Assembly: GCF_000315545.1 (NCBI RefSeq)
Contig: NZ_JH992902.1
Span: forward strand, 221,280 to 285,279
Source: Selenomonas sp. F0473
GTDB taxonomy: Bacteria; Bacillota; Negativicutes; Selenomonadales; Selenomonadaceae
DNA length: 64,000 nucleotides
Reading direction: 5' to 3'
Part shown: piece after piece, positions 1 to 64,000 of the stretch
Layout: each line of letters opens with the position of its first letter
Position numbering within the stretch: the first letter of the stretch is position 1
The notes under the pieces: generated by a model
What the model saw: only the letters and a program-made list of their open reading frames with translations
Told to the model about the DNA's origin: nothing
The model's database searches: none
Position numbers and translations under genes: made by a program

Positions 1-153
1 TGCGAGCCGAGCGTCAAGGGCAATACCGCGACGGGCGCGACAAAGATGGCAAAAGTTGAGACCGGTTATGAGGTGCGCGTTCCCCTCTTTATCAACGAGG
101 GCGATGTACTCCGTATCGATACGCGGACGGGAAATTACATTGAGCGCGCATAA
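1..153 (+). CDS. efp: Elongation factor P, C-terminal fragment
   Basis: The window opens inside a reading frame whose last 50 residues match the C-terminal OB domain of elongation factor P, with the family phrase [20 protein letters not shown] shortly before the stop. EF-P relieves ribosome stalling at consecutive prolines by binding between the P and E sites. The N-terminal KOW domain and the modified lysine loop lie outside the window. It is followed at once by the Asp23 gene on the same strand. Confidence 0.93.
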
Positions 154-195
154 AAATACAAAAGACGATTTCACTTCGGAATGGAGGATATGAAC

Positions 196-597
196 ATGGA
201 GAACACAAAAGAAGCCGTAAAGAAGCAAACGGGGCTTGGAACGATTCGCGTGGCCGACGAGGTCGTCAGCATTATCGCGGGCCTTGCGACGACCGAGGTT
301 GAGGGCATCGCCGGAATGAGCGGCGGTATCGCGGGGGGCATCGCGGAGATGCTCGGCCGCAAGAATTTCTCGAAGGGGGTCAAGGTCGAGGTCGGCGAGA
401 AGGAAGCAGCCGTCGATCTTTATATCATCGTGAAATACGGCATCCGTATTCCCGAGGTTGCCCTTGCCGCGCAGGAGAATGTTAAGCGTGCGATCGAGAC
501 GATGACCGGGCTCACCGTCGTGGAAGTCAACGTGCATGTGCAGGGCGTCGGATTCCCCGAAGAGGAGCCCAAGGTCGAGGAAGTCCGCGTTCACTGA
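196..597 (+). CDS. Asp23/Gls24 family envelope stress response protein
   Basis: The 133-residue product matches the Asp23/Gls24 (DUF322) family: a short charged N-terminus, IRVADEVVSIIAGLATTEVE near residue 16, a Gly-rich turn, then an alternating beta-type segment with YIIVKYGIRIPEVA and an acidic tail. In Gram-positive bacteria Asp23 is an abundant cytoplasmic protein tethered to the membrane by AmaP and linked to cell-envelope homeostasis. ATG codons lie at 181, 190 and 196; a GGAGG at 183-187 is 8 nt before 196, so that start is preferred. The AmaP gene follows directly, giving the standard module. Confidence 0.9.
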   Translation: MENTKEAVKKQTGLGTIRVADEVVSIIAGLATTEVEGIAGMSGGIAGGIAEMLGRKNFSKGVKVEVGEKEAAVDLYIIVKYGIRIPEVALAAQENVKRAIETMTGLTVVEVNVHVQGVGFPEEEPKVEEVRVH

Positions 598-618
598 ACG
601 CGGACGAGGCACTGAACG

Positions 619-1194
619 ATGGGGATATTGAATCGCTTGCTGCTGCTGCCGCTTACTCTGCTCACAATGGCGCTTGCAGTTGTGGCAGCCGCTGCGGCAC
701 TCCAGTTGATCCCGGAGAGTATTTGGCTTAACGAACTGCACTACGCGTTGTCCCGTGAAGAATTTTTGGCGGTCTGCATCGTCGTATTTCTGCTTGGGCT
801 CAAGTTATTCTTTGCGGTGTTTGCCGTACGTTCCCATGGCGGAAGAGCACACGGCGAGATCATGGTGATCGATACGCCCGCGGGTGCGGTGCAGGTGGAG
901 CTTTCCGCCATCCGCGGCATTGTCGAGCGTGTGGCGCTCGGCGTTTCCGGCGTACGTGAGGCGTCCGCCCATGTGTCCGTTCCAGCACGGCAAACCGAGG
1001 GGACCGTTCCGCTTCAGGTCGAACTGAAGCTGGTTCTTGCCGCGCAGGCACATCTCTCGGCGGTTTCGGCGCAGCTAACGGAGCGCATCCGCCAGGATCT
1101 CTTGAATCTGCTCGGTATCGAGGGCGTTCCCGTTGCAATTCGGGTGACCGGCGTTTCCAATGTCACGGCGCAGTCGAAAAAGCGCGTTGTATAG
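619..1194 (+). CDS. amaP: Alkaline shock response membrane anchor protein AmaP
   Basis: The 191-residue product has two hydrophobic segments near its N-terminus (about residues 5-27 and 49-71) joined by a short loop, then a soluble C-terminal half that resembles the Asp23 fold. This is the layout of AmaP, which sits in the cytoplasmic membrane and recruits Asp23. Position supports it: it lies between the Asp23 gene and a DUF2273 gene. The start at 619 is preceded by a modest purine-rich site around 603-608. Confidence 0.82.
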   Translation: MGILNRLLLLPLTLLTMALAVVAAAAALQLIPESIWLNELHYALSREEFLAVCIVVFLLGLKLFFAVFAVRSHGGRAHGEIMVIDTPAGAVQVELSAIRGIVERVALGVSGVREASAHVSVPARQTEGTVPLQVELKLVLAAQAHLSAVSAQLTERIRQDLLNLLGIEGVPVAIRVTGVSNVTAQSKKRVV

Positions 1195-1206
1195 TAGGTG
1201 ATGGAT

Positions 1207-1464
1207 ATGAAAGAACAAATCATCCGTTTCCTGCAGGAAGAATGGCAGAATAACCGCGGGCGTTCAATGGGGCTCCTGCTCGGAGCAGCCTTTGGCATTG
1301 CCGTGCTCGTCTTTGGATTTTGGCGGACGGTATTCTTTATTGCCTGTGCGCTCCTCGGCATGTGTATCGGTCGATGGATCGAGCGCAGAGGCACCTGGGC
1401 GGGGATGCGTGCGGATATGATGGAAAGCGCCTTTATGCAGCGCTTGTTTCGGAGGATCAGATGA
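1207..1464 (+). CDS. DUF2273 family small membrane protein
   Basis: A protein of about 85 residues with a basic, amphipathic N-terminus and two closely spaced hydrophobic stretches (roughly residues 19-60) ending in a basic tail. The pattern GLLLGAAFGIAVLVFGFWRT is typical of DUF2273 proteins, which accompany Asp23/AmaP clusters; their function is not established. GTG 1198, ATG 1201 and ATG 1207 are all in frame; an AGGTG at 1196-1200 is 6 nt before 1207, which is chosen. Its TGA overlaps the ATG of nusB (ATGA). Confidence 0.75.
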   Translation: MKEQIIRFLQEEWQNNRGRSMGLLLGAAFGIAVLVFGFWRTVFFIACALLGMCIGRWIERRGTWAGMRADMMESAFMQRLFRRIR

Positions 1465-1874
1465 GCCGCAGGAATGCGCGTGAAGCGGCTCTTTTGACCC
1501 TGTTTCAGATGGATTTTGCTGCGGACGGAGACATGCCGCGCGATGTGAGCGAACTTGCCGTCGATACGGTAGGAGATCTGAAAAAAAAAGATCTTCCCTA
1601 TGCGCGGGGGCTCGTCGCCGGAACGTGTGCCGCGCGCGCCGATATTGACGCCGCAATTGAGCGATCTGCGAAAGAGTGGAAGCTTGAGCGCATGGCGGGG
1701 GTCGACCGCAATCTGATCCGCATGGCGTTCTACGAAATGTATTACCAGGAAGAGCGCATCGATCCCGGAACGGCGATCAACGAAGCCGTAGAGCTTGCGA
1801 AAAAATACGGTTCGGAAGATGCGGGCCGTTATGTAAACGGTATCTTGTCCGCGATGCAAAAGTCTCTGTCTTGA
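1461..1874 (+). CDS. nusB: Transcription antitermination factor NusB
   Basis: A 137-residue all-helical protein that opens with SRRNAREAALLTLFQMDF, the standard NusB N-terminus, and carries RMAGVDRNLIRMAFYEM and the closing AVELAKKYGSEDAGRYVNGI of the family. NusB pairs with NusE (S10) on boxA RNA to promote antitermination of rRNA operons. GGAGG at 1451-1455 sits 5 nt before the ATG, and the start overlaps the upstream stop by 4 nt. The reading frame is open further upstream to about 1320, but that part only shadows the DUF2273 gene. Confidence 0.95.
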   Translation: MSRRNAREAALLTLFQMDFAADGDMPRDVSELAVDTVGDLKKKDLPYARGLVAGTCAARADIDAAIERSAKEWKLERMAGVDRNLIRMAFYEMYYQEERIDPGTAINEAVELAKKYGSEDAGRYVNGILSAMQKSLS

Positions 1875-1880
1875 AGAAAA

Positions 1881-1919
1881 TCCGTTGCGCGATATTTTTC
1901 GCGCACCGGGTCTTTTTTT
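1881..1919 (+). terminator. Rho-independent terminator after nusB
   Basis: A 7-bp perfect stem TGCGCGA/TCGCGCA (1886-1892 with 1899-1905) is extended by CCG/CGG pairs across a mismatch and followed by a T-rich run at 1911-1919. It closes the asp23-nusB transcript before xseA. Confidence 0.7.
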
Positions 1920-1945
1920 ATCAAGTATACGCATAGAAGGTAGTT

Positions 1946-3157
1946 ATGGCAGTTCATAGTGTCAGCGACGTAACGCGTTATATTAAGAGCATGTTCGAGG
2001 GGGAGGCAATCCTTTCGGATATTCTGATACGGGGAGAACTCTCCAACTTTAAACGGTATCCGTCGGGGCATTGTTATTTCACATTGAAAGATGCCGGCGC
2101 AAGCATGAAATGCGTTATGTTCAACGGGTATGCCCGCAGTCTGCGCTTCACGCCGGAGAACGGCATGCAGATCGTCGCCGGCGGCAGCGTCTCCGTCTAT
2201 GAGAGGGACGGCGCCTATCAGCTGTATGTGAATACGATGACCGTCGAGGGGGCGGGCGCGCTCGCGCTTTCCTTTGAGCAGCTGAAAGAAAAGCTGTTCA
2301 ATGAGGGGCTGTTTGACGAGGCTCATAAGCGGCCGCTGCCGCGTTTTCCACGGCGCATCGGCATTGTTACCTCGCGGGCGGGAGCCGTCCTGCGGGATAT
2401 TTATAAGGTGTCGAAACGCAGATGGCCGAGTATACAGTTGGTACTGCATCCCGTCCTCGTACAGGGAGCGGAAGCTGCGGAGCAAATTGCCGCGGCGATA
2501 GGATTCTTCAACGAAAAATACCCTGTCGATGTTCTGATTGTCGGCCGCGGCGGCGGCTCTGCGGAAGATCTTTGGGCATTCAACGAAGAACCCGTCGTAC
2601 GCGCCATCTATGCGTCGCGGATTCCCGTGATCTCTGCAGTCGGGCATGAGACGGACACAACGCTTGCGGACTTTGTCAGCGATCGGCGGGCGGCAACTCC
2701 CTCGCAGGCGGCGGAACTTGCCGTCCCCGACAGTACGGAGATGCGCCAATTCCTTGTGTCGCTCGACACGCGTCTCAATGCCGCGCGCAGGAGACGGACG
2801 GCGGAGTGCCGTATGCGTTTAGAGGCGCTGACGGAGCGCCCTTGGCGCAGAAATCCGAAGATGCTCATTGCAAGTTACATGCAGCGCACGGATCGGACGG
2901 AACGGCGTCTGCATAGTGCGGCAGAGCGCAGACGGAACGAGGAACGGCATAAGCTGGAGCTTGCAATCAAGCGCCTGGAACTGCTGAACCCCGTACGTCT
3001 CTTATATCGGGGATTCAGCATTGTGGAGAAGGGCGGCCGCACGGTGTGCAGAGCAAAAGAACTCACCTGCGGGGATCGGCTCCGGATCACCTTTGCGGAC
3101 GGGAAAGTCGCCGCGGTCGTCGCGGATCGGTTAAAGGAGGAACAGCATGGCGCGTAA
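1946..3157 (+). CDS. xseA: Exodeoxyribonuclease VII large subunit
   Basis: The 403-residue product has an N-terminal OB-fold (about residues 1-100, including LIRGELSNFKRYPSGHCYF) and the XseA catalytic core with GIVTSRAGAVLRDI, VGRGGGSAEDLWAFNEE and SAVGHETDTTLADFVSDRRA. With XseB it forms exonuclease VII, which degrades single-stranded DNA from both ends to oligonucleotides. The C-terminal part is a long basic helical region as in the family. Its end overlaps xseB by 11 nt, so the two subunits are translationally coupled. Confidence 0.96.
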   Translation: MAVHSVSDVTRYIKSMFEGEAILSDILIRGELSNFKRYPSGHCYFTLKDAGASMKCVMFNGYARSLRFTPENGMQIVAGGSVSVYERDGAYQLYVNTMTVEGAGALALSFEQLKEKLFNEGLFDEAHKRPLPRFPRRIGIVTSRAGAVLRDIYKVSKRRWPSIQLVLHPVLVQGAEAAEQIAAAIGFFNEKYPVDVLIVGRGGGSAEDLWAFNEEPVVRAIYASRIPVISAVGHETDTTLADFVSDRRAATPSQAAELAVPDSTEMRQFLVSLDTRLNAARRRRTAECRMRLEALTERPWRRNPKMLIASYMQRTDRTERRLHSAAERRRNEERHKLELAIKRLELLNPVRLLYRGFSIVEKGGRTVCRAKELTCGDRLRITFADGKVAAVVADRLKEEQHGA

Positions 3158-3383
3158 GAAAGAACAGACCTTTGAAGAGGCCCTGTCCCGGTTGGAGGAG
3201 ATCGTCGCGGAAATTGAGGCGGGGCAGATGCCGCTTGCAGATCTTATGACGAAGTATTCGGAGGGCGTTCAGCTGTCCGATTTTTGCGTAAAATCTTTAA
3301 AGCGCGCGGAGGAGACGATGGATCTGCTTGTGACGGATACGGCGGACGGCGCGAAAGAAGAGGAGCTTCAAATTGAGGGCTGA
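3147..3383 (+). CDS. xseB: Exodeoxyribonuclease VII small subunit
   Basis: A 78-residue acidic protein with TFEEALSRLEEIVAEIEAGQ, the signature of XseB, followed by the helical segment ADLMTKYSEGVQL. It forms the small helical subunit that wraps XseA. An AAAGGAGGAAC site at about 3133-3143 precedes the ATG. It overlaps xseA and is followed at once by the prenyl synthase gene, the usual order in Firmicutes. Confidence 0.94.
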   Translation: MARKKEQTFEEALSRLEEIVAEIEAGQMPLADLMTKYSEGVQLSDFCVKSLKRAEETMDLLVTDTADGAKEEELQIEG

Positions 3384-3384
3384 C

Positions 3385-4260
3385 ATGAAGGACCTTTGGC
3401 GCGACCGACGGGTACTGGTGGACCGGGCGCTGGAGGCGGAACTCGACCATACCGATGTTTTGGACCGCAAACTCCGTGCATCGATGGCCTACAGCCTGAT
3501 GGCAGGAGGAAAACGCCTGCGTCCGATTCTCTTGATGGCGGCGGCGGATGCCGTGGGCGCGGATGGGATGAAATTCATCACGGCGGCGTGCGCATTGGAG
3601 ATGATCCATACCTATTCGCTTATTCACGACGACCTGCCCGCGATGGACAACGACGACTACCGCCGCGGCAAACTTACAAATCACAAGATCTACGGCGACG
3701 GGATCGCCATCCTTGCGGGAGACGCGCTCCTGACGCTCGCTTTTACCGTGATTCTGCGCCAGCGGGGCGTGCCTGTGGATCGTCATCTCCGCGTCGTAGA
3801 TGAGATTAGCCGTGCGGCGGGTGCCGAAGGCATGGTCGGCGGTCAGGTGCTCGATCTTGAGGCGGAGAACCGTCGTATCTCTCTGGAAGAACTGCGGCGC
3901 ATCCACATGGGGAAGACGGGGGCGCTCTTTCGCGCGGCGCTGCGCAGCGGCGCCGTCCTCGCGGGTGCCTCTGAGGAACAGCTTGCGGCTCTTACGGCAT
4001 ATGCGGATCACTTCGGTCTCGCCTTCCAGATTACGGACGATATCTTGGATGTCGTCGGCAATGCGGAGGATATCGGCAAGCCCGTCGGCAGCGATGAGAA
4101 GAACCGCAAGTCCACCTACGTGACGCTGACCTCGCTCCGAGAGGCGCGGGAGCTTGCGCAGCGCACGGCGGACGATGCCGTCGCGGCACTCGACATTTTT
4201 GGCGAAGAGGCCGCCTTCCTGCGGGAACTTGTGACCTATCTCGTACATCGGAAGCAGTAG
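3385..4260 (+). CDS. ispA: Polyprenyl (farnesyl/geranylgeranyl) diphosphate synthase
   Basis: A 291-residue trans-isoprenyl diphosphate synthase. It has GGKRLRP for substrate binding, the first Asp-rich motif DDLPAMDNDD (from about residue 82) and the second DDILD (about residue 218), which bind Mg and the allylic diphosphate. The small residues before the first motif cannot fix chain length by eye; IspA-type farnesyl synthase is the usual product at this locus. The start is taken at ATG 3385, 2 nt after the xseB stop, with GAGGG at 3375-3379; an in-frame TTG at 3373 is possible. Confidence 0.92.
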   Translation: MKDLWRDRRVLVDRALEAELDHTDVLDRKLRASMAYSLMAGGKRLRPILLMAAADAVGADGMKFITAACALEMIHTYSLIHDDLPAMDNDDYRRGKLTNHKIYGDGIAILAGDALLTLAFTVILRQRGVPVDRHLRVVDEISRAAGAEGMVGGQVLDLEAENRRISLEELRRIHMGKTGALFRAALRSGAVLAGASEEQLAALTAYADHFGLAFQITDDILDVVGNAEDIGKPVGSDEKNRKSTYVTLTSLREARELAQRTADDAVAALDIFGEEAAFLRELVTYLVHRKQ

Positions 4261-4269
4261 GAGAGATTT

Positions 4270-5079
4270 TTGAAAAAAGAGCGTTTGGATATCCTGCTCG
4301 TGGAGCGCGGGCTGGCCTCCAGCCGAGAGCGCGCCAAAAGGATCGTTATGGCGGGACAGGTGCTCGTAGATGAGCGGCGCGTGGACAAGGCGGGGGCCGC
4401 GGTGGATCCCGCGGCGCAGCTGCGCATTATCGGTGAAGATTTGCCCTATGTCAGCCGCGGCGGTCTTAAACTCGAGAAAGGCATGACTTCGTTCGGCGTC
4501 GTGCTGACGGGAAAGACCGCGGCGGATATCGGCGCTTCGACGGGCGGGTTCACGGACTGCATGCTGCAAAACGGCGCCGCAAAGGTTTATGCGGTCGACG
4601 TCGGCTATGGTCAGCTCGATTGGAAGCTGCGCACGGATGCGCGCGTCGTCAATATGGAGCGCACGAATATCCGCCATGTTACGGCGGAGATGCTCGGGGT
4701 GCAACTCGATTTTGCCTCGATCGACGTGGCGTTCATCTCGCTCGGCAAGGTGCTGCCCGTCGTAAAGGACCTTCTCCGCAGCGGCGGAGAAGTGATCGCT
4801 CTCATTAAGCCGCAGTTTGAAGCGGGGAAGGAACGCGTCGGCAAGAACGGCGTCGTCCGCGATCCCGCCGTGCACGAGGATGTGATCCGGAGTGTTTTGG
4901 CAGCGGCGGAACAGTTCGGCTTTATTCCCGCGGGTCTGACCTATTCGCCGGTGAAAGGACCCAAGGGAAATATCGAATATCTCCTGTACCTCCGTACGGA
5001 GGCCGGCAGAGGGATGGAGATCGATGGGGCGTTTGTACACGATATGGTGGCAGAGGCACACAGTACGCTGGATAGATGA
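4270..5079 (+). CDS. tlyA: TlyA family rRNA (cytidine-2'-O)-methyltransferase
   Basis: The 269-residue product joins an N-terminal S4 RNA-binding domain (about 1-60, with RLDILLVERGLASSRERAKR) to an FtsJ-like methyltransferase domain with the SAM-binding motif DIGASTGGFTDCML near residue 86 and ALIKPQFEAG further on. TlyA proteins methylate cytidines in 16S and sometimes 23S rRNA; the old name haemolysin A is misleading. It starts at TTG 4270, with AGGAG at 4259-4263 overlapping the ispA stop. The xseA-xseB-ispA-tlyA-nadK-argR-recN order is a conserved Firmicute block. Confidence 0.93.
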   Translation: MKKERLDILLVERGLASSRERAKRIVMAGQVLVDERRVDKAGAAVDPAAQLRIIGEDLPYVSRGGLKLEKGMTSFGVVLTGKTAADIGASTGGFTDCMLQNGAAKVYAVDVGYGQLDWKLRTDARVVNMERTNIRHVTAEMLGVQLDFASIDVAFISLGKVLPVVKDLLRSGGEVIALIKPQFEAGKERVGKNGVVRDPAVHEDVIRSVLAAAEQFGFIPAGLTYSPVKGPKGNIEYLLYLRTEAGRGMEIDGAFVHDMVAEAHSTLDR

Positions 5080-5095
5080 AGGTGCTGATAGTTTT

Positions 5096-5950
5096 ATGTT
5101 GACGGTCGCAGTCTTTCCGAATTTAATCAAACCTGAGACACACGGGATATTACGGCGTATCCGCGGCTTCTTTTCCGATCGAGATATACGGGTGATTATG
5201 CCGCGGGAGCGGGCGCTGGAATTTGAGATGCCGGACTGCGGCGTTGACGATATCGAGCGTATTCCCGCAGATTTTGCCCTCAGCCTCGGCGGCGACGGGA
5301 CGCTCATGGGCGTTTGCCGGCGTTATGCGGAGAACCCGGTGCCGGTCTGCGGCATTAATATGGGAACGCTCGGGTTCATGGCGGATATCGAGCGGGATGA
5401 GCTTGAGAGGCGGCTGCAAAAGCTCTGTAACGGGGACTATCATGTGGAGCAGCGTCCGCTCCTTGCCGGTTATGTGACCAAACCCGACGGCGCGGAGCAG
5501 TTCCTCGGCCATGCCGTCAACGATATCGTCGTGATGAAGGGCGATGTCGCGCGCATCATCGCCCTCGGCCTTGCGGTCAACGATACGCCGTTGCTTGAGT
5601 GCAAGGCGGACGGTTTCATTGTCGCATCGCCGACGGGATCGACCGCTTATTCGCTCTCCGCGGGCGGTCCGATCATGAATCCGATGGTGAAGGGCTACCT
5701 GCTGACACCGATCTGCGCGCACACCCTCAACATCCGGCCGCTCATCGTTCGCGAGGAGGACGTCGTGCACATTCATCTCGTCGATATGCGGCAGAGCATC
5801 ATTGTGACGCTGGACGGACAGGAGACATTTCCCGTGCTTCCGGATGATACGGTGACGGTCAAATGTTCCGACCTGCGGGCAAGGCTCATCAAGTTCGAGG
5901 ACAGGGATTACTACCAAACGCTGCGCACAAAGCTGTGGAGAAATTGCTAG
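5096..5950 (+). CDS. nadK: NAD kinase
   Basis: The 284-residue product carries GGDGT at residues 65-69, the NMGTLGFMADIE segment and ADGFIVASPTGSTAYSLSAG, the diagnostic motifs of NAD kinase, which phosphorylates NAD to NADP in the cytoplasm. The reading frame is open upstream to 5024 but that part overlaps tlyA in another frame; ATG 5096, 16 nt after the tlyA stop with AAGGTG upstream, gives the usual N-terminus beginning MLTVAVFPN. It lies in the tlyA-argR-recN operon. Confidence 0.94.
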   Translation: MLTVAVFPNLIKPETHGILRRIRGFFSDRDIRVIMPRERALEFEMPDCGVDDIERIPADFALSLGGDGTLMGVCRRYAENPVPVCGINMGTLGFMADIERDELERRLQKLCNGDYHVEQRPLLAGYVTKPDGAEQFLGHAVNDIVVMKGDVARIIALGLAVNDTPLLECKADGFIVASPTGSTAYSLSAGGPIMNPMVKGYLLTPICAHTLNIRPLIVREEDVVHIHLVDMRQSIIVTLDGQETFPVLPDDTVTVKCSDLRARLIKFEDRDYYQTLRTKLWRNC

Positions 5951-5961
5951 GAGAGATCGGC

Positions 5962-6414
5962 ATGAAACGTCGGCGCCAAGACCTCATCAAAAAAATCATC
6001 GAGGAAGAGATCATAGAGACCCAGGAAGCACTTGCCGAAGCGCTCCTCGCCCGGAATGTCCGCGTGACACAGGCGACGATCTCGCGCGATATCAAGGAAC
6101 TCTTCCTGATCAAAGTTCCTGCCGGCGGCGGACGCTATCGCTACGCCGTATCGCCGCAGGAGCGCGTGCAGTTCTCAGAGGCACGCATGAAGCGGTTGTT
6201 CAAGGACAACGTCGTGCGTTGTGATTTCAGTGAAAATATCGTTCTTGTGAAAACTGTGCCGGGGGGCGCGAATACGGTCGCGTCGGCGCTTGACGCTGTG
6301 GATTGGAGCGAAACGATCGGCACCGTCGCGGGGGACGACAGTATATTCGTTCTCGTAAAGCCCAAAGAGGCGGCGGAAATCATTGCCCGACGCATTCAAG
6401 ACCTGCTCCGCTGA
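5962..6414 (+). CDS. argR: Arginine repressor ArgR/AhrC
   Basis: A 150-residue protein with an N-terminal winged helix (residues 1-70, including TQATISRDIKEL) and a C-terminal hexamerisation and arginine-binding domain containing GGANTVASALD and GTVAGDDSIFVL. ArgR controls arginine biosynthesis and catabolism genes in response to arginine. ATG 5962 has a GGAGAG just upstream. The location between nadK and recN is conserved in Firmicutes. The polyamine genes at 26-29 kb are plausible targets through arginine, but no operator was identified. Confidence 0.95.
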   Translation: MKRRRQDLIKKIIEEEIIETQEALAEALLARNVRVTQATISRDIKELFLIKVPAGGGRYRYAVSPQERVQFSEARMKRLFKDNVVRCDFSENIVLVKTVPGGANTVASALDAVDWSETIGTVAGDDSIFVLVKPKEAAEIIARRIQDLLR

Positions 6415-6428
6415 AGGGAGGAAGCGTT

Positions 6429-8138
6429 TTGCTGAAAAGCCTTCGCGTATGGAATTTTGCGCTTCTTGAAGAGGTCGCCGTAGAGTTCGGTGCCGGACTC
6501 AATATCCTGACGGGCGAGACCGGTGCGGGGAAATCGATCCTCATCGACGCGCTCGGCGCGGTCCTTGGACAGCGCATGTCGACGGATGCCATTCGCAGCG
6601 GCTCCGACGCTCTCCGTGTGGAAGCCGTTTTTTCACTCGACGATGCGGCGGAAGAACTTCTTTCCCTGCTCAAAGCACAGGAGATCGACTGTGAGGATGA
6701 CGATCTCATCATTCTGCGTAAAGTTTCCGGAAACGGGAAGAGTTCGGTCCTCGTGGGCGGAAGCCATGTGACGGTGTCTTTCCTGCGCAGCATCGCGCCC
6801 TATCTCATGGATATTCACGGGCAGAACGAAAATCTCGCATTGCTGCGGGAAGACAGTCAGCGACATTTGCTGGAAGACGGCGACGCCGCGCTTGCCGAAT
6901 GTCTGCAGGCATACCGCAGCGTATATCACGCGTGGAAGGAAAAGCGTGCGCTGCGTGCAGACCGTGCGGATAAGGTACGGGAAATCGGCGAGCGGATCGA
7001 TATGCTGCGCTGGCAGGAGCGTGAGATTGCAGAGGCCGAGCTGTGCGAGGGAGAGGACGAGGAACTCGAAATGGAGATACGGCGCCTCTCGCACACCGAA
7101 AAGCTTGTGGAGTATGCGGCCGAGGCGACGGCGCGGCTCAGTGAGGACGGGACTGCGGGCATGGCTGTTCTGACCGCACTCGCGCAGGTACGCCGCGACC
7201 TCGACGAGATTGCGCGGTACGACGACAGCCTATCGAATGCGCAGAGCATGATCGAGGAGGCCTATATCTCCCTGCGGGAGGCGTCCTATGAGGTGCGCGA
7301 CTACTGCGAGAGCCTCGACGCGGATCCCGCACGGCTGGACCGCATACAGATGCGTATGGATGTGATCGAGCGTCTTAAAAAGAAATACGGCGGCACTGTT
7401 GCCGCCGTTTTGGCACGGCTCGCATCAGTGCGTGCGGAACTGGAGGCGGCCGACAATTACGATGTCGATATGGCGCAGCTCGAAAAGGAAATTGCCGCGC
7501 TTGAAAAGCGTCTCGCCGAACGTGCGGCGGAATTAACCGCGCGGCGGCAGGAGGTCGGTGCGCGTCTCTCTGCCGATATTGCGCGGGAACTGCAAAGCCT
7601 CGGCATGAGCAAAGCGCGGTTTCAAATCGTCGTCACACCAGAGGATCAGTATACGAACGGCGGAGCCGACAGCCTCCGCATGCTCTTTTCCGCCAATGTC
7701 GGCGAAGAGGAAAAGCCGCTCGAAAAAGTTGCTTCGGGCGGTGAACTTTCGCGTATCGCGCTTGCGATCAAGGCGATTGTCGCCGCGCGCGATACCTCCG
7801 GCGCGAGCATGGTCTTTGACGAGATTGACGCGGGCATCGGCGGGCGGACAGCTCAGATGGTTGCCGAACGCATTGCCTACGTCGCGCGGTACAAGCAGGT
7901 GCTCTGCATCACGCATCTGCCGCAGATCGCCTGCATGGCGGACGAGCACCTCTATATCTCGAAGTCGGTCAAGGGCGATGCAACCGTCACGCAGGTGGAT
8001 TCCCTCGGCGAGGAGGAGCGGACGCGCGAGATTGCGCGCATGGCCTCGGGGGACGATGTGACCGAGGCGGCGCTCGCAAACGCGCGCGAGATGCTCATGA
8101 ACGCCCGGAAGAAACGGGCGGAGTTTCGGAAGAAATGA
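6429..8138 (+). CDS. recN: DNA repair protein RecN
   Basis: A 569-residue SMC-like ATPase. Walker A is GETGAGKS at residues 29-36; the central region is a long charged coiled coil; the C-terminal half has the ABC signature KVASGGELSRIALAIKAI and the Walker B segment MVFDEIDAGIGG near residue 460. RecN acts early in double-strand break repair, tethering DNA ends. The start is TTG 6429 with GGAGG at 6417-6421, 7 nt upstream; the open frame before it runs inside argR. It is the last gene of the block. Confidence 0.96.
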   Translation: MLKSLRVWNFALLEEVAVEFGAGLNILTGETGAGKSILIDALGAVLGQRMSTDAIRSGSDALRVEAVFSLDDAAEELLSLLKAQEIDCEDDDLIILRKVSGNGKSSVLVGGSHVTVSFLRSIAPYLMDIHGQNENLALLREDSQRHLLEDGDAALAECLQAYRSVYHAWKEKRALRADRADKVREIGERIDMLRWQEREIAEAELCEGEDEELEMEIRRLSHTEKLVEYAAEATARLSEDGTAGMAVLTALAQVRRDLDEIARYDDSLSNAQSMIEEAYISLREASYEVRDYCESLDADPARLDRIQMRMDVIERLKKKYGGTVAAVLARLASVRAELEAADNYDVDMAQLEKEIAALEKRLAERAAELTARRQEVGARLSADIARELQSLGMSKARFQIVVTPEDQYTNGGADSLRMLFSANVGEEEKPLEKVASGGELSRIALAIKAIVAARDTSGASMVFDEIDAGIGGRTAQMVAERIAYVARYKQVLCITHLPQIACMADEHLYISKSVKGDATVTQVDSLGEEERTREIARMASGDDVTEAALANAREMLMNARKKRAEFRKK

Positions 8139-8146
8139 GGAACGCA

Positions 8147-8629
8147 ATGAAAAAATATCATGTGAAGCGCGTCCTGCTGACAGGCCTTGCCGCCGCACTC
8201 TTCTTTGGAGGGGACGGACATGTGCAGGCAGCGCCGTCGCCGCTCGTCGAATACGCGAGCGTACGGGATGCGTGGGCGGTGGTCGGACTGCCCGTCTATA
8301 CGCCGACCCTCCTGCCCGTCGGCTATGTGCAGAAGGACATTATCGTCATCGACAATCGGCTCGCCGAGATATTCTACCGCAATGAGGCCGGCAAGGAGAT
8401 TCTCTTCCGGATGGCGAAGGGGGATTCCGACATCAGCGGCAACAACAATGTCTACGAGGTGAATAAAGTCGTCCAGGTCGGCCGCCAGTACATCCGCGTC
8501 AAAGGAACGGAGAAACGCGTCAGCCTCGCCCTCTGGGCACGCAATGGATATACCTTTTCCATCTCGTTTGAGGAACCCGTCTCCGTCGAGGCGGTACAGG
8601 CCATCGTCGATACGATTCCGTGGCAATAA
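8147..8629 (+). CDS. Exported hypothetical protein (DUF4367-like)
   Basis: A 160-residue product with a clear signal peptide (basic start, then VLLTGLAAALFFGG, and cleavage likely after a VQA-A site near residue 29). The mature part contains LPVYTPTLLPVGYVQKDI and alternating strands resembling DUF4367-type domains found in anti-sigma and sporulation proteins. Function is not known; it is likely periplasmic. An ATG at 8135 overlaps the recN stop, but TGAGGA at 8136-8141 fits ATG 8147 better. It precedes a strong tRNA promoter, so it probably ends the recN transcript. Confidence 0.6.
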   Translation: MKKYHVKRVLLTGLAAALFFGGDGHVQAAPSPLVEYASVRDAWAVVGLPVYTPTLLPVGYVQKDIIVIDNRLAEIFYRNEAGKEILFRMAKGDSDISGNNNVYEVNKVVQVGRQYIRVKGTEKRVSLALWARNGYTFSISFEEPVSVEAVQAIVDTIPWQ

Positions 8630-8632
8630 GAC

Positions 8633-8662
8633 TTGACATGCCGCGCATGCCTGCACTATAAT
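8633..8662 (+). promoter_or_regulatory. Consensus sigma-70 promoter of the tRNA-Lys gene
   Basis: A perfect TTGACA (8633-8638) and a perfect TATAAT (8657-8662) are separated by 18 nt. Transcription would begin near 8669, about a dozen bases before the mature tRNA. Confidence 0.88.
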
Positions 8663-8681
8663 AGCCCTGCGTGTAAGCCAA

Positions 8682-8757
<76 letters not shown>

Positions 8758-8789
8758 TGTATGGTATCCGCCGCGGCGGTTTTAGAGAG

Positions 8790-8818
8790 AAGCAGGTTGG
8801 TATCGCCAACCTGCTTTT
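8790..8818 (+). terminator. Terminator of the tRNA-Lys transcript
   Basis: A perfect 11-bp inverted repeat AAGCAGGTTGG (8790-8800) and CCAACCTGCTT (8806-8816) with a 5-nt loop and TTTT at the 3' side. It lies 32 nt after the tRNA and before surE. Confidence 0.85.
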
Positions 8819-8850
8819 CGTATATTGTGATCTTGTTTGGAGGGACCTTT

Positions 8851-9609
8851 GTGAAGATTTTGATCCTCAACGACGACGGCGTGGCGGCGGAGGGCCTGCG
8901 GACGCTTGCGCGCAGCCTTTCCGCGCGGCACCGTGTGACAGTTGCCGCGCCGATGCACCAGCAGAGCGGCACGTCGCATGCGCTTACGATCGGAAGTGCG
9001 ATTGAGGTGCGTGCGGACGAGACGTTTGATCCGGCGCATGACATAGAGGCATGGGCCATCGATGGAACGCCCGCCGACTGCGCCAAGCTCTATCTCGACG
9101 CGGTTGCGGAGGAACAGCCGGACGTCGTGCTCTCGGGGATCAATCACGGAGCGAATCTGGGGACGGATGTGATCTATTCGGGGACAGTCGGCGCCGCGTT
9201 CGAGGGGATCTTTCACGGGATTCCGTCGTTTGCGCTTTCCCTGCCCGAGGGAAGCGCTATCTCCTTTGCGGAGGCGGCGGCATATTTCGAGCCGTTTATG
9301 GAGAAAATCTTAACGGCGTACGATCAGCCGTTCCTGCTTAATATCAACTTCCCGCAGCGGTTAGCGGACGATACGCCGCAATTCATGTTCTGCCGACAGG
9401 GCGGCCGCGACTACGTCAATGCTTTCGAACGCATCGAGGAGAACGGGCGCGTTCATTATAAGGTCGCGGGAGAGATATCCGATACGGACAAAGGGGAAGG
9501 AACGGACATCCATACGGTGGAGCACGGGTATATCGCGGTGACGCCGCTCGGTGTGGATATGACGGATCATTCGCAGCTGACATGCTTTGACAATGAAATA
9601 TGGAAATAA
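8851..9609 (+). CDS. surE: 5'-nucleotidase SurE
   Basis: The 252-residue product starts with KILILNDDGV, whose paired aspartates bind the divalent metal of SurE phosphatases, and continues with APMHQQSGTSHALT and VVLSGINHGANLGTDVIYSG. SurE dephosphorylates nucleoside monophosphates in the cytoplasm. GTG 8851 is preceded by GGAGGG at 8839-8844. The frame is open upstream through the tRNA terminator, which is not coding. A terminator follows the gene. Confidence 0.94.
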   Translation: MKILILNDDGVAAEGLRTLARSLSARHRVTVAAPMHQQSGTSHALTIGSAIEVRADETFDPAHDIEAWAIDGTPADCAKLYLDAVAEEQPDVVLSGINHGANLGTDVIYSGTVGAAFEGIFHGIPSFALSLPEGSAISFAEAAAYFEPFMEKILTAYDQPFLLNINFPQRLADDTPQFMFCRQGGRDYVNAFERIEENGRVHYKVAGEISDTDKGEGTDIHTVEHGYIAVTPLGVDMTDHSQLTCFDNEIWK

Positions 9610-9642
9610 ATATCTTAGATATGGCTTGTTGATAATTACTAT

Positions 9643-9678
9643 AAAGAGCAGAGTTTGTGTCTTCTGCTCTTTTTTTTT
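9643..9678 (+). terminator. Rho-independent terminator after surE
   Basis: AAAGAGCAGA (9643-9652) pairs with TCTGCTCTTT (9663-9672) around a 10-nt loop and runs into nine or so T residues. A TATAAT at 9693-9698 follows, without a convincing -35, and could start the tetrapyrrole operon. Confidence 0.88.
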
Positions 9679-9743
9679 GCCGACTTTTGCGGTATAATAT
9701 GTGAATATGAACATCATTCATATTTTATATGGGAGGGAGCGTC

Positions 9744-10385
9744 TTGCTGTATCCGCTGAATATTGATCTAACGGGGCGGCGCATCGTTGTCGTCGGCGGC
9801 GGAACGGTGGCGGAGCGCAAGGTACGAGGGATTCTTGCGGCGGATGCGGGACCTTTCATATCGATGATTGCGCCGGAGGCGACGGCGGGGCTGCGCGTCC
9901 TCGCGGAGGCGGGGCGTATCGTTTGGCAATGTGAGAGATATGCGCACGGGATGCTGACGGGCGCGTTTCTCGTCTATGCCGCGACTGATGCGCCTGCGGT
10001 CAACGCCGCGGTCGCCGCAGAGGCGGAGGAAATCGGCGCGCTTGTCAACGTGATCGACGATGCGGCGCGTTCGGATTTTCAAGTGCCGGCGACACTGCGG
10101 CGCGGCGATCTTTTGCTGACCGCCTCAACGGGCGGCGGCAGTCCTGCGCTCGCGCGGGCGATACGGATGGAGCTTGAGCAATTCTATCCGCCTTCTTTTG
10201 AGATATGGATGGAACGTGTCGCCGTACTGCGTGCGGAGATGCGGAAGGCACTTCCGACGAGCAGGGCGCGCACAGAATTTTGGCGCGTTGCGTTGGGGGC
10301 CGATATTTTGTCGATGGTTCGAGACGGAGAGTTGGAGAAAGCGGAGGCTGAGTTACGACATGCGGCTCTTGACATTAGGGCTTAA
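9744..10385 (+). CDS. Precorrin-2 dehydrogenase/sirohydrochlorin ferrochelatase-type protein (Met8/CysG N-terminal)
   Basis: A 213-residue protein with an N-terminal Rossmann fold (IVVVGGGTVAERKVRGIL) and the family phrase NVIDDAARSDFQVPATLRRGDLLLTASTGG. It corresponds to the Met8/CysG-B unit that oxidises precorrin-2 to sirohydrochlorin with NAD and may insert iron to give siroheme. TTG 9744 is chosen because GGGAGG at 9731-9736 sits 7 nt upstream; ATG 9729 lies before that site. It heads the operon and overlaps hemA by 26 nt, a usual arrangement in Firmicutes. Confidence 0.9.
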   Translation: MLYPLNIDLTGRRIVVVGGGTVAERKVRGILAADAGPFISMIAPEATAGLRVLAEAGRIVWQCERYAHGMLTGAFLVYAATDAPAVNAAVAAEAEEIGALVNVIDDAARSDFQVPATLRRGDLLLTASTGGGSPALARAIRMELEQFYPPSFEIWMERVAVLRAEMRKALPTSRARTEFWRVALGADILSMVRDGELEKAEAELRHAALDIRA

Positions 10386-11679
10386 TCATAGAACGGCGCC
10401 TGTAGAGGTGCGCGAGCGCGTTTCGTTCTCGCGCGAAGATCTGCGCTCGGGACTTGTGAATTTGGGAGAGTACGACGGGCTGAACGGTCTGGTTGTGCTC
10501 TCTACCTGCAATCGGACGGAGTTCTATGCCGCCGTGGAGGATCATACGCGCGGCGCCGAGGCGCTGCGGCAGTTCCTGAGCGATTTGACGCAGGGCGGGG
10601 AGAGTCTGGACGAATATCTATATACCTATACGGACGAGGCCGCGGTGACGCATCTTTTCCGCGTGGCGTCGAGTCTCGATTCTCTCGTCCTAGGCGAAGG
10701 GCAGATTCTCTCGCAGGTCAAAGAGGCCTACGCCGTCGCGCGCGAGGCGGGGGCGACGAGTACGGTGCTCAATCTCCTCTTTCATCGGGCGATTGCGACG
10801 GGAAAGCGTGTGCGTACGGAGACACGCATCGCATACCGCTCCGTATCGGTCAGTTACACGGCGGTGGAGCTGGCGGCATCATCGCTCGGAGGGCTCGGCG
10901 GGTGTAGCGCGCTGATTTTCGGCGCGGGCAAGATGGCGGAGCTGACGGCGGAGCATCTGCGCGCACATGGGATTGAGACGATTTATGTGGCAAATCGCCA
11001 CCTTGACCGTGCCGCGCGGCTTGCCGAGCGCATCGGGGGCACGGCGATTCCCTTTGACCGCGCGATGGAATGTGCCGTCGGCGTCGATGTTATCGTCACT
11101 TCGACCGGAGCGCCGCATTATGTCGTCAAGGCATGGGAGGCGCGCCGTCTGATGGCGCGCCGGCATGGGAAGAAAATCTTCTTCATCGATATTGCGGTGC
11201 CGCGCGATGTGGATCCTGATGTGACGAGCATCAAGGGTGTGGAGCTCTACAATATCGATGCGCTCGAGGCTGTGGTCGACGAGCACCTGAGCGAGCGTCA
11301 AACGGAGGCCGTCAAGGCGGAGCGCATTGTGCGGGAGGAGGTCGCGTCTCTTCTGGAGCGGTTTAAATATCTTTCCTTTCAGCCGCTGATGGCGCTCCTA
11401 TCGAGGCGCTGTGAGCGGATTCGAGAGCGCGAAATCAAGCGTGTGAGCGCCAAACTTCCGGATCTTTCGGAGGAAGAGGAGCGGCAGGTCGATCATATGA
11501 GCCGTATGATTGTGCGCAAGATCCTGCGGATCCCGATGATGAAACTGCGGGCATCGGCGGGTACCGCAGACGAGGCGTTTTACATTGCGGCGATGAGGTC
11601 GCTCTTTAAACTGGATGCGATAGGAGAGACGGGGACAAGTGAGCAGCGGCACAATCACTATCGGTACGCGGGCAAGTAA
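10360..11679 (+). CDS. hemA: Glutamyl-tRNA reductase
   Basis: A 439-residue enzyme with GLNHRTAPVEVRERV at the start and LSTCNRTEFYA, whose Cys50 is the catalytic nucleophile. VLGEGQILSQVKEAY, a NADPH-binding domain with IFGAGKMAELTA, and a C-terminal helical dimerisation region follow. It reduces glutamyl-tRNA to glutamate-1-semialdehyde, the first committed step of tetrapyrrole synthesis by the C5 pathway; hemL downstream does the next step. The start lies inside the end of the Met8-type gene, and its end overlaps hemC by 41 nt. Confidence 0.96.
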   Translation: MRLLTLGLNHRTAPVEVRERVSFSREDLRSGLVNLGEYDGLNGLVVLSTCNRTEFYAAVEDHTRGAEALRQFLSDLTQGGESLDEYLYTYTDEAAVTHLFRVASSLDSLVLGEGQILSQVKEAYAVAREAGATSTVLNLLFHRAIATGKRVRTETRIAYRSVSVSYTAVELAASSLGGLGGCSALIFGAGKMAELTAEHLRAHGIETIYVANRHLDRAARLAERIGGTAIPFDRAMECAVGVDVIVTSTGAPHYVVKAWEARRLMARRHGKKIFFIDIAVPRDVDPDVTSIKGVELYNIDALEAVVDEHLSERQTEAVKAERIVREEVASLLERFKYLSFQPLMALLSRRCERIREREIKRVSAKLPDLSEEEERQVDHMSRMIVRKILRIPMMKLRASAGTADEAFYIAAMRSLFKLDAIGETGTSEQRHNHYRYAGK

Positions 11680-12574
11680 GCTCGCGCTGTGGCAGGCGGA
11701 GCACATTGCGGGAGAGCTGCGCCGACATCATCCCTCTCTTGCGGTCGTGTTGAAAAAAATGACGACGAAGGGGGATAAAATCCTCGACGCGCCGCTCGCG
11801 AAAATCGGCGGCAAGGGACTCTTTACAAAGGAACTTGAACAGGCGATGCTTGCGGGCGAGATCGATCTTGCGGTGCACAGCCTGAAGGATATGCCGACGG
11901 AGCTGCCCGCGGGGCTCGTCATCGGCGCGATTACGGAGCGGCTTGATGCCGGCGACGCCTTTGTCAGCAATCGCTACGGTGCGATAGAGGAGCTCCCCGC
12001 GGGTGCGGCGGTAGGGACGTCGAGTCTGCGCCGACGCGCGCAGATCCTCGCCGTGCGCCCCGACCTGACGCTGCGCGACCTCCGTGGGAACGTGAATACG
12101 CGTCTTGAAAAGCTCGATGCGGGCGAATTTGACGCCGTCGTGCTTGCCGCGGCGGGACTGCGGCGGCTGGGGCTCGGCGACCGCATCCGCTCGGTGCTGC
12201 CGCGCGCGATGATGCTGCCCGCCGTGGGTCAGGGGGCGCTTGCCATTGAGTGCCGCGCGGGCGATACGGAGATTCTCGCCGCCATCGACTTTCTGCGCGA
12301 TGCGAATATGACGGCGGCAGCCGCAGCGGAGCGCGCCTTCCTCAGCCGCGTCGAGGGGGGCTGTCAGATTCCCGTCGGCGTTTACGCCGAGATGGGAGAG
12401 GGAAATATGCTGCATGTGGATGCCATGATTGCCTCCGTGGACGGGATGCGCGTCTGCCGTTCCCGCGCGTCGGGGCGGGCGGAACAGGCGGCTCAGATTG
12501 GCGTCTCTCTTGCAGAGGAACTGCTCGATGCGGGCGGACGTGAGATTTTGAAAGAGATAGGAATTATCGTATGA
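11639..12574 (+). CDS. hemC: Hydroxymethylbilane synthase (porphobilinogen deaminase)
   Basis: A 311-residue enzyme beginning IGTRASKLALWQAE, with GKGLFTKELEQAML, VHSLKDMPTELPAGL and GTSSLRRRAQI. Cys242 in EGGCQIPVG is the attachment site for the dipyrromethane cofactor. It condenses four porphobilinogens into hydroxymethylbilane. The GTG start lies 41 nt inside hemA, and the ATGA at its end overlaps the cobA-hemD start, so expression is coupled in both directions. Confidence 0.96.
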   Translation: MSSGTITIGTRASKLALWQAEHIAGELRRHHPSLAVVLKKMTTKGDKILDAPLAKIGGKGLFTKELEQAMLAGEIDLAVHSLKDMPTELPAGLVIGAITERLDAGDAFVSNRYGAIEELPAGAAVGTSSLRRRAQILAVRPDLTLRDLRGNVNTRLEKLDAGEFDAVVLAAAGLRRLGLGDRIRSVLPRAMMLPAVGQGALAIECRAGDTEILAAIDFLRDANMTAAAAAERAFLSRVEGGCQIPVGVYAEMGEGNMLHVDAMIASVDGMRVCRSRASGRAEQAAQIGVSLAEELLDAGGREILKEIGIIV

Positions 12575-14094
12575 ACGGAACAGTTTTCCTTGTCGGCGCG
12601 GGCCCCGGGGATCCACGTCTTTTGACCGTCGGCGCGATGGCGTGTATGAAACGCGCGGATGTCGTCGTCTACGACCACCTCGCCGATGAGGGAATTCTTT
12701 CTTATGCGTCCGCGGACGCAGAGCGCATTTATGTCGGAAAGCAGTCCTGCAAGCACACGATGCGCCAAGAGGATATCAATGTGCTTCTCGCCGAGAAAGC
12801 GGCCGAGGGAAAGACGGTCGTCCGCCTCAAGGGCGGCGACCCGTTTGTCTTTGGCCGCGGGGGCGAAGAGGCGCTCCTCCTGATGGAGCGCGGCATTCCC
12901 TTTGAGGTATTGCCCGGCGTGACCTCGGCGGTCAGTGTGCCCGCCTATGCGGGCATCCCTGTCACGCACCGCGGCGTCGCAGTGTCGTTTGCGGTCGTTA
13001 CGGGGCACGAGGACCCGAGGAAGGCGCAGTCCAGCATTCGCTGGCAGCACCTGGCAACGGGGGTGGATACGCTCGTCTTTCTCATGGGCGTTGCCAATAT
13101 CCCAGAGATTACCAAAAACCTGATTGAGAACGGACGTCCCGCCGAGACGCCCGCGGCCATCATTCGCTGGGGGACGCATCCGGAGCAGGAGACCTACGTC
13201 ACGACGGTGGGCGACGCGGCGGAGACACTGCGCCGCGAGGGCATCCGCCCGCCCGCGATCTTCATTGTGGGCAATGTGGTGAAATTGCGTGAGCACTTGC
13301 GCTGGTTTGACCGTCCCGCCACGCGCCCGCTCTTCGGCAAGCGGATTCTCGTGACGCGCGCGCGCGCGCAGGCGTCGGCGCTCACGGAGAAACTCACGGC
13401 GCTCGGCGCCGCCTGCATCGAGGCGCCCGTCATCCGTATCGCGCCGCCTGCGGACGGTTATGCGGCGCTCGATGGAGCGATTGCGGAGCTCAATGCGTAT
13501 CACTGGCTGATTTTTACGAGCGTCAACGGTGTGGAGCATTTCTTCGCGCGTCTGCGCGCGGCGGGGAAGGATACGCGCGCGCTCGGCTATGCCAAAGTCG
13601 CCGCAATCGGCTCCGCGACGGCTGAGGCGCTGCGCTCGTTCGGCATCACCGCCGACCTCATTCCCGAGGAGTTTCGTGCCGAGGCTGTGGCTGAGGCGCT
13701 GCGCCCCATCCTGCCGCCGCGTGCGCGCATTCTCCTGCCGCGCGCGCAGGAGGCGCGGGACGTGCTCCCCGATACGCTGCGCGCGCATGGCGCGACGGTG
13801 GATGTAGTGGCCGTCTATGAGACCGTTCCGGAGACGGAGAGCGGCGCGGAACTGGCCGAACGCATGATGCGCGGAGATATCGATATCGTGACGTTTACAA
13901 GTTCCTCCACGGTGAAGAACCTCGTCAAGCTGCTCGGCAACATCACGCCGCTGCAGCAGACGAAGATTGCCTGTATCGGACCCGTGACGGCGGACACCGC
14001 GCGTTCGTTTGCGCTTGCGCCCGATATTGTGGCGGAGGAATATACGATTGACGGCCTCGTATCGTGTATAAAGGAGTATGTGCAATGCATATGA
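12571..14094 (+). CDS. cobA-hemD: Uroporphyrinogen-III C-methyltransferase/uroporphyrinogen-III synthase fusion
   Basis: A 507-residue two-domain protein. Residues 1 to about 250 are a SUMT (CobA) domain with VGAGPGDPRLLTVGA, VVRLKGGDPFVFGRGGEEA and LPGVTSAVSVPAYAGIPVTH. From about residue 252 a HemD domain starts with GKRILVTRARAQASAL and ends with TFTSSSTVKNLV and IACIGPVTA. One polypeptide thus cyclises hydroxymethylbilane to uroporphyrinogen III and methylates it to precorrin-2, feeding siroheme or cobalamin. The fusion is common in Firmicutes. It overlaps hemC by 4 nt and hemB by 10 nt. Confidence 0.95.
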   Translation: MNGTVFLVGAGPGDPRLLTVGAMACMKRADVVVYDHLADEGILSYASADAERIYVGKQSCKHTMRQEDINVLLAEKAAEGKTVVRLKGGDPFVFGRGGEEALLLMERGIPFEVLPGVTSAVSVPAYAGIPVTHRGVAVSFAVVTGHEDPRKAQSSIRWQHLATGVDTLVFLMGVANIPEITKNLIENGRPAETPAAIIRWGTHPEQETYVTTVGDAAETLRREGIRPPAIFIVGNVVKLREHLRWFDRPATRPLFGKRILVTRARAQASALTEKLTALGAACIEAPVIRIAPPADGYAALDGAIAELNAYHWLIFTSVNGVEHFFARLRAAGKDTRALGYAKVAAIGSATAEALRSFGITADLIPEEFRAEAVAEALRPILPPRARILLPRAQEARDVLPDTLRAHGATVDVVAVYETVPETESGAELAERMMRGDIDIVTFTSSSTVKNLVKLLGNITPLQQTKIACIGPVTADTARSFALAPDIVAEEYTIDGLVSCIKEYVQCI

Positions 14095-15056
14095 TTCAGC
14101 GGCCGCGGCGCCTGCGCATATCTGCCGGCATGCGTGACCTCGTGCGTGAGACGGAGCTCTCACCGCGCGATTTCGTCTACCCGATTTTTGTCGTTCCGGG
14201 GGAGCATATCAAGGAAGAGATTCCGAGCATGCCGAACTGTTTCCACTACTCTGTGGACAATGTGGCGGCGCTCGCACGTGAAGTCGCCGCACGCGGGATT
14301 CCCGCCGTGGAGGTGTTCGGGCTGCCCGCCTATAAGGACGAGATTGGGTCGGGCGCATGGGATGTGACAAGCCCCGTACAGCGGGCGATTACGGCAATCA
14401 AGGAAGCGGTTCCGGAACTTCTCGTTGTGGGCGATGTCTGCCTCTGCCAGTACACGAGCCACGGGCACTGCGGCGAACTGAACGGCCAATATGTGGACAA
14501 TGACGCGACGCTGCCGCATCTCGTTCAAACGGCGGTCAGTCAGGCGCGGGCGGGAGCGGATATCGTGGCGCCGTCCGATATGATGGACGGGCGCGTTGCG
14601 GCCATCCGTGCGGGGCTCGATGCCGAGGGCTTTATCAATACGAGCATCATGAGTTATGCGGTGAAATATGCCTCCGGCTACTACGGCCCCTTCCGCGACG
14701 CCGTCGACAGCGCGCCGTCCTTCGGCGACCGCAAACAGTACCAGATGGATACGGCGAATGTGCGCGAGGCGCTGAAAGAGGCCCGGCTCGACTGCGACGA
14801 GGGGGCGGACATTATCATGGTAAAGCCCGCGCTCGCCTATCTCGATGTTGTGCGCAGGGTCTACGAGGCAACAGAGCGTCCGATTGCGGTCTATAACGTC
14901 AGCGGCGAGTATGCGATGGTGAAAGCCGCCGCCGCAAACGGCTGGATCGACGAGCGGAAGATTGTGCTGGAAACGCTGACGAGTATGAAACGTGCGGGAG
15001 CGAAGATCATCATCACCTACCATGCGCTCGACGCGGCGGCATGGCTCAATGCGTGA
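14085..15056 (+). CDS. hemB: Delta-aminolevulinic acid dehydratase (porphobilinogen synthase)
   Basis: A 323-residue enzyme with the Cys-rich metal segment CLCQYTSHGHCG, the first active-site lysine in MSYAVKYASGYYGPF and Lys247 in DIIMVKPALAYLDVV, which forms the Schiff base with substrate. It condenses two aminolevulinates to porphobilinogen. The Cys-rich segment points to a zinc-type enzyme. AAGGAG at 14071-14076 is 8 nt before ATG 14085, which is preferred over an upstream frame extension. Confidence 0.96.
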   Translation: MHMIQRPRRLRISAGMRDLVRETELSPRDFVYPIFVVPGEHIKEEIPSMPNCFHYSVDNVAALAREVAARGIPAVEVFGLPAYKDEIGSGAWDVTSPVQRAITAIKEAVPELLVVGDVCLCQYTSHGHCGELNGQYVDNDATLPHLVQTAVSQARAGADIVAPSDMMDGRVAAIRAGLDAEGFINTSIMSYAVKYASGYYGPFRDAVDSAPSFGDRKQYQMDTANVREALKEARLDCDEGADIIMVKPALAYLDVVRRVYEATERPIAVYNVSGEYAMVKAAAANGWIDERKIVLETLTSMKRAGAKIIITYHALDAAAWLNA

Positions 15057-15070
15057 GGAGGAAGCCGACG

Positions 15071-16390
15071 ATGCGGAACACGAACCGGTCCAAAGCGGCC
15101 TTTGACGAGGCGAAACGATATATGCCGGGCGGGGTGAACAGCCCCGTCCGCTCCTTTGCGAATGTGGGCGGGAATCCGCTCTTTATCGCGCGCGCGGAAG
15201 GAGATAAAATCTACGACATCGATGGGAACGAGTACATCGACTACGTCGGTTCGTGGGGGCCGATGATTGTCGGACACGCACACCCGCAGGTGATTCGAGC
15301 GCTGCAGGAGGCGGCGGCACGCGGCACGAGCTACGGTGCGCCGACCCTCGCCGAAACGGAACTGGCGCAGCTTGTGCAGACCGTCTATCCGTCGATTGAA
15401 GTCATCCGCATGGTAAACTCGGGAACCGAGGCAACGATGAGCGCCCTGCGTCTCGCACGCGGTTATACGGAGCGGAACAAAATCGTCAAGTTCGTCGGCT
15501 GCTATCACGGACACAGCGACAGCCTGCTTGTGAGCGCCGGCTCCGGTATGGCGACCTTCGGTGTGCCGAGTTCGCCGGGCGTGACGCCCGGTACGGCGGC
15601 AGACACAATCGCCGTACCTTACAACGATAAAGAGGCGATTCGCTCCGTCATGGAGCGCGAGGGCGATACGATTGCCGCCGTTATCGTCGAGCCCGTGGCG
15701 GGCAACATGGGACTCGTTCTCCCGCGGCAGGGCTATCTCCCTCTCCTGCGGGCACTGACGGAGCGCTGCGGTGCGCTGCTCATCTTCGATGAGGTCATGT
15801 GCGGGTTCCGCGCGTCGCTCGGCGGCGCACAGGCGGCGTACGGCATCCGTCCCGATCTCACCTGTCTCGGCAAGATCATCGGCGGCGGACTTCCCGTCGC
15901 GGCCTACGGCGGGCGCCGCGACATCATGGAGCGCATCTCGCCCGCAGGTCCCGTCTATCAGGCGGGCACGCTTTCGGGCAACCCGCTCGCCATGACGGCG
16001 GGCATCGAGACGCTCAAGATCATCACGGCGGAGCCGGAGGATGGGGCGGCAGACTACAGCAGAGAGCTGACGCTCAAGACAAAGAACCTTCTGCTCGGCT
16101 GGCAGCGCATCGCCAAAGAATACGACGTTCCTATTTGCGCGCATCAGGCGGGATCGATGTTCGGCATCTTCTTTACGGATCGTGAGGTCTATAACTACGA
16201 GGATGCCGTCGCGGCCGACCAAGAGGCCTTCCGTATCTGGTTCGAGACGATGCTGGACGAGGGGATTTACCTCGCGCCGTCCCAGTTCGAGACGATCTTC
16301 ATGTCGGGGGCGCATACGGACGCGGATATCGACCGTACAATTGCGGCCGCGGAGAAGGGGTTTGCAGCAGTCAAAGGAGCACGCGCTTAA
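15071..16390 (+). CDS. hemL: Glutamate-1-semialdehyde 2,1-aminomutase
   Basis: A 439-residue class-III PLP aminotransferase with MPGGVNSPVRSF, MVNSGTEATMSALRLARG, IFDEVMCGFR and the PLP lysine (Lys268) in LGKIIGGGLPVAAYGG. It converts glutamate-1-semialdehyde to 5-aminolevulinate and completes the C5 route together with HemA. ATG 15071 is used because GAGGAGG at 15055-15061 lies 9 nt upstream; an earlier in-frame ATG at 15041 is inside hemB. A terminator closes the operon just after its stop. Confidence 0.96.
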   Translation: MRNTNRSKAAFDEAKRYMPGGVNSPVRSFANVGGNPLFIARAEGDKIYDIDGNEYIDYVGSWGPMIVGHAHPQVIRALQEAAARGTSYGAPTLAETELAQLVQTVYPSIEVIRMVNSGTEATMSALRLARGYTERNKIVKFVGCYHGHSDSLLVSAGSGMATFGVPSSPGVTPGTAADTIAVPYNDKEAIRSVMEREGDTIAAVIVEPVAGNMGLVLPRQGYLPLLRALTERCGALLIFDEVMCGFRASLGGAQAAYGIRPDLTCLGKIIGGGLPVAAYGGRRDIMERISPAGPVYQAGTLSGNPLAMTAGIETLKIITAEPEDGAADYSRELTLKTKNLLLGWQRIAKEYDVPICAHQAGSMFGIFFTDREVYNYEDAVAADQEAFRIWFETMLDEGIYLAPSQFETIFMSGAHTDADIDRTIAAAEKGFAAVKGARA

Positions 16391-16404
16391 TATCTTGTCA
16401 AATG

Positions 16405-16444
16405 ACCTCCCGTATACGGCAAAAAACTGTATCGGGAGGTTTTT
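16405..16444 (+). terminator. Terminator of the tetrapyrrole operon
   Basis: ACCTCCCG (16405-16412) pairs with CGGGAGGT (16433-16440), extended by ATAC/GTAT across one bulged T, with an A-rich loop and a T run. Confidence 0.85.
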
Positions 16445-16481
16445 GTTTTGAGAAAAGTCCGTCACTATGCTGTTCTTCACA

Positions 16482-16510
16482 TTGCTACGGGGGCAACCAT
16501 ATGCTATAAT
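16482..16510 (+). promoter_or_regulatory. Extended -10 promoter of the flippase gene
   Basis: TTGCTA at 16482-16487 and TATAAT at 16505-16510 are 17 nt apart, with TGC directly before the -10 (extended -10 element). Confidence 0.72.
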
Positions 16511-16569
16511 TTAGGGGCAAAACGTATCAATTATTTTGTCGGCTGACATGCAATATTATCATTGAGGCG

Positions 16570-18225
16570 GTGTTTCTCATTCGTGAGATAGATGTTGCTG
16601 AAGGGAAAAGCAGCAAGGGAGAATCCTTCCTCAAAGGAACCTTTGTCCTGACGATCGCGGGTTTTGTCGTCAAGGTCATCGGCTCGCTCAATTGGATCTT
16701 TGTGTCCCGTATTCTCGGCGGCGAGGGTATCGGGCTGTATCAGATGGCTTTTCCCATTTATTTTTTTGCCATGACGGTCTCGCAGGCGGGCGTACCCGTT
16801 GCGATCTCCATCATTACGGCGGAACGCGTGGCGCTGCGGGATATCTACGGTGCGAAACGCGTTTTTCGTATCTCCATGATGCTCATGGTGCTGACGGGAC
16901 TATTTTTTTCTGTTCTGACATATTTAGCGGCGGACTGGCTGATCGACTGGCAGTTCATCCGCGATGCCCGTGCCTATAAGGCCGTGGTCGTGCTTGCGCC
17001 GACGGTCTTTTTTGTGACCCTGCTTGCCAGTTCGCGCGGCTATCTCCAGGGATGGCAGCGCATGACGCCGACGGCAGTCTCGCAGATCGTGGAGCAGATT
17101 TTCCGCGTCGTGACGATGATCGTGCTGGCGAGCCTTCTCATGCCGTGGGGACTGGACTATGCGGCTGCCGGTGCGTCGCTTGGCGCGCTTGCAGGTGCGG
17201 TGACGGGGCTGATCGTCCTCGTTTATTTCCATATCAAATTGGAGCGAGATATCGCGCGCGACTACGGCACGGACCTCGGGCCGCTGCCGGGCGCGGCATA
17301 TGAATCGCGGCGCTCCATCATCAAGCGCATATTTAAGCTGTCGCTGCCGGTGTCGGCGGCGAGCATTATGCTCCCTGTCGTTTCGAATCTTGATCTCATG
17401 ATCGTACCGCAACGTCTCGAGGCGGCGGGGTACAGCGTCAGCGAGGCGACGGAGCTGTTCGGGTATCTGAACGGTATGGCAGTGCCGCTCGTCAATCTTG
17501 CGACGATACTCACGGCGTCGATGGCGATGAGCATTGTGCCCGCGATCTCAGAGTCGCGTGTGCTTGGAGATAAAAAGCGTGTCTACGATCAGACGGCGGC
17601 GTCGGTGCGCATTTCGAACTTTGTCTGCTTTCCGGCATTTGTCATTGTCTTTATGCTCGCGACACCGATTTCAAGTTTGATTTACAACGCCCCCGGCGCA
17701 GGGCCCGCCGTGATGATCTCTGCGGTGAGTATCATCCTGCTCGGTCTGCATCAGGTCTCGACGGGAATCCTGCAGGGGCTCGGTCATCCGACGATTCCCA
17801 TGGTGAATATGATTCTGGCGGCGGCGGCCAAGGTATTCCTCAACTGGCAGCTGACGGCGATCCCGTGGCTCGGCATCATGGGGGCCGCGTGGGCGACGGC
17901 CGCCGATATGGGCGTTGCAGCGCTCATCAATCTGTACTTTATTTACCGCTTTATCGGTTATCGCATCGAGCTGCTGCAGCTTCTCAAAACGATATGTGCG
18001 GCGGGGATGATGGCGGCATCCGTTTACGGATTTTACACATGGACGCTCGCTTGGTGGGGGATCGCCGCGTTATCGACGTTTGGTGCGGTGCTTTTTGGAG
18101 GCATCGTTTACGTCACGGCGATGATTCTCCTGCGGGGGCTGATTGAAGATGATCTGCGGCGTCTGCCGATGGTCGGTACGATGGGGATTCGTTTTTTGCA
18201 GCGTATTGGGGTTTTTAAGCCATGA
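16570..18225 (+). CDS. Polysaccharide/lipid flippase of the MOP (SpoVB/MurJ-like) superfamily
   Basis: A protein of about 550 residues made almost entirely of hydrophobic helices, about 14 by eye. It begins with GTFVLTIAGFVVKVIGSLNW and SRILGGEGIGLYQMAFPIYFF, typical of SpoVB/YtgP-type MOP exporters. Such proteins flip lipid-linked oligosaccharides across the membrane; B. subtilis YtgP (MurJ) is a lipid II flippase. The substrate cannot be told from sequence. The GTG at 16570 has a poorly spaced ribosome site, so the true start may differ by a few codons. It overlaps the lipid kinase gene by 4 nt. Confidence 0.85.
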   Translation: MFLIREIDVAEGKSSKGESFLKGTFVLTIAGFVVKVIGSLNWIFVSRILGGEGIGLYQMAFPIYFFAMTVSQAGVPVAISIITAERVALRDIYGAKRVFRISMMLMVLTGLFFSVLTYLAADWLIDWQFIRDARAYKAVVVLAPTVFFVTLLASSRGYLQGWQRMTPTAVSQIVEQIFRVVTMIVLASLLMPWGLDYAAAGASLGALAGAVTGLIVLVYFHIKLERDIARDYGTDLGPLPGAAYESRRSIIKRIFKLSLPVSAASIMLPVVSNLDLMIVPQRLEAAGYSVSEATELFGYLNGMAVPLVNLATILTASMAMSIVPAISESRVLGDKKRVYDQTAASVRISNFVCFPAFVIVFMLATPISSLIYNAPGAGPAVMISAVSIILLGLHQVSTGILQGLGHPTIPMVNMILAAAAKVFLNWQLTAIPWLGIMGAAWATAADMGVAALINLYFIYRFIGYRIELLQLLKTICAAGMMAASVYGFYTWTLAWWGIAALSTFGAVLFGGIVYVTAMILLRGLIEDDLRRLPMVGTMGIRFLQRIGVFKP

Positions 18226-19106
18226 AAAGACTCGGACTGATTTACAACCCCGTTTCGGGGAACGCACTGTTCAAGGGGAAATTAGACTGGCTGATCGAGG
18301 CGTTTCAGCATCATGGGATAGCGCTCTGCCCCTATCGGACGCGCGGCGGCGCCTTGGACAACATCGACCGCTTTCTGACCGAGGTGCGTCCGGACGGCGT
18401 GCTCGCCGCAGGCGGCGACGGTACGGTGCATGCCGCCGTCAATGCAATGTTTGCAGCCGATGTTGACATACCGCTCGGCATTCTTGGCAGCGGCACATCG
18501 AACGATTTCGCGACGTATCTTGGGATCCATGAAGACTGGGAAGGATATATCGAGCGGATTGCGGCGGGGGAAGCGCGCCGCGTGGATTTGGGACTGCTCG
18601 AGGATACCGGCCGCTATTTCGTTAATGTCGTCAGCGCAGGCATGCTGACCGGCATTGCGCACGAGGTGAAGTCAATCTATAAAAATGCGCTCGGCAGAGT
18701 GGCGTATTATCTGAAGGGCATCGGCGAGATTCCTCGGCTGAAATCGTTTCCCGTGCGCATTACGGCGGACGGAGATACCTATGAAGAAGAGATATTCCTC
18801 TTTGTCGTGGCAAACAGCCCCGTCGTGGCCGGGATGAAGCGCATCGGTACGGATATCGCCGTGGATGACGGGATGCTTGATCTGCTTGCGGTTAAAAAAA
18901 TAGGTCTGCCGCAGTTCATGTCTGTTGCGGCAGACCTGTTTGCAGGCAAACCCATTACTGAAAAAGAGAGTATTCTGCACATTCGTGCGAGATCCTTCGA
19001 TATCCGGACGGAACAGGAACTATGCAGCGATCTCGACGGAGAATGGGGCCCGGCGCTTCCGCTGCATGTGCGCACGGTCCCGCTGGCACTTTCCGTCTAT
19101 TGTTGA
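18222..19106 (+). CDS. Diacylglycerol kinase family (YegS/DgkB-like) lipid kinase
   Basis: A 294-residue protein with the DAGK catalytic motifs: YNPVSG at residue 8, AAGGDGTVHAAVNA and GILGSGTSNDFATYLG. The C-terminal half is the beta-rich domain seen in YegS and DgkB. It probably phosphorylates diacylglycerol or a related lipid using ATP at the inner face of the membrane. The ATGA overlap with the flippase gene suggests joint function in envelope lipid metabolism. It ends 15 nt before the convergent DUF815 gene. Confidence 0.87.
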   Translation: MKRLGLIYNPVSGNALFKGKLDWLIEAFQHHGIALCPYRTRGGALDNIDRFLTEVRPDGVLAAGGDGTVHAAVNAMFAADVDIPLGILGSGTSNDFATYLGIHEDWEGYIERIAAGEARRVDLGLLEDTGRYFVNVVSAGMLTGIAHEVKSIYKNALGRVAYYLKGIGEIPRLKSFPVRITADGDTYEEEIFLFVVANSPVVAGMKRIGTDIAVDDGMLDLLAVKKIGLPQFMSVAADLFAGKPITEKESILHIRARSFDIRTEQELCSDLDGEWGPALPLHVRTVPLALSVYC

Positions 19107-19121
19107 TCACCGTTTACAATA

Positions 19122-20345
19122 TCAGCGTTCTCCTAAGTAATGTGCGACAAACTGCTGCGCGGTACGCCCGCTGCGGCCGCTGTGTGTCAGTTCCCATCGA
19201 AGGCCGGCAATATGCAGTTCTTCTTTTGTGAGTTCGATGCCTTTTTGCTTCAGCAGATAGTCGATGATCGCGAGGTACTCGTCCTGATCCGGCATATGGT
19301 ACTGGATAATGAGACCGAAGCGGTCGACGAGAGAGATGGTCTCATGCATCGTGTCGTCACGATAGAGCTCGTCTTGTTCACGGTCATGCCACGTCTCACG
19401 GACGAGATGGCGCCGGTTGGAAGTCGCGTAAAGACGGACATTCGGCGGGCAGGATGAGACGCCGCCCTCGATAGCGGATTTGACTATCTTGAACTCCGCG
19501 TCGGAATCCTCGAAGGAGAGATCGTCGAGGAAGATGATGAATTTCTTTCCGGCAAAACGGCGCAGGTATGTCATGATATCGGGGAGTTGCTGCAGCTGAT
19601 CCTTCGTGACCTGCAGCAGGCGCAGTCCCATGTCGTCATACATGCCGGCGAGCGCCTTGACCGCCGTGGACTTTCCCGTGCCGCGCGCGCCGACGAGAAG
19701 CACGTGGTTCGCCGGTTTTCCCTCGACGAATGCACGCGTGTTGCGGATGAGCTGCTCTTTTTGCCGTTCATAACCGATAAGATCATTCATGGACGGCCGT
19801 TCAAAGTGCTCGATGCCGCGGATGGTATTTTCGGCGGCATCCCAACGGAAAGCCGTGTAATCGGCAATATCTCCATAGCCGTATTTGGCGTAGAAAGCGA
19901 GGAGGATCTCGGCGTATTCCGCGGGCGCGTTCGCAGCCTCAACGCCGGGGAAGAGAAAATCCTCGGTTTTTCCATACACGCTCTGCGTCGGCTCGTAATT
20001 ATCTAGGGCTGTTTCACCAAGGAATGCGCTTGTCGGCAATGTGAGCAAAGGCCAAAGTACGCTAACGTCATGATAAAACAGATCTCTGAGACTGTTTCCC
20101 GGGGGCAGATCGGTCCCTTCCATCATCTCTGAAACGAGATTCGGCCTGCGCGTGAGGATATAAAGCAGATAGCGGGGGAGCAGGTTCCCGCTGAACCCGA
20201 GCCGCTCCGCATTTGCAATCAATCGGGACGCACATTGTGCCTTGGCCGTCGCGTCATCCGCACGGGCATCAAGGAACGAGAGCGTCGGGTCGCTCCGCAG
20301 GAAGTCGAGCACAAGGAGATCGGACAGATTAACATTATGGCTCAT
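19122..20345 (-). CDS. DUF815 family AAA ATPase
   Basis: A 407-residue protein with a C-terminal ATPase core: P-loop VGARGTGKSTAVKAL, Walker B FIIFLDDLSFE, and RLYATSNRRHLVRETW, all typical of DUF815 ATPases. The N-terminal 150 residues are helical and less conserved. The family resembles AAA/DnaA-type ATPases, but its role is not established. The frame is open to 20561, but AAAGGA spaced 8 nt before ATG 20345 marks the start. That start overlaps the tmcAL stop by 4 nt, so the two genes form a minus-strand operon. Confidence 0.85.
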   Translation of the reverse strand: MSHNVNLSDLLVLDFLRSDPTLSFLDARADDATAKAQCASRLIANAERLGFSGNLLPRYLLYILTRRPNLVSEMMEGTDLPPGNSLRDLFYHDVSVLWPLLTLPTSAFLGETALDNYEPTQSVYGKTEDFLFPGVEAANAPAEYAEILLAFYAKYGYGDIADYTAFRWDAAENTIRGIEHFERPSMNDLIGYERQKEQLIRNTRAFVEGKPANHVLLVGARGTGKSTAVKALAGMYDDMGLRLLQVTKDQLQQLPDIMTYLRRFAGKKFIIFLDDLSFEDSDAEFKIVKSAIEGGVSSCPPNVRLYATSNRRHLVRETWHDREQDELYRDDTMHETISLVDRFGLIIQYHMPDQDEYLAIIDYLLKQKGIELTKEELHIAGLRWELTHSGRSGRTAQQFVAHYLGER

Positions 20346-21601
20346 GATATTTGTCCTTTCGGTATCGATGTAAGCGCACACGGAGATGTGATGAAATCGG
20401 TGCGCGGATGTTTTTCTCTCGGCATGGTCAGCAGCCGCAGCTCCGTCGCCAATGTGTCGAAGGAGAGCATCTCCTGAAGCAGAGAGCCTTGCTCCATCGT
20501 CGATCTCTCGTCTGAGGTTAAAAACGCCGCCGTGCGTGTGACGACGGGGAGCTGCGAACATTTCTTGATGCGGCGCAGCAGGGCTTGACCGCGCGTATTG
20601 AATGCGAGCGGCCGAATGTAGGCTGCGCCGCGAACGTCAAAGCGTTTTGCTTGCGCCTCCTTGAACCGCGTCAAAAGATGGATGACGAGACGTGCGATGC
20701 GACTGCGCGGATAGCGTTTCGTCGTTGCGACCGTGAGCAGATTATCATAGCTATGTGTGACTTGTGCCGCCCGGCAGAGGCGGTTTTCGACCCCTTCCGT
20801 GATCCCGCAGATCTCCCGCAGCGCGGCACTGCGCTCTGTGAGGAGCGTATAGCGGAGCAGCTGCAGTAGCATATCTTCGGAAGGCAGTCCCGTTTCGTAC
20901 GCTGCTTTTAGATCTGTATATACCGGTGGTATAACGGCGTCTCGCAGCAGGCTCCACGGCGGCGTCCCCCCGGAGAGCGCCGCACGAATCGACGAGGCGC
21001 TCGTGATGTGCGCATGGAGCATCGCATCGTTATGCCGAACTCCCTTGCGCGGGATCGCGACGGGCACGATCTCAGGCGCGCTTTGCCGCAGTGCGCGCAA
21101 ATATTCGACGGCAAGGATGTTGTTCGGTGCGCGCAGTATATCCTCCGCAATATCCGTCGATGCCAGAGCGCGCGACAGTGCCGCGGCATACGAGTCGCCT
21201 GCTCCAATGTGTTTGTGCAGACGATCTTGAACCCGCTCCGTATCGATCAATATCGCGGCTTTCAGGAGCAAATTGATATCCGATGTTTCGGTTCCGAAGG
21301 CAAGGCGGTCGATGATACCGAGACCGCGCAGGAGGGAAACGGCGCCGCGTGCGAAGTCCTGCGCGCTGCGGCAGGCAAAGACAAAGGGGAGCTCAAGAAC
21401 GAGATCCGCGCCGCCCGCGACGGCATGGCGCGCGCGTGTCCATTTGTCGAGAACGCACGGCGCACCGCGCTGCGTAAAGCTGCCGCTCATGAGGGCGACG
21501 ATGCCGTCCGTCGCGGGGAACATACGGCGCAGCTCGTCAATCTGATACCGATGCCCGTTGTGGAATGGATTATATTCGGCGATGATGCCGATCGTGTGCA
21601 T
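20342..21601 (-). CDS. tmcAL: tRNA(Met) cytidine acetate ligase TmcAL
   Basis: A 419-residue protein starting IGIIAEYNPFHNGHRYQ, with the nucleotidyltransferase FHNGH motif, then MSGSFTQRGAPCVLDKW and LPFVFACRSAQDFARGAV. This matches TmcAL (formerly YlbM/DUF795), which uses ATP and acetate to form N4-acetylcytidine at the wobble position of elongator tRNA-Met. The start ATG at 21601 has GGGAGG 6 nt upstream on this strand; the open frame upstream is not needed. It is divergent from mnmA, another tRNA wobble-modifying enzyme. Confidence 0.9.
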   Translation of the reverse strand: MHTIGIIAEYNPFHNGHRYQIDELRRMFPATDGIVALMSGSFTQRGAPCVLDKWTRARHAVAGGADLVLELPFVFACRSAQDFARGAVSLLRGLGIIDRLAFGTETSDINLLLKAAILIDTERVQDRLHKHIGAGDSYAAALSRALASTDIAEDILRAPNNILAVEYLRALRQSAPEIVPVAIPRKGVRHNDAMLHAHITSASSIRAALSGGTPPWSLLRDAVIPPVYTDLKAAYETGLPSEDMLLQLLRYTLLTERSAALREICGITEGVENRLCRAAQVTHSYDNLLTVATTKRYPRSRIARLVIHLLTRFKEAQAKRFDVRGAAYIRPLAFNTRGQALLRRIKKCSQLPVVTRTAAFLTSDERSTMEQGSLLQEMLSFDTLATELRLLTMPREKHPRTDFITSPCALTSIPKGQIS

Positions 21602-21686
21602 GACATTCCTCCCCTCGGTTAACTTAACCCTTAGTTTAGCAAAAAAAATCTCATTTGTGTAGAGGCTTTGGAACAAATACTACATC

Positions 21687-21715
21687 TTGTATTTTCCTAT
21701 GGCGAATGATATACT
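21687..21715 (+). promoter_or_regulatory. Promoter of mnmA
   Basis: TTGTAT (21687-21692), 17-nt spacer and TATACT (21710-21715) preceded by TGA (extended -10). It lies in the divergent region between tmcAL and mnmA. Confidence 0.68.
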
Positions 21716-21738
21716 AAACGAAAAATTAGGAGGACATC

Positions 21739-22842
21739 GTGTCAGTGGAGCGGACAAGGGAAAAAGAGCGTGTGGTCGTCGCCATGAGCGGCGGCGTCGA
21801 TAGTTCTCTGGCGGCGGCGCTGCTGCTGGAGCAGGGCTACGACGTCGTCGGCGTGACGATGCGCCTTTCCGATGAAAACCGCGATATCGATCCCGAAAAC
21901 GACCGGAGCTGCTGCTCTCTCAGCAGCGTGGACGATGCGCGCCGCGTCGCGGACGTGCTCGGTATCCCGCATTATGTCATGGACTTTACGGCACCGTTCC
22001 GGACATCCGTCATCGACTATTTTTTGGACGAATATCTGCGCGGGCGCACGCCGAACCCCTGTATTGCCTGTAACCGATATATTAAATTTGAAGGGCTGCT
22101 GCATAAGTCTGCGGAGCTTGGCGCCGCCTATGTTGCGACGGGGCATTATGCGCGTATCGACGACGCCAGCGGGCGCTGGCGTCTGCGCAAGGGGAAGGAT
22201 TCGGAGAAGGATCAGTCCTATGTGCTCTATCATCTCAATCAAGAGACGCTCGCCCGTGTGCTGCTGCCGCTCGGCGATTTTGACAAGGCGTCGACGCGCC
22301 GCATGGCGGAGGAGTATCGCCTGCCCGTCGCACATAAGCCGGAGAGCCAGGAGATCTGCTTCGTGCCGCGTGACGACTATAAGGCCTATATGAAAGAAAA
22401 GCGGCCGGGGCACTCGATGCCAGGCGATATCGTCGATCGATCGGGGAATCTTTTGGGGCATCACGAGGGCATTTCCTTCTACACAATCGGTCAGCGGCGG
22501 GGGCTCGGCATCGCGGCGCCGCAGCCGCTCTACGTCACGGCGCTTGATGCCGAACGCAACCGGGTCGTCGTGGGGGGGGCGGAGGACGTCTACGCGAAAG
22601 AACTCGTGGCATCTGATCTTAGTTGGACGATGTGGGACACACTGAGGGAGCCGCGTACGGTACGTGCAAAGATCCGGTATGGGAAACGGGAGGCCGCCGC
22701 GAGGCTCATACCGGATGCGAACGGCGGACTGCGCATTTCCTTTGCCGAACCGCAGCGGGCGGTGACGCCGGGACAGTCCATCGTATTTTATGACGGAGAT
22801 ATCGTACTCGGCGGCGGCGTCATTGACACGGTCGCCCGATAA
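21739..22842 (+). CDS. mnmA: tRNA 2-thiouridylase MnmA
   Basis: A 367-residue enzyme with the PP-loop AMSGGVDSSLAAALLLEQGY, the catalytic cysteine in NPCIACNRYIKF (Cys111) and the second cysteine in ESQEICFVP (Cys207). It adenylates U34 of tRNA-Lys, -Glu and -Gln and installs sulphur. VVVAMSGGVDSS lies 15 residues into the protein, close to family length. GTG 21739 follows AGGAGG at about 21729. No cysteine desulphurase gene is next to it. Confidence 0.96.
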   Translation: MSVERTREKERVVVAMSGGVDSSLAAALLLEQGYDVVGVTMRLSDENRDIDPENDRSCCSLSSVDDARRVADVLGIPHYVMDFTAPFRTSVIDYFLDEYLRGRTPNPCIACNRYIKFEGLLHKSAELGAAYVATGHYARIDDASGRWRLRKGKDSEKDQSYVLYHLNQETLARVLLPLGDFDKASTRRMAEEYRLPVAHKPESQEICFVPRDDYKAYMKEKRPGHSMPGDIVDRSGNLLGHHEGISFYTIGQRRGLGIAAPQPLYVTALDAERNRVVVGGAEDVYAKELVASDLSWTMWDTLREPRTVRAKIRYGKREAAARLIPDANGGLRISFAEPQRAVTPGQSIVFYDGDIVLGGGVIDTVAR

Positions 22843-22869
22843 CGCGTTTTAAGGGGAGAGGAGGTCGGC

Positions 22870-23919
22870 ATGATGAGCCGAGGCGCAAAGATAAAGATCG
22901 CTTGCTTCATATTGCTCGGCGTTGCAGTCCTGTTTGCAGGTCTCTTTTGGTATTTTCGTGTCCATACAAAAACGCCGACGTATGCGCTCAGCGCCGTTGA
23001 AAAGGCCCTGGACCGGAACGACGAGAAACTCTTCCTGCGCTATGTCCGATTGGACGATGTGCTTGATCAAGCCTACGACGATTTCATGGCGGGGACGATT
23101 GCCGTGGATTTCGGGCGGACACGCGAAACGCCCGCGGGCTTGGATGATTTCGCTAAGATGCTCAAACCCGCCTTTACCAAGATGGTGCGGGATGCCGTCG
23201 AAACACGCCTCGTGTCGGGGGAATTTCCGGCCGTCGATCAGACGGATGACGGCGCGGATGCGGAGAATATCCTCTCGCGCATCGGCCTTCGGGATCTGAG
23301 TTTCCGTGAGATCACGGCGCTGTCGGCGGACGAAAAGGCTCGGACGGCGACTGCGGACGTACTCGCGCACCAGGGCGAGGCGGATGCGGACTTTACCTTT
23401 AAAATTGAACTCGCTCCCTCTGACGAGGGGGACTGGCAGGTGATACGCATCGGTAATGTGCGCGAATACGCCGTCTTTTTGGGACAGGCGCGCCGCGCTC
23501 GTGTGGAGGACTACCTTGCGGAGACGAACGCGATCATTGAACGGCATGATCAAAGCGTGCGTTCCGCGCAGCTGCGGCTCTATAGTTCGTTGTCGATAGG
23601 AACGCTTGGAAATCAATCGACGCGGGATATGGCACGCAGGATTATGGAGCAGGATATCCTGGCGGATTGGCGGCAGCGCAAGGAGGAACTCTCTTCCGTA
23701 TCCGTTCCCCGCAGTATGCAGAGCCTCCAGCAGCTCCGGCTGAAGATCTGCGATCTGCATATCGCGTATGCCGAAGGCTATGCCGCATGGATGACGGATA
23801 AGAACGCGGCGACGATCCGTACGGCCGAGAGCAGTCTCCGTCAGGCCGAAGTGCTCGAAGCGGAGGAGGCGTTCCTCGCGCAGCGTGCGAAGCGGCCGTT
23901 TGGTGACAGAATAGAGTGA
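22870..23919 (+). CDS. Membrane-anchored hypothetical protein (DUF2939-like)
   Basis: A 349-residue product with one N-terminal transmembrane segment (IKIACFILLGVAVLFAGLFW, about residues 8-28) and a large, presumably extracytoplasmic remainder. The first part, TYALSAVEKALDRNDEKLFLRYV, resembles DUF2939-type proteins; this is only a pattern likeness. The C-terminal 120 residues are strongly helical and charged. A strong GGAGAGGAGG precedes the start. It is followed after 9 nt by the NYN gene, so they are probably co-transcribed. Function is not known. Confidence 0.6.
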   Translation: MMSRGAKIKIACFILLGVAVLFAGLFWYFRVHTKTPTYALSAVEKALDRNDEKLFLRYVRLDDVLDQAYDDFMAGTIAVDFGRTRETPAGLDDFAKMLKPAFTKMVRDAVETRLVSGEFPAVDQTDDGADAENILSRIGLRDLSFREITALSADEKARTATADVLAHQGEADADFTFKIELAPSDEGDWQVIRIGNVREYAVFLGQARRARVEDYLAETNAIIERHDQSVRSAQLRLYSSLSIGTLGNQSTRDMARRIMEQDILADWRQRKEELSSVSVPRSMQSLQQLRLKICDLHIAYAEGYAAWMTDKNAATIRTAESSLRQAEVLEAEEAFLAQRAKRPFGDRIE

Positions 23920-23928
23920 GGGAGACAT

Positions 23929-24822
23929 ATGACGCTTGATTCGAGCAATGACACAGTGGCGATCCTTTACGATATTGAGAACGCCCCCATTGAAATGCTC
24001 CGGTATACCATCGACAAGGCACAGCGCTATCAGCCCTGTCGGATGATCGTCGTTTCCGATTGGGAGGCGCATCCGGAGCAGAAACGATGGGATCGCCTCA
24101 TGCAGTACCCGGATTTTACCTTTCGGCAGATCAGCCGGACATTTTATGGGAAAAATTCTCTGGACTCGGCACTCTATGATTCCGCGCAGATTCTCTATCA
24201 AGAGGGGGTACGCAAATATTTTATCATCACAACGGATTCCGATTTCGTACGCATTGCGGAATCGTTGAACGCGCAGGATCCGTCCTATATCATCGGAGTG
24301 GGAACCAAACAGGCAAGCGAGGATTTGCGCAACGCGTACAACGAGTTCTTCGTCTATCCGCCCGAGCGCAGGCCAAAGGGGCGGTCCGCGGAGAAAAAAG
24401 CAGAGGATCAAAATACGGAGGTGGACAAATTGGCAAAGAAAAAACCGGAGGATAAAACGGGAAAGAACGGGCAGAAGCCCGCTGCAGATAAAGTTACCGC
24501 AAAGACGGAGCAGAAAAAACAATCGGCGAAAGTAAGCGCGGGGAAGAAGACGGAAAAACCGGCCGCAGAAGCAAAGCCCGTCAAGGAAGCGGCAAAGACC
24601 GCCGCTCAGACGAAAAAGAAAACGCAGACCAAGGCGGCCTCTGTGAAAACAACCGCCGCGCTGGCCGAACCTTCCGCTCGGGCATCCGCAATGAACGGCG
24701 TTCTCACCGTGCGTCTGCCAAAGACTTTACGAACATCACTCGAACAAAAGATGCGCGAGGAGGAGGTTTCTATCGACGAACTTGTCACCTATCTCCTGAT
24801 GCGCGGTCTGTCGGTGAAGTAA
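23929..24822 (+). CDS. NYN-domain nuclease-like protein with C-terminal ribbon-helix-helix domain
   Basis: A 297-residue protein in three parts. Residues 1-140 form an NYN (PIN-like) domain with the acidic residues expected for metal-dependent RNA cleavage: VAILYDIENAP (Asp15), SLDSALYDSA and FIITTDSDFVRIAESL. Residues about 150-245 are a Lys/Ala-rich low-complexity linker like histone H1 tails. Residues 255-297 (LTVRLPKTLRTSLEQKMREE and a second helix) look like a ribbon-helix-helix DNA-binding or dimerising module. The combination suggests an RNase or regulator held near nucleic acid. It follows an exported unknown and precedes a DUF3783-like gene by 12 nt. Confidence 0.78.
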   Translation: MTLDSSNDTVAILYDIENAPIEMLRYTIDKAQRYQPCRMIVVSDWEAHPEQKRWDRLMQYPDFTFRQISRTFYGKNSLDSALYDSAQILYQEGVRKYFIITTDSDFVRIAESLNAQDPSYIIGVGTKQASEDLRNAYNEFFVYPPERRPKGRSAEKKAEDQNTEVDKLAKKKPEDKTGKNGQKPAADKVTAKTEQKKQSAKVSAGKKTEKPAAEAKPVKEAAKTAAQTKKKTQTKAASVKTTAALAEPSARASAMNGVLTVRLPKTLRTSLEQKMREEEVSIDELVTYLLMRGLSVK

Positions 24823-24834
24823 CGGAACGGCGTC

Positions 24835-25233
24835 ATGGCGAAGAAAGCGGAGCGCGTCCTTCTCTATCAATTCCCATCGAAGCATCTGCCGGCTGCGGAG
24901 GAGGCCCTGCGTACTTTGGGGATTCGCGTAGAGCTGCTGCCCGCAGACGCATGGCGAGAGAAGATCGGATATCTGCTCGGACTTAAAGGCTATCGGCCCG
25001 CAGTGCCGACAGACGGCGTACATTTTGATTTCCCCCATGAAGTTATGCTGCTCGAGAATATCAAGGGAAAGCGGCTCGCGAAAGTCCTCGCCGCCCTTGC
25101 TGATGCGGGCGTACCTCGGATTTCTTACAAATCATCGGTGACGCCGTACAATACGCTGTGGACGCTGCGCTACCTGTGCGAACATATGGCGCATGAACAC
25201 GGCGCCGCGGCGGCGGCGCAGGCGGACGAATAG
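24835..25233 (+). CDS. Small DUF3783-like protein
   Basis: A 132-residue soluble protein: RVLLYQFPSKHLPAAEEAL at the start, a middle region with GYLLGLKGYRP, and near the end SSVTPYNTLWTLRYLCEHM. The last segment (a threonine-proline-x-N, then WTL and a helix) resembles DUF3783 proteins, which have no known function. It sits 12 nt after the NYN gene and 18 nt before a lipoprotein gene, all on one strand. The Ala-rich tail is unremarkable. Confidence 0.6.
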   Translation: MAKKAERVLLYQFPSKHLPAAEEALRTLGIRVELLPADAWREKIGYLLGLKGYRPAVPTDGVHFDFPHEVMLLENIKGKRLAKVLAALADAGVPRISYKSSVTPYNTLWTLRYLCEHMAHEHGAAAAAQADE

Positions 25234-25251
25234 TGTAAAGGACTGTATGAG

Positions 25252-26193
25252 ATGAAAAAAATTCTTGCGGCAATCGCCGTATTTGGGATGTTCCTAACCC
25301 TTGGCTGCGGCGCAAAGACGGAGCAAAAGGCTGAGGTGCTGCCAAAGCTCACCATCGGTCTCATGCCCGATACGGATTCGATACCGTTCATCATTGCGGC
25401 GCAGCAGGGATATTTTGCAGCAGAGGGCATTGAGGTAGAACTCATGCCCTTTAAGAGTGCAATGGAACGCGATGCCGCGCTCCAGAGCGGGAATCTCGAC
25501 GGCGCGGTTTCCGATCTGCTCGCCGTCATCTTTGCGCGTTCCGGCGGATTTGCCGTTCATGCGGCATCCTATACGGACGGCAGCTACAACCTCATCGCCG
25601 GCGGCAGTACGGGCGTCACATCGGTCGCGGAGCTGCGCGGCAGGGAGGTTGCGATTTCGCGCAATACCATCATCGAATATGTGACGGATGAGATTCTCGC
25701 CGCGAACCGGATGAGCGAGCAGGATATCTCGAAGGTCGTGATCCCCCAGATTCCCGTACGTCTCGAAATGCTTCAAAGCGGAAATCTCGACGCGGCTCTT
25801 CTTCCCGAACCGATGGCAAGCGTTGCCGTAGCATCAGGCGGGCGTTACATCACGGGCTCCGGAGAACGCGCCATCAACCCCGGCGTCATGGTATTTACAG
25901 ACGCTGCGCTCCAAGACAAAAAAACGTCTATACAAGCAATGTACCGTGCCTATAATAAAGCTGTGCAGTATCTGAACAATACGCCTCGAGAGGACTATAT
26001 CGATTTCGTAATGGAGAAGAGCGGATTCCCTGCGCCCGCACGAGACGCGCTGCAGCTGAAACCCTATCGGACTGCCGGACTTCCCGAACAAAAAGACGTT
26101 GCTGAGGCGGTACGCTGGGTGCAGAGCAAAGATCTGGCGGGGGCATACGGGTACGACGATCTTGTCGTAGATATTCTGTCGGAGAGCAAGTAA
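25252..26193 (+). CDS. NMT1/SsuA-like ABC transporter substrate-binding lipoprotein
   Basis: A 313-residue exported protein with a lipobox ending TLGC (Cys at residue 19) and a periplasmic-binding fold: LTIGLMPDTDSIPFIIAAQQ, GYFAAEGIEVELMPF, LQSGNLDGAVSDLLAV and LRGREVAIS. This is the NMT1/THI5/SsuA group, which binds thiamine precursors, sulphonates or related small organics. No permease or ATPase gene lies beside it, so it is an orphan here. Its stop codon TAA shares its last base with the ATG of the arginine decarboxylase gene, so it may be tied to polyamine or arginine metabolism. Ligand unknown. Confidence 0.85.
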   Translation: MKKILAAIAVFGMFLTLGCGAKTEQKAEVLPKLTIGLMPDTDSIPFIIAAQQGYFAAEGIEVELMPFKSAMERDAALQSGNLDGAVSDLLAVIFARSGGFAVHAASYTDGSYNLIAGGSTGVTSVAELRGREVAISRNTIIEYVTDEILAANRMSEQDISKVVIPQIPVRLEMLQSGNLDAALLPEPMASVAVASGGRYITGSGERAINPGVMVFTDAALQDKKTSIQAMYRAYNKAVQYLNNTPREDYIDFVMEKSGFPAPARDALQLKPYRTAGLPEQKDVAEAVRWVQSKDLAGAYGYDDLVVDILSESK

Positions 26194-27647
26194 TGCCGTA
26201 TCTTTCGCAGGAGCGTGCGCCCATTCGGGAAGCGCTCGAGCGTATGAAACGTGCGCGCCTGGTGCCCTTCGATGTGCCGGGACATAAGCGTGGCAGGGGG
26301 AACCCGGAACTCGCCGCATTCCTCGGCGCTCCCTGCCTCGACGTCGACGTCAACTCGATGAAGATGCTTGATAACCTCTGCCATCCTGTCTCCGTGATTC
26401 GGGATGCGGAGACGCTCGCGGCCGAGGCGTTCCGCGCCGCGCACGCATTCTTCATGGTGAGCGGGACGACGGGCTCTGTGCAGGCGATGGTGCTCTCTGC
26501 GGTCGGGCGCGGGGATAAGATTATCATGCCGCGCAATGTGCACCGCAGCGCAATCAATGCGCTGATTCTCTGCGGCGCGGTTCCCATCTACGTCAATCCG
26601 GGCATCGACGACACGCTCGGAATCGCGCTTGGGATGCGCGCGGAGGACGTCGCGGCGGCGATTGCGCGGCACCCTGACGCCAAGGCGGTCTTTGTCAACA
26701 ATCCAACGTACTATGGCATTTGCTCGAACCTCCGCGCGATTACGGAACTTGCGCACGCGCGCGGGATGAAGGTGCTCGTGGACGAGGCGCACGGGACGCA
26801 TCTCTATTTCAGCGACCGTCTGCCTGTGGCCGCTATGGATGCGGGCGCAGATATGGCGGCAATCAGCATGCATAAATCCGGCGGGTCCCTGACGCAGAGC
26901 TCCATATTGCTCTGTGCCGATACGATGCCGCTCGGCTATGTGCATCAGATTATCAATATTACGCAGACGACGAGCGCGTCCTACCTGCTGCTCGCGAGCC
27001 TTGACATCAGCCGCAGGAATCTCGCGCTGCGCGGGCGCGCGGTCATCGATAAAATCATCGACCTCGTCGACTATGCGCGGGACGAAATCAATGCCATCGG
27101 CGATTACTACGCCTATGGGCGCGAGCTGATGGACGGCGGCGCGGTATTTGATTTCGATACGACGAAACTCTCCATTTTCACGCGTCCGACGGGGCTCGCG
27201 GGCATCGAGGTCTACGATATCCTGCGCGACGACTATGACATTCAGACGGAGTTCGGCGATATCGCCAATCTGCTCGCCTATGTGTCCGTCGGCGACCGGC
27301 CGAAGGATATCGAGCGGCTGGTCGCCGCGCTCGCGGAGATTCGCCGCAACTACCGCAAAGACCCCGCAAAGACACTGCGCATGGAGTATATGGAGCCCGT
27401 TGTCGTATGCGGGCCGCAGGATGCGTTCTACGCGGAGAAAGAATCCCTGCCCATTGCGGAGACGGCGGGGCGCATCTGCACGGAGTTCGTCATGTGCTAT
27501 CCGCCCGGTATCCCCATCCTCGCACCGGGAGAGAAGATTACGGAGGAAATCCTAACGTATATCCGCTACGCGAAGAAAAAAGGGTGCCAAATTACGGGAC
27601 CGGAGGATATGAGCATATGCCGGCTCAACGTTATGACGGAGAGGTGA
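26193..27647 (+). CDS. speA: Arginine decarboxylase (Orn/Lys/Arg decarboxylase family)
   Basis: A 484-residue fold-type I PLP enzyme with PFDVPGHKRGRGNPELAAFL, VSGTTGSVQAMVLSAVGRGD, VDEAHGTHLYF and the PLP lysine (Lys228) in ISMHKSGGSLTQSS. Length matches the short Bacillus SpeA type rather than the long inducible enzymes. Substrate cannot be fixed by motif, but agmatinase and spermidine synthase genes directly downstream argue for arginine, giving agmatine. It overlaps the preceding lipoprotein gene by one base, and speE starts 3 nt after its stop. Confidence 0.88.
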   Translation: MPYLSQERAPIREALERMKRARLVPFDVPGHKRGRGNPELAAFLGAPCLDVDVNSMKMLDNLCHPVSVIRDAETLAAEAFRAAHAFFMVSGTTGSVQAMVLSAVGRGDKIIMPRNVHRSAINALILCGAVPIYVNPGIDDTLGIALGMRAEDVAAAIARHPDAKAVFVNNPTYYGICSNLRAITELAHARGMKVLVDEAHGTHLYFSDRLPVAAMDAGADMAAISMHKSGGSLTQSSILLCADTMPLGYVHQIINITQTTSASYLLLASLDISRRNLALRGRAVIDKIIDLVDYARDEINAIGDYYAYGRELMDGGAVFDFDTTKLSIFTRPTGLAGIEVYDILRDDYDIQTEFGDIANLLAYVSVGDRPKDIERLVAALAEIRRNYRKDPAKTLRMEYMEPVVVCGPQDAFYAEKESLPIAETAGRICTEFVMCYPPGIPILAPGEKITEEILTYIRYAKKKGCQITGPEDMSICRLNVMTER

Positions 27648-27650
27648 ACG

Positions 27651-28505
27651 ATGGAATTTTGGTATACGGAGCAGCATACGCCGGATGTGCATTTTTCCAT
27701 CCGCGTGGAACGTCAGCTTTACAGCGGACACAGTGAGTTTCAGCGCATCGATATTTTTGATTCGCGCGAGTTTGGGCGGTTTTTGACCCTCGACGGCTAC
27801 ATGATGCTCACGGAGAAGGACGAGTTCATCTACCATGAGATGATGACGCATGTGCCGATGTGCGTGCATCCCGATGCGCAGAACATCCTCGTAATCGGCG
27901 GCGGCGACGGGGGGACGGTGCGCGAGCTGCTCCGCTATCCGTCCGTTCGGCATATCGACCTCGTGGAGATTGACGAGAAGGTGGTCGAAGTCTGCCGGAA
28001 GTACCTGCCGTCCGTTGCAAGCGGTCTCGGCGATGCGCGCGTTACGATTCACTACGAGGACGGTCTGCGGTTCGTGCGCAAACCCGTGAGCGCCTATGAC
28101 CTGATTATCGTCGATTCGACGGACCCCTTCGGTCCGGGCGAGGGGCTGTTCACAAAGGAGTTCTACGGGAACTGTTTTAAGGCGCTGAAGGACGATGGCA
28201 TTATGGTGAATCAGCATGAGAGCCCGTTTTACGAGCAGGATGCCTATGCGATGCAGCGCATGCACCAGCGTATCGTTCAGTCTTTTTCCATCAGCCGCGT
28301 CTATCAGGCACATATCCCGACCTATCCGTCGGGGCATTGGCTGTTCGGTTTTGCCTCGAAGAAATATCATCCGGTCGAGGATGCGGCATGGGAACGATGG
28401 AAAGCACTCGATATTCCGACGCGCTACTACAATACGCAGCTGCATGCGGCGGCGTTTGCTCTGCCGAACTATGTGGAGGAGATACTAGAAGATGTGGAAC
28501 CGTAA
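27651..28505 (+). CDS. speE: Spermidine synthase
   Basis: A 284-residue aminopropyltransferase. It has an N-terminal beta domain, then NILVIGGGDGGTVRELLRY for binding decarboxylated SAM, VEIDEKVVEVCRKYLPSV, and YDLIIVDSTDPFGPGEGLF. It transfers an aminopropyl group to putrescine made by the flanking decarboxylase and agmatinase. It overlaps speB by 14 nt. No SAM decarboxylase gene is in the window. Confidence 0.95.
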   Translation: MEFWYTEQHTPDVHFSIRVERQLYSGHSEFQRIDIFDSREFGRFLTLDGYMMLTEKDEFIYHEMMTHVPMCVHPDAQNILVIGGGDGGTVRELLRYPSVRHIDLVEIDEKVVEVCRKYLPSVASGLGDARVTIHYEDGLRFVRKPVSAYDLIIVDSTDPFGPGEGLFTKEFYGNCFKALKDDGIMVNQHESPFYEQDAYAMQRMHQRIVQSFSISRVYQAHIPTYPSGHWLFGFASKKYHPVEDAAWERWKALDIPTRYYNTQLHAAAFALPNYVEEILEDVEP

Positions 28506-29373
28506 TGTGGAGACCTTCCTCGGCTGCGACGATGCCTATGAGGACAGCCATATCGTACTCTTCGGCGCGCCGTTTGATTCGACGACCTCTTACCGCCCCG
28601 GCACGCGGTTTGCCGCGCGCACGATGCGTGCCGAATCCTATGGGCTCGAGACCTATAGTCCCTATCAAGATTTAGACCTTGAGGATGCGCGTGTGTTTGA
28701 CGGCGGCGATTTGGAGCTGCCCTTCGGGGATACGCCGCGCGCGCTCGGAATGATTCGGGATTTCGCCGCCGAGGTGCTGACGGACGGCAAACTGCCATTT
28801 CTCATCGGCGGCGAGCACCTCGTGAGCCTGCCTGCGATTGAGGCGGCCGCGGAGAAATATCCGGACCTTGCCGTTATTCATTTTGACGCGCATACCGATT
28901 TGCGCGAGGAGTATCTCGGCAATCGCCTCTCGCACGCAACTGTCATCAGGCGCGTATGGGACAGGCTCGGCGACGGCCGCATCCATCAGTTCGGCATCCG
29001 CAGCGGTGAGCGCGCCGAGTGGCAGTGGGCGCGCGCGGGACATACGAATCTGCATGCCTTTAATTTTAGCGGACTCTCTGATGCCATTGCAGCCGTCAAG
29101 GGGCGTCCGGTCTATCTTACCATCGACCTCGATGTGCTCGACCCGTCGGTATTCCCAGGGACGGGGACGCCTGAAGCGGGCGGCGTGACCTTTGCTGAAC
29201 TCATGAAGGCGGCGCTCTCCGTCATTCACGGCTGCCGCCTCGTCGCCTGCGATATGGTCGAACTCTCCCCGCCGCTCGATGCGAGCGGGGTATCCACCGC
29301 AACCGCGCTGAAACTCCTGCGCGAGATGCTGCTCACGCTGGAGGAGGAGTTCATCCGGCCTCAAATGATTTGA
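28492..29373 (+). CDS. speB: Agmatinase
   Basis: A 293-residue ureohydrolase with the Mn-binding motifs LIGGEHLVSLPAIEA, IHFDAHTDLREEYLGN and LTIDLDVLDPSVFPGTGTPE. It hydrolyses agmatine to putrescine and urea. Together with the upstream decarboxylase and spermidine synthase it gives a complete arginine-agmatine-putrescine-spermidine route. It starts within speE, and a terminator follows its stop. Confidence 0.94.
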   Translation: MWNRNVETFLGCDDAYEDSHIVLFGAPFDSTTSYRPGTRFAARTMRAESYGLETYSPYQDLDLEDARVFDGGDLELPFGDTPRALGMIRDFAAEVLTDGKLPFLIGGEHLVSLPAIEAAAEKYPDLAVIHFDAHTDLREEYLGNRLSHATVIRRVWDRLGDGRIHQFGIRSGERAEWQWARAGHTNLHAFNFSGLSDAIAAVKGRPVYLTIDLDVLDPSVFPGTGTPEAGGVTFAELMKAALSVIHGCRLVACDMVELSPPLDASGVSTATALKLLREMLLTLEEEFIRPQMI

Positions 29374-29389
29374 GTAATTCTCTTTGAAT

Positions 29390-29430
29390 CTCTCTGCGTA
29401 TGTATTGCTTTGCATGCGCGGGGAGTTTTT
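29390..29430 (+). terminator. Terminator of the polyamine operon
   Basis: CTCTCTGCGTATG (29390-29402) pairs with CATGCGCGGGGAG (29413-29425) as a 13-bp stem with three G-U pairs, followed by TTTTT. Confidence 0.78.
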
Positions 29431-29495
29431 CATTGTGATATTTTCTCCGCTATGGTACATTTCTGCGAAAACATCATGCCAATACGGATTTCGAT

Positions 29496-29524
29496 TTGAT
29501 AGGGGCGCGGCGATTTGCTATAAT
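29496..29524 (+). promoter_or_regulatory. Promoter of gatCAB
   Basis: TTGATA (29496-29501), 17-nt spacer and TATAAT (29519-29524) with TGC just before it (extended -10). The predicted start near 29531 places ATG 29540 almost at the 5' end, favouring a downstream gatC start. Confidence 0.82.
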
Positions 29525-29557
29525 AACTAGGATACTCCAATGAAAGACGGTGAAGGT

Positions 29558-29848
29558 ATGAATGTGACGGAAAACGATTTGGAACGGACGGCGCGGCTCT
29601 CGCGCCTCGCCATCCCCGCGGATGAAAAAGAGGATGCGCTCGCACGTCTCGGCGACTTCCTCTCCTATGTGGATAATCTTTCCGGTGTCGATACGGAGGG
29701 CGTGCAGCCGACGACGTACGCGCTGCCGATTGAGAACGTGTTCCGCGCCGACGAGGTGTGCCCGTCGCTCCCGAACGAGGCGGCGCTGTCGAATGCGCCG
29801 CTGCAGGAGGACGGCTACTTCAAGGTACCGAAGGTACTGGAAGGATAA
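29558..29848 (+). CDS. gatC: Asp-tRNA(Asn)/Glu-tRNA(Gln) amidotransferase subunit C
   Basis: A protein of about 96 residues with LERTARLSRLAIPADEKEDA, LGDFLSYVDNLSGVDTEGV and the closing LQEDGYFKVPKVL, the GatC signature. GatC stabilises the GatA-GatB complex that converts misacylated Glu-tRNA-Gln or Asp-tRNA-Asn. The start is uncertain: ATG 29540 lies about at the transcript start, ATG 29558 has GAAGG only 1 nt before it, and GTG 29564 is 7 nt from the same site. Confidence 0.9.
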   Translation: MNVTENDLERTARLSRLAIPADEKEDALARLGDFLSYVDNLSGVDTEGVQPTTYALPIENVFRADEVCPSLPNEAALSNAPLQEDGYFKVPKVLEG

Positions 29849-29860
29849 GGAGGGACAGTC

Positions 29861-31327
29861 TTGAGTCTATACGATAAACCGGCGCATGTCCTTCACGATA
29901 TGCTGACGCGCGGCGAGATTGGCGCGCGCGAGCTCACCGAAGACGTTCTCGCACGGATGGACGCCGCAGAGCCGCAGGTCGGCGCATATCTCCTAGAGAC
30001 GCGCGAGACGGCGCTCGCACAGGCGGATGCCGTCGATGCAAAGATTGCAGCGAAGGAAGAGATTCCTTTTCTCGCGGGGATTCCCGGCGTGGTCAAGGAC
30101 AATATCTGTATGCAGGGCATGCGGACGACGGCTGCGTCGAAAATCCTTGAGACCTTCGTCCCGCCCTACGATGCGACGGTTGTGACAAAGCTGCGCGATG
30201 CCGATGCGGTTGTTCTCGGCAAGGCGAATATGGACGAGTTTGCGATGGGCGGTTCGACGGAGAACTCCGCCTACCGACCGACGCATAATCCGTGGGACAC
30301 GGCGTGCGTCCCCGGCGGTTCGTCGGGCGGCAGTGCGGCGGCTGTTGCGGCAGGAACGGCGATATGGGCGCTCGGTTCCGATACGGGCGGTTCGATTCGC
30401 CAGCCCGCGTCCTTCTGCGGCATCGTCGGTCTGAAACCAACCTACGGGCGCGTCTCGCGCTATGGACTCATCGCATACGCCTCCTCCCTTGACCAAATCG
30501 GCCCTCTCACGCGTGACGTCACGGATGCCGCGCATCTGCTGAATATCATCGCGGGGCATGACGTAATGGATGCAACGGCAAGCAAAGAACCTGTCCCTGA
30601 CTATACAAAGGCACTGATAGGCGAAGTCAAAGGGCTGAGAATAGGGCTCCCGAAGGAATACTTTATCTCCGGTATGGATGCCGAGGTAGAGGCGGCTGTC
30701 CGCAAAGCGATTGCAGATTTTGAGGCAATGGGGGCCGAGGTGCGCGAGATATCTCTGCCGCATACGGACTACGCGGTTGCGGCCTACTATCTCATTGCGC
30801 CCGCGGAGGCGGCGACGAATCTTGAGCGCTACGACGGCGTAAGCTACGGTGCGCGTGTTGATGGGGAAGACCTCGTCGATATGATGACGCGCACGCGTAC
30901 GGAGAAGTTCGGCGCGGAGGTCAAGCGCCGCATCCTCATCGGCAACTACGCGCTCTCGGCGGGATACTATGACGCCTATTATCTCAAGGCGCTCAAGGTG
31001 CGGACACTCATTCAGCAGGACTTTACGCGTGCGTTTGAGCAGGTGGATGTCATCATGACGCCGACGGCGCCGACGACGGCATATCGGCTTGGAGAAATGG
31101 AGAACCCGCTGCAGATGTATTTACAGGATATATCCACCGTACCTGTAAATCTTGCAGGACTGCCGGGGATTTCTCTGCCGTGCGGATTCACTGCCGCGGG
31201 GCTGCCCATCGGCCTTCAGATTATCGGCAAGCCCCTTGCGGAGAAGACCATCCTGCGCGCGGCATTCGCCTATGAACAGGGGCACGACTACCATACGAAA
31301 ATGGCGCCGATTGGAGGGAACGCATGA
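29861..31327 (+). CDS. gatA: Asp-tRNA(Asn)/Glu-tRNA(Gln) amidotransferase subunit A
   Basis: A 488-residue amidase-signature enzyme with the catalytic Lys in [15 protein letters not shown] and the Ser-cisSer pair in [14 protein letters not shown] and [15 protein letters not shown]. It releases ammonia from glutamine for the GatB transamidation site. The start is TTG 29861 behind AAGGAGGGA. Its stop overlaps the gatB ATG (ATGA). Confidence 0.97.
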
Positions 31328-32766
31328 GATACGAAACCGTCATCGGCCTTGAGATTCACTGCGAGCTCAAGACGCATACCAAGATTTTCTGCGGCTGTGC
31401 GACTACGTTCGGCGCCGCGCAGAACACGCATGTCTGCCCCGTTTGTCTCGGTCTGCCGGGCGTCCTGCCCGTCGTCAACCGCCGCGTTGTAGAGTTCGCA
31501 ATCAAGGCGGGGCTTGCGACGAACTGCACCATCAACCGGTACAGCAAATTTGACCGCAAGAACTATTACTATCCCGATTTGCCGAAGAATTTCCAGACGT
31601 CCCAATACGATTTGCCCATCGCGGAGCACGGCTGGGTCGACATCGATACGGAGGCGGGGAAGAAACGGATTCGCCTGACGCGTATCCATATGGAGGAGGA
31701 CGCGGGGAAACTCGTCCACTCCGGCACGACGATTAAGGATTCCGCAACGTCGAATGTGGACTACAACCGTACGGGCGTGCCGCTCCTAGAGATTGTCTCG
31801 GAGCCCGATATGTCCTCGGCCGAGGAAGCGCGCGCCTATATGGAGAAAATCAAGGCGATTATGGAGTACATCGACGTCTCCAACTGCCGCATGGAGGAGG
31901 GCAATCTCCGCGCGGACATCAACGTATCGCTGCGTCCGGCCGGCTCCGATGCGCTCGGTACGCGCACGGAGATGAAGAACATCAACTCATTTAAGTCGCT
32001 CGAAGAGGCTATCAACTACGAGGTGGAGCGCCAGACAGAGGTGCTTGAGGACGGCGGGCACATCGTTCAGGAAACGCGCACATGGGACCCTGAGCGCGGC
32101 ATCACGGTCTCCATGCGCAGCAAGGAAGAGGCGCACGACTACCGCTACATGCCGGAGCCGGACTTGCCGCCGATAGTTACCTCGGCGGAGGAGATTGAGG
32201 CGATTCGCGCGGCGCTGCCGGAACTCCCCGACGCCCGCCGTGCGCGTCTGATGGACGAGGCGGGGCTCTCCGCTTACGATGCGGGCATCATTACGAGTTC
32301 GCGCGCGATGGCAGAGTATTACGATGCCATTACGGCGACGGGGGCGGATGCGAAACTCGCGGCAAACTGGCTGATGGGGGATTTGTCAAAGAACCTCAAT
32401 GCCGAGGGACTGACGATTGAACAGTCTCCCGTCGACGCCAAGCGCCTCGGCGAGATGATTCTGCTCATCTCGAAGGGTACAATCTCATCGAAGATTGGCA
32501 AGACCGTGTTCAAGGAGATGTGGACGTCGCCCGATGCGCCGGCGCAGATTGTAAAGGACAAAGGTCTCGTCCAAATCACCGATACGAAGGAGATTGAGGA
32601 CATCGTCGAAAATGTCATTGCCGCCAACGCAAAGGCGGTCGACGACTATAAGGGCGGCAATAAGAAGGCAATCGGCGCGCTCGTGGGACAGGTGATGAAA
32701 CAGTCCAAGGGCAAGGCGAATCCGCAGATGGTGAACGAACTGCTCGCGAAAAAATTGGACGGGTAA
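31324..32766 (+). CDS. gatB: Asp-tRNA(Asn)/Glu-tRNA(Gln) amidotransferase subunit B
   Basis: A 480-residue protein with [19 protein letters not shown] and [15 protein letters not shown] (zinc cysteines), and [22 protein letters not shown]-terminal YqeY-like helical tail binds the tRNA. It phosphorylates the misacylated tRNA and accepts ammonia from GatA. It completes the gatCAB operon. Confidence 0.97.
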
Positions 32767-32778
32767 TTCTATATATCT

Positions 32779-32814
32779 AAAAAATCAGCCCTTTCCGTAT
32801 GGGAAGGGCTGATT
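32779..32814 (-). terminator. Strong hairpin oriented as a minus-strand terminator
   Basis: AATCAGCCCTTTCC (32783-32796) pairs with GGGAAGGGCTGATT (32801-32814) over 14 bp with one T-G pair and a GTAT loop. The T run needed for intrinsic termination exists only on the minus strand (A run 32779-32784); on the plus strand the hairpin is followed by GAGCATG. It may still pause or stabilise the gatB mRNA end. Confidence 0.6.
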
Positions 32815-32840
32815 GAGCATGTGAAGGGATTGTGGCGCTC

Positions 32841-33527
32841 ATGGAATACCAAGCAGCCGTATTTGATTTAGACGGGACACTGGTCGATTCGCTTGCAGAT
32901 TTGGCCGACAGCGCCAACGCTATGCTTGCATCCTATGGGTTCCCGATGCACGATATGGATGCGTATCGTTATTTTGTCGGCAACGGCTCTCGGAAGCTGA
33001 TTGGGCGCATATTGCCGTCCGAACGGTCGGCCGATGCGGCGTTTGTGAACGAGGCGCTGGCGCGGTACCAAGCCTGCTATGCAGAGCGCTTACTGGACAA
33101 AACAAAACCCTATGACGGCATTCCGGAGATGCTGGAGGAACTCCGGCGCCGGAACATTCCATTGGCGATTTGCACCAACAAGCATCAGAGCGCGGCGGAT
33201 GCAATCGTGGAGAAACTGTTTCCACGGGCAATGTTTCAGGAAGTCATCGGTGATAAGGAGGGCCTCCCGCGTAAGCCCGACCCGCAAAAGGTGCTGCACA
33301 TCGCCCGTCGGATGGGCGTATCGCCCGCCTGCGCCGCATATTTCGGCGACACCGCCGTCGATATGGATACCGCCCATAACGCGGGCGCGCTTGCGGTCGG
33401 TGTCCTATGGGGCTTTCGCCCGCGGGAGGAGCTGACGGCGCACGGCGCGCAGATTCTTTTGTCACATCCGAGGCAACTTTTTCAACAACTAGTATTTGCA
33501 GAACAACATACAAATGACGCACAGTGA
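32841..33527 (+). CDS. gph: HAD family hydrolase, phosphoglycolate phosphatase-like
   Basis: A 228-residue HAD phosphatase with FDLDGTLVDSLADLADSAN (nucleophile and acid aspartates), ICTNKH (motif II), the lysine in GLPRKPDPQKVL and GDTAVDMDTAHNAG (motif IV). The helical cap after motif I is that of Gph/PgmB-type enzymes. The likely substrate is 2-phosphoglycolate, but HAD substrate calls are weak. ATG 32841 is chosen; an in-frame GTG at 32832 lies only 2 nt from the AAGGGA site. Confidence 0.85.
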   Translation: MEYQAAVFDLDGTLVDSLADLADSANAMLASYGFPMHDMDAYRYFVGNGSRKLIGRILPSERSADAAFVNEALARYQACYAERLLDKTKPYDGIPEMLEELRRRNIPLAICTNKHQSAADAIVEKLFPRAMFQEVIGDKEGLPRKPDPQKVLHIARRMGVSPACAAYFGDTAVDMDTAHNAGALAVGVLWGFRPREELTAHGAQILLSHPRQLFQQLVFAEQHTNDAQ

Positions 33528-33533
33528 GGAAGC

Positions 33534-34907
33534 ATGAAGACGGACCTACCGGTACAACAGGGGAAAAATTACGAAATTCATATAGAACGCCTTGGAACTT
33601 CCGGCGAGGGTGTCGGCAGGTATGAGAATTTCACCGTATTTGTGCCGAATGCGCTGGCGGGCGAATGTGTTTCTGCGCGCATCGAAGAAGTAAAAAAGAC
33701 CTATGCGCGCGGGCGTATGACGAAGATTCATACACAGAGCGCCGACCGCGTACAGCCGCGCTGCGAGATATATATCGACTGCGGCGGCTGTCAGCTCCAG
33801 CACCTTTCCTATGAGGCACAGCTCGCGGCAAAACGCCGGCAGGTCGTCGACGCCATGACGCATATCGGAAAACTGCCGCATGTGCCTGTCAGGGAAACCT
33901 TGGGCGCCGTGTCTCCGTGGAACTACCGCAACAAAATGCAGTTCCCCGTCGGCATTCATCAGGGGCGTATTGTTGTCGGATGTTTTGCGCAGGGGAGCCA
34001 TCGGATTATCGACACCGACGACTGCCATATCCAGCGGGAAGGCAATAATGAACTCGCAAATGCCGTGCGCGACATCGTTGCGCAGCTGCGTATTCCCATT
34101 TACAACGAGGACACGCATCGCGGCGTTTTGCGGCATATCGTGGGGCGCGTAGGCAAAGACGACGAACTCATGGCGGTCATCGTGACCACTGTAAAGGAGC
34201 TGCCGCGCAGAAAAGAATTCATCCGGATGCTGCGTGCCCGTCTGCCGCGCCTTGTGAGCATCCAGCAGAATATCCAAACCTACCGCAACAACGTCATTAT
34301 GGGGCGAGATACCGTGCTGCTATGGGGGAAACCGACCATCCGAGATACCCTCGGAAAACTCAGCTTTCACATCTCACCGCGCTCCTTCTTCCAAGTCAAT
34401 ACCGCACAGGCGGAGGTCCTCTATGAGCAGGCTCTGCAATACGCCGACCTCCACGGGACGGAGACCGCTATCGACGCCTACTGCGGCACGGGGACGATTA
34501 CGCTCTTTCTCGCACAAAAGGCGCGGAAAGTCTACGGCATCGAAATCGTCCGTCCCGCCATCCTCGACGCGCAGAAAAATGCGCGTGACAACGGCATCAA
34601 AAATGCCGAATTCATCGTCGGCGATGCAACCAAGGTTATGCCTTCTCTCTATAAACAAGGCGTCCGCCCCGACGTCGTTGTCGTCGACCCGCCGCGTGCG
34701 GGCTGCACGCCGACCGTCCTCAAAACCTTCGCCGACATGAAACCCCGCCGTATCGTCTACGTCTCATGCAATCCCGCGACCCTCGCGCGCGACCTTGCCA
34801 TCATGAAAGACCTCGGCTATGCCGCGCAGGAGATACAACCCGTCGATTTATTTCCGCAGACTTCGCATGTGGAGACGGTAGCATTGATAACAAGGGCAAA
34901 TTGGTGA
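33534..34907 (+). CDS. rlmD: 23S rRNA (uracil-5-)-methyltransferase RlmD/RumA family
   Basis: A 457-residue enzyme. An N-terminal TRAM domain (about 5-62) is followed by Fe-S cysteines in PRCEIYIDCGGCQLQHL and a later Cys in DTDDCHIQ. Then come the SAM motif DAYCGTGTITLFLAQ, VVDPPRAGCTPT and the catalytic Cys412 in VSCNPATLARDL. It methylates C5 of a uridine in 23S rRNA (U1939 in E. coli numbering; Gram-positive homologues may act on more than one site). It starts 7 nt after the gph stop. The A+T-rich island begins right after it. Confidence 0.93.
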   Translation: MKTDLPVQQGKNYEIHIERLGTSGEGVGRYENFTVFVPNALAGECVSARIEEVKKTYARGRMTKIHTQSADRVQPRCEIYIDCGGCQLQHLSYEAQLAAKRRQVVDAMTHIGKLPHVPVRETLGAVSPWNYRNKMQFPVGIHQGRIVVGCFAQGSHRIIDTDDCHIQREGNNELANAVRDIVAQLRIPIYNEDTHRGVLRHIVGRVGKDDELMAVIVTTVKELPRRKEFIRMLRARLPRLVSIQQNIQTYRNNVIMGRDTVLLWGKPTIRDTLGKLSFHISPRSFFQVNTAQAEVLYEQALQYADLHGTETAIDAYCGTGTITLFLAQKARKVYGIEIVRPAILDAQKNARDNGIKNAEFIVGDATKVMPSLYKQGVRPDVVVVDPPRAGCTPTVLKTFADMKPRRIVYVSCNPATLARDLAIMKDLGYAAQEIQPVDLFPQTSHVETVALITRANW

Positions 34908-35379
34908 GTGGATAGGCGTTTATTGACATCAAGGGATTCTGATAAAAGAATGTATTTTGTGGCGTACATTGGAATCCTTTTTGTGCATTTTGGCATTCAT
35001 AGTAACAACTCAAGGCGAGACTATAGGATAGATATTTGCGTGTTGTGACTATAGCGTGGATGGCAGGAAAGTTCAGGGAGAGATCTAGGATAGGTTGGAC
35101 AGCATGTGCCTCGCGTGTAAAAGAAAATGCCCGCAGGTGGGGGGCTATTGAAAATTGACAAAATGGGCAAAGTGTATGAAAATATACGAAGAGAGCGAAT
35201 GGCAAGAATCCATGAAAATGCTTTCGGACGTACTCATTGTCCGATATTCCAGCAGAACTACCTGAATCGGGCACTAGACCTTGGTGCCATGAAAAAACTA
35301 GTAACACTATTATAAAATCTCATGGCAAAGTAAAGGGATTATAGCTGTAAAAAAAATGAACTTCAATGTGGAGTGAGGC
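34908..35379 (+). other. Gene-poor left flank of the accessory island
   Basis: About 470 nt of lower G+C without a convincing gene. Short frames look like decayed coding DNA, for example 35127-35315 (62 residues, with RRERMARIHENAFGRTH and LNRALDLGAMKKLVTLL) and a stretch near 35050-35155 without a clean start. I recognise none of them. TTGACA at 34923-34928 has only a weak AAGAAT -10 at 34945. No tRNA, integrase or obvious direct repeat was found. Confidence 0.45.
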
Positions 35380-36525
35380 GTGAACGTGGAACGCAGAAAT
35401 AATAATGCAGTAATAAGCACAGTAAGTCCTCATACAATAAAGAAATTTGAGCTAGTAGAAGCATATATAAAATCATGGGCACAAAAATTGATAAATTTTC
35501 GTGATTGCAATAGATTGGCATTTATTGACTGTATGTGCAATAGTGGAATTTACCGTGACGATGATAGAAAAGAAGTTAAAGGAACTCCTTTACGTGTGGC
35601 AAAAATTCTTTCGGAGGTTGCCCACGATCATCTAGATAAGCAACTATATCTTTACCTGAATGATAAATCACAAAGGAAAATTAACGAACTTAGAAAGCAT
35701 CTTCCTCAGGAGGAGGAGAATTTTCACATTATAACGAGTGCTGTGGATAGGGACGATTTTTTGTATGAAGTGGGGGATCAATTATGCGATTGTCAGGATC
35801 TGCATTTCTTCTTATTTTATGATCCTTATGATGCAAATATTAACTGGGATCCTCTGGTTCCTTTTTTTAGGGGATGGGGGGAAGTTTTGATTAATCACAT
35901 GGTTTCAGATACAATACGAGGTGTTCCACAAGTAAAACAAGAATCGGCAAAGGAGAAGTATGAGAGCACCTATCTTACCGCCATTGGAAATTTACTTTCT
36001 TGTGGAACGGATAAGGCAGCATATGAACACATTGTTGAGGAAATTATACGGAAACTAAATGGTAAAGGTAAATATTTCGTAGGGGCATTTCCGTTTTACA
36101 ATTCGAAGAATACACAGATGTATAGCTTGGTTCATTGTACTAATAATATTGTAGGATTCAAATTATATAAGGAGACTGCGTGGAAAATATTCGGGGGAAA
36201 ATCCTCTACTCAAAATACGCACGAAAATCCTGATCAGACAGTACTTTTTGACGATGTTGGATATGATACTAAAAACTGCTTTTATGTATCGGACATTGCC
36301 AAGTATCTACAGAAAAATTATGAAGGTAAGTCGGATGTGCTGCTTAGCAAGTTGTGGAAATCCTTGGATTATCATCCTGTTTTCCCTTCGGACGGATATC
36401 GGGAAGAGATAAAGAAATACCTGAAAAGTGTGTACGGAGCGCAATTTTGTAAAAAAGTGAATCCGCTGACCGGCAAGAAAGAAACGGTAGTATCTTTTAG
36501 GAAAGGAAACTTATGTAATGAATAA
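35380..36525 (+). CDS. tcmP: Three-Cys-motif partner protein TcmP-like
   Basis: A 381-residue protein that begins with SPHTIKKFELVEAYIKSW and AFIDCMCNSGIYRDD, then FFLFYDPYDANINWD and VLINHMVSDTIRG. This matches TcmP proteins, which are encoded beside three-Cys-motif (radical-SAM-like) proteins. The IDCMCNSGIY and FYDPYDA segments sit like motifs I and IV of a Rossmann methyltransferase, so methyl transfer or nucleotide binding is a fair inference. GTG 35380 has GGAG at 35370-35373; GTG 35386 is also possible. Its end overlaps the radical-SAM gene by 8 nt. The DNA is clearly more A+T-rich than its neighbours, a sign of transfer. Biological role unknown. Confidence 0.8.
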   Translation: MNVERRNNNAVISTVSPHTIKKFELVEAYIKSWAQKLINFRDCNRLAFIDCMCNSGIYRDDDRKEVKGTPLRVAKILSEVAHDHLDKQLYLYLNDKSQRKINELRKHLPQEEENFHIITSAVDRDDFLYEVGDQLCDCQDLHFFLFYDPYDANINWDPLVPFFRGWGEVLINHMVSDTIRGVPQVKQESAKEKYESTYLTAIGNLLSCGTDKAAYEHIVEEIIRKLNGKGKYFVGAFPFYNSKNTQMYSLVHCTNNIVGFKLYKETAWKIFGGKSSTQNTHENPDQTVLFDDVGYDTKNCFYVSDIAKYLQKNYEGKSDVLLSKLWKSLDYHPVFPSDGYREEIKKYLKSVYGAQFCKKVNPLTGKKETVVSFRKGNLCNE

Positions 36526-37318
36526 AGTGGATGGCTATATACAAAGGACATCCATGCTTTATAAGACCGGTGTTGAGTATGGCGACTATACCATGAATTT
36601 TGTACAAGGTTGTTCTCATGGATGTAAATACCCGTGTTATGCCTTTTTACAAAAAAAACGTTTTGGGCAGATAAAAGACTATGAGGATTGGTGCAAACCG
36701 AGGATTGTCTCTAATACGCTTGCTTTGTTGGATAAAGAGATTCCGAGACTAAAGGATAAAATCCTATTCGTTCAACTATGCTTTACGACAGATCCATTTA
36801 TGTATGGATATCAAGAAATCGAAGATATGGCAATGGCATCGATCAAAAAACTGAATGATGCCAGAATAAAATGTACGGTACTGACGAAGGGAATCCTCCC
36901 CTTTTCGTTGACTGAATTTTCCATGGAGAACGAATATGGCATCACACTTGTTTCGTTGGATGAGAACTATCGGTGTCAGATGGAGCCGGGAGCGGCGCCC
37001 TATCAGGAACGCCTAGATGCGCTCAGAGCGCTGCACGATGCCGGATGCAGGACGTGGGTGAGTATTGAACCGTATCCGACACCGAATATCATCCGGCAAG
37101 ACATAACGAATATTCTTGAGGCGGTTAGCTTTACGGATCGGGTGATCTTCGGAAGGACAAACTATAGTAAGGCGGTTTCCGCATATCGGGAACACCGCAG
37201 TTTTTATAATACATGTGCCAAAGAAGTTATTCGGTTCTGTAAGGATCGCGATATCGCATATCATATAAAATCCGGTACAATCACCGAGGAATCTGATACC
37301 GAATGTGCAGAGGAGTGA
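36518..37318 (+). CDS. Radical-SAM-like three-Cys-motif protein (Gp37/Gp68, DUF5131-like)
   Basis: A 266-residue protein with three cysteines, Cys32, Cys36 and Cys40, in QGCSHGCKYPCYAF: a CX3CX3C spacing, one residue longer than the usual radical-SAM CX3CX2C, but followed by the usual Tyr. Later segments ILFVQLCFTTDPF, KCTVLTKGI, LVSLDE and TWVSIEPYPTPNI resemble the spore photoproduct lyase/DUF5131 barrel. It likely binds a 4Fe-4S cluster and SAM. Eight-nt overlap with the TcmP-like gene shows they form one unit. The substrate is unknown; RNA, DNA or protein modification are all possible. A+T-rich and probably acquired. Confidence 0.8.
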   Translation: MNKVDGYIQRTSMLYKTGVEYGDYTMNFVQGCSHGCKYPCYAFLQKKRFGQIKDYEDWCKPRIVSNTLALLDKEIPRLKDKILFVQLCFTTDPFMYGYQEIEDMAMASIKKLNDARIKCTVLTKGILPFSLTEFSMENEYGITLVSLDENYRCQMEPGAAPYQERLDALRALHDAGCRTWVSIEPYPTPNIIRQDITNILEAVSFTDRVIFGRTNYSKAVSAYREHRSFYNTCAKEVIRFCKDRDIAYHIKSGTITEESDTECAEE

Positions 37319-37322
37319 CGAG

Positions 37323-37442
37323 ATGGCGGCGATTAACGATTTGATTGCGCAGGTAGAGGATGAGGTGCTGCGGGAGCCTCTGCGCGAAGAGGTTGATCAG
37401 CTTATTTACCATTGTTGTAAAGGGCTACAAGAGACTTTTTAA
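37323..37442 (+). pseudogene. Truncated N-terminus of an adenine-specific DNA methyltransferase (putative)
   Basis: A 39-codon frame starting MAAINDLIAQVEDEVLREPL and reading on to EEVDQLIYHCCKG before a stop. From memory, the first 25 residues resemble the conserved start of large type-III-like site-specific DNA methyltransferases, whose next segment (KKFGLVFEEHLPE-like) is missing here. GAGGAG lies 8 nt upstream. Its G+C is higher than in the genes on either side. I read it as the stub left after loss of a methyltransferase gene, but a genuine 39-residue peptide cannot be excluded. Confidence 0.45.
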
Positions 37443-37615
37443 AATCAGCATCATAGTGTGGCGAAGCTGACATTAAGATACCTCTTTTTACTGTCTGATT
37501 TCATTATGCTACTAAGATTTGTTTCGTGTCTATACATTAAAATAAAGTTGGCTATAAAATAAGCATGATGATTCAATGTAAATTCAAATTTGGGTAGAAA
37601 CGAGGAATATTAACG

Positions 37616-38137
37616 ATGATAGAATTCGGCAGCAAAAATGAAGAAGTAGGACGTTCTGCACCTTTCCTCATATCTACTGAAGAAGGAGAGGAAAACGAAA
37701 TTAAATTTGTTGTAGCCTTAGCTGCGGAAGGTGAGAAAGGGACAAATATTGATGATATGGGTATTCCTAAACTTGGCGCACTACTAAAAGATAGTGTACC
37801 GTTATATCCGAGTGAGAAAGTCGTCTACGAAATACTATTTGATGAATATCTCATTCACCAGACAAGAAATGAGTCTTTGACTCGTTGGGATGACTATGAA
37901 ATCAGACAAGGTAAGTATTTCATCCTGTTTGAAAAGTCAAGATTTCTTGATTATATGGATATTGTTGTAGAAAGAGTAATAGCAAAAGCATACTGGAAAA
38001 AAGGCTGGAAGCACTATGGCATATATTGTCAGAATCATATTATAGATATTATTTCTCCATCTATACCTGCAATTAGAAAAGTTCATCTCACTGCTGATAG
38101 AGTATGCAAGAATGTTAAGGGGAGTGCAGAAGATTAG
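37616..38137 (+). CDS. Hypothetical protein of the accessory island
   Basis: A 173-residue protein I do not recognise. It is soluble, with an acidic N-terminal third (STEEGEENEIKFVVALAAEG), a middle segment VVYEILFDEYLIHQTRNESL and a C-terminal half rich in aromatic and basic residues (AYWKKGWKHYGIYCQNHI). No signal peptide or membrane helix. GAGG near 37600 is about 12 nt before the ATG. It is A+T-rich like the TcmP pair but separated from it by the methyltransferase stub and about 170 nt, with a possible TATAAA at 37553. It could belong to the same system or be an independent insertion. Confidence 0.6.
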   Translation: MIEFGSKNEEVGRSAPFLISTEEGEENEIKFVVALAAEGEKGTNIDDMGIPKLGALLKDSVPLYPSEKVVYEILFDEYLIHQTRNESLTRWDDYEIRQGKYFILFEKSRFLDYMDIVVERVIAKAYWKKGWKHYGIYCQNHIIDIISPSIPAIRKVHLTADRVCKNVKGSAED

Positions 38138-38679
38138 AACCCGCCTAGAGATATTACTTAAAAATGTTGCGTAGACTAAAAAATGAGATTAAGAAATGGT
38201 TCAAGAGAAAATATATCTGTGTAGCACGTTCTTCAAAACTATATGCTAAAACGTTTCTTGGAGCGTGTTTCCATTTCGGAATACAAGAATAACTTTGTTT
38301 TCAAGGTGAATATATCTATGATAGTTTTTAAGTATTTTATCTCGGTATGAGTTTTTTTAATCACACTTGTCATATTTGTGTATTTATAGTATTAATGGAG
38401 ACTAGAAGTAATTCCTTTGATGTGCTAACAGAAACGAATGAGAAAATAGAAGAGCGATTGTTTAACTGACTATCTAAAGTTACTACCTAAGCAATATATA
38501 GTTCAGAAATCCAGATACTTTTACAGGATTAAGGATTGTTCTGCTATATTTAATTCTGTAAAATATAAGAAGTCGGAAACTTCATAAAAGATGGTGGATT
38601 CTTTTATGACAATATTCGTCGTGATTCATGGAAGATTCTTGGCGATATGCGGGGAATTCGATAAAAGGCGGGATAGCAA
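38138..38679 (+). other. Gene-poor right flank of the accessory island
   Basis: About 540 nt of strongly A+T-rich DNA with stops in all frames. The longest start-to-stop frame I found, 38164-38292 (42 residues), has no ribosome site or recognisable family. The segment ends at the transporter operon, where G+C returns to normal. No terminal repeats, tRNA or transposase remnant could be seen. A possible promoter for the transporter lies at 38536-38564. Confidence 0.5.
38536..38564 (+). promoter_or_regulatory. Possible promoter of the ABC transporter operon
   Basis: TTGTTC (38536-38541), 17-nt spacer and TAAAAT (38559-38564). In A+T-rich DNA such matches arise by chance, so support is modest. 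No Fur-box-like palindrome was seen nearby. Confidence 0.35.
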
Positions 38680-39786
38680 GTGAGTGTGGCGATACAGATT
38701 AAAGATGTAGTGAAGCGCTATGGGGAGCTGACGATTATTCCAGGGCTCTCGCAGGAGATTAAAAACGGCGAGTTTTTTACACTCCTTGGTCCTTCGGGCT
38801 GCGGGAAGACGACGCTCCTGCGGATGATCGCGGGATTCAACTCGATTGAGGGCGGCGCGATCCGGTTCAACGGCGAGACGATTAACGATTTGCCGGCACA
38901 TAAGCGAAATATCGGTATGGTTTTCCAAAGCTACGCGATTTTCCCGCATCTGACGGTACGCGAGAATGTCGAGTATGGTTTAAAACTCCGAAAAACTCCG
39001 AAAGATGAGATGAAGCGTCTCGTAGATGATATCCTTGACGCGGTGAAGATTACGGAGTATCAAGATCGACTCCCGGAGCGCCTGTCCGGCGGACAGCAGC
39101 AGCGCGTGGCGTTAGCGCGCGCGATTGTCATTCACCCGAGCGTACTCCTCATGGATGAGCCGCTTTCGAACCTTGATGCGAAGCTGCGTGTGGAGATGCG
39201 TGCCGCGATTCGGGAGGTGCAGCAGAAAGTCGGCATCACAACGATTTATGTGACGCATGATCAGGAGGAAGCGCTTTCAATTTCGGATCGCATCGCCGTT
39301 ATGGAGAAAGGCGTAATCCAGCAGACGGCAAAGCCCGAGACGCTCTATGCACGCCCCTATAACGCCTTTGTCTCGACGTTCATCGGACATTCGAATCTGT
39401 TTCGCGCGCGTGTTGACGGAGGGAAAAATATCATCCTTTCGGATGGGTATAATTTCCAAGTAGACGGTATTGAAGGTGCGGCGGACGGGCAGGAGGTTGT
39501 TCTCTCAGTTCGTCCGGAAGAGTTCTCTCTGCAGGAGGACGGCATGGAGTGCCGCATCACAGGAAAGGTATTCCTAGGAAAGTATGTAAACTATTGGCTG
39601 GAATTCCCTGAGGATATGATTTGTATGGGACAGCCGTCGATTGAATTCTCGCAGGACGTGGGGCATGCGGAGCGGATTCTCGAGGTAGGCGAAACAATTC
39701 GCCTGCGTCCGAATGCGGCGAAGGTCAACGTGTTTACTGCGGACGGCAGCCGCAACCTCTTGAAGGATGTGGTTCGCTATGAATAA
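38680..39786 (+). CDS. ABC transporter ATP-binding protein (iron/organophosphate/polyamine type)
   Basis: A 368-residue ATPase with Walker A GPSGCGKTTLLRMIAGF, the signature LSGGQQQRVALARAI, Walker B VLLMDEPLSNLDAKLR and the H-loop YVTHDQEEALS, then a C-terminal TOBE region. It belongs to the FbpC/PotA/AfuC group that drives import of ferric iron, sugar phosphates, sulphate or polyamines. GTG 38680 is used. Its end overlaps the permease gene by 8 nt; the binding protein gene is third in the operon. Confidence 0.92.
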   Translation: MSVAIQIKDVVKRYGELTIIPGLSQEIKNGEFFTLLGPSGCGKTTLLRMIAGFNSIEGGAIRFNGETINDLPAHKRNIGMVFQSYAIFPHLTVRENVEYGLKLRKTPKDEMKRLVDDILDAVKITEYQDRLPERLSGGQQQRVALARAIVIHPSVLLMDEPLSNLDAKLRVEMRAAIREVQQKVGITTIYVTHDQEEALSISDRIAVMEKGVIQQTAKPETLYARPYNAFVSTFIGHSNLFRARVDGGKNIILSDGYNFQVDGIEGAADGQEVVLSVRPEEFSLQEDGMECRITGKVFLGKYVNYWLEFPEDMICMGQPSIEFSQDVGHAERILEVGETIRLRPNAAKVNVFTADGSRNLLKDVVRYE

Positions 39787-41434
39787 ACGGAAAATAAGGT
39801 TGGACTTTTGGACCGGCGTTACGATCCTATCGATTGCGGTATTTTCACTCTTTCTCATCTATCCGCTGTTTTCGCTGTTCACATCCGCCTTTCAGAACGC
39901 GGAGACCGGCGCTTTTTCACTCGAGCATTTCGTGCATTTTTTCCAGCGAAAATATTATTATCAGTCGATGATCAATAGTTTTTCCGTAACGCTTTGCGTG
40001 ACGGTACTCGCGATCCTTATCGGAACGACGCTGGCTTACTTCATGACGAAATACAAAATTCGAGGAAAAAACGTCGTGGAGATCTGCATCATCATCTCGC
40101 TCCTCTCGCCGCCGTTCATCGGTGCGTACTCGTGGATTCTGATCGGCGGGCGCAGCGGCATGCTGACGCAATGGCTGTATGATACGTTCGGTTATGAGTT
40201 TCCGTCGATCTACGGCTTTGCAGGAATCCTGCTCGTGTTGACGCTGAAGCTCTATCCGTTTATCTATCTCTATGCGGCGGGAGCAATGAAAAATATCGAT
40301 TCCGCGCTTATCGAGGCTGCGGAAAGTCTCGGATGCAGCGGTATCCGCAAAGTATTTACGGTCATTGTGCCGCTCATCACGCCGACGATTCTCGCAGGGG
40401 CGCTCATGGTGTTCATGAACGCAATGGCAGACTTTGGTACGCCGATGCTGATCGGCGAGGGATTCAACGTCATGCCGGTCATGATCTACTCTGAGTTTAT
40501 CAACGAGGTGGGAGACCAGGCAAACTTTGCCGCAGCGATGGCGGCGATCATGGTCGTCATTACGTCGACGATATTCCTGCTGCAAAAGTTTGTCGTCAAT
40601 CGTAAATCCTTTACGATGAGCTCGCTGCGGCCGATGCAGTCTGAGAGAATGACAGGTGTCGGCAATATCGTCATGCACGCTGTGATCTATTTCTTGGTTG
40701 CACTTTCTATGATACCACAGCTTGTCGTTGTCTATACATCGTTTCTTAATACGAGAGGAGCGGTCTTTGTCGAAGGCTACTCGCTGGATAGTTATCGGAC
40801 GATTTTCGAGACACTCGGCACAGCGATTACAAACACCTATCTTTACAGTACGTCGGCAATCCTTTTGATCGTATTCCTTGGCGCAACGGTGGCTTACCTC
40901 ACGACACGCCGACGAAGCGCGCTGACCGAGTTCATCGACGTGCTGACTATGTTCCCGTATATCATCCCCGGTTCTGTTCTCGGTATTACGCTGCTGCTCG
41001 CGTTCAACGATGAGCCGATTCTGCTTTCGGGCACGGCGTTTATCATCATCATTTCGCTGGTTATCCGGCGTCTGCCGTATACGCTGCGCTCGAGTTCGGC
41101 GATCCTCTATCAGATCAGTCCGAGTATCGAAGAGGCATCAATCAGTCTCGGTGCGTCGCCGCTTAAGACGTTCTTCAAAGTGACGGCGGTCATGATGCTC
41201 CCCGGGGTCATGAGCGGAGCGATTCTCTCATGGATCACGGCGATCAACGAGTTGAGTTCCTCCGTTATCCTGTTTACAGGCGCAACGAAAACAATGTCCG
41301 TAGCGATTTATACCGAAGTCATTCGCGCCAGTTACGGTACGGCTGCCGCATTATCTACGATCCTCACGCTGACGACGGTCGCGGCGATGGTTGTTTTCTT
41401 CCGTGTCTCCGGCAGCAAGGATGTCACATTATAA
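39779..41434 (+). CDS. ABC transporter permease (fused double FbpB/AfuB-type)
   Basis: A 551-residue membrane protein made of two homologous halves of about six helices each. Each half contains a cytoplasmic coupling loop: EAAESLGCSGIRKVFTVIVP in the first and EEASISLGASPLKTFFKVT in the second. Fused permeases of this kind are typical of iron- or sugar-phosphate-type importers. ATG 39779 is preferred over ATG 39767, since AAGGA at 39763 fits the former. A short hairpin separates it from the binding protein gene. Confidence 0.92.
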   Translation: MNKRKIRLDFWTGVTILSIAVFSLFLIYPLFSLFTSAFQNAETGAFSLEHFVHFFQRKYYYQSMINSFSVTLCVTVLAILIGTTLAYFMTKYKIRGKNVVEICIIISLLSPPFIGAYSWILIGGRSGMLTQWLYDTFGYEFPSIYGFAGILLVLTLKLYPFIYLYAAGAMKNIDSALIEAAESLGCSGIRKVFTVIVPLITPTILAGALMVFMNAMADFGTPMLIGEGFNVMPVMIYSEFINEVGDQANFAAAMAAIMVVITSTIFLLQKFVVNRKSFTMSSLRPMQSERMTGVGNIVMHAVIYFLVALSMIPQLVVVYTSFLNTRGAVFVEGYSLDSYRTIFETLGTAITNTYLYSTSAILLIVFLGATVAYLTTRRRSALTEFIDVLTMFPYIIPGSVLGITLLLAFNDEPILLSGTAFIIIISLVIRRLPYTLRSSSAILYQISPSIEEASISLGASPLKTFFKVTAVMMLPGVMSGAILSWITAINELSSSVILFTGATKTMSVAIYTEVIRASYGTAAALSTILTLTTVAAMVVFFRVSGSKDVTL

Positions 41435-41458
41435 GGTGCCTTTGATAAACTTGCGGTT

Positions 41459-41485
41459 CTTTTGGAACGATTTTGTTCCGAAAAA
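41459..41485 (+). other. Intergenic hairpin between permease and binding-protein genes
   Basis: GGAAC (41464-41468) pairs with GTTCC (41475-41479) around a 6-nt loop, extended by T/A pairs across a bulged G. It has no T run and lies just before a strong AGGAGG (41491-41496). It may protect the downstream mRNA so the binding protein is made in excess. Confidence 0.4.
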
Positions 41486-41503
41486 TATAAAGGAGGTATT
41501 TCA

Positions 41504-42541
41504 ATGAAGTTTAAGAAACTGCTCGCTGCACTGGCGGCAGGCGTCTTCCTCGGCGGCGTGCTCGCAGGTTGCGGCGGAGGGGGACAGAAAGAGGAGAAGG
41601 CTGCGTCCGACGACAAGACGTTGGTCGTCTACTGCCCGCATCCGCTTGCGTTCATCAATCCTCTCGTTCAGGAGTTTGAGAAACAGAGCGGCATCCATGT
41701 CGAGGTCATCGCCGCCGGTACCGGCGAGCTCCTCAAGCGCGTCGAATCTGAGAAGGCCAATCCGCTCGGCGATATTTTCTGGGGCGGTTCACTCAACACA
41801 ATGAAGCCGAAGGCAGATTTGTTCGAGAACTACACGTCCGCAAACGAGGATCATATCCAGCCAGCATTTAAGAACGTCGAAGGCTCGATGACGCGGTTCA
41901 CCGATATCCCGAGCGTGATTATGGTCAACACAAACCTCATCGGCGATATCAAGGTCAACGGCTATGAGGATCTTCTTAATCCGGCGCTCAAGGGCAAGAT
42001 CGCAATGAGCGATCCCTCGAAGTCTTCCTCGTCCTACGAGCATCTTGTCAATATGCTCTACGCGATGGGCAAGGGCGATCCGGATAAGGGCTGGGATTAT
42101 GTCGAGAAGTTCTGCCGCAATCTTGACGGCAAGCTCCTCTCCGGTTCCTCCGCCGTCTACAAAGGCGTTGCAGACGGCGAGTATGCGGTCGGCTGTACGT
42201 TCGAAGAAGGCGGCGCGAAGTATGTTGCCGACGGTGCGCCCGTGAAACTCGTTTACATGGAGGAGGGCGTTATCTCAAAGCCGGACGGCATCTATATCAT
42301 CAAAAATGCAAAGCACATGGAGAACGCAAAGAAGTTCATCGACTTCATCACAAGCAAAGAGGCGCAGAGCATCATCGCATCGCAGCTGCACCGCCGCTCC
42401 GTGCGTGACGATGTGGATCCGCCCGTAGGGCTCATACCGAAGGATCAGATCAACATCATCAACGATGATGAGGGAACGGTCGAGAAGAACAAGAAGGCGT
42501 GGCTCGACAAGTTTAAGGATATCTTTACAAGCGTCCAGTAA
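41504..42541 (+). CDS. Extracellular solute-binding lipoprotein (family 1, FbpA/AfuA-like)
   Basis: A 345-residue lipoprotein with signal LLAALAAGVFLGGVLAGC (Cys22 lipidated), then LVVYCPHPLAFINPLVQEFE, GTGELLKRVESEKANPLGDI and YEDLLNPALKGKIAMSDPS, the plan of the FbpA/AfuA/PgtC cluster. It has no adjacent Tyr-Tyr pair, which in classical FbpA binds ferric iron, so a phosphorylated organic ligand, as shown for AfuA, is a reasonable alternative. AGGAGG is 7 nt before ATG 41504. A terminator follows. The two-component genes downstream may sense the same ligand. Confidence 0.88.
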   Translation: MKFKKLLAALAAGVFLGGVLAGCGGGGQKEEKAASDDKTLVVYCPHPLAFINPLVQEFEKQSGIHVEVIAAGTGELLKRVESEKANPLGDIFWGGSLNTMKPKADLFENYTSANEDHIQPAFKNVEGSMTRFTDIPSVIMVNTNLIGDIKVNGYEDLLNPALKGKIAMSDPSKSSSSYEHLVNMLYAMGKGDPDKGWDYVEKFCRNLDGKLLSGSSAVYKGVADGEYAVGCTFEEGGAKYVADGAPVKLVYMEEGVISKPDGIYIIKNAKHMENAKKFIDFITSKEAQSIIASQLHRRSVRDDVDPPVGLIPKDQINIINDDEGTVEKNKKAWLDKFKDIFTSVQ

Positions 42542-42551
42542 AAGCATGACG

Positions 42552-42594
42552 GAAGGCAATCGGAGAAATTCTCTCCCCGATTGCCTTCTTTTTT
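42552..42594 (+). terminator. Terminator of the ABC transporter operon
   Basis: GAAGGCAATCGG (42552-42563) pairs perfectly with CCGATTGCCTTC (42577-42588), followed by TTTTTT. Confidence 0.9.
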
Positions 42595-42602
42595 GTTATA
42601 AT
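42594..42602 (+). promoter_or_regulatory. Extended -10 promoter of the two-component genes
   Basis: TGTTATAAT at 42594-42602 directly behind the terminator T run. No good -35 lies 17 nt upstream, as is usual for extended -10 promoters. Confidence 0.6.
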
Positions 42603-42648
42603 AAAGACGTATTTTTGTGTTTTCAGAATGATGACGGAAGGTGAAAGC

Positions 42649-44310
42649 GTGCGGCGGAGACTGGAAGACGAGGTGCGTGAGGCGCTGATACGCTATGCCT
42701 TCGTACCGGTCGCAGTCGTCGCATTTTTGTGCGTCGCATGGGGGATATTTAACTGGGAGTGGAGCGTTGTTCGGCGGAACGGAGAGATTCGTGACCTCAC
42801 GGCGCAGATCTTCACCGAGACTGTTGAGGACTACAGCGAGCGCGTGAGTGAGATCACACGGCTTTCGATTGCGGATGTGAACGGCACAGGGGAGGCGCGG
42901 CAGGATTTTTTTACATCATTTTATGCGGCGGTGAATCGGCGTTCCGATCATCCGTATTTTTATTTGTTGAATGCAGACGGAGATACGATCTTTACCAACG
43001 ATAAGGAGTATCCCGCATATTTTCATAACGCATGGGGCATACTCGAACGCATGCGTACAAATAAAACGCCCGTCGTCGAGTTCGTACGCAGCGGAGAAAA
43101 GAACTGGCAGCTCGTCGTTGGGCATCCATTTTCCGGCAAGGAAGGGGCTGTCGGATATGCGGCCTTCGTACTGCCGCGAGAAGCATTTATGTCGGCGGAT
43201 CTAACCTCCGATACGCATTGGGCAATCGCAGATGCATACGGTTATGTACCGTTCTCGACCCTGCCGCAGCTCCGCTCCGAGGAATTTGACAAGATGAGTC
43301 CGTCCCTGCGCAATGCGGACGGCATCGTAGATATCAAGGGGAGCCTTTTCTATGCATCGCATCGGGATATACTAGACGGCAGTTTTCGTGTATATGCCTT
43401 TACACCGATTGAGCATGTGCTGTGGCAATATACGGTGGGGGCATCGGTGCTTCTCGGTGTGTTTGTTGTCATGGTACCGGCGGTTCTCATACGCGTGCGC
43501 AATGAAACGAAAGGGAAAATGAAGGCGGCCGAGGAAATCATGAGAGCATTTCATGAGGTGCGGCGCGGACGTCTGAACCATCGCTTAGAGATTCATACGG
43601 GGAATGAATTCGAAGAAATTGCGGCGTCATACAACAGAACAGTGGACGGCATTAAGCGGTTGATTCGCCTCAGCGAGGAACAGACGCGTGCGAAGGTTGT
43701 CTCAGAGCTGCGTCAGCTCGAGTCGCAGTTTAATCCCCATTTTCTCTTTAATACGCTGGAAAATATCAGATACATGATTCGTTTAGAGCCGGCAGCAGCT
43801 GTTGAGATGATTATGGACCTCTCGGCACTCCTGCGTTACAGTATCGAACGAGAGACGAATGTGCCGCTTGCAGAGGATCTGGAGCATCTTGCAAGCTACC
43901 TTCGGATTCAGCGCCGCCGCTTTGGAACACAGCTTTCCTATAATGAGGAGATTGCCGCGGGAGCGCTGCCCTGCCGTGTGCCGAAACTTATCCTGCAGCC
44001 TGTCGTAGAAAATGCTATCAAGTACGGTGCAGACGACAAGGGGCACATACGTATTCACGTGCGTGCCGTCAAAGAAGACGACCTACTTGTCATCACGGTT
44101 ACAGATGAAGGGAATGGAATTGCGCCGGAAAAATTAGAACGCCTGCAGAAGATGCTCCGAAGTGGAGAGAATACGTCTATCCATACGGGCGTGCACAATG
44201 TTCATCGGAGAATCCAGCTCCTTTATGGGGCGCAATACGGACTTCGCATGACATGTGGGAAAGACGGCGGAACCTGTGTGGAGATGCGTTGTCCGGCGCG
44301 CGTCTCATAG
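42649..44310 (+). CDS. Sensor histidine kinase (LytS/YesM-like)
   Basis: About 553 residues. A first transmembrane helix (VPVAVVAFLCVAWGIFNW) is followed by an extracytoplasmic sensor domain of about 220 residues, a second helix (TVGASVLLGVFVVMVPAVLI), a HAMP-like linker and a His_kinase domain with ESQFNPHFLFNTLENIRYMI (phosphoacceptor His364 from GTG 42649). A HATPase with LILQPVVENAIKYGADD and DEGNGIAPEKL completes it. GTG 42649 suits GGAAGGTG at 42636; ATG 42628 is an alternative. It pairs with the response regulator 24 nt downstream and probably senses the importer's ligand. Confidence 0.9.
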   Translation: MRRRLEDEVREALIRYAFVPVAVVAFLCVAWGIFNWEWSVVRRNGEIRDLTAQIFTETVEDYSERVSEITRLSIADVNGTGEARQDFFTSFYAAVNRRSDHPYFYLLNADGDTIFTNDKEYPAYFHNAWGILERMRTNKTPVVEFVRSGEKNWQLVVGHPFSGKEGAVGYAAFVLPREAFMSADLTSDTHWAIADAYGYVPFSTLPQLRSEEFDKMSPSLRNADGIVDIKGSLFYASHRDILDGSFRVYAFTPIEHVLWQYTVGASVLLGVFVVMVPAVLIRVRNETKGKMKAAEEIMRAFHEVRRGRLNHRLEIHTGNEFEEIAASYNRTVDGIKRLIRLSEEQTRAKVVSELRQLESQFNPHFLFNTLENIRYMIRLEPAAAVEMIMDLSALLRYSIERETNVPLAEDLEHLASYLRIQRRRFGTQLSYNEEIAAGALPCRVPKLILQPVVENAIKYGADDKGHIRIHVRAVKEDDLLVITVTDEGNGIAPEKLERLQKMLRSGENTSIHTGVHNVHRRIQLLYGAQYGLRMTCGKDGGTCVEMRCPARVS

Positions 44311-44334
44311 AGGCCGCAGATAAGGAGAGAGCAT

Positions 44335-45120
44335 ATGCGCAAACTCTTGATTGTCGAAGATGAGGAAATGATCCGACGCGGGCTCGTCAATACGATTGAC
44401 TGGGGCAGTATGGGATGCAGTATTGTCGGCGATGCCGCAGACGGCAACGAAGGCCTGAAGATGATTCGGAACCTACATCCCGATATTATTCTGACCGATA
44501 TCAAGATGCCCCGCATGGATGGGCTTGCGATGGCACGGCAGGCGCGGGACGAGGGCTTAAACGCAGCGCTTATATTCCTTACGAGTTACAGTGATTTTAC
44601 ATATGCCCGCGAGGCGATTCGTCTCGATGCCGCGGACTATCTGTTAAAGCCCGTAGACGAGTATGAACTCAGGGCGCTGATCGAAAAACTTGTAGAGAAA
44701 GAGCCGGATGAGGAAAAATGTGCCTCGCATCTTCCCGTCAATCCTTTGCCGTGGCAACAGTGGCTCACGGATGAAACGCTCAATCCCTATGTGCGTCAGA
44801 CTATGCGTCGCATACAACAATCCTATGCAGCGCGCATCAGCATCGAGCGTCTTGCCGATGAGTTCGGCGTCAGCGCGAGTTATCTGAGCCGTAAATTTAA
44901 AGAAGCCGCGCGGCAGACCTTCGGCGAAATCCTCACGCGCCAACGTCTCTATATGGCGGCGCGTCAACTTTCGACGGGAATCTATCGTGTGTACGAAGTC
45001 GCCGAACAGAACGGATTCGGCGATTATAAAAACTTCTGTACCGTGTTCAAGAAATATGCGGGAGAATCTCCGACGGAGTTTATGAGACATCGGAGAGGAA
45101 ACGCGGTGCGGGACGAATAG
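44335..45120 (+). CDS. AraC-type response regulator (YesN-like)
   Basis: A 261-residue protein with a receiver domain (LLIVEDEEMIRRGLVN, phosphoacceptor Asp55 in ILTDIKMPRMDG, and the YLLKPVDEYELR lysine) and a C-terminal AraC-type double helix-turn-helix with RLADEFGVSASYLSRKFKEA and VAEQNGFGDYKNFCTVFKKY. It should bind DNA when phosphorylated by the adjacent kinase; the upstream transporter operon is the obvious target, though no operator was identified. Confidence 0.92.
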   Translation: MRKLLIVEDEEMIRRGLVNTIDWGSMGCSIVGDAADGNEGLKMIRNLHPDIILTDIKMPRMDGLAMARQARDEGLNAALIFLTSYSDFTYAREAIRLDAADYLLKPVDEYELRALIEKLVEKEPDEEKCASHLPVNPLPWQQWLTDETLNPYVRQTMRRIQQSYAARISIERLADEFGVSASYLSRKFKEAARQTFGEILTRQRLYMAARQLSTGIYRVYEVAEQNGFGDYKNFCTVFKKYAGESPTEFMRHRRGNAVRDE

Positions 45121-45144
45121 AGAATTTATTAAGGAGCGGTTCGC

Positions 45145-45681
45145 ATGGAACACAAATATTTGATTGTAATCGATATGCAGAACGATTTTGTTACGGGCGC
45201 TTTGGGAACGGCTGAAGCGCGCACGATAGTGCCGCGTGTCGTACGAAAAGCAAAGGGATTTCAAGGGACGGTAATCTTAACGCAGGATACGCATGGAAAT
45301 GATTATCTTACAACGCAGGAAGGCCGTATTCTTCCCATTCCGCATTGTATTCGGGGCACCGAGGGCTGGCGGCTTGTTCCTGAACTTGACAGACTGAAGA
45401 AGGAGCTTGGACTGACCGTTTATGAGAAGTCCACGTTTGGAAGTATTCGACTTGCCAAAGCTCTATATGAAAAAAATAAGAAGCGCCGCATCGACTTCAT
45501 TGAACTAGTTGGCCTTTGCACCGATATTTGCGTTGTCAGTAACGCGATCCTTTTCAAAGCGTTTCTGCCGGAGACACATATCGTCGTAGACGCTTCTTGT
45601 TGTGCAGGCGTCACTCCCGAGACACACGCGGCGGCTCTTACAACCTTGAGGAATTGTCAAGTGGAGATAAAGGATGTTTAG
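45145..45681 (+). CDS. Cysteine hydrolase, nicotinamidase/isochorismatase family
   Basis: A 178-residue isochorismatase-like protein. The catalytic triad is visible: Asp10 in LIVIDMQNDFVTGALG, Lys95 in VYEKSTFGS and Cys129 in LVGLCTDICVVSNAI, with a following cis-peptide-type segment. Length and NDFVTGALG fit nicotinamidase-like enzymes that release ammonia from nicotinamide, but related amidases look the same. It follows the response regulator by 24 nt with an AAGGAG site; there is no obvious functional link. Confidence 0.85.
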   Translation: MEHKYLIVIDMQNDFVTGALGTAEARTIVPRVVRKAKGFQGTVILTQDTHGNDYLTTQEGRILPIPHCIRGTEGWRLVPELDRLKKELGLTVYEKSTFGSIRLAKALYEKNKKRRIDFIELVGLCTDICVVSNAILFKAFLPETHIVVDASCCAGVTPETHAAALTTLRNCQVEIKDV

Positions 45682-45732
45682 ACCTTTCATTATCTTAGAA
45701 ATAATGTAAATTTCAACAAAAGGAGCAGCAGC

Positions 45733-46932
45733 ATGTCAGATAAAGAATATGATAGAAAATATAAAGAAGAACAGCCGGTTGTAGCGATTTGCTATGATTT
45801 TGATAAGACGTTGTCTCCTGATAATATGCAGGAGCAAGGATATATTCAATCGCTTGATTATGATGATATCCGGAAATTTTGGGAAAAGTCCAACTCCCTT
45901 GCTGAAGATAATGAAATGGATCAAAATTTATCTTATATGTATTTGATGAAGAAAGAAGCGGAAGGAAAAGTACTATTTACCAAAAAGAAGCTCAAAGAAT
46001 GCGGCGCCGGGGTTCAGTTATTCCCCGGGGTGGAGGAATGGTTCGAACGTATTCGTTCATATGGAAGAAAAAAAGGGGTTATCGTTGAGCATTATATTAT
46101 CTCTTCCGGTCTTAAGGAGATAATTGAAGGAACTTCAGTAGCAAAGGCAGGCGCCTTTGAAAAAATATATGCCAGTTCTTTTTACTATAATGAAAATGAT
46201 GTCGCGATATGGCCGGCTCAGATCGTAAATTATACCGGTAAAACGCAGTTTTTATTCAGAATAGAAAAGGGCGTCTTGGATATTAATGATCCGGCAGTTA
46301 ACGAGCATTTCTCGCCGGAAGAAATAAGAGTGCCGTTTCGTAATATGATCTATATCGGAGACAGCGATACGGATATCCCGTGTATGAAACTAGTTAACTC
46401 ATACGGTGGATATTCTATCGGCGTTTATGATTCAAATACTATGGATAAGAAGAAAGTATATAAAATGATGCGCGACGGGAGAGTGAGATATTTTGTTCCC
46501 GCCGACTATTCGGAGGAGACGGAATTAGATATCCTTGTCAAATCAATTATTGACCGAACAGCGGCAAACGAGAAGTTGGAAACGCTTCATTGCAAATATA
46601 AAAACGAGTTTGTCATGGCGGATAGAGAATACAATGAAGAAGAACGTGAGAAAACGGACTTGATTATTTCATTAGAAAACAGCAATAGCTTTAAGGATAC
46701 GCATTCTAAGATTGCCGCCTTGCAGAAAATTGATCATTGGACATCTGATGAAAAAGAAATGCTCCTTAATATTGCGCTTCATAATAATCAGGTTTATTAC
46801 ATTTTAGGCGATTCAGACGTAATGTTTTTTTACCAAAAAATATTAAAAGGAATGAAGACGCCGACTGCCCAAGAAGTAAGGAAAAATTTAAAAAAGGCGG
46901 GCAAGGAAAAGGATCTAACAAATGGAAATTAA
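45733..46932 (+). CDS. HAD family phosphatase-like protein with extra C-terminal region
   Basis: A 399-residue protein with the HAD motifs CYDFDKTLSPDNMQEQG (Asp22, Asp24), HYIISSGLKEII (motif II) and MIYIGDSDTDIPCMKLV (motif IV), of the phosphoserine-phosphatase-like branch. Residues about 300-399 are an extra helical module with ALHNNQVYYILGDSDVMFFY that I do not recognise. Codon use is markedly A+T-rich, unlike rbgA that follows, which points to acquisition by transfer. The 3' end carries the ribosome site (AAAAGGA) of rbgA and overlaps it by 11 nt. Substrate unknown. Confidence 0.8.
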   Translation: MSDKEYDRKYKEEQPVVAICYDFDKTLSPDNMQEQGYIQSLDYDDIRKFWEKSNSLAEDNEMDQNLSYMYLMKKEAEGKVLFTKKKLKECGAGVQLFPGVEEWFERIRSYGRKKGVIVEHYIISSGLKEIIEGTSVAKAGAFEKIYASSFYYNENDVAIWPAQIVNYTGKTQFLFRIEKGVLDINDPAVNEHFSPEEIRVPFRNMIYIGDSDTDIPCMKLVNSYGGYSIGVYDSNTMDKKKVYKMMRDGRVRYFVPADYSEETELDILVKSIIDRTAANEKLETLHCKYKNEFVMADREYNEEEREKTDLIISLENSNSFKDTHSKIAALQKIDHWTSDEKEMLLNIALHNNQVYYILGDSDVMFFYQKILKGMKTPTAQEVRKNLKKAGKEKDLTNGN

Positions 46933-47830
46933 CGACGCCATCGACATGCCGCGCCTGCAATGGTACCCAGGGCATATGCGAAAAGCGGAGCGGCTTGTTA
47001 AAGAAAATCTAAAGCTCGTGGATATGGTGGTGGAGCTGCTCGATGCGCGCATTCCGATGAGTTCGGCGAATCCTGTGCTGCGCGAGATCGTTGCGGGCAG
47101 GCCGCGACTTGTCGTGCTGAACAAATCCGACCTTGCGGAGCCTACGGCGACGCGCGCATGGGTGCAGTATTTTGCATCGCAGGATATTGTCGCCGTGCCC
47201 GTTGACGCGGTGAAGGGCCGCGGGATAAAAGAACTGGTACAGGAAATACAGCGCCTTGCGGTGCCGCGGACGGAAAAGTTGGCGAAGCACGGAGCGAAAC
47301 CGCGTGCCGCGCGATGCATGATCCTCGGTATCCCGAATGTGGGGAAATCCTCGCTTATCAACCGACTGTCCGGCGGTGCGCGGACGAAGGTGGAAAATCG
47401 TCCCGGCGTAACGCGAGCGAAGCAATGGATCCGCATCGGGGCTCAGCTCGAACTGCTCGATATGCCCGGGATTCTTTGGCCGAAGTTTGAAGACGCACAA
47501 GCAGCGCTCCGCCTCGCGTTCACAGGGGCAATCAGCGATACGGTCTACGATGTGGGCGGCGTTGTCCTGCAGCTCCTCCGTGCGTTGCGTACGGACTATC
47601 CGGCGGCGCTGTGTCAGCGCTATGAACTTAGCGATGCGATACCCGATGGGATAGAACTGCTTGAGGAGATTGGAAGGCGGCGCGGCTGTCTTGTCCGCGG
47701 CGGCAGGATTGATTATGAAAAAGCGGAGCAGATGATTCTCACAGATTTTCGCAGCGGGCGGCTTGGCCGAGTGACGCTTGACCCTCTGCCTGAGGCGGAT
47801 ACCGATGACACGAACGTCGGCATGCGGTGA
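46922..47830 (+). CDS. rbgA: Ribosome biogenesis GTPase RbgA (YlqF)
   Basis: A 302-residue circularly permuted GTPase: LQWYPGHMRKAERLVKENL at the start, G4 VVLNKSDLA before G1 ILGIPNVGKSSLINRLSG and G3 LLDMPGILWPKF. RbgA promotes late assembly of the 50S subunit. ATG 46922 has AAAAGGA 8 nt upstream within the HAD gene; ATG 46946 is a shorter alternative. The stop overlaps the rnhB region, matching the rbgA-rnhB order in Bacillus. Confidence 0.94.
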   Translation: MEINDAIDMPRLQWYPGHMRKAERLVKENLKLVDMVVELLDARIPMSSANPVLREIVAGRPRLVVLNKSDLAEPTATRAWVQYFASQDIVAVPVDAVKGRGIKELVQEIQRLAVPRTEKLAKHGAKPRAARCMILGIPNVGKSSLINRLSGGARTKVENRPGVTRAKQWIRIGAQLELLDMPGILWPKFEDAQAALRLAFTGAISDTVYDVGGVVLQLLRALRTDYPAALCQRYELSDAIPDGIELLEEIGRRRGCLVRGGRIDYEKAEQMILTDFRSGRLGRVTLDPLPEADTDDTNVGMR

Positions 47831-47838
47831 AGGAATTG

Positions 47839-48597
47839 ATGAAATTGACGATAAAAGAAATAGAGAACGTATTTTTATACGGTACGGTGACGGAAGAGTT
47901 TCTTGTGCTGTGCCGTGCCGATATGCGGAAGTCTGTACAGACACTCTTGCGCCGTTATGAACGTGCATACCGCGAACATGAGCGCCTTGCGGCCATGTAT
48001 ACCTATGAGCGTGCGGCGGCAGAACGCGGAAATGTGCTCGTTGCCGGCGTGGATGAAGCGGGGCGCGGACCTCTTGCGGGGCCGGTGGCGGTCGCTGCAG
48101 TAATTCTCCCGCAGGAACTTTATTTGTCTCGTCTGAATGATTCGAAGAAATTGAGCGCAAAAGTGCGTGAAGACCTTTTTGTGGAGATTACGGATCAAGC
48201 GATTGCTTATCATGTGACGCTCGTCGACGCCGCGGAGATTGACCGTATCAACATCTTACAGGCGACGCTGCGCGGGATGTACGAGGCGGTCGCGGCACTT
48301 ACACCTGTGCCGGAGGAAGTCCTGATAGACGCCGTGGAGCTGCCGCGGCTCTCCATTCCGTCGCAGGCGATTATCAAAGGCGACGCGAAGTCCGCGTCTA
48401 TTGCCGCGGCATCGATTCTCGCGAAGGTCACGCGCGACCGATTGATGGAGCAATACGATGTGGAATATCCGGGGTATGGATTTGCGCGGCATAAGGGGTA
48501 CGGGACGGCGGAACATATCGCGGCGATCAGAAAACGCGGCGTGTGTCCGATCCATCGCCGTACGTTTGAACCGATACGATCCATCATCATGCAATAG
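47839..48597 (+). CDS. rnhB: Ribonuclease HII
   Basis: A 252-residue enzyme with VAGVDEAGRGPLAGPVAVAA (catalytic Asp72 and Glu73), LNDSKKLSAKVRE and YDVEYPGYGFARHKGYGTAEH. It removes ribonucleotides from DNA. An N-terminal helical extension of about 65 residues is common in Firmicute RnhB. ATG 47839 follows AAGGA; GTG 47827 inside rbgA is also in frame. Confidence 0.95.
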   Translation: MKLTIKEIENVFLYGTVTEEFLVLCRADMRKSVQTLLRRYERAYREHERLAAMYTYERAAAERGNVLVAGVDEAGRGPLAGPVAVAAVILPQELYLSRLNDSKKLSAKVREDLFVEITDQAIAYHVTLVDAAEIDRINILQATLRGMYEAVAALTPVPEEVLIDAVELPRLSIPSQAIIKGDAKSASIAAASILAKVTRDRLMEQYDVEYPGYGFARHKGYGTAEHIAAIRKRGVCPIHRRTFEPIRSIIMQ

Positions 48598-48622
48598 ATA
48601 AACTAGGAAGGTCGTGTGCGAT

Positions 48623-50638
48623 ATGCCGATGGAAGCAAATGCCGCAGCGGTATCGACTGTGATGCCGCCCGCTCCCTCCCATATTTCGGAGGGGCGTCCG
48701 ACGGAGGGCGTACAGGAGCGCAGCGGCGGGGATTCTTCGGCAGCGTTTAGTCAGCGGACGAATGTTTCGATTGAGACGGCGATTGACCACATGGCAGACG
48801 TCCTTTCAAAGATTAACGGACGGCAGCAGTCAAGCGTCGAGCAAATGCCGCAGGAACTCAAGGAAGTTATCCAAAACATCATCAAACAGTCTTTTTCGCT
48901 TGAGACGACATTGGCACAGGGGCTTGGCAGTACCGCCGCCAGTCAGCGCTTTTCGATCGACCAGTTGACGACACTTGCGCGGATGCTCAATCAGCTCGGA
49001 ACCCTCTCCGATGCGGGCGCTGCGCCGAAGATAAGCGATGATATCGCGGCTATTCTTACGAGTCTAAAGTCCGACATTGCCGCGGAAACGGGCGGTGCAT
49101 TTGAACCGATCATGCTCACGAAGGCTGCATTTCAGCTCCTCGATACCGGGAATCCGGAGTTTCTGCCGAAAGAGCTGCAGACATTTCTCGCGCAGCTCGG
49201 CGCGCAGACACAACGACCCAATATGCCCGCAGCGGGTGAATCCGCCTCGCTCAGATTCCTTAATCAATTGGTTCAATTGTTGATGCCGCGTGCAAATTCA
49301 GAGGGAGCAGCCGCGTTACCGCAGCGTGCCGGGCAACAGGCGGGAGAGCCGTCGGTACAGGCGCAGCAGACCGCTGCGCAGACTACTGACATAAAAACAT
49401 CGAGTACGCAGCAATCCGGCCAACCGGCAACCTCTACCGGAACGCCCGCACAGATAGGCGCTGAGAGTACGGCGCCCACTGCAAAAGGCATACCTTCCCC
49501 GACTGCGGACGGCCAGCAGGAAGCAGTATCACAAACGAACAATCCTGCGGGAGGGAATCCTGTACAAGCAAAGGTTATGCCCCAGCAAGGAAATGCCCCG
49601 TCTGCATTGCGGCGGATGCCCTCAGAGGTGACGACAGGACAGAGCGCTACGCTTGCCAAAGGGACACCGGAGTTTCAGACCCAAACGACGCAGGGGAATG
49701 AGCAGGGAGTACGACAGCCGCCGCAGGAGCAGGCGAGCGCATTCCGTCAGCAAGCGGATCCGGAGACGAACACCGGTGCGCGGCAAGAATTTGCAGCGAA
49801 TGCACAGGAGTATACAGCTGGACAGGCGGATACAGTTCGCGGACAGAATCCAACGACATCAGTCCTCCGGCAGGGAACGGCAGAATTTTTTTCACAAACG
49901 ATGGAGAATACGCCGCAAATGATGCAGACCATACGTTCCGCGGCACAGGCGCTCCTGTATACAAGCGAAAATCTCTCGCAGCGGGAGGTTATGCTTCTGC
50001 AGAACTTTGTAAACGGTCGGAATCGAACCCTGAGCGAGGGCGACGTCAAACAGCTGCAGCAGCTCATAGAACTCACCCAGCAGAATGTCCCGGGAACCGT
50101 TCGCCAGGCGGCGATAGAGCAGCGGATGCCGGACTTACCGCGCCTATGGGCATTCATGCAGATGGCCGATATTGTCGCGACACGGAAGATGACCGCAGAG
50201 CAGTACAAGCGTGCGGGCAGGAACGTCGCAGCGCTCGCGCTATCGATGCGCGGCGCGCTCGAAGGGGAGAATGCAGCGCCGCAGCCCGGGCAGCGTTCCA
50301 TGAATTTCATCATGCCGCTCTTTATGGGAGAGGCTGAATATCCCGCCTATATACACGTCTATGACGAGACGCATGCGGATGAGGAGAGCGGTCAGGTCCA
50401 AAAGGAAACGTGGCTGCGCATCTGTGTTCTCACCGATCATATCGGTACGGTGGAGCTCATCAACCGCATCTATGAGGAAAATCACGTCGATATGCGTCTC
50501 TATTTCTCCGATCCGGACGCCGCGTGGGAGTTCCGCAGTCATTTGGATGAGATACGAGATTCGGCGAATGATACGCCAATCGTCATTGAGGGCATCCAAA
50601 TCGGAGCGATTGGAGAGCGACGTTTTTTTACGAACTAA
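48623..50638 (+). CDS. FliK/YlqG-like protein with low-complexity centre
   Basis: About 671 residues. The N-terminal 200 residues are helical; residues about 210-440 are a Gln/Thr/Pro/Ala/Gly-rich low-complexity stretch; the C-terminal part contains MNFIMPLFMGEAEYPAYIHV and a final domain with VDMRLYFSDPDAAWEFRSHL. This is the plan of flagellar hook-length control proteins, and the position between rnhB and a FlhB-like gene equals that of B. subtilis ylqG. A role in export control together with the next gene is an inference. Start ATG 48623 or GTG 48614. Confidence 0.6.
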   Translation: MPMEANAAAVSTVMPPAPSHISEGRPTEGVQERSGGDSSAAFSQRTNVSIETAIDHMADVLSKINGRQQSSVEQMPQELKEVIQNIIKQSFSLETTLAQGLGSTAASQRFSIDQLTTLARMLNQLGTLSDAGAAPKISDDIAAILTSLKSDIAAETGGAFEPIMLTKAAFQLLDTGNPEFLPKELQTFLAQLGAQTQRPNMPAAGESASLRFLNQLVQLLMPRANSEGAAALPQRAGQQAGEPSVQAQQTAAQTTDIKTSSTQQSGQPATSTGTPAQIGAESTAPTAKGIPSPTADGQQEAVSQTNNPAGGNPVQAKVMPQQGNAPSALRRMPSEVTTGQSATLAKGTPEFQTQTTQGNEQGVRQPPQEQASAFRQQADPETNTGARQEFAANAQEYTAGQADTVRGQNPTTSVLRQGTAEFFSQTMENTPQMMQTIRSAAQALLYTSENLSQREVMLLQNFVNGRNRTLSEGDVKQLQQLIELTQQNVPGTVRQAAIEQRMPDLPRLWAFMQMADIVATRKMTAEQYKRAGRNVAALALSMRGALEGENAAPQPGQRSMNFIMPLFMGEAEYPAYIHVYDETHADEESGQVQKETWLRICVLTDHIGTVELINRIYEENHVDMRLYFSDPDAAWEFRSHLDEIRDSANDTPIVIEGIQIGAIGERRFFTN

Positions 50639-50736
50639 AGCATTCAGATTTTGACTCCAGCAATCGCTTGGCGAAAAGAGAACGCAGCGTGCATATAATA
50701 ATCGCGTATGACGAGAGCCACAAGGATGGGTGAGAT

Positions 50737-51066
50737 ATGCCGGAAAATTGGATCACGGACGCTCCGCCCGCGGAAGATATGCCGGAGGAGCCGGAGCAGA
50801 AAGCGGTTGCAGTTCGCTATGATGTAACGAAGGACCGTGCTCCCCGAATTACGGCAAAAGGGAGATCGCTTGTTGCCGACCGTATTCTCGCCGAGGCGAA
50901 GAAAAACGGCATTCCCGTCTATCAGAACAAATCCCTCGTCAATATGCTGATGGCTCTTGAGATTGACCGTGAAATTCCGCCGGAACTCTATCGAACGATT
51001 GCCGAGGTATTGGCTCATGTCTATCGCATTGATCGACATATGGGCGACAGGAGATCGTCAACGTGA
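50737..51066 (+). CDS. FlhB/YscU C-terminal domain-like protein (YlqH-like)
   Basis: A 109-residue soluble protein resembling the cytoplasmic C-terminal domain of FlhB: AVRYDVTKDRAPRITAKGRS, LAEAKKNGIPVYQNKSLV and EIPPELYRTIAEVLAHVYRI. It lacks the membrane part, and the NPTH self-cleavage site is absent, as in stand-alone FhlB2/YlqH proteins. FlhB acts in flagellar export substrate switching; the small version can partly replace that domain in some bacteria. A TATAAT at 50694-50699 may serve as a weak promoter. It overlaps yraN by 4 nt. Confidence 0.88.
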   Translation: MPENWITDAPPAEDMPEEPEQKAVAVRYDVTKDRAPRITAKGRSLVADRILAEAKKNGIPVYQNKSLVNMLMALEIDREIPPELYRTIAEVLAHVYRIDRHMGDRRSST

Positions 51067-51422
51067 GCAATCAGGTTCTCGGCGCACAGGGAGAGAATTG
51101 CGCAGCATCTTATTTGAAGGCACATGGCTGTACGATATTGGAGCGGAACTATCGAACGCAAACCGGTGAAATTGATATTATTGCGGATGATCATGGAACG
51201 CTGGTATTCGTCGAGGTGAAGACCAGAACCGGAACGGCTTACGGGACACCCGCACAGGCTGTCAACTTTAGAAAAAGGAATAAAATTATTCAAACGGCAT
51301 ACCGGTATCTAGGCCAGAAACAAATTGACAATCGTCCCTGCCGTTTTGACGTAATCGAGGTGTATGCGATGAACGGGAGTGATTGGCCGGTGCGTCACAT
51401 AAAAGGGGCTTTTGAACTGTAA
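51063..51422 (+). CDS. yraN: UPF0102 family protein YraN
   Basis: A 119-residue protein with LGAQGENCAASYLKAHGCTI, RNYRTQTGEIDIIA and LVFVEVKTRTGTAYGTP, the endonuclease-like fold of UPF0102 (GEIDxI and VEVKxR residues as in Holliday-junction resolvase-type nucleases). The biochemical role is unsettled. It starts at GTG 51063 inside the FlhB-like gene and is followed by a terminator. It lies next to comM, a frequent neighbour. Confidence 0.93.
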   Translation: MSNQVLGAQGENCAASYLKAHGCTILERNYRTQTGEIDIIADDHGTLVFVEVKTRTGTAYGTPAQAVNFRKRNKIIQTAYRYLGQKQIDNRPCRFDVIEVYAMNGSDWPVRHIKGAFEL

Positions 51423-51427
51423 TTGAG

Positions 51428-51466
51428 ATAACGGGCATCTGAGAAAATCGGATGTCCGTTATTTTA
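51428..51466 (+). terminator. Terminator after yraN
   Basis: ATAACGGGCATC (51428-51439) pairs with GATGTCCGTTAT (51451-51462), 12 bp with one G-U pair, followed by TTTT. Confidence 0.78.
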
Positions 51467-51486
51467 TGGAGGAAAACGAAGATTTA

Positions 51487-51495
51487 TGCTATACT
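51487..51495 (+). promoter_or_regulatory. Extended -10 promoter of comM
   Basis: TGCTATACT at 51487-51495, about 43 nt before the comM start; the -35 region is weak. Confidence 0.55.
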
Positions 51496-51537
51496 GAAAA
51501 CCAGAATACATAGAGAGATAAAAAGGGAGCGAATACA

Positions 51538-53067
51538 TTGTTTGCAAAGACCTATGGGGCGACGACGCTTGGCATCGACGGACAGATTATCGATGTGGAG
51601 GTTGACGCTGCTTTTGGTCTGCCGGGATTTGAGCTCGTGGGGCTGCCCGATACGTCAGTGAAGGAATCGAAGGAGCGCGTGCGCACTGCCATTCGCAATT
51701 CCGGCTTTCAGCTGCGGCAGGAACGCGTGACAGTAAATCTTGCCCCTGCCGATGTGCGCAAGGACAGCCCGGGACTTGATCTGCCGATGGCGGTCGGGCT
51801 GCTTGTTGCCTATGGGCTCATACCTGCAGAGTCGGTGGAGCACGCGCTCTTTTCCGCCGAGCTTTCGCTCGATGGGAACTGCCGCCCCGTGAGCGGCGTT
51901 CTGCCGATGGCGATTACGGCACGGGAGCGAGGGCTGACGGACTTCTATGTCGCTGGCAAGAATGTGGACGAGGCGCTCCTCATCGACGGGCTCCGCGTCT
52001 ATGCAGTGGAGAATCTCGCGCAGCTCATCCGACATCTCACAGGGGAAGAGACACTGACGCCGGCGGTTCCGACACAAACGAATCGGTCGGAAGACCCCAT
52101 CTTTGCGGACGACTTCGCCGATGTGCAGGGACAGTATCAGGCAAAGCGTGCTTTGGAGATTGCCGCGGCAGGCGGTCATAACGTCCTCATGGTCGGCGTG
52201 CCGGGCTCGGGCAAGACGATGCTCGCGCGGCGCATGAGTTCGATTCTGCCGGAGATGACGAAGGAAGAGGCCATCGAGGTCACGAAAATCTACAGTATCT
52301 CGGGACTGCTCGGCAAGGAGGCGGGACTTGTTACACATCGTCCGTTCCGCAGTCCGCATCATACCTCGTCGATGGTCGCGATGATCGGCGGCGGGAGCGT
52401 GCCGCGCCCCGGCGAGGTGACGCTTGCGCATCACGGCGTCCTGTTCCTCGACGAGCTGCCCGAGTTCAGCAAGAAGACGCTCGAGGTACTGAGGGAACCG
52501 ATTGAGGACAGAACCATCACCGTGGCGCGTGCGAACGCGACGCTTTCGTTCCCGTCCAGTATCATTCTTATTGTGGCGATGAATCCATGCCCGTGCGGGT
52601 ATTACGGGGATAAGAATCACGGCTGCGAATGCAGCCCGGGAGAGATTAAACGGTACACGAGAAAAATTTCCGGGCCGCTGCTCGATCGCATCGACATTCA
52701 TATTCGGGTGTCGCGCGTGGATTACAGCGATCTGCACGCGACGCAGCGTGCGGAGTCCTCGGCAGCGATCCGTGCGCGGGTCGTCGCGGCGCGTGAGATT
52801 GAGCGGGCACGACTGCGTGAGCACGATCTCTTTTGTAATGCGCAAATGAATCACAGCATGATCAAAAAATACTGCCGCTTGCAACCGGATGCGGAAGAGC
52901 TTCTCGAAGCCGCTTTTCACAGGATCAACCTATCTGCGCGCTCGCACGACCGCATTATCAAGGTGGCACGAACGATTGCCGACCTCGCGGGCGTACAGGA
53001 GATCGCGGCGCCGCATATTGCGGAGGCGATCCAGCTGCGCAGCGACGTCGGGCTGAATATCGAGTGA
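51538..53067 (+). CDS. comM: ComM/YifB family Mg-chelatase-like ATPase
   Basis: A 509-residue protein with an N-terminal Lon-protease-like domain (VEVDAAFGLPGFELVGLPD, VTVNLAPADVRKDSPGLDLP), an AAA core with Walker A GVPGSGKTMLARRM near residue 221 and FRSPHHTSSMVAMIGGG. The C-terminal CPCGYYGDKNHGCECSPGEI is typical. In transformable bacteria ComM is a helicase that extends branch migration during uptake of foreign DNA. It begins at TTG 51538 after AGGGAG. Adjacent yraN supports the call. Confidence 0.93.
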   Translation: MFAKTYGATTLGIDGQIIDVEVDAAFGLPGFELVGLPDTSVKESKERVRTAIRNSGFQLRQERVTVNLAPADVRKDSPGLDLPMAVGLLVAYGLIPAESVEHALFSAELSLDGNCRPVSGVLPMAITARERGLTDFYVAGKNVDEALLIDGLRVYAVENLAQLIRHLTGEETLTPAVPTQTNRSEDPIFADDFADVQGQYQAKRALEIAAAGGHNVLMVGVPGSGKTMLARRMSSILPEMTKEEAIEVTKIYSISGLLGKEAGLVTHRPFRSPHHTSSMVAMIGGGSVPRPGEVTLAHHGVLFLDELPEFSKKTLEVLREPIEDRTITVARANATLSFPSSIILIVAMNPCPCGYYGDKNHGCECSPGEIKRYTRKISGPLLDRIDIHIRVSRVDYSDLHATQRAESSAAIRARVVAAREIERARLREHDLFCNAQMNHSMIKKYCRLQPDAEELLEAAFHRINLSARSHDRIIKVARTIADLAGVQEIAAPHIAEAIQLRSDVGLNIE

Positions 53068-53077
53068 AGAGGGATAT

Positions 53078-53452
53078 ATGACGTTAGAACTGCTGCAACC
53101 GGAGTTGTCTGTCTGCAAGGTATCGGACACGGCAGGTATTGATCTCACACAGGATCTGTATTTCATCGGGAAAACGGATGAAGAGCTGTCGCTCGTCTGC
53201 CGGACAGAGTATGTTCCGCCCGTCACGGAAGCGCGGGAGGACGGCTGGCGCGCATTTCGCATCGCGGGGACACTTGATTTTTCGCTTGTCGGTGTTCTCG
53301 CGCCGCTTGCAGGGCTTTTGGCGGAGCGGCGCATCAGTATTTTTGCCGTCTCGACATATAACACGGACTATATACTTGTGCGCTCCGCAGAGGTGGAAAC
53401 GGCGGTTGCGGCACTTGGAGAAGGCGGATATGAGGTCGTACGCGATGGATGA
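53078..53452 (+). CDS. ACT domain-containing protein
   Basis: A 124-residue protein with two related halves, a first with LSVCKVSDTAGID and ELSLVCRTEYVP, a second with RIAGTLDFSLVGVLAPLAGL and AERRISIFAVSTYNTDYILV. This matches small double-ACT proteins (CASTOR-like), likely to bind an amino acid. The ligand and partner are unknown. It starts 10 nt after comM and overlaps the next gene by 8 nt. Confidence 0.8.
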   Translation: MTLELLQPELSVCKVSDTAGIDLTQDLYFIGKTDEELSLVCRTEYVPPVTEAREDGWRAFRIAGTLDFSLVGVLAPLAGLLAERRISIFAVSTYNTDYILVRSAEVETAVAALGEGGYEVVRDG

Positions 53453-53774
53453 GCAGAAATGGCTTAAATTGGAAATCTTCATTCCGGAGACTCATCTCGG
53501 CGATTTGCGGCAGGCATTGCAGTCAGTTGATGCCGGACATATGGGGAATTACGACTCTTGCTTCGCATACAGCCGCGTTACGGGCACATGGCGTCCGCTT
53601 GAAGGAGCCGATCCCTATGAAGGCATAGTAGGCGAAGTCTGTGAGGCGCCGGAACTGAAGGTTGAACTATGCGTTAAAGCTGCACGTCTGGATGAGACGA
53701 TTGCCGCCATTCGTACCGTACATCCCTATGAGACCCCGGCGATCTATGCGGTACCGATTGTCGGAGGAGTATGA
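53445..53774 (+). CDS. NIF3/CutA-like small protein (YqfO middle-domain type)
   Basis: A 109-residue protein: LKLEIFIPETHLGDLRQALQ, AGHMGNYDSCFAYSRVTGTW and a closing IRTVHPYETPAIYAVPI. These are the features of the CutA-like domain inserted in NIF3/YqfO proteins, also found as stand-alone genes. It is probably a trimeric ligand- or metal-binding protein; its function is not established. The upstream frame extension is a shadow of the ACT gene; the start is ATG 53445. Confidence 0.78.
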   Translation: MDEQKWLKLEIFIPETHLGDLRQALQSVDAGHMGNYDSCFAYSRVTGTWRPLEGADPYEGIVGEVCEAPELKVELCVKAARLDETIAAIRTVHPYETPAIYAVPIVGGV

Positions 53775-53813
53775 ATGCTACGACGGACGGATATACAACT
53801 TCTTTTCGGAGTA

Positions 53814-53822
53814 TGTTATAAT
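53814..53822 (+). promoter_or_regulatory. Extended -10 promoter of the glycosylation operon
   Basis: TGTTATAAT at 53814-53822, about 50 nt before the GTG at 53872, in the first non-coding gap after comM. The -35 (TACAAC) is poor. Confidence 0.6.
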
Positions 53823-53871
53823 GGTGCGGTATTGTAAAGGTTTAATATCGTAGCAGAGGGGGGACACCTAC

Positions 53872-54828
53872 GTGGCAGAGAAGATTCGTCCGGAGCTCCT
53901 CTCGTTTCTAACTCCCGACGCCGCTTCTCTTCGGATTCTCGTTGTAGAGAGTCTCGTCTATCTGCCGCGGCTTCGGACGATGTTTCCGCATGCGGAACTA
54001 TATGCTGTGACCGCTGCGTTGGAGCAGAACGGCGCCGATTTTCCGGCGGGCATTCACTGGCAGTTCCTCGACTATCTTGCTGTTCCGTTGCCCTATACGC
54101 GCGGATTTTTCGACTATATCGTCTCCGATCTCACGTTGGAGTATGCCGATAATCCGCAGGACATCGCGGCGGGATTTTCGACTTTTCTAAAGGAAACGGG
54201 ATCGCTGCTTACCAGTTTTCGTAACATTCGGCATTGGTCGATCCTACAGAACCTCATGCAGGGACATTATTACGGCGTCGTCTCGCGTTTGTATGCCCGA
54301 CCTGAATTTGAGAATCTCCTCTATGCTTCGTTCTATAAGGCTGTTCGCGTAATAGCACAGTATCGCGAAGCGCCGGACGGGATGATTGAGAGACTCATGG
54401 CAGCAGGATTCGAGAATGAACGGAACGATCTCGAAACGGAGTTTTATCTCGTTCGCGCCGACCGCTCCATGCCGGAGTTGTCTTTGCTCAAGTCCATGTA
54501 TACGGCGAAAGACCGTGGAGATATGGCGCGGATCATTCATCGGATTGAATACGACATAGAGCCGGAGGAATCCGTTCGATCGTTGTGGGAGCTTGCGGAT
54601 CGTTTGGGCATCTTTCCGGACTATCTTGCATCGTTCATTCGGGAAACGGTTGTGCATACAGATAATTTTTACCGGTGCTTGATGAGATATTCCTCCGTGC
54701 GGCAGGATTTCATCGTCCGGATGCTCGAGATCGGCTCAGGAGAGAGTTTTGATCCTGCCGCGCGTAGAATTTATGCGGTGCTTCGCATAGAATCGGAAAA
54801 CGGAAGTGAAGAGAAGGAACATGATTGA
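53872..54828 (+). CDS. Methyltransferase-like protein of a glycosylation operon
   Basis: A 318-residue protein. The first half reads like a class-I SAM methyltransferase: RILVVESLVYLPRLRTMFPH, ELYAVTAALEQ, then FFDYIVSDLTLEYADNPQDI and TFLKETGSLLTSFRNI. The glycine-rich SAM loop is poorly conserved, so activity is uncertain. The C-terminal 100 residues are helical (HRIEYDIEPEESVRSLWELA). It overlaps the glycosyltransferase gene by 8 nt and is probably a partner in sugar or protein modification. The GTG start is at 53872. Confidence 0.6.
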   Translation: MAEKIRPELLSFLTPDAASLRILVVESLVYLPRLRTMFPHAELYAVTAALEQNGADFPAGIHWQFLDYLAVPLPYTRGFFDYIVSDLTLEYADNPQDIAAGFSTFLKETGSLLTSFRNIRHWSILQNLMQGHYYGVVSRLYARPEFENLLYASFYKAVRVIAQYREAPDGMIERLMAAGFENERNDLETEFYLVRADRSMPELSLLKSMYTAKDRGDMARIIHRIEYDIEPEESVRSLWELADRLGIFPDYLASFIRETVVHTDNFYRCLMRYSSVRQDFIVRMLEIGSGESFDPAARRIYAVLRIESENGSEEKEHD

Positions 54829-55510
54829 TTCGGACTGCAGTAAAGTTGCCTTTATTTCCTGTGTCAATGACGAAGATATATACAACGAGTGTCTATTGTA
54901 TTTAAGATCGCTGCATATTCCGGAAGGAATGTCGGTCGAGTATATTCCTGTGCGCGGGGCATCTTCGATGTGTGCGGGCTATAACGAAGGAGCGCGGCAG
55001 ACGAATGCGCGCTACAAGGTCTATCTGCACCAGGATGTGCTCGTCGTTAATAAAGAGTTCATTCGGGATCTGATTTCCATCTTTCGGGACGAAGAAATCG
55101 GCCTGGTAGGTATGATCGGCTGCCGTAGTCTGCCGCGCTCCGGGGTTTGGTGGGACGGTCTGCGCACCTATGGCAGGGTACTGCATCACTGCGAATCCGA
55201 GAGTGTGGTGGACTCGCATTGTATGGAACCAGACGGCCCTTATATCGAGGTGGAAGCGGTTGACGGCCTGCTCATTGCAGCGCAGTATGATATACGATGG
55301 CGTGACGATCTATTTACAGGATGGCATCTCTATGACACATCCATGTGTATGGAGATGCAGCGTCATGAATTCAAGGTCGTTGTGCCGAATCAGGAAGACG
55401 ATTTTTGGTGCATTCATTGTCCGCGTGAGAAACCGCTTGCGCCGGAATATAAGCGGTACCAAAAGATTTTTCTTAGAGAATACGGATCTGAACTGAATCC
55501 CGAAGTATAG
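54821..55510 (+). CDS. Glycosyltransferase family 2-like protein (StrF domain)
   Basis: A 229-residue protein with VAFISCVNDEDIYNECLLYL, GASSMCAGYNEGARQTNARY, KVYLHQDVLVVNK and DDLFTGWHLYDTSMCMEMQR. This matches the StrF-type GT-A family, where the HQD segment replaces the usual DxD. It is likely a cytoplasmic sugar transferase. AAGGA lies 4-5 nt before ATG 54821, inside the upstream gene. It is followed after 30 nt by the TPR/GT41 gene. Confidence 0.78.
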   Translation: MIDSDCSKVAFISCVNDEDIYNECLLYLRSLHIPEGMSVEYIPVRGASSMCAGYNEGARQTNARYKVYLHQDVLVVNKEFIRDLISIFRDEEIGLVGMIGCRSLPRSGVWWDGLRTYGRVLHHCESESVVDSHCMEPDGPYIEVEAVDGLLIAAQYDIRWRDDLFTGWHLYDTSMCMEMQRHEFKVVVPNQEDDFWCIHCPREKPLAPEYKRYQKIFLREYGSELNPEV

Positions 55511-55540
55511 AGAGACTAGAGGGAAAGGAGGGCTTCCCAC

Positions 55541-57307
55541 ATGTATGGGAAAGCTCCGCAGGGGGAATATACCGCAGAAGAAAAGATGAACTGGCTCAAA
55601 TTAGCCGCAAAATTTTCTGCAGACGGAGATTTAAAGGGGATGCGCGCGTGCGCACAAGAAGTCGATAAACTCGTGGAAGGCGATATCGATGCGGTTGCGG
55701 TAAATGCCGAAGCCGCCCTCTACAGCGGCAGTATCGACGAGGCAGAAGCGCTTGCTCGGCAGGTGCTCCGCGTTCATCCGCGCCATCCGCGCGCACGTAT
55801 GGTGCAGGCGGGGCTTGCGGCACTCGAGTTTAGGCTGAAAGATGAGATTCCTCTGCTGGCCGATCTCATCGAGGAGCTCTCTCTCAAGGCAGAGATTCTC
55901 GGAGAAGACGATCCTGCCTATAGTATTTACCGGCAGATGCTTAAACGTGCGCGCGGATGGCTGGCTGATGCCCTCTATCTTGGCGGAGAGCCAAAGGGGG
56001 CCGCACATGAGCTCCTCATGTCGAGTCGTCTCGCGAAAGAGCCGGCCGAGGCCGCCGAACTTTACAGCAAATATCTTTTCATGCGGAATTATCGGTATCT
56101 CAGTGCGCGCGAGGGGAAAGAGCGGGCGGAACGCTATAACGATATGCTCTCCACAGGGGAGTACAAGCATGAAAGTGCATTGCGAACGGAGCACCGAAAG
56201 CTTCGTATCGGTTATATATCCCCGGATTTCCGAGAACACGCCGTCGCTTATTTTTTAACGCCGCTCCTGCGGCATTTTGACGGCGAGAGATTTATGGTAT
56301 TCTGTTATGCGACGGGGAGGAGCGATAAGGTAACGGATCGTTTACGTTCACGTCGTGTCACATGGCGCGACCTGCGCAGCCGATCTCCGCGTACGTCTGC
56401 GCGGCTCGTTAACGAGGATAAAATCGACATTCTTGTTGATCTTTCCGGGCATTCGCAGGACAACGCTCTGCCCGTTATGGCGTACCGCCCCGCACCCGTT
56501 CAGATCTCCGGTATTGGCTATACGAATACGACGGGACTGCATACCGTAGATTACTTCCTCTCGGACGAGGTTTGTATTCCCAAAGGGGATACCGCTGCAG
56601 AGTCCGGATTTACCGAACGGATCCTGCGTTTGCCGCATTCACATCTCTGCTATGCACCGGAAGATATCCGCACCATGCCGGAGAGCGGGGGCGAAGCGCC
56701 TGTGCGCAGGAACGGATATGTCACCTTTGGAAGTTTCAATAATTTTGCTAAAGTGACGGATGAAATCCTGCTCCTTTGGCGCGGTATTTTAGAATCTGTG
56801 CGTGATTCCAGGATTGTCATCAAGTCGAAGATATGCAGTATTGACGACGGAAAAGACTTCTTGAAAAAACGGCTTTCTCTTCTGAATTTTGACCTTTCCC
56901 GCGTTGAACTGCGTCCCTATAGTCCCGATTATCTGGAACAGTATCGGGATATCGATATTGCGCTCGACACCGCCCCTTATAACGGCGGACTTACGACATG
57001 TGAAGCCCTCTATATGGGCGTACCGGTCATCTCCATGCGAGGTCGTACGCATGGGGCGCGCTTTGGCGCATCTATTCTCATCAATGCAGGGCTGCGGGAA
57101 CTCGTCGTTGAAAACGACATCAATTACGTCCGCCGCGCCGTTCAGTTGGCGGAGTCGCCGAAACTGATCGAGGCGTATCATGCGGGACTTCGAACGAATA
57201 TGAAACGATCTCCCCTGATGGATGCAAAATCTTATATGCGTGCGCTGGGAGATGCGTATATGAAGGTATGGAAAGATTTCTGCGAGCAGCCGAGACCTAA
57301 CAAATAG
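55541..57307 (+). CDS. TPR and GT41 (O-GlcNAc transferase/SPINDLY-like) protein
   Basis: A 588-residue protein. Residues 1-200 are TPR-like helical repeats (ALYSGSIDEAEALARQVLRV); residues 215-580 are the GT41 catalytic region with LRIGYISPDFREHAVAYFL, ILVDLSGHSQDNALPVMAYR, PVQISGIGYTNTTGL, VTFGSFNNFAKVTDEIL and PYNGGLTTCEALYMGVPVI. Bacterial relatives add sugars to Ser/Thr of proteins in the cytoplasm, including flagellin. With the preceding genes it probably glycosylates flagellin or another abundant protein; the target is not shown. GGAAAGGAGG precedes the start. Confidence 0.85.
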   Translation: MYGKAPQGEYTAEEKMNWLKLAAKFSADGDLKGMRACAQEVDKLVEGDIDAVAVNAEAALYSGSIDEAEALARQVLRVHPRHPRARMVQAGLAALEFRLKDEIPLLADLIEELSLKAEILGEDDPAYSIYRQMLKRARGWLADALYLGGEPKGAAHELLMSSRLAKEPAEAAELYSKYLFMRNYRYLSAREGKERAERYNDMLSTGEYKHESALRTEHRKLRIGYISPDFREHAVAYFLTPLLRHFDGERFMVFCYATGRSDKVTDRLRSRRVTWRDLRSRSPRTSARLVNEDKIDILVDLSGHSQDNALPVMAYRPAPVQISGIGYTNTTGLHTVDYFLSDEVCIPKGDTAAESGFTERILRLPHSHLCYAPEDIRTMPESGGEAPVRRNGYVTFGSFNNFAKVTDEILLLWRGILESVRDSRIVIKSKICSIDDGKDFLKKRLSLLNFDLSRVELRPYSPDYLEQYRDIDIALDTAPYNGGLTTCEALYMGVPVISMRGRTHGARFGASILINAGLRELVVENDINYVRRAVQLAESPKLIEAYHAGLRTNMKRSPLMDAKSYMRALGDAYMKVWKDFCEQPRPNK

Positions 57308-57342
57308 ACGATCGTGAATCGAACGAGAGGAGGGATATACGC

Positions 57343-60300
57343 ATGGCCTTTGTCCATCTGCATGTGCATACGGAATACAGCTTGCTTGACGGCGCGAGCC
57401 GGATTAAGGATCTTGTACAGCGTACGAAAGAGCTGGGGATGGACGCGGTTGCCATCACGGATCACGGCGTTATGTATGGCGCCGTTGCATTCTATAAGGA
57501 GGCAAAAGCACAGGGCATCCATCCGATCATCGGCTGCGAAGTCTATGTTGCCCCCCGATCGCGTCATGAACGCGCGGAGGCGGACGGCGTTCGATATTAT
57601 CATCTTATTCTGCTTGCGGAGAACGAAGTAGGATATCGTAACTTAGTTCAACTCGTATCCTTCGCGAATATCGAGGGATATTATTATAAGCCTCGGGTGG
57701 ATAAAGAACTTCTGCGAGAGTATCATGAGGGGATCATCGCCCTCTCCGCCTGTGTGGCGGGGGAGATTCCGCGCGCCGTACTGCGGGGAGACATTGAACA
57801 GACAGAGCAGATCCTTGCGGAATACGTGGATATATTCGGCCGCGATAACTTTTTCCTCGAGATACAGGATCATGGACTCAGCGATGAAAAGACGGTCAAT
57901 CACGCATTGCGGGAACTTGCCGCAAAGCATGGGATAGGACTTGTCGCGACGAACGACGTGCACTATGTGCGCGCGGAGGACAGCGAGTTTCACGATATCC
58001 TCCTCTGCGTGCAGACGGGACGGACTATCAATGACCCCGACCGCATGCGGTTTTCTGGACCCGATTACTATCTGAAATCCGAAGAGGAGATGGCGTCCCT
58101 CTTCCGGGATTATCCGGACGCCGTCGAGAATACGGCGAAGATTGCCGCACGCTGCCGCGTAGACTTTACCTTCGGAGAGTTGCAACTGCCGTTTTATCCC
58201 ATTCCGGAAAACTTCGAGAATGACGACGCATATTTGCGGACGCTCTGTGAGGAACGCCTGCCGTCTCGTTATGCGGATATTACGGATGAGATTCGCGAAC
58301 GCCTCGACTATGAGCTCGGCGTCATTCATGGGATGGGGTATGCCAGCTACTTCCTCATCGTGTGGGATTTCATCATCTACGCGCGGGAGCACGGCGTCGC
58401 CGTCGGCCCCGGCCGCGGTTCTGCGGCGGGCAGCATTGTCGCATATCTGCTCGGCATCACGAACATCGACCCGCTCCGCTACGCGCTCCTCTTTGAGCGG
58501 TTCTTGAACCCCGAACGCGTATCCATGCCGGATATCGATATCGACTTCGACGATATCAACCGCGGACGGGTGATTTCGTATGTCAAAGAGCGGTACGGCG
58601 AGGACCATGTCGCCCAGATTGCAACCTTCGGAACGATGGGGGCAAAGGGCGCGATCCGCGATGTGGGGCGTGTCCTTGAGATGTCGTTCGGCGAGGTATC
58701 AAGCATTACCAAGCTCGTTCCCGCAGAACTCAATATGAGCCTTGACCGCGCGCTGAAGGAATCCGCCGATTTTCGCCGCCTCTACGATGAAGACGAGTCC
58801 GTGCAGCGCGTCATCGATCTTGCGCGCAAGATCGAAGGACTGCCGCGCAATACGTCCATTCATGCGGCGGGCGTGGTGATCGCAAAGGAACCGCTCGCCC
58901 ATCATGTGCCCGTATGGGTGTCTGAGGGGACGCTCGTCACGGAGTTCGATAAGGACGACGTCGAGGCGCTTGGCCTTCTCAAGATGGATTTTCTCGGGCT
59001 GCGCACGCTAACCATTATCGAGGATGCTCTGAAGAATATCAAACAGTCCCACGGTATTGACCTCGACATCGACAATATCCCTCTTGAAGACAACTTAACC
59101 TCACAAATGCTTTGCAATGGCGATACGGGGGCCGTCTTCCAGATGGAGTCTGCGGGGATGACAAACCTCGTCAAGGATCTGCAGCCGAAGGGATTTGTCG
59201 ACCTCATTCCAACGGTTGCGCTCTATCGGCCGGGGCCTCTCGGCAGCGGTATGGTAACAGATTTCATCGACGGCCTGCACGGGAAAAAGGAAGTCGCCTA
59301 TATGCACCCGCTCTTAGAACCGATCCTCAAAGAGACGTTCGGCGTTGTGCTTTACCAAGAGCAGGTTATGCAGATCGTCCAGGTGCTTGCGGGCTTTACG
59401 CTCGGACAGGCAGACCTCCTGCGCCGCGCGATGGGCAAGAAGAAACACGATCTCTTGATGGCACAGAAGGAGGCCTTTCTCGCAGGCTGCGCGAAAAATG
59501 GGCTCGAAGCCGCACTTGCGAATCATATCTTCGATTTGCTCACACATTTTGCGGACTACGGGTTCAATAAGTCCCACAGCGCGTCCTACGGACTGCTCGC
59601 ATGGCAGACCGCGTACCTCAAGGCGCATTATCCCGTGGAGTTCATGGCGGGCGTTCTGACCAGCATTATGGATAAGACGGATAAGATCCCGGTCTATATC
59701 CAGCTCTGCCGTCAAATGAAGATTAAGATTCTGCCGCCGGATATTAATTCCAGCACGGCGGGATTCAGTATCGAGGACGGTGCGATACGGTTCGGGCTTG
59801 CGGCCGTTCGCAACGTCGGCGAGAATGCGATTGCGGTGCTGGAACGGGTGCGCACGGAGGGCGGGGCGTTCCGCTCTTTGGTCGATTTCTGCACGCGCGT
59901 CGATATGCGGACGCTCAACAAGAGAGCAATCGAGAGCCTCATCAAATGCGGGGCATTCGACAGTATCGGAGTGGAGCGGAATCGGCTGCTTGCGGCACTC
60001 GATTCCGCCATTATGGATGCGGCGCGCAGACAGCGAGATTTGCTCAGCGGGCAGATGGGGCTTTTTGGAGACGATACGATGGAGGAGGTACAGCAGGTTC
60101 GTATCTCCGCCGATGTTCTCCCCAGCACGCAGCGGGAACGCCTGACATGGGAAAAGGAAGCGACGGGGTTCTATATTACGGGACATCCTCTCGAGGACTA
60201 CCGCGAGACGCTGGACTGCCTCCTGCCGATTGCGCAGATTCCGGCTAAGGCGCATAGGGACCGCCAGACGGTTCGTATCGGCGGAATCCTAACGAGTACG

Positions 60301-60735
60301 AAACGATTCACCACCAAGAAGGGCGACACGATGCTCTTTGCCGATGTGGAAGATTTCAGCGGCCAAATTGAGGTGACGATTTTCCCGCGGGTCTTTTACG
60401 CACATGTATCAGACCTGGAGACGGACAATATCGTTGTCATTCAAGGCCACGTCGATGCGGCGGGGGAAACGCCAAAGCTGCTTGCAGATGAAATTTGGCG
60501 CATGGACGCGTATCGGACGTCATATTATCTGATTCCGCCCAAAGAGGCAGACCGGAACCTACTTTGGGCGCAGATGAAAGAATCATTTTCCAATCATCAA
60601 GGGGATCATCCCGTCTATGTGCAGAGCGACGGCCGATGGCGCAGGCTTGACGAGGCGTATTGGATTGACGGCAGCCCCGCGGTTGGGCAGGAACTCATAG
60701 CGCTCTTGGGCGCGCAGTCGGTTCGGGTTCGATAG
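57343..60735 (+). CDS. dnaE: DNA polymerase III subunit alpha
   Basis: A 1130-residue replicative polymerase. It has an N-terminal PHP domain (HLHVHTEYSLLDGASR, AITDHGVMYG) and the polymerase palm with GPGRGSAAGSIVAYLLGI and PDIDIDFDDINRGRVI (Asp397, Asp399, Asp401). The thumb has FNKSHSASYGLLAWQTAYLK, followed by helix-hairpin-helix, and a C-terminal OB domain (RIGGILTSTKRFTTKKGDTM). Length fits DnaE1. GAGAGGAGG precedes ATG 57343. It is followed after 9 nt by the rluB-type gene. Confidence 0.97.
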   Translation: MAFVHLHVHTEYSLLDGASRIKDLVQRTKELGMDAVAITDHGVMYGAVAFYKEAKAQGIHPIIGCEVYVAPRSRHERAEADGVRYYHLILLAENEVGYRNLVQLVSFANIEGYYYKPRVDKELLREYHEGIIALSACVAGEIPRAVLRGDIEQTEQILAEYVDIFGRDNFFLEIQDHGLSDEKTVNHALRELAAKHGIGLVATNDVHYVRAEDSEFHDILLCVQTGRTINDPDRMRFSGPDYYLKSEEEMASLFRDYPDAVENTAKIAARCRVDFTFGELQLPFYPIPENFENDDAYLRTLCEERLPSRYADITDEIRERLDYELGVIHGMGYASYFLIVWDFIIYAREHGVAVGPGRGSAAGSIVAYLLGITNIDPLRYALLFERFLNPERVSMPDIDIDFDDINRGRVISYVKERYGEDHVAQIATFGTMGAKGAIRDVGRVLEMSFGEVSSITKLVPAELNMSLDRALKESADFRRLYDEDESVQRVIDLARKIEGLPRNTSIHAAGVVIAKEPLAHHVPVWVSEGTLVTEFDKDDVEALGLLKMDFLGLRTLTIIEDALKNIKQSHGIDLDIDNIPLEDNLTSQMLCNGDTGAVFQMESAGMTNLVKDLQPKGFVDLIPTVALYRPGPLGSGMVTDFIDGLHGKKEVAYMHPLLEPILKETFGVVLYQEQVMQIVQVLAGFTLGQADLLRRAMGKKKHDLLMAQKEAFLAGCAKNGLEAALANHIFDLLTHFADYGFNKSHSASYGLLAWQTAYLKAHYPVEFMAGVLTSIMDKTDKIPVYIQLCRQMKIKILPPDINSSTAGFSIEDGAIRFGLAAVRNVGENAIAVLERVRTEGGAFRSLVDFCTRVDMRTLNKRAIESLIKCGAFDSIGVERNRLLAALDSAIMDAARRQRDLLSGQMGLFGDDTMEEVQQVRISADVLPSTQRERLTWEKEATGFYITGHPLEDYRETLDCLLPIAQIPAKAHRDRQTVRIGGILTSTKRFTTKKGDTMLFADVEDFSGQIEVTIFPRVFYAHVSDLETDNIVVIQGHVDAAGETPKLLADEIWRMDAYRTSYYLIPPKEADRNLLWAQMKESFSNHQGDHPVYVQSDGRWRRLDEAYWIDGSPAVGQELIALLGAQSVRVR

Positions 60736-60744
60736 AGGTTTTGG

Positions 60745-61635
60745 ATGGAAGAACGACTGCAAAAAATTCTCAGCAATGCCGGTATTGCCTCACGGCGCCG
60801 CTCTGAGGAGCTGATCCGTGCGGGGCATGTGACCGTGGACGGCGCTCGTGTGGCGAAACTCGGCTGCAAATATGATCCCGCGCTGCATGAGATTGCTGTG
60901 GACGGCGTTCCCGTACGGCTCCCTGCCGAGCATATCTATATCCTTCTCAATAAGCCGCGCGGCTGCATCTCTACGGCATATGACGATCGCGGACGAAAGA
61001 CGGTCCTTGATCTATTGCCGGATACCTCCGCACGGCTCTATCCCGTGGGGCGCCTCGATGCCGATACGGAGGGGCTCCTCCTCATCACGAACGACGGCGC
61101 CATGACGCAGGGGCTGCTGCATCCGCGCTTTGAAATCGATAAGGTGTACCATGCGCAGGTTACGGGAGACGTGACAGAGGAGAAACTTCGGCGCCTGTGC
61201 GGCGGCGTTTTGCTCGAGGACGGCAAAACGGCGCCGGCACGCGTGCGCATCCTTAGGAAAGACCACGGCAGTACGACGGTTGAGGTCATCATCCACGAGG
61301 GGCGCAACAGGCAGGTACGTCGTATGTTCGCCGCCGTCGGATGCCGCGTATGCGCGCTGCGGCGCGTTCGCTTTGCGATGCTGACGCTCAAGGGCCTTCC
61401 TTGCGGCGCCGCGCGGTATTTGACGGCGGAGGAGATACGTGAACTTAGAGTACTTTCGGGGGTGACATGCAGTGAAGCGGATTGTGATCGTAGGCGCTGG
61501 CCCCGCAGGGATGATGGCGGCGGCGGCAGCCGCAGAATGCGGCGGGAGCGTTCTACTGCTCGAGAAAATGCAGCGTATCGGCCGCAAGATGATGATCACA
61601 GGAAAAGGCCGCTGCAACGTCACGACCGCAGATGA
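60745..61635 (+). CDS. rluB: 23S rRNA pseudouridine synthase RluB-type, with anomalous C-terminal tail
   Basis: The protein has an S4 domain (ERLQKILSNAGIASRRRSEE) and the RsuA/RluB catalytic core with YPVGRLDADTEGLLLITND (Asp105), HEGRNRQVRRMFAAVG and LRRVRFAMLTLKGLP. It isomerises a uridine in 23S rRNA. Family members end near residue 240, but this frame runs to 296, and the last 54 residues are a basic, low-complexity tail overlapping the next gene by 164 nt. A run of five G at 61458-61462 precedes a TGA in another frame: with four G the protein would end at 239 residues. An indel or a frameshift site is likely. Confidence 0.85.
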   Translation: MEERLQKILSNAGIASRRRSEELIRAGHVTVDGARVAKLGCKYDPALHEIAVDGVPVRLPAEHIYILLNKPRGCISTAYDDRGRKTVLDLLPDTSARLYPVGRLDADTEGLLLITNDGAMTQGLLHPRFEIDKVYHAQVTGDVTEEKLRRLCGGVLLEDGKTAPARVRILRKDHGSTTVEVIIHEGRNRQVRRMFAAVGCRVCALRRVRFAMLTLKGLPCGAARYLTAEEIRELRVLSGVTCSEADCDRRRWPRRDDGGGGSRRMRRERSTARENAAYRPQDDDHRKRPLQRHDRR

Positions 61636-62725
61636 TGTGCCGGAAATCATCAAAAACATCGTGGGAAACGGCCGCTTTCTCAACAGTTCCGTCCGTGCGT
61701 TTGACAATGCGGCAGTGATGGCGTTCTTTGAGAAGGCGGGCGTGCCGCTCAAAGTGGAGCGCGGCAATCGGGTATTTCCCGAAAGCGATTCTGCCGCCGA
61801 TGTCGTAGATGCGATGCTGCATCATCTGCACCAGCTGCATGTGGATATCCGCACGCAGACCTCTGTGGCGGATATCGTCGCGGAGAACGGCGCTGTGTGC
61901 GGCGTACGGCTGCAGAGCAGCGATACCGTTTCGGCGGATGCCGTGATTGTCGCCGTTGGGGGCGCGTCCTATCCGCTCACCGGTTCGACGGGCGACGGCT
62001 ACAAGATGGCGCGCGCGGCGGGACATCATATCACACCGATTTTTCCTGCGCTCGTTCCGCTCTGTACGGCGGAGCCGTGGGTGCGGGACGTGCAGGGGCT
62101 CTCTCTGCGCAATGTCCGTGCGGCGCTCTATCACGCGGGGAAAAAGCAGGCGGAGGAGTTCGGCGAGATGATGTTCACGCATTTCGGCGTTACGGGACCG
62201 ATCGTCCTGCGCCTCAGCCGCCGCGCGTCCGAACTTCTCTCGCAGGGGGCGCATCGGCTGGACCTTCGGCTGAATCTTAAACCCGCGCTGACGCCGGATG
62301 TGCTCCGTACGCGGATAGACCGAGATTTTTCAAAATATCAGCGGAAACAGCTGCATAACGGCATGGTCGATTTACTGCCGCACCGGCTCATCGACATCGT
62401 GCTCCGCACCGCAGAGCTTTCGCCGGAGCGTCCCGCGGGACAGGTCTCGGCAAAGGAACGCAATCGATTGGTTCAAACGCTGCAGGCGCTGCCGCTCACG
62501 GTTACGGGAACGCGCCCCCTTGCGGAGGCGATTGTTACCGCGGGCGGCATAGACACGCGCGAGATTGACCCGCGTACGATGGCGTCCAAGCTCGTGCGCA
62601 GGCTTTATTTCGCGGGAGAAGTAGTCGATGTGGACGGCTTTACGGGCGGCTATAATTTGCAGGCGGCGTTCTCGATGGGGCATGCGGCGGGGTATCATGC
62701 TGTACAGAATCTAGAGGGGGAATGA
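61472..62725 (+). CDS. NAD(P)/FAD-dependent oxidoreductase, BaiN/HI0933 family
   Basis: A 417-residue flavoprotein with the FAD motif IVIVGAGPAGMMAAAAAAEC, the family phrase MQRIGRKMMITGKGRCNVT, GGASYPLTGSTGDGYKMARA and a closing GEVVDVDGFTGGYNLQAAFS. Relatives include BaiN of bile-acid-converting clostridia and HI0933; most have no known substrate. It starts at GTG 61472, inside the long form of the rluB frame and 10 nt after its putative true end. aroA follows 5 nt after its stop. Confidence 0.9.
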   Translation: MKRIVIVGAGPAGMMAAAAAAECGGSVLLLEKMQRIGRKMMITGKGRCNVTTADDVPEIIKNIVGNGRFLNSSVRAFDNAAVMAFFEKAGVPLKVERGNRVFPESDSAADVVDAMLHHLHQLHVDIRTQTSVADIVAENGAVCGVRLQSSDTVSADAVIVAVGGASYPLTGSTGDGYKMARAAGHHITPIFPALVPLCTAEPWVRDVQGLSLRNVRAALYHAGKKQAEEFGEMMFTHFGVTGPIVLRLSRRASELLSQGAHRLDLRLNLKPALTPDVLRTRIDRDFSKYQRKQLHNGMVDLLPHRLIDIVLRTAELSPERPAGQVSAKERNRLVQTLQALPLTVTGTRPLAEAIVTAGGIDTREIDPRTMASKLVRRLYFAGEVVDVDGFTGGYNLQAAFSMGHAAGYHAVQNLEGE

Positions 62726-62730
62726 AATCC

Positions 62731-64000
62731 ATGACGGAAGTGAAAAAAATTGCCCCCGCCCTTTGCGGCTGGACGGGAGAAATCGATATCCCCGGAGATA
62801 AGTCCATCTCGCATCGCAGCGTAATGCTCGCCGGACTTGGCAGCACGCCGGTTCATATCAAGAACTTCCTCCATGCCGCCGATTGCCTTTCAACGGTCGG
62901 CGTGATGCGCGCGCTCGGCACGCGCGTAGATTTTCTCAAAGAGGATGAGCTGACGGTGACGGGGCGCGGCTTTCGCGGCCTCTCTGAACCCGCGTCCATA
63001 CTCGACGCCGGCAACTCTGGGACAACGCTCCGCCTGATGATAGGGCTGCTCGCGCCGCAGCCGTTTTTTTCGGTATTTACGGGAGACGCATCGCTCTCGC
63101 GGCGGCCGATAGGACGTGTGCTCCGACCTCTCTCAGCAATGGGGGCGCGCATCTACGGCCGCAGCGACAACAACAATTTGCCGCTCAGTATTGTCCCGAC
63201 AGGTCGGAAACTAAACGGCATCACCTATGACAGCCCGGTTGCGAGCGCACAGGTAAAGTCCGCCGTGCTGCTCGCGGGGCTGTATGCGGACGCGCCGACG
63301 AGCGTGACGGAGCCGTTCGTCTCGCGCGACCATACGGAGCGCATGCTTACGGGATTCGGCATCCGCGTGGAACGCACGGGGCGCAGTGTGCATATCTTTC
63401 CGCCGGAACATGAAGAGGAATACCGTCCACCCGAGGAGATCACAGTGCCGGGCGATATCAGTTCCGCGGCATATTTTCTCGTTGGGGCGAGCATCATAGC
63501 GGGCAGCCGTCTCCTGCTCAAAAACGTGGGGGTGAATCCGACGCGCACGGGGATTTTGGATATCCTCAATGAGATGGGGGCGCACATTTCGCAGCGGAAT
63601 GAACGCACGAGCGGCGGCGAGCGCATGGCCGACCTCTCCGTGGAGGCCGCCGATCTGCACGGCGTAAGATTCGGCGCGGACATCATGCCGCGTCTCATCG
63701 ACGAGATTCCCATTCTCGCTGTGGCGGCGATCTCTGCCGAAGGAGATACCGTAATTACGGGCGCGGGTGAGCTGCGTGTGAAGGAAACCGACCGCCTGCA
63801 TGCAATTGCCACAGAGTTTGGGAAGGTCTCGCAGGGCAGTGTTGAAGAGCTGGAAGACGGCCTCGTCATTCACGGGAAACGTCCCGTTCACGGCGGACAA
63901 GTCGACAGTCACGGAGACCACCGCATGGCGATGTCTCTCGCTGTGCTGGGGGCTGCGGCCGGCGGCATCGACATCGAAGACCCTTCCAGCGTCAATATCT
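62731..64000 (+). CDS. aroA: 3-phosphoshikimate 1-carboxyvinyltransferase (EPSP synthase), 3' end missing
   Basis: 423 codons to the window edge, lacking only the last dozen or so. It has GDKSISHRSVMLAGLGS, LDAGNSGTTLRLMIGLLA, SRRPIGRVLRPLSAMGA, VKETDRLHAIATEFGK and HGDHRMAMSLAVLG. The four class-II markers are visible: GDKS, SAQVK, RDHTE and NPTR. It joins shikimate-3-phosphate and phosphoenolpyruvate for aromatic amino acid synthesis. AGAGGGGG at 62713-62720 favours ATG 62731 over ATG 62722. Confidence 0.95.
   Translation, partial: MTEVKKIAPALCGWTGEIDIPGDKSISHRSVMLAGLGSTPVHIKNFLHAADCLSTVGVMRALGTRVDFLKEDELTVTGRGFRGLSEPASILDAGNSGTTLRLMIGLLAPQPFFSVFTGDASLSRRPIGRVLRPLSAMGARIYGRSDNNNLPLSIVPTGRKLNGITYDSPVASAQVKSAVLLAGLYADAPTSVTEPFVSRDHTERMLTGFGIRVERTGRSVHIFPPEHEEEYRPPEEITVPGDISSAAYFLVGASIIAGSRLLLKNVGVNPTRTGILDILNEMGAHISQRNERTSGGERMADLSVEAADLHGVRFGADIMPRLIDEIPILAVAAISAEGDTVITGAGELRVKETDRLHAIATEFGKVSQGSVEELEDGLVIHGKRPVHGGQVDSHGDHRMAMSLAVLGAAAGGIDIEDPSSVNI

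What the first reader, a model, noticed from the sequence alone, without database searches (positions are those of the whole stretch)
35380..38137. A+T-rich island with a TcmP-like/radical-SAM-like gene pair: candidate undescribed modification or defence system
Seen: two overlapping genes (8 nt), the first with methyltransferase-like segments and the second with a CX3CX3C three-Cys motif, then a methyltransferase-like stub and an orphan 173-residue gene. All lie in A+T-rich DNA between rlmD and a G+C-rich transporter operon. Known: TcmP proteins are named for association with three-Cys-motif proteins; I know of no experimentally established function. Inference: the pair is a mobile RNA/DNA-modifying or anti-phage unit.
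Basis: partly seen in the sequence, partly recalled or inferred. Interest (0 to 1): 0.75.

Follow-up and report, generated by a model that had tools for sequence, protein, structure and literature searches.

The report
Restriction-operon remnant with paired SAM enzymes
A foreign-looking stretch of this bacterial genome holds two intact partner genes for S-adenosylmethionine-using enzymes that, in many other bacteria and some phages, sit in front of DNA restriction-modification genes; here those restriction genes are gone except for a 27-codon stump, so the pair is probably a mobile, anti-phage-linked nucleic-acid-modifying unit of still unknown chemistry.

Summary
An A+T-rich island (GC 0.31-0.47 against 0.50-0.63 around it) between rlmD and a transporter operon carries a TcmP gene (TIGR04474, 103.7 bits, cut-off 53) overlapping by 8 nt a radical-SAM gene with CX3CX3C.

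The "methyltransferase-like stub" is the first 27 codons of a type III restriction Mod gene. In Mitsuokella multacida (same family, also downstream of rlmD) the order is HTH - TcmP - rSAM - Mod (broken into three ORFs) - Res. In 80 loci fetched by the rSAM alone, 76 have TcmP directly upstream, 80 have CX3CX3C, and 24 have this Mod family downstream; this Mod occurs nowhere else in those loci. The four genes diverge together (r 0.68-0.83). Other copies precede other restriction types, stand alone under purifying selection, or sit in phages, once near a phage SAM synthetase and terminase.

So the window holds a decayed mobile restriction operon whose SAM-enzyme pair survives. Best mechanism: a two-step SAM-dependent nucleic-acid (probably DNA) modification module; substrate unproven. 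Defence candidacy is already flagged (PADLOC PDC-M30/M41). I found no published description of the coupling to type III R-M. The 173-residue orphan is not shown to be related.

The parts
34891..38499 (.). Island relative to the nearest sequenced relative G024: DNA homology stops near the end of rlmD (window 34891) and resumes at 38499, upstream of the ABC transporter operon. G024 carries an unrelated SRA-domain-like gene in the same slot.
   Evidence: blastn of G024 (L038) intergenic DNA against the window; flanking proteins 83-97% identical; SAD_SRA weak match, E 1.8e-5, below gathering
35380..36525 (+). TcmP (TIGR04474), class I methyltransferase-like fold; D50, G56 (motif I region) and D148-P149-Y150 (motif IV position) conserved
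   Evidence: 103.7 bits, cut-off 53; A3 alignment of 58 TcmPs; AlphaFold2 model pLDDT 76; Foldseek to methyltransferases
36518..37318 (+). Radical-SAM protein with invariant CX3CX3C (C32, C36, C40); distant relative of the PA0069/Rv2578c/mobile-pair group
37323..37403 (+). Remnant (codons 1-27) of a type III restriction Mod (DNA N6/N4-methyltransferase) gene
   Evidence: tblastn against intact Mod genes, best 59% over 27 aa, E 3.6e-6; same position relative to rSAM as in intact operons
37404..37442 (+). Tail of the truncated Mod reading frame without Mod homology, ending at a stop
37616..38137 (+). Orphan 173-aa gene, no family; two weak relatives (26-29% identity) in 301 class genomes. In the same island, no evidence that it belongs to the pair.

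Best explanation
The window holds the surviving half of a mobile operon that in its full form reads HTH_26 regulator - TcmP (one or two copies) - CX3CX3C radical-SAM protein - type III Mod - type III Res. Here Mod is cut after codon 27, Res is gone, no regulator is found, and both SAM-type genes are intact. Proposed mechanism (inferred): TcmP and the radical-SAM protein act together as a two-step SAM-dependent nucleic-acid modification pair. The radical-SAM protein attacks or alkylates a base, and TcmP, a methyltransferase-like protein, methylates it or presents the substrate. The target is most likely DNA, so the pair adds or alters a mark that restriction enzymes read; this would suit both restriction operons and phages. 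Shown here: the gene order, its conservation, the decay in the window, and intactness of the pair. Inferred: that both proteins bind SAM and act jointly, that DNA is the substrate, and that the outcome is protection or defence. I put the anatomy (decayed TcmP-rSAM-Mod-Res operon) at about 0.9 and the DNA-modification mechanism at about 0.45.
For: Operon: M. multacida L029 carries HTH_26 8325-8543, TcmP 8561-9700, rSAM 9733-10497, Mod 10509-12623 in three ORFs, ResIII 12626-15514. Of 80 loci found with rSAM only, 76 have TcmP upstream and 24 have this Mod family downstream, gaps mostly 1-14 nt, 19 with Res next. All 24 Mod-family ORFs among 1,243 ORFs lie in the rSAM operon. Reverse test: 6 of 7 genomes of L048's family and 3 of 16 genomes of the window's class with this Mod have rSAM directly upstream. 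On the Mod tree the presence of the pair needs 2 changes against 11.1 for shuffled labels, 0 of 500 as low. Pairwise divergence of TcmP, rSAM, Mod and Res correlates at r 0.68-0.83, 0 of 999 permutations. Other restriction partners: HsdM-S-R, type IIG, type IV, GmrSD, HindIII-like, a nickase. Phage contig L182 has DNA methylase, SAM synthetase, HNH, TcmP, rSAM, terminase and portal genes in a row. The TcmP model matches methyltransferases; rSAM has the radical-SAM domain.
Against: Stand-alone pairs without any R-M gene exist and are under purifying selection (L035 vs L036 rSAM dN 0.18, dS 1.48), so coupling to restriction is not obligatory. In three genomes of one genus the pair sits at a fixed chromosomal site. 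TcmP lacks the full DPPY motif of amino-methyltransferases (DPY/DPF instead), so methylation of a base amino group is not implied. No solved structure is related by sequence to either protein. There is no substrate evidence. The 80 loci are the closest 80 of 200, so the Mod share is biased towards window-like copies and near-duplicates.
Confidence: 0.45

Rival explanations
1. TcmP-rSAM is a complete defence system of its own that clusters with restriction systems only because defence genes share islands; it acts on phage nucleic acid or shuts down the infected cell.
For: PADLOC lists related pairs as candidates PDC-M30 and PDC-M41, found by a guilt-by-embedding approach (PMC10855318). Neighbours include Thoeris ThsB-like, AIPR/AbiU-like, GmrSD, PDC-S53 and PDC-S11 genes. 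Stand-alone intact pairs exist. A TcmP is listed next to hna in Sinorhizobium (PMC12445080).
Against: Gaps of 1-14 nt to Mod, co-divergence and the clustered Mod tree are tighter than island clustering alone predicts. The pair beside a phage terminase is odd for a host defence gene, though phages do carry anti-competitor genes.
Confidence: 0.27
2. The pair modifies tRNA or rRNA, either for translation or to guard against RNA-cutting effectors.
For: Best fold matches of TcmP include RNA methyltransferases: RlmJ (TM 0.55 by target), TYW4, MnmM, METTL6. Radical-SAM enzymes and methyltransferases are both common in RNA modification (general knowledge).
Against: Fold matches are weak and generic for class I methyltransferases; no sequence link to RlmJ (hhalign probability 6%). 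Sparse, mobile distribution beside DNA restriction genes.
Confidence: 0.13
3. The pair repairs or reverses DNA damage, like spore photoproduct lyase.
For: The radical-SAM protein scores against PA0069/Rv2578c family models (46.8 and 44.7 bits), a group I recall as annotated 'DNA repair photolyase'; spore photoproduct lyase is among weaker fold matches.
Against: Scores are far below those families' cut-offs (360, 430). A repair enzyme does not obviously need a methyltransferase-like partner or restriction genes next to it.
Confidence: 0.07
4. In this genome the pair is in decay: the island is what deletion left, with no present function.
For: Mod and Res are lost and no regulator is found; nearest relatives lack the pair; the same slot in G024 has another short restriction-like gene.
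Against: Both ORFs are full length with all invariant residues kept; substitutions relative to G040 are mostly synonymous (rSAM pN 0.17, pS 0.84), although this cannot show selection since the loss of Mod-Res.
Confidence: 0.08

Closest known systems
TcmP, three-Cys-motif partner protein (TIGR04474)
   Same: TcmP scores above the curated cut-off and sits next to a three-Cys protein.
   Different: The window TcmP belongs to a divergent group (15-22% identity to the more canonical FFxxKxPWSxxKDELL-type members). Its partner is not a DUF5131 protein at cut-off.
DUF5131 / phage Gp37-Gp68 family (PF07505)
   Same: Weak similarity over residues 17-213 and a three-Cys motif.
   Different: 19.4 bits, below the 28.9 cut-off; spacing is CX3CX3C; the best Pfam family is Radical_SAM.
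Radical SAM PA0069 / Rv2578c / mobile pair A and B families (NF033668, NF038135, TIGR04470, TIGR04471)
   Same: Same superfamily region, E 2e-12 to 4e-5.
   Different: Far below each family's cut-off; extra residue in the cluster motif; partner is TcmP, not a second radical-SAM protein.
Type III restriction-modification (Mod-Res)
   Same: The intact operon carries N6_N4_Mtase (Mod) and ResIII (Res) genes.
   Different: Extra HTH_26, TcmP and rSAM genes in front; the window keeps only 27 codons of Mod.
PADLOC candidates PDC-M30 and PDC-M41
   Same: Window TcmP matches PDC-M30A (60.5 bits) and PDC-M41A (43.0); rSAM matches the B components weakly (17.0 and 18.3 bits).
   Different: The B components match only over residues 16-85; the listed components that matched do not include an R-M gene.

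Membership tests
TcmP (TIGR04474) | Score above the curated cut-off of 53 bits | tested here: met
   103.7 bits over residues 17-269
TcmP (TIGR04474) | Gene adjacent to a three-Cys-motif protein | tested here: met
   8-nt overlap with the CX3CX3C gene; 76 of 80 relatives keep the pair
Radical SAM superfamily (PF04055) | Score above gathering cut-off | tested here: met
   39.4 vs 29.5 bits
Radical SAM superfamily (PF04055) | Canonical CX3CX2C cluster motif | tested here: not met
   CX3CX3C in the window and 80 of 80 relatives; other spacings are known in the superfamily (general knowledge), so this bears on the canonical subgroup only
Radical SAM superfamily (PF04055) | [4Fe-4S] cluster and SAM cleavage | not testable with these tools
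   Needs biochemistry; the cluster region of the model is low confidence
DUF5131 (PF07505) | Score above gathering cut-off | tested here: not met
   19.4 vs 28.9 bits
Type III R-M system (window copy) | Mod gene with N6/N4 methylase domain | tested here: not met
   Only codons 1-27 remain in the window; complete in L047-L050, L069 and others
Type III R-M system (window copy) | Res gene with ResIII domain | tested here: not met
   No Res remnant found in 34801-38800; present next to Mod in 19 relatives
PDC-M30 / PDC-M41 (PADLOC) | Both components A and B matched | tested here: inconclusive
   A matched (60.5 and 43.0 bits), B weak (17.0 and 18.3 bits); no curated cut-off shown
RlmJ-type rRNA methyltransferase | Sequence-profile homology | tested here: not met
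   hhalign probability 6% with TcmP profile A3, aligned out of register
Anti-phage defence system | Reduces phage infection | not testable with these tools

The most novel reading that the evidence does not exclude
TcmP and the CX3CX3C radical-SAM protein install a base modification not yet described, on DNA, as a fixed part of a five-gene type III restriction system. Phages carry the same pair, in one case near their own SAM synthetase, to mark their genomes against restriction.
Probability: 0.22. Interest if true: 0.87.

Novelty: new variant of a known kind. Interest (0 to 1): 0.56.

Why it matters
The TcmP family has been named for its neighbour without a function that I could find. Showing that the pair is a conserved front end of a clade of type III restriction operons, also occurs before other restriction types, and rides on phages turns an anonymous pair into a testable one: measure nucleosides and restriction with and without the two genes. 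If it makes a new DNA mark, it would add a radical-SAM route to DNA modification in restriction biology. The window itself is a decayed copy, useful as an example in which the pair outlasts Mod and Res.

Tried and rejected
Scan of genome contigs with the TcmP protein alone: no relatives by pattern; the rSAM alignment worked. TcmP as an RlmJ relative by sequence: rejected by hhalign. Solved-structure searches by sequence: none. Stub against NCBIfam: none; identified instead by comparison with the M. multacida operon. Plasmid collection: none for either protein. Orphan gene: no family, only two weak relatives, not linked to the pair. HTH_26 regulator in the window: not found even at E 10. Target-site or terminal repeats at the island edges: only short chance-level repeats. 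Literature: no paper on the pair's function in the library searched; the term DUF5131 has no hit at all.

Full report
WHAT IS THERE. Between rlmD (33534-34907) and an ABC transporter operon starting at 38680 lies an A+T-rich stretch. It holds TcmP at 35380-36525 and a radical-SAM gene at 36518-37318, overlapping by 8 nt. TcmP passes the curated cut-off of TIGR04474 (103.7 vs 53 bits). The second protein passes PF04055 and fails DUF5131. Then come a 39-codon ORF (37323-37442) and an orphan gene (37616-38137).

ISLAND STATUS. The nearest relative, G024, has flanking proteins 83-97% identical, but its rlmD-transporter gap holds a different A+T-rich gene with weak SRA-domain similarity. DNA homology with the window stops near 34891 and resumes at 38499. 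Of 14 genus genomes only the window's has a TcmP relative; in the family it is 11 of 189. So the slot is variable and the pair was acquired or differentially lost. No integrase, tRNA or convincing terminal repeat marks the edges.

THE STUB EXPLAINED. In M. multacida, about 5 kb downstream of rlmD, the order is HTH_26 (8325-8543), TcmP, rSAM, a DNA methylase gene in three ORFs (N6_N4_Mtase), and a 962-aa ResIII protein, in the neighbourhood of transposase genes and a Fic gene. The window's 39-codon ORF starts 4 nt after the rSAM stop, and its first 27 codons match the start of Mod proteins of such operons (59% identity to L053, E 3.6e-6). No other Mod or Res remnant was found between 34801 and 38800. 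The window is therefore a TcmP-rSAM-Mod-Res operon truncated within Mod.

HOW GENERAL. A scan of one genome per species with the rSAM alignment gave 200 relatives, of which the closest 80 were kept, from Bacillota, Alphaproteobacteria, Verrucomicrobiota, Solidesulfovibrio, Coriobacteriia, Synergistaceae and others, at 65-76% identity (several are metagenome bins whose taxonomy may be wrong). The CX3CX3C motif is invariant in 80 of 80 (one scan pattern covered the first CX3C, the other did not). TcmP is within two genes upstream in 76 of 80; at least two of the exceptions (L059, L082) lie at contig ends. Mod of this family is downstream in 24, one of them (L083) weak, with Res next in 19. It goes mainly with the window-like TcmP group (19 of 36) and less with the canonical group (4 of 40); one more is the contig-end locus L082 with no TcmP in view. 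Among 63 loci with at least 3 kb downstream, 20 have Mod. Mod-family ORFs occur nowhere else in the 1,243 ORFs of these loci. Caveat: these are the closest 80 of 200, with near-duplicates.

RECIPROCAL TEST. Searching genomes with the Mod protein: in the window's class, 16 of 301 genomes have it, and three of these (L130, L131, L138/L147; 62-75% identity to the query) have rSAM and TcmP directly upstream, the rest none in view. In the query's own family, 6 of 7 have rSAM upstream. On a tree of 39 Mods the pair label needs 2 changes, against a mean of 11.1 for shuffles, none of 500 as low. Pairwise divergences of the four genes correlate (r 0.68-0.83, none of 999 permutations), about as strongly as Mod with Res (0.79). 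Shared host descent may contribute to this.

OTHER PARTNERS. Other copies precede HsdM-HsdS-HsdR type genes (L091, L099, L111, L123), Eco57I/type IIG-like genes (L061, L062, L177), a type IV enzyme (L109), a nickase (L058), GmrSD (L061, L165), HindIII-like endonucleases (L168, L172), and PDC-S53 (L125) and PDC-S11 (L077) candidates. Three loci (L068, L070, L071) precede histidine kinase and D-Ala ligase genes, so the company is not exclusively restriction. A small HTH_26 gene lies upstream in 22 of 68 genome loci and 11 of 21 viral loci with enough sequence.

MOBILITY. Twenty-two IMG/VR contigs carry the rSAM. L182 is a clear phage segment: ParB/DNA methylase, S-adenosylmethionine synthetase, HNH, TcmP, rSAM, terminase large subunit, portal. 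MT836112.1 (gut, unverified) has a tyrosine integrase, HTH, TcmP, rSAM, Mod and Res. L183 has a Thoeris ThsB-like TIR gene and serine recombinases. No plasmid record matched. Against mobility everywhere: in three genomes of genus g10 (L034, L036, L037) the pair sits beside the same symporter gene (93-98% identical), while the pair itself is 66-87% identical, so it is fixed there but changes faster.

THE PROTEINS. The TcmP model (pLDDT 76) is a class I methyltransferase-like fold; best solved matches are TYW4 and RlmJ (E 4e-6 to 5e-6, TM 0.55 for RlmJ by target). In 58 aligned TcmPs D50, G56, D148, P149 and R180 are invariant, and position 150 is Y or F. D148-P149-Y150 follows the fourth core strand, the place of motif IV, but lacks the second proline of amino-methyltransferases. 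RlmJ is not related by profile. The rSAM model is weaker (pLDDT 66, residues 1-65 below 50), and its barrel matches radical-SAM enzymes.

MECHANISM. Two proteins of SAM-using type, nearly always together, sit in front of DNA methylase and nuclease genes, and in one phage lie near a SAM synthetase and DNA methylase. The most economical reading is a joint SAM-dependent nucleic-acid modification, DNA more likely than RNA. Because intact stand-alone pairs are conserved (L035 vs L036 rSAM dN 0.18, dS 1.48), the pair must have a function without Mod-Res. Steps shown: gene order, linkage, decay, fold class. Steps inferred: SAM use by both, joint action, substrate, effect on restriction.

WHAT WAS KNOWN. 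TcmP is an NCBI family name. PADLOC lists related pairs as candidate defence systems, defined by guilt-by-embedding, and PDC-M30 was predicted in 32 P. aeruginosa strains of which 68.8% were phage resistant, a correlation only (PMC10855318). A TcmP gene (SMa2243) is listed next to hna (SMa2245) in a table of NolR-affected genes (PMC12445080), and TcmP occurs in Sinorhizobium prophages (PMC12429752). I found no description of the coupling to type III R-M, but the library lacks most subscription papers and bioRxiv.

Noticed in passing
L038:9777-10205 (-): In the nearest relative the same rlmD-transporter slot holds a 142-aa SRA-domain-like gene in A+T-rich DNA, possibly another restriction remnant; the slot may be a small cargo hotspot.
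   Followed up: partly
L182:1082-9946: Phage contig with ParB/DNA methylase, S-adenosylmethionine synthetase, HNH, TcmP, CX3CX3C rSAM, terminase and portal genes in a row.
   Followed up: partly
L153 (MT836112.1): Unverified gut 'phage' scaffold carrying tyrosine integrase, HTH_26, TcmP, rSAM, type III Mod and Res, then a SNF2 helicase with a Swt1-like HEPN domain: a complete mobile version of the operon.
   Followed up: partly
L058:4635-6614 (-), L174:2646-4580 (-): A large (about 645 aa) divergently transcribed protein with HExxH (IrrE/M78-like in L174, HTH_26-like in L058) often sits head-to-head with the HTH_26 regulator upstream of TcmP.
   Followed up: partly
L069:9034-9972 and similar in L057, L064, L072, L085, L086, L089, L090, L098, L113: A second, shorter TcmP-like gene (about 290 aa) lies between TcmP and rSAM, mostly in Mod-bearing operons.
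   Followed up: no
L068, L070, L071: Here the pair precedes histidine kinase and D-Ala-D-Ala ligase genes (van-like order), not restriction genes.
   Followed up: no
window 37616-38137: Orphan 173-aa gene with only two weak relatives (26-29%) in 301 class genomes.
   Followed up: partly

What the first reader, a model, noticed from the sequence alone, without database searches (positions are those of the whole stretch)
53872..57307. Compact methyltransferase/StrF-GT/TPR-GT41 operon, probably for protein O-glycosylation
Three overlapping or closely spaced genes under one extended -10 promoter. The last has all the visible motifs of cytoplasmic O-GlcNAc-type transferases with its own TPR region. 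The nearby FliK-like and FlhB-like genes make flagellin a plausible target, though no flagellin gene is in the window.
Basis: partly seen in the sequence, partly recalled or inferred. Interest (0 to 1): 0.5.

Follow-up and report, generated by a model that had tools for sequence, protein, structure and literature searches.

The report
Detached flagellin-glycosylation gene trio in Selenomonas
Three neighbouring sugar-transfer genes in a Selenomonas genome most likely help decorate the flagellum protein, since relatives of the same three genes stand beside flagellin in another genome and are missing from the examined relatives without flagella; it is a well-supported but fairly ordinary member of a known kind of system.

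Summary
In detail: three same-strand genes (53872-54828, 54821-55510, 55541-57307) behind an exact extended -10 that recurs in 16 of 31 related loci. Orthologues of all three genes stand in one same-strand cluster with flagellin in L028. Genes 1 and 2 share one open frame in 13 of 107 genomes of the order. All three are absent from the 6 flagellin-less of these 107, and among 252 genomes of the class gene 1 is found in 111 of 151 with flagellin and 0 of 101 without.

Corrections. (1) The genome has further GT41 genes, four in an island beside a flagellin gene 0.8 Mb away; the trio is a detached, probably auxiliary module. (2) Gene 3 is closest to plant SPINDLY and has Tyr where human O-GlcNAc transferase has Cys; "O-GlcNAc-type" is not supported. 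(3) Gene 1 is methyltransferase-like, but none of 28 aligned members has the SAM glycine loop. (4) The FliK-like neighbour matched no FliK profile. Kinship weakens the co-loss statistics. GT41 with methyltransferase domains in flagellin glycosylation is already described in enterobacteria: a new member of a known kind.

The parts
53814..53822 (+). extended -10 promoter element TGTTATAAT
   Evidence: exact TGnTATAAT 39-69 bases before gene 1 in 16 of 31 loci; 67 of 20,000 random stretches; not listed by the -35/-10 scanner
53872..54828 (+). gene 1: Methyltransf_11-like protein, 318 aa, without a glycine-rich SAM loop
   Evidence: orthologue present with gene 2 in 30 of 30 loci; one open frame with gene 2 in 13 of 107 genomes
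54821..55510 (+). gene 2: GT2-type glycosyltransferase, Glyco_tranf_2_5 (PF13712), 229 aa from ATG 54821
   Evidence: 277.1 bits against cut-off 27; invariant HQD; GT-type fold matches of a low-confidence model
55541..57307 (+). gene 3: GT41 (SPINDLY/OGT-like) glycosyltransferase, 588 aa, with a short N-terminal part that matches TPR profiles only below their cut-offs
   Evidence: PF13844 130.8 bits; best solved relatives SPINDLY 2.5e-81 and 5djs 2.2e-61; clade support 0.983
57343..60735 (+). dnaE, 35 bases behind gene 3, no terminator-like site found in the gap: possible read-through (context, not part of the function)
   Evidence: same order in L004-L011

Best explanation
The trio is an auxiliary cytoplasmic flagellin O-glycosylation module. 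GT41 (gene 3) transfers a sugar onto Ser/Thr of flagellin before export, or onto a sugar already there; the small GT2 (gene 2) adds a further sugar; gene 1, a methyltransferase-like partner that is fused to gene 2 in some genera, either methylates the glycan by a non-canonical SAM site or positions and stabilises gene 2. The work is shared with the larger GT41/GT2 island beside flagellin at 1.07-1.09 Mb. In Selenomonas proper the trio lies in front of dnaE under a housekeeping-type (extended -10) promoter, whereas in L028 it is part of the flagellin cluster. Shown: gene content, orthology, fusion, linkage in L028, joint absence with flagellin, promoter element. Inferred: substrate, sugars, order of reactions, role of gene 1.
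For: L028: same-strand run GT41, TPR protein, flagellin, two GT9, gene-2 orthologue (71%), gene-1 orthologue (57%), GT2, gene-3 orthologue (53%), GT2a, within about 13 kb (GT2a by tblastn only). The L028 gene 3 falls in one clade with the window's (FastTree support 0.983), apart from the island GT41s. Gene-1 orthologues also stand among GT41 and, in part, TPR/GT2 island genes in L121, L124, L126 and L134, with flagellin on the same contig in G100 (about 15 kb), G069 (about 18 kb) and G106 (about 39 kb). Order, 107 genomes: flagellin in 101; gene-2 family in 94, gene 1 in 97, GT41 in 100; each in 0 of the 6 flagellin-less genomes. Class, 252 genomes: gene 1 in 111 of 151 flagellin-bearing and 0 of 101 flagellin-less genomes. 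Genes 1 and 2 in one open frame in 13 of 107 genomes (G004-G014, G062, G100), read directly in L119, L120, L121, L134. Selenomonas flagellin is reported as heavily O-glycosylated: passages of PMC13339959 and PMC10202936 that cite Rath et al. 2018 (that paper is not held).
Against: In the window genome the trio is 0.6 Mb from the nearest flagellin gene and 0.8 Mb from the flagellin-linked island that looks like the main system. Its promoter is sigma-70-like; no sigma-28-like site was seen in the 99-138 bases searched before the trio in three loci (window, L004, L009). In G100 and G069 the closest gene-3 relative is on another contig, so the trio is split there, and the GT41s of L121, L124 and L134 fall in island clades; in L123 the GT41 beside genes 1 and 2 falls outside the trio clade. 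The flagellin-less genomes of the order belong to three genera only; in a DnaE tree they fall in two regions, and one (g5) stands beside g7, where the trio is missing or divergent, so independent joint losses may be as few as one or two. The Fisher values, 1.2e-7 for the order and 1.2e-37 for the class, ignore kinship. Of the 97 gene-1 matches in the order five are weak (G033, G034, G036, G037, G058; E 5.9e-5 to 3.9e-10) and those of G064 and G097 are only 31% and 40% identical, like the paralogue at 680 kb; the 14 class matches outside the family are weak too. Some flagellin-bearing genomes of the order lack gene 1 (4 of 101), the gene-2 family (7 of 101) or GT41 (1 of 101), so the trio is not needed for flagella. 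There is no biochemical evidence here.
Confidence: 0.7

Rival explanations
1. The trio glycosylates another exported protein: an adhesin or other surface protein, or other flagellar axial proteins such as hook-associated proteins, rather than flagellin itself.
For: Housekeeping-type promoter and distance from flagellin in the window genome; GT41 relatives include HMW1C-like adhesin glycosyltransferases, though distantly (E 0.0012).
Against: Joint absence with flagellin and the flagellin-linked cluster L028. Hook-associated proteins would fit the joint absence equally well and are not excluded.
Confidence: 0.16
2. A lipid- or polysaccharide-directed glycosyltransferase cluster (LPS, capsule or the like).
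For: Gene 2 is a broad GT2 type; the Foldseek neighbours of its low-confidence model include TarS, TarP and RmlT. In L119 a phosphoglucomutase and a UDP-galactopyranose mutase stand within about 6 kb of genes 1-2.
Against: The solved GT41 relatives are named as protein glycosyltransferases; no polymerase, export or nucleotide-sugar gene was recognised next to the trio in the window; gene 1 follows flagellin in its distribution.
Confidence: 0.07
3. A regulatory intracellular O-glycosylation enzyme comparable to OGT or SPINDLY signalling.
For: Closest solved relative is plant SPINDLY; housekeeping-type promoter and position before dnaE.
Against: Short N-terminal part with TPR matches below cut-off only; joint absence with flagellin; coupling to two further glycan-type genes.
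Confidence: 0.07

Closest known systems
Enterobacterial flagellin glycosylation islands with GT41 (SPINDLY domain, COG3914) enzymes (PMC4875605, passages seen)
   Same: GT41 transferases together with methyltransferase domains proposed to modify flagellin
   Different: There the genes lie in the flagellin locus and most GT41 proteins carry the methyltransferase domain themselves; here the trio is detached (before dnaE), and the methyltransferase-like part is linked or fused to a PF13712 GT2 and lacks the glycine loop
Clostridium difficile type B flagellin glycosylation, GT1/GT2 (PMC5207246, passages seen, abstract included)
   Same: GlcNAc and then methylated rhamnoses are added; GT2 has a Pfam 08241 methyltransferase domain on a glycosyltransferase, as genes 1 and 2 are fused in 13 of 107 genomes here
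   Different: Pfam 00535 glycosyltransferases directly behind fliC; no GT41 is mentioned in the passages seen
Caulobacter FlmG (PMC7591256, passages seen)
   Same: Soluble protein with a TPR part and a glycosyltransferase part that modifies flagellins in the cytoplasm
   Different: Uses pseudaminic acid; homology of FlmG to this GT41 was not tested here
Arabidopsis SPINDLY, protein O-fucosyltransferase (PMC9715652, two sections read and passages seen)
   Same: Best solved relative; K665, H495 and pocket residue Y744 correspond to K404, H233, Y480
   Different: S496, H728, T747 and T748 correspond to Ala234, Tyr464, Gly483 and Leu484; short TPR part; bacterial operon context

Membership tests
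GT41 (PF13844) | catalytic domain match above curated cut-off | tested here: met
   130.8 bits, cut-off 25
GT41 (PF13844) | Lys and His that are essential in SPINDLY (K665, H495) | tested here: met
   Lys at 404 in 16 of 16 and His at 233 in 15 of 16 aligned GT41s
GT41 (PF13844) | N-terminal TPR superhelix | tested here: inconclusive
   best TPR_16 at 56-109, 26.0 bits, cut-off 32.7; TPR_19 and TPR_14 also below cut-off
O-GlcNAc transferase | small residue (human C917) that leaves room for GlcNAc | tested here: not met
   Tyr480, as SPINDLY Y744, in 16 of 16; meaning of the position from PMC9715652
SPINDLY O-fucosyltransferase | donor and acceptor contact residues of the active site | tested here: inconclusive
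   Y480, K404, H233, N400 kept; Ala234 for S496 and Leu484 for T748
SPINDLY O-fucosyltransferase | GDP-fucose as donor | not testable with these tools
   the genome encodes Gmd (541.9 bits, cut-off 415) and RmlD (303.6 bits, cut-off 224.05); both are common (over cut-off in 6 and 9 of 14 control genomes), so this only says the donors are possible
Glyco_tranf_2_5 (PF13712) | profile match above cut-off | tested here: met
   277.1 bits, cut-off 27
Class I SAM methyltransferase (Methyltransf_11) | profile match above cut-off | tested here: not met
   window protein 17.3 bits, cut-off 21.2, profile positions 45-94 only; but the L028 orthologue passes (26.4 bits), the 680-kb paralogue passes (32.7 bits), and 25 of 28 aligned members match at E<=0.1
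Class I SAM methyltransferase (Methyltransf_11) | glycine-rich motif I (GxG after the acidic residue; motif recalled) | tested here: not met
   0 of 28 and 0 of 19 aligned members, acidic residue kept in all
Flagellin glycosylation system | linkage to flagellin | tested here: inconclusive
   not met in the window genome (nearest flagellin 0.6 Mb away); met in L028
Flagellin glycosylation system | found only in genomes with flagellin | tested here: met
   gene 1 in 0 of 101 flagellin-less and 111 of 151 flagellin-bearing genomes
Flagellin glycosylation system | flagellin mass or glycopeptides depend on the genes | not testable with these tools
   needs mutants and mass spectrometry

The most novel reading that the evidence does not exclude
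Gene 3 and its orthologues are bacterial SPINDLY-type enzymes that put a deoxyhexose (rhamnose or fucose), not GlcNAc, on flagellin Ser/Thr, and gene 1 is a pseudo-methyltransferase that has become a partner subunit of a PF13712 glycosyltransferase; pair and GT41 form a constitutively expressed core kept apart from the flagellum-regulated island.
Probability: 0.2. Interest if true: 0.6.

Novelty: new member of a known kind. Interest (0 to 1): 0.35.

Why it matters
Selenomonas flagellin is reported to carry unusual O-glycans (passages), but in the listings of the seven searches made (open-licence papers only, most not opened) I saw no paper that names the enzymes. The trio plus the island gives a short, testable list, and the missing SAM loop across the gene-1 family raises a clear question about pseudo-methyltransferases as glycosyltransferase partners.

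Tried and rejected
O-GlcNAc transferase reading: not supported, because the pocket residue is Tyr. 'Empty site' test: the stretches upstream of dnaE in the six flagellin-less genomes (L110-L115) show neither the trio nor ComM/CutA by tblastn, so the locus is arranged differently and gives no clean footprint. Structure of gene 1: low confidence (mean pLDDT 63.0, pTM 0.45); best Foldseek match a putative methyltransferase, 3cc8, at E 0.0023 with TM 0.22/0.31 and none at E<=0.001, not usable for the SAM pocket. Gene 2 model: mean pLDDT 65.1, pTM 0.70; matches led by majastridin (2.6e-7). Solved-structure sequence search with gene 2: none at E<=1. PHROGs: none for the three proteins. NCBIfam: none for genes 1 and 2; for gene 3 the N-glucosyltransferase model at 21.8 bits (cut-off 1000) and a PEP-CTERM TPR model at 14.6 bits (cut-off 312.2). 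No terminator-like site between gene 3 and dnaE.

Sigma-28 test: a site with two mismatches to TAAA-N14-16-GCCGATAW precedes flagellin at 1.09 Mb, in L136 and in L028; two mismatches or fewer occur in 103 of 2000 random 300-base stretches. None was seen before the flagellin at 0.88 Mb, but that stretch began about 90 bases upstream of the likely true start.

Rows dropped before counts: in the GT41 tree hits spanning fewer than 300 query residues were left out, and 15 of 77 rows (mostly near-duplicates) were removed by name. Alignments used part of what was held: A1 19 chosen gene-1 sequences, A2 28 of 31 (L021, L024, L033 left out), A5 25 of 31 gene-2 sequences, A4 16 chosen GT41s. The promoter was first looked at in 21 of 31 loci and then in the other 10.

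Full report
What is there. The window lies at 221,280-285,279 of a one-contig 2.07 Mb genome; by the GT41 protein the nearest named relative found is Selenomonas artemidis (86%). The three ORFs are real and compact: gene 1 53872-54828, gene 2 54821-55510 (ATG start in place of the listed GTG 54806), gene 3 55541-57307, then dnaE after 35 bases.

Conservation of the trio. The 30 loci fetched by similarity to gene 3 all carry gene-1 and gene-2 orthologues within about 3.5 kb upstream on the same strand; 29 of 30 in the order gene 1 - gene 2 - gene 3 and one (L028) as gene 2 - gene 1 - gene 3. In L031 the gene-3 match falls in two pieces. In 8 of 30 (L004-L011) dnaE follows; L030 ends just behind gene 3, so nothing can be said there. 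In L005 ComM and CutA are inverted while trio and dnaE stay together, which places the operon border before gene 1. In 13 of 107 genomes of the order genes 1 and 2 share one open frame, read directly in four loci.

Link to flagella. In the window genome the trio is 0.6 Mb from the nearest flagellin gene (0.88 Mb) and 0.8 Mb from the other (1.09 Mb). The genome has further GT41 genes: four GT41 matches at 1.077-1.084 Mb, all four in PF13844, lie among GT2, GT1-like and TPR genes next to flagellin, FliD and FlgK; single ones lie at 0.680 and 1.379 Mb. The third Flagellin_N hit is weak (29.2 bits, cut-off 26.6; Flagellin_C below cut-off), stands next to FlgK and is probably FlgL (my reading from position). 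A same-genus genome has the same GT2/flagellin/FliD arrangement with a GT41 (L136). So if flagellin is the target, the trio shares it with the island. Evidence that it is: the L028 cluster, where flagellin and orthologues of all three genes stand in one same-strand run with GT9, GT2, GT41 and TPR genes; a GT41 tree that puts the L028 and L126 copies with the window's in one clade (0.983), apart from the island copies; and distribution. Over 107 genomes of the order flagellin occurs in 101, the gene-2 family in 94, gene 1 in 97 (E<=1e-3), GT41 of any clade in 100 (E<=1e-30); the six flagellin-less genomes have none of the three. Over 252 genomes of the class gene 1 occurs in 111, all with flagellin, and in none of 101 without.

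What weakens this. Of the 111, 14 lie outside the family with weak scores (E 7.9e-11 to 3.4e-18) and may be other methyltransferases; of the 97 in the family five are weak and two look like the paralogue. Kinship: the DnaE tree of 24 sequences gives two regions for the flagellin-less genera, one of them next to g7, where the trio is missing or divergent. In G100 and G069, where gene 1 stands in a flagellin-linked island, the nearest gene-3 relative is on another contig; in L123 the GT41 beside genes 1 and 2 is outside the trio clade. The tie between genes 1 and 2 is thus firmer than the tie of both to gene 3.

The proteins. Gene 3: GT41, best solved relatives SPINDLY and a Thermobaculum protein. 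Against SPINDLY (PMC9715652) D491, H495, N661, K665 and Y744 are kept (D229, H233, N400, K404, Y480); S496, H728, T747 and T748 are not (A234, Y464, G483, L484). By that paper Y744 crowds out GlcNAc, so UDP-GlcNAc is not the expected donor; this is inference. The genome has RmlD and Gmd, which are common but make dTDP-rhamnose and GDP-deoxyhexoses possible donors. Gene 2: PF13712. Gene 1: the acidic residue at the end of the first strand is kept in 28 of 28, but none has GxG after it; the rest of the Methyltransf_11 pattern is recognisable. It may bind SAM in another way or not at all.

Expression. The trio has a sigma-70-type element and no sigma-28-like site in the short stretches searched, whereas three of four flagellin upstream stretches have a sigma-28-like site (see Tried and rejected for the control and a flaw in the fourth). 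The trio therefore looks constitutive, possibly with read-through into dnaE.

Known relatives. GT41 with SPINDLY-type and methyltransferase domains are described in enterobacterial flagellin glycosylation islands (PMC4875605, passages). C. difficile type B uses a GT2 with a Methyltransf_11 domain to add methylated rhamnoses (PMC5207246, passages). Selenomonas sputigena flagella carry rhamnose-linked O-glycans according to PMC13339959, while PMC10202936, citing the same study, speaks of fucose; the study itself could not be read. From recall only, that study also reports methylated glycans. The names ComM, CutA and YraN-type housekeeping for the upstream neighbours rest and on recall. The trio is a new member of a known kind, unusual in being detached from flagellin and in its methyltransferase-like partner without a glycine loop.

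Noticed in passing
L044:10894-20000 and L045:346-9073 (genome 1.0729-1.0911 Mb): Flagellin-linked island with four GT41 matches, GT2/GT1-like proteins and a TPR protein next to flagellin; some open frames (for example L044:16027-19101 and L045:3497-7444) carry more than one glycosyltransferase stretch.
   Followed up: partly
L046:7302-9580 (genome 0.679-0.682 Mb): Paralogous pair: a gene-1-like protein (38%, passes Methyltransf_11) beside a divergent GT41, between a biotin-synthase-like radical SAM gene and a metallophosphoesterase.
   Followed up: partly
L047:8010-9704 (genome 1.379 Mb): Single GT41 (43%) directly before mnmE; second GT41s with 40-44% identity to gene 3 occur in same-genus genomes, whether beside mnmE was not checked.
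   Followed up: partly
L031:10001-11696: Gene-3 orthologue matches in two overlapping pieces with different identity (49% and 70%): frameshift or assembly error.
   Followed up: no
window 34000-48000: G+C falls to 0.40-0.52 against 0.55-0.65 before it: possibly acquired DNA.
   Followed up: no
   Followed up: partly
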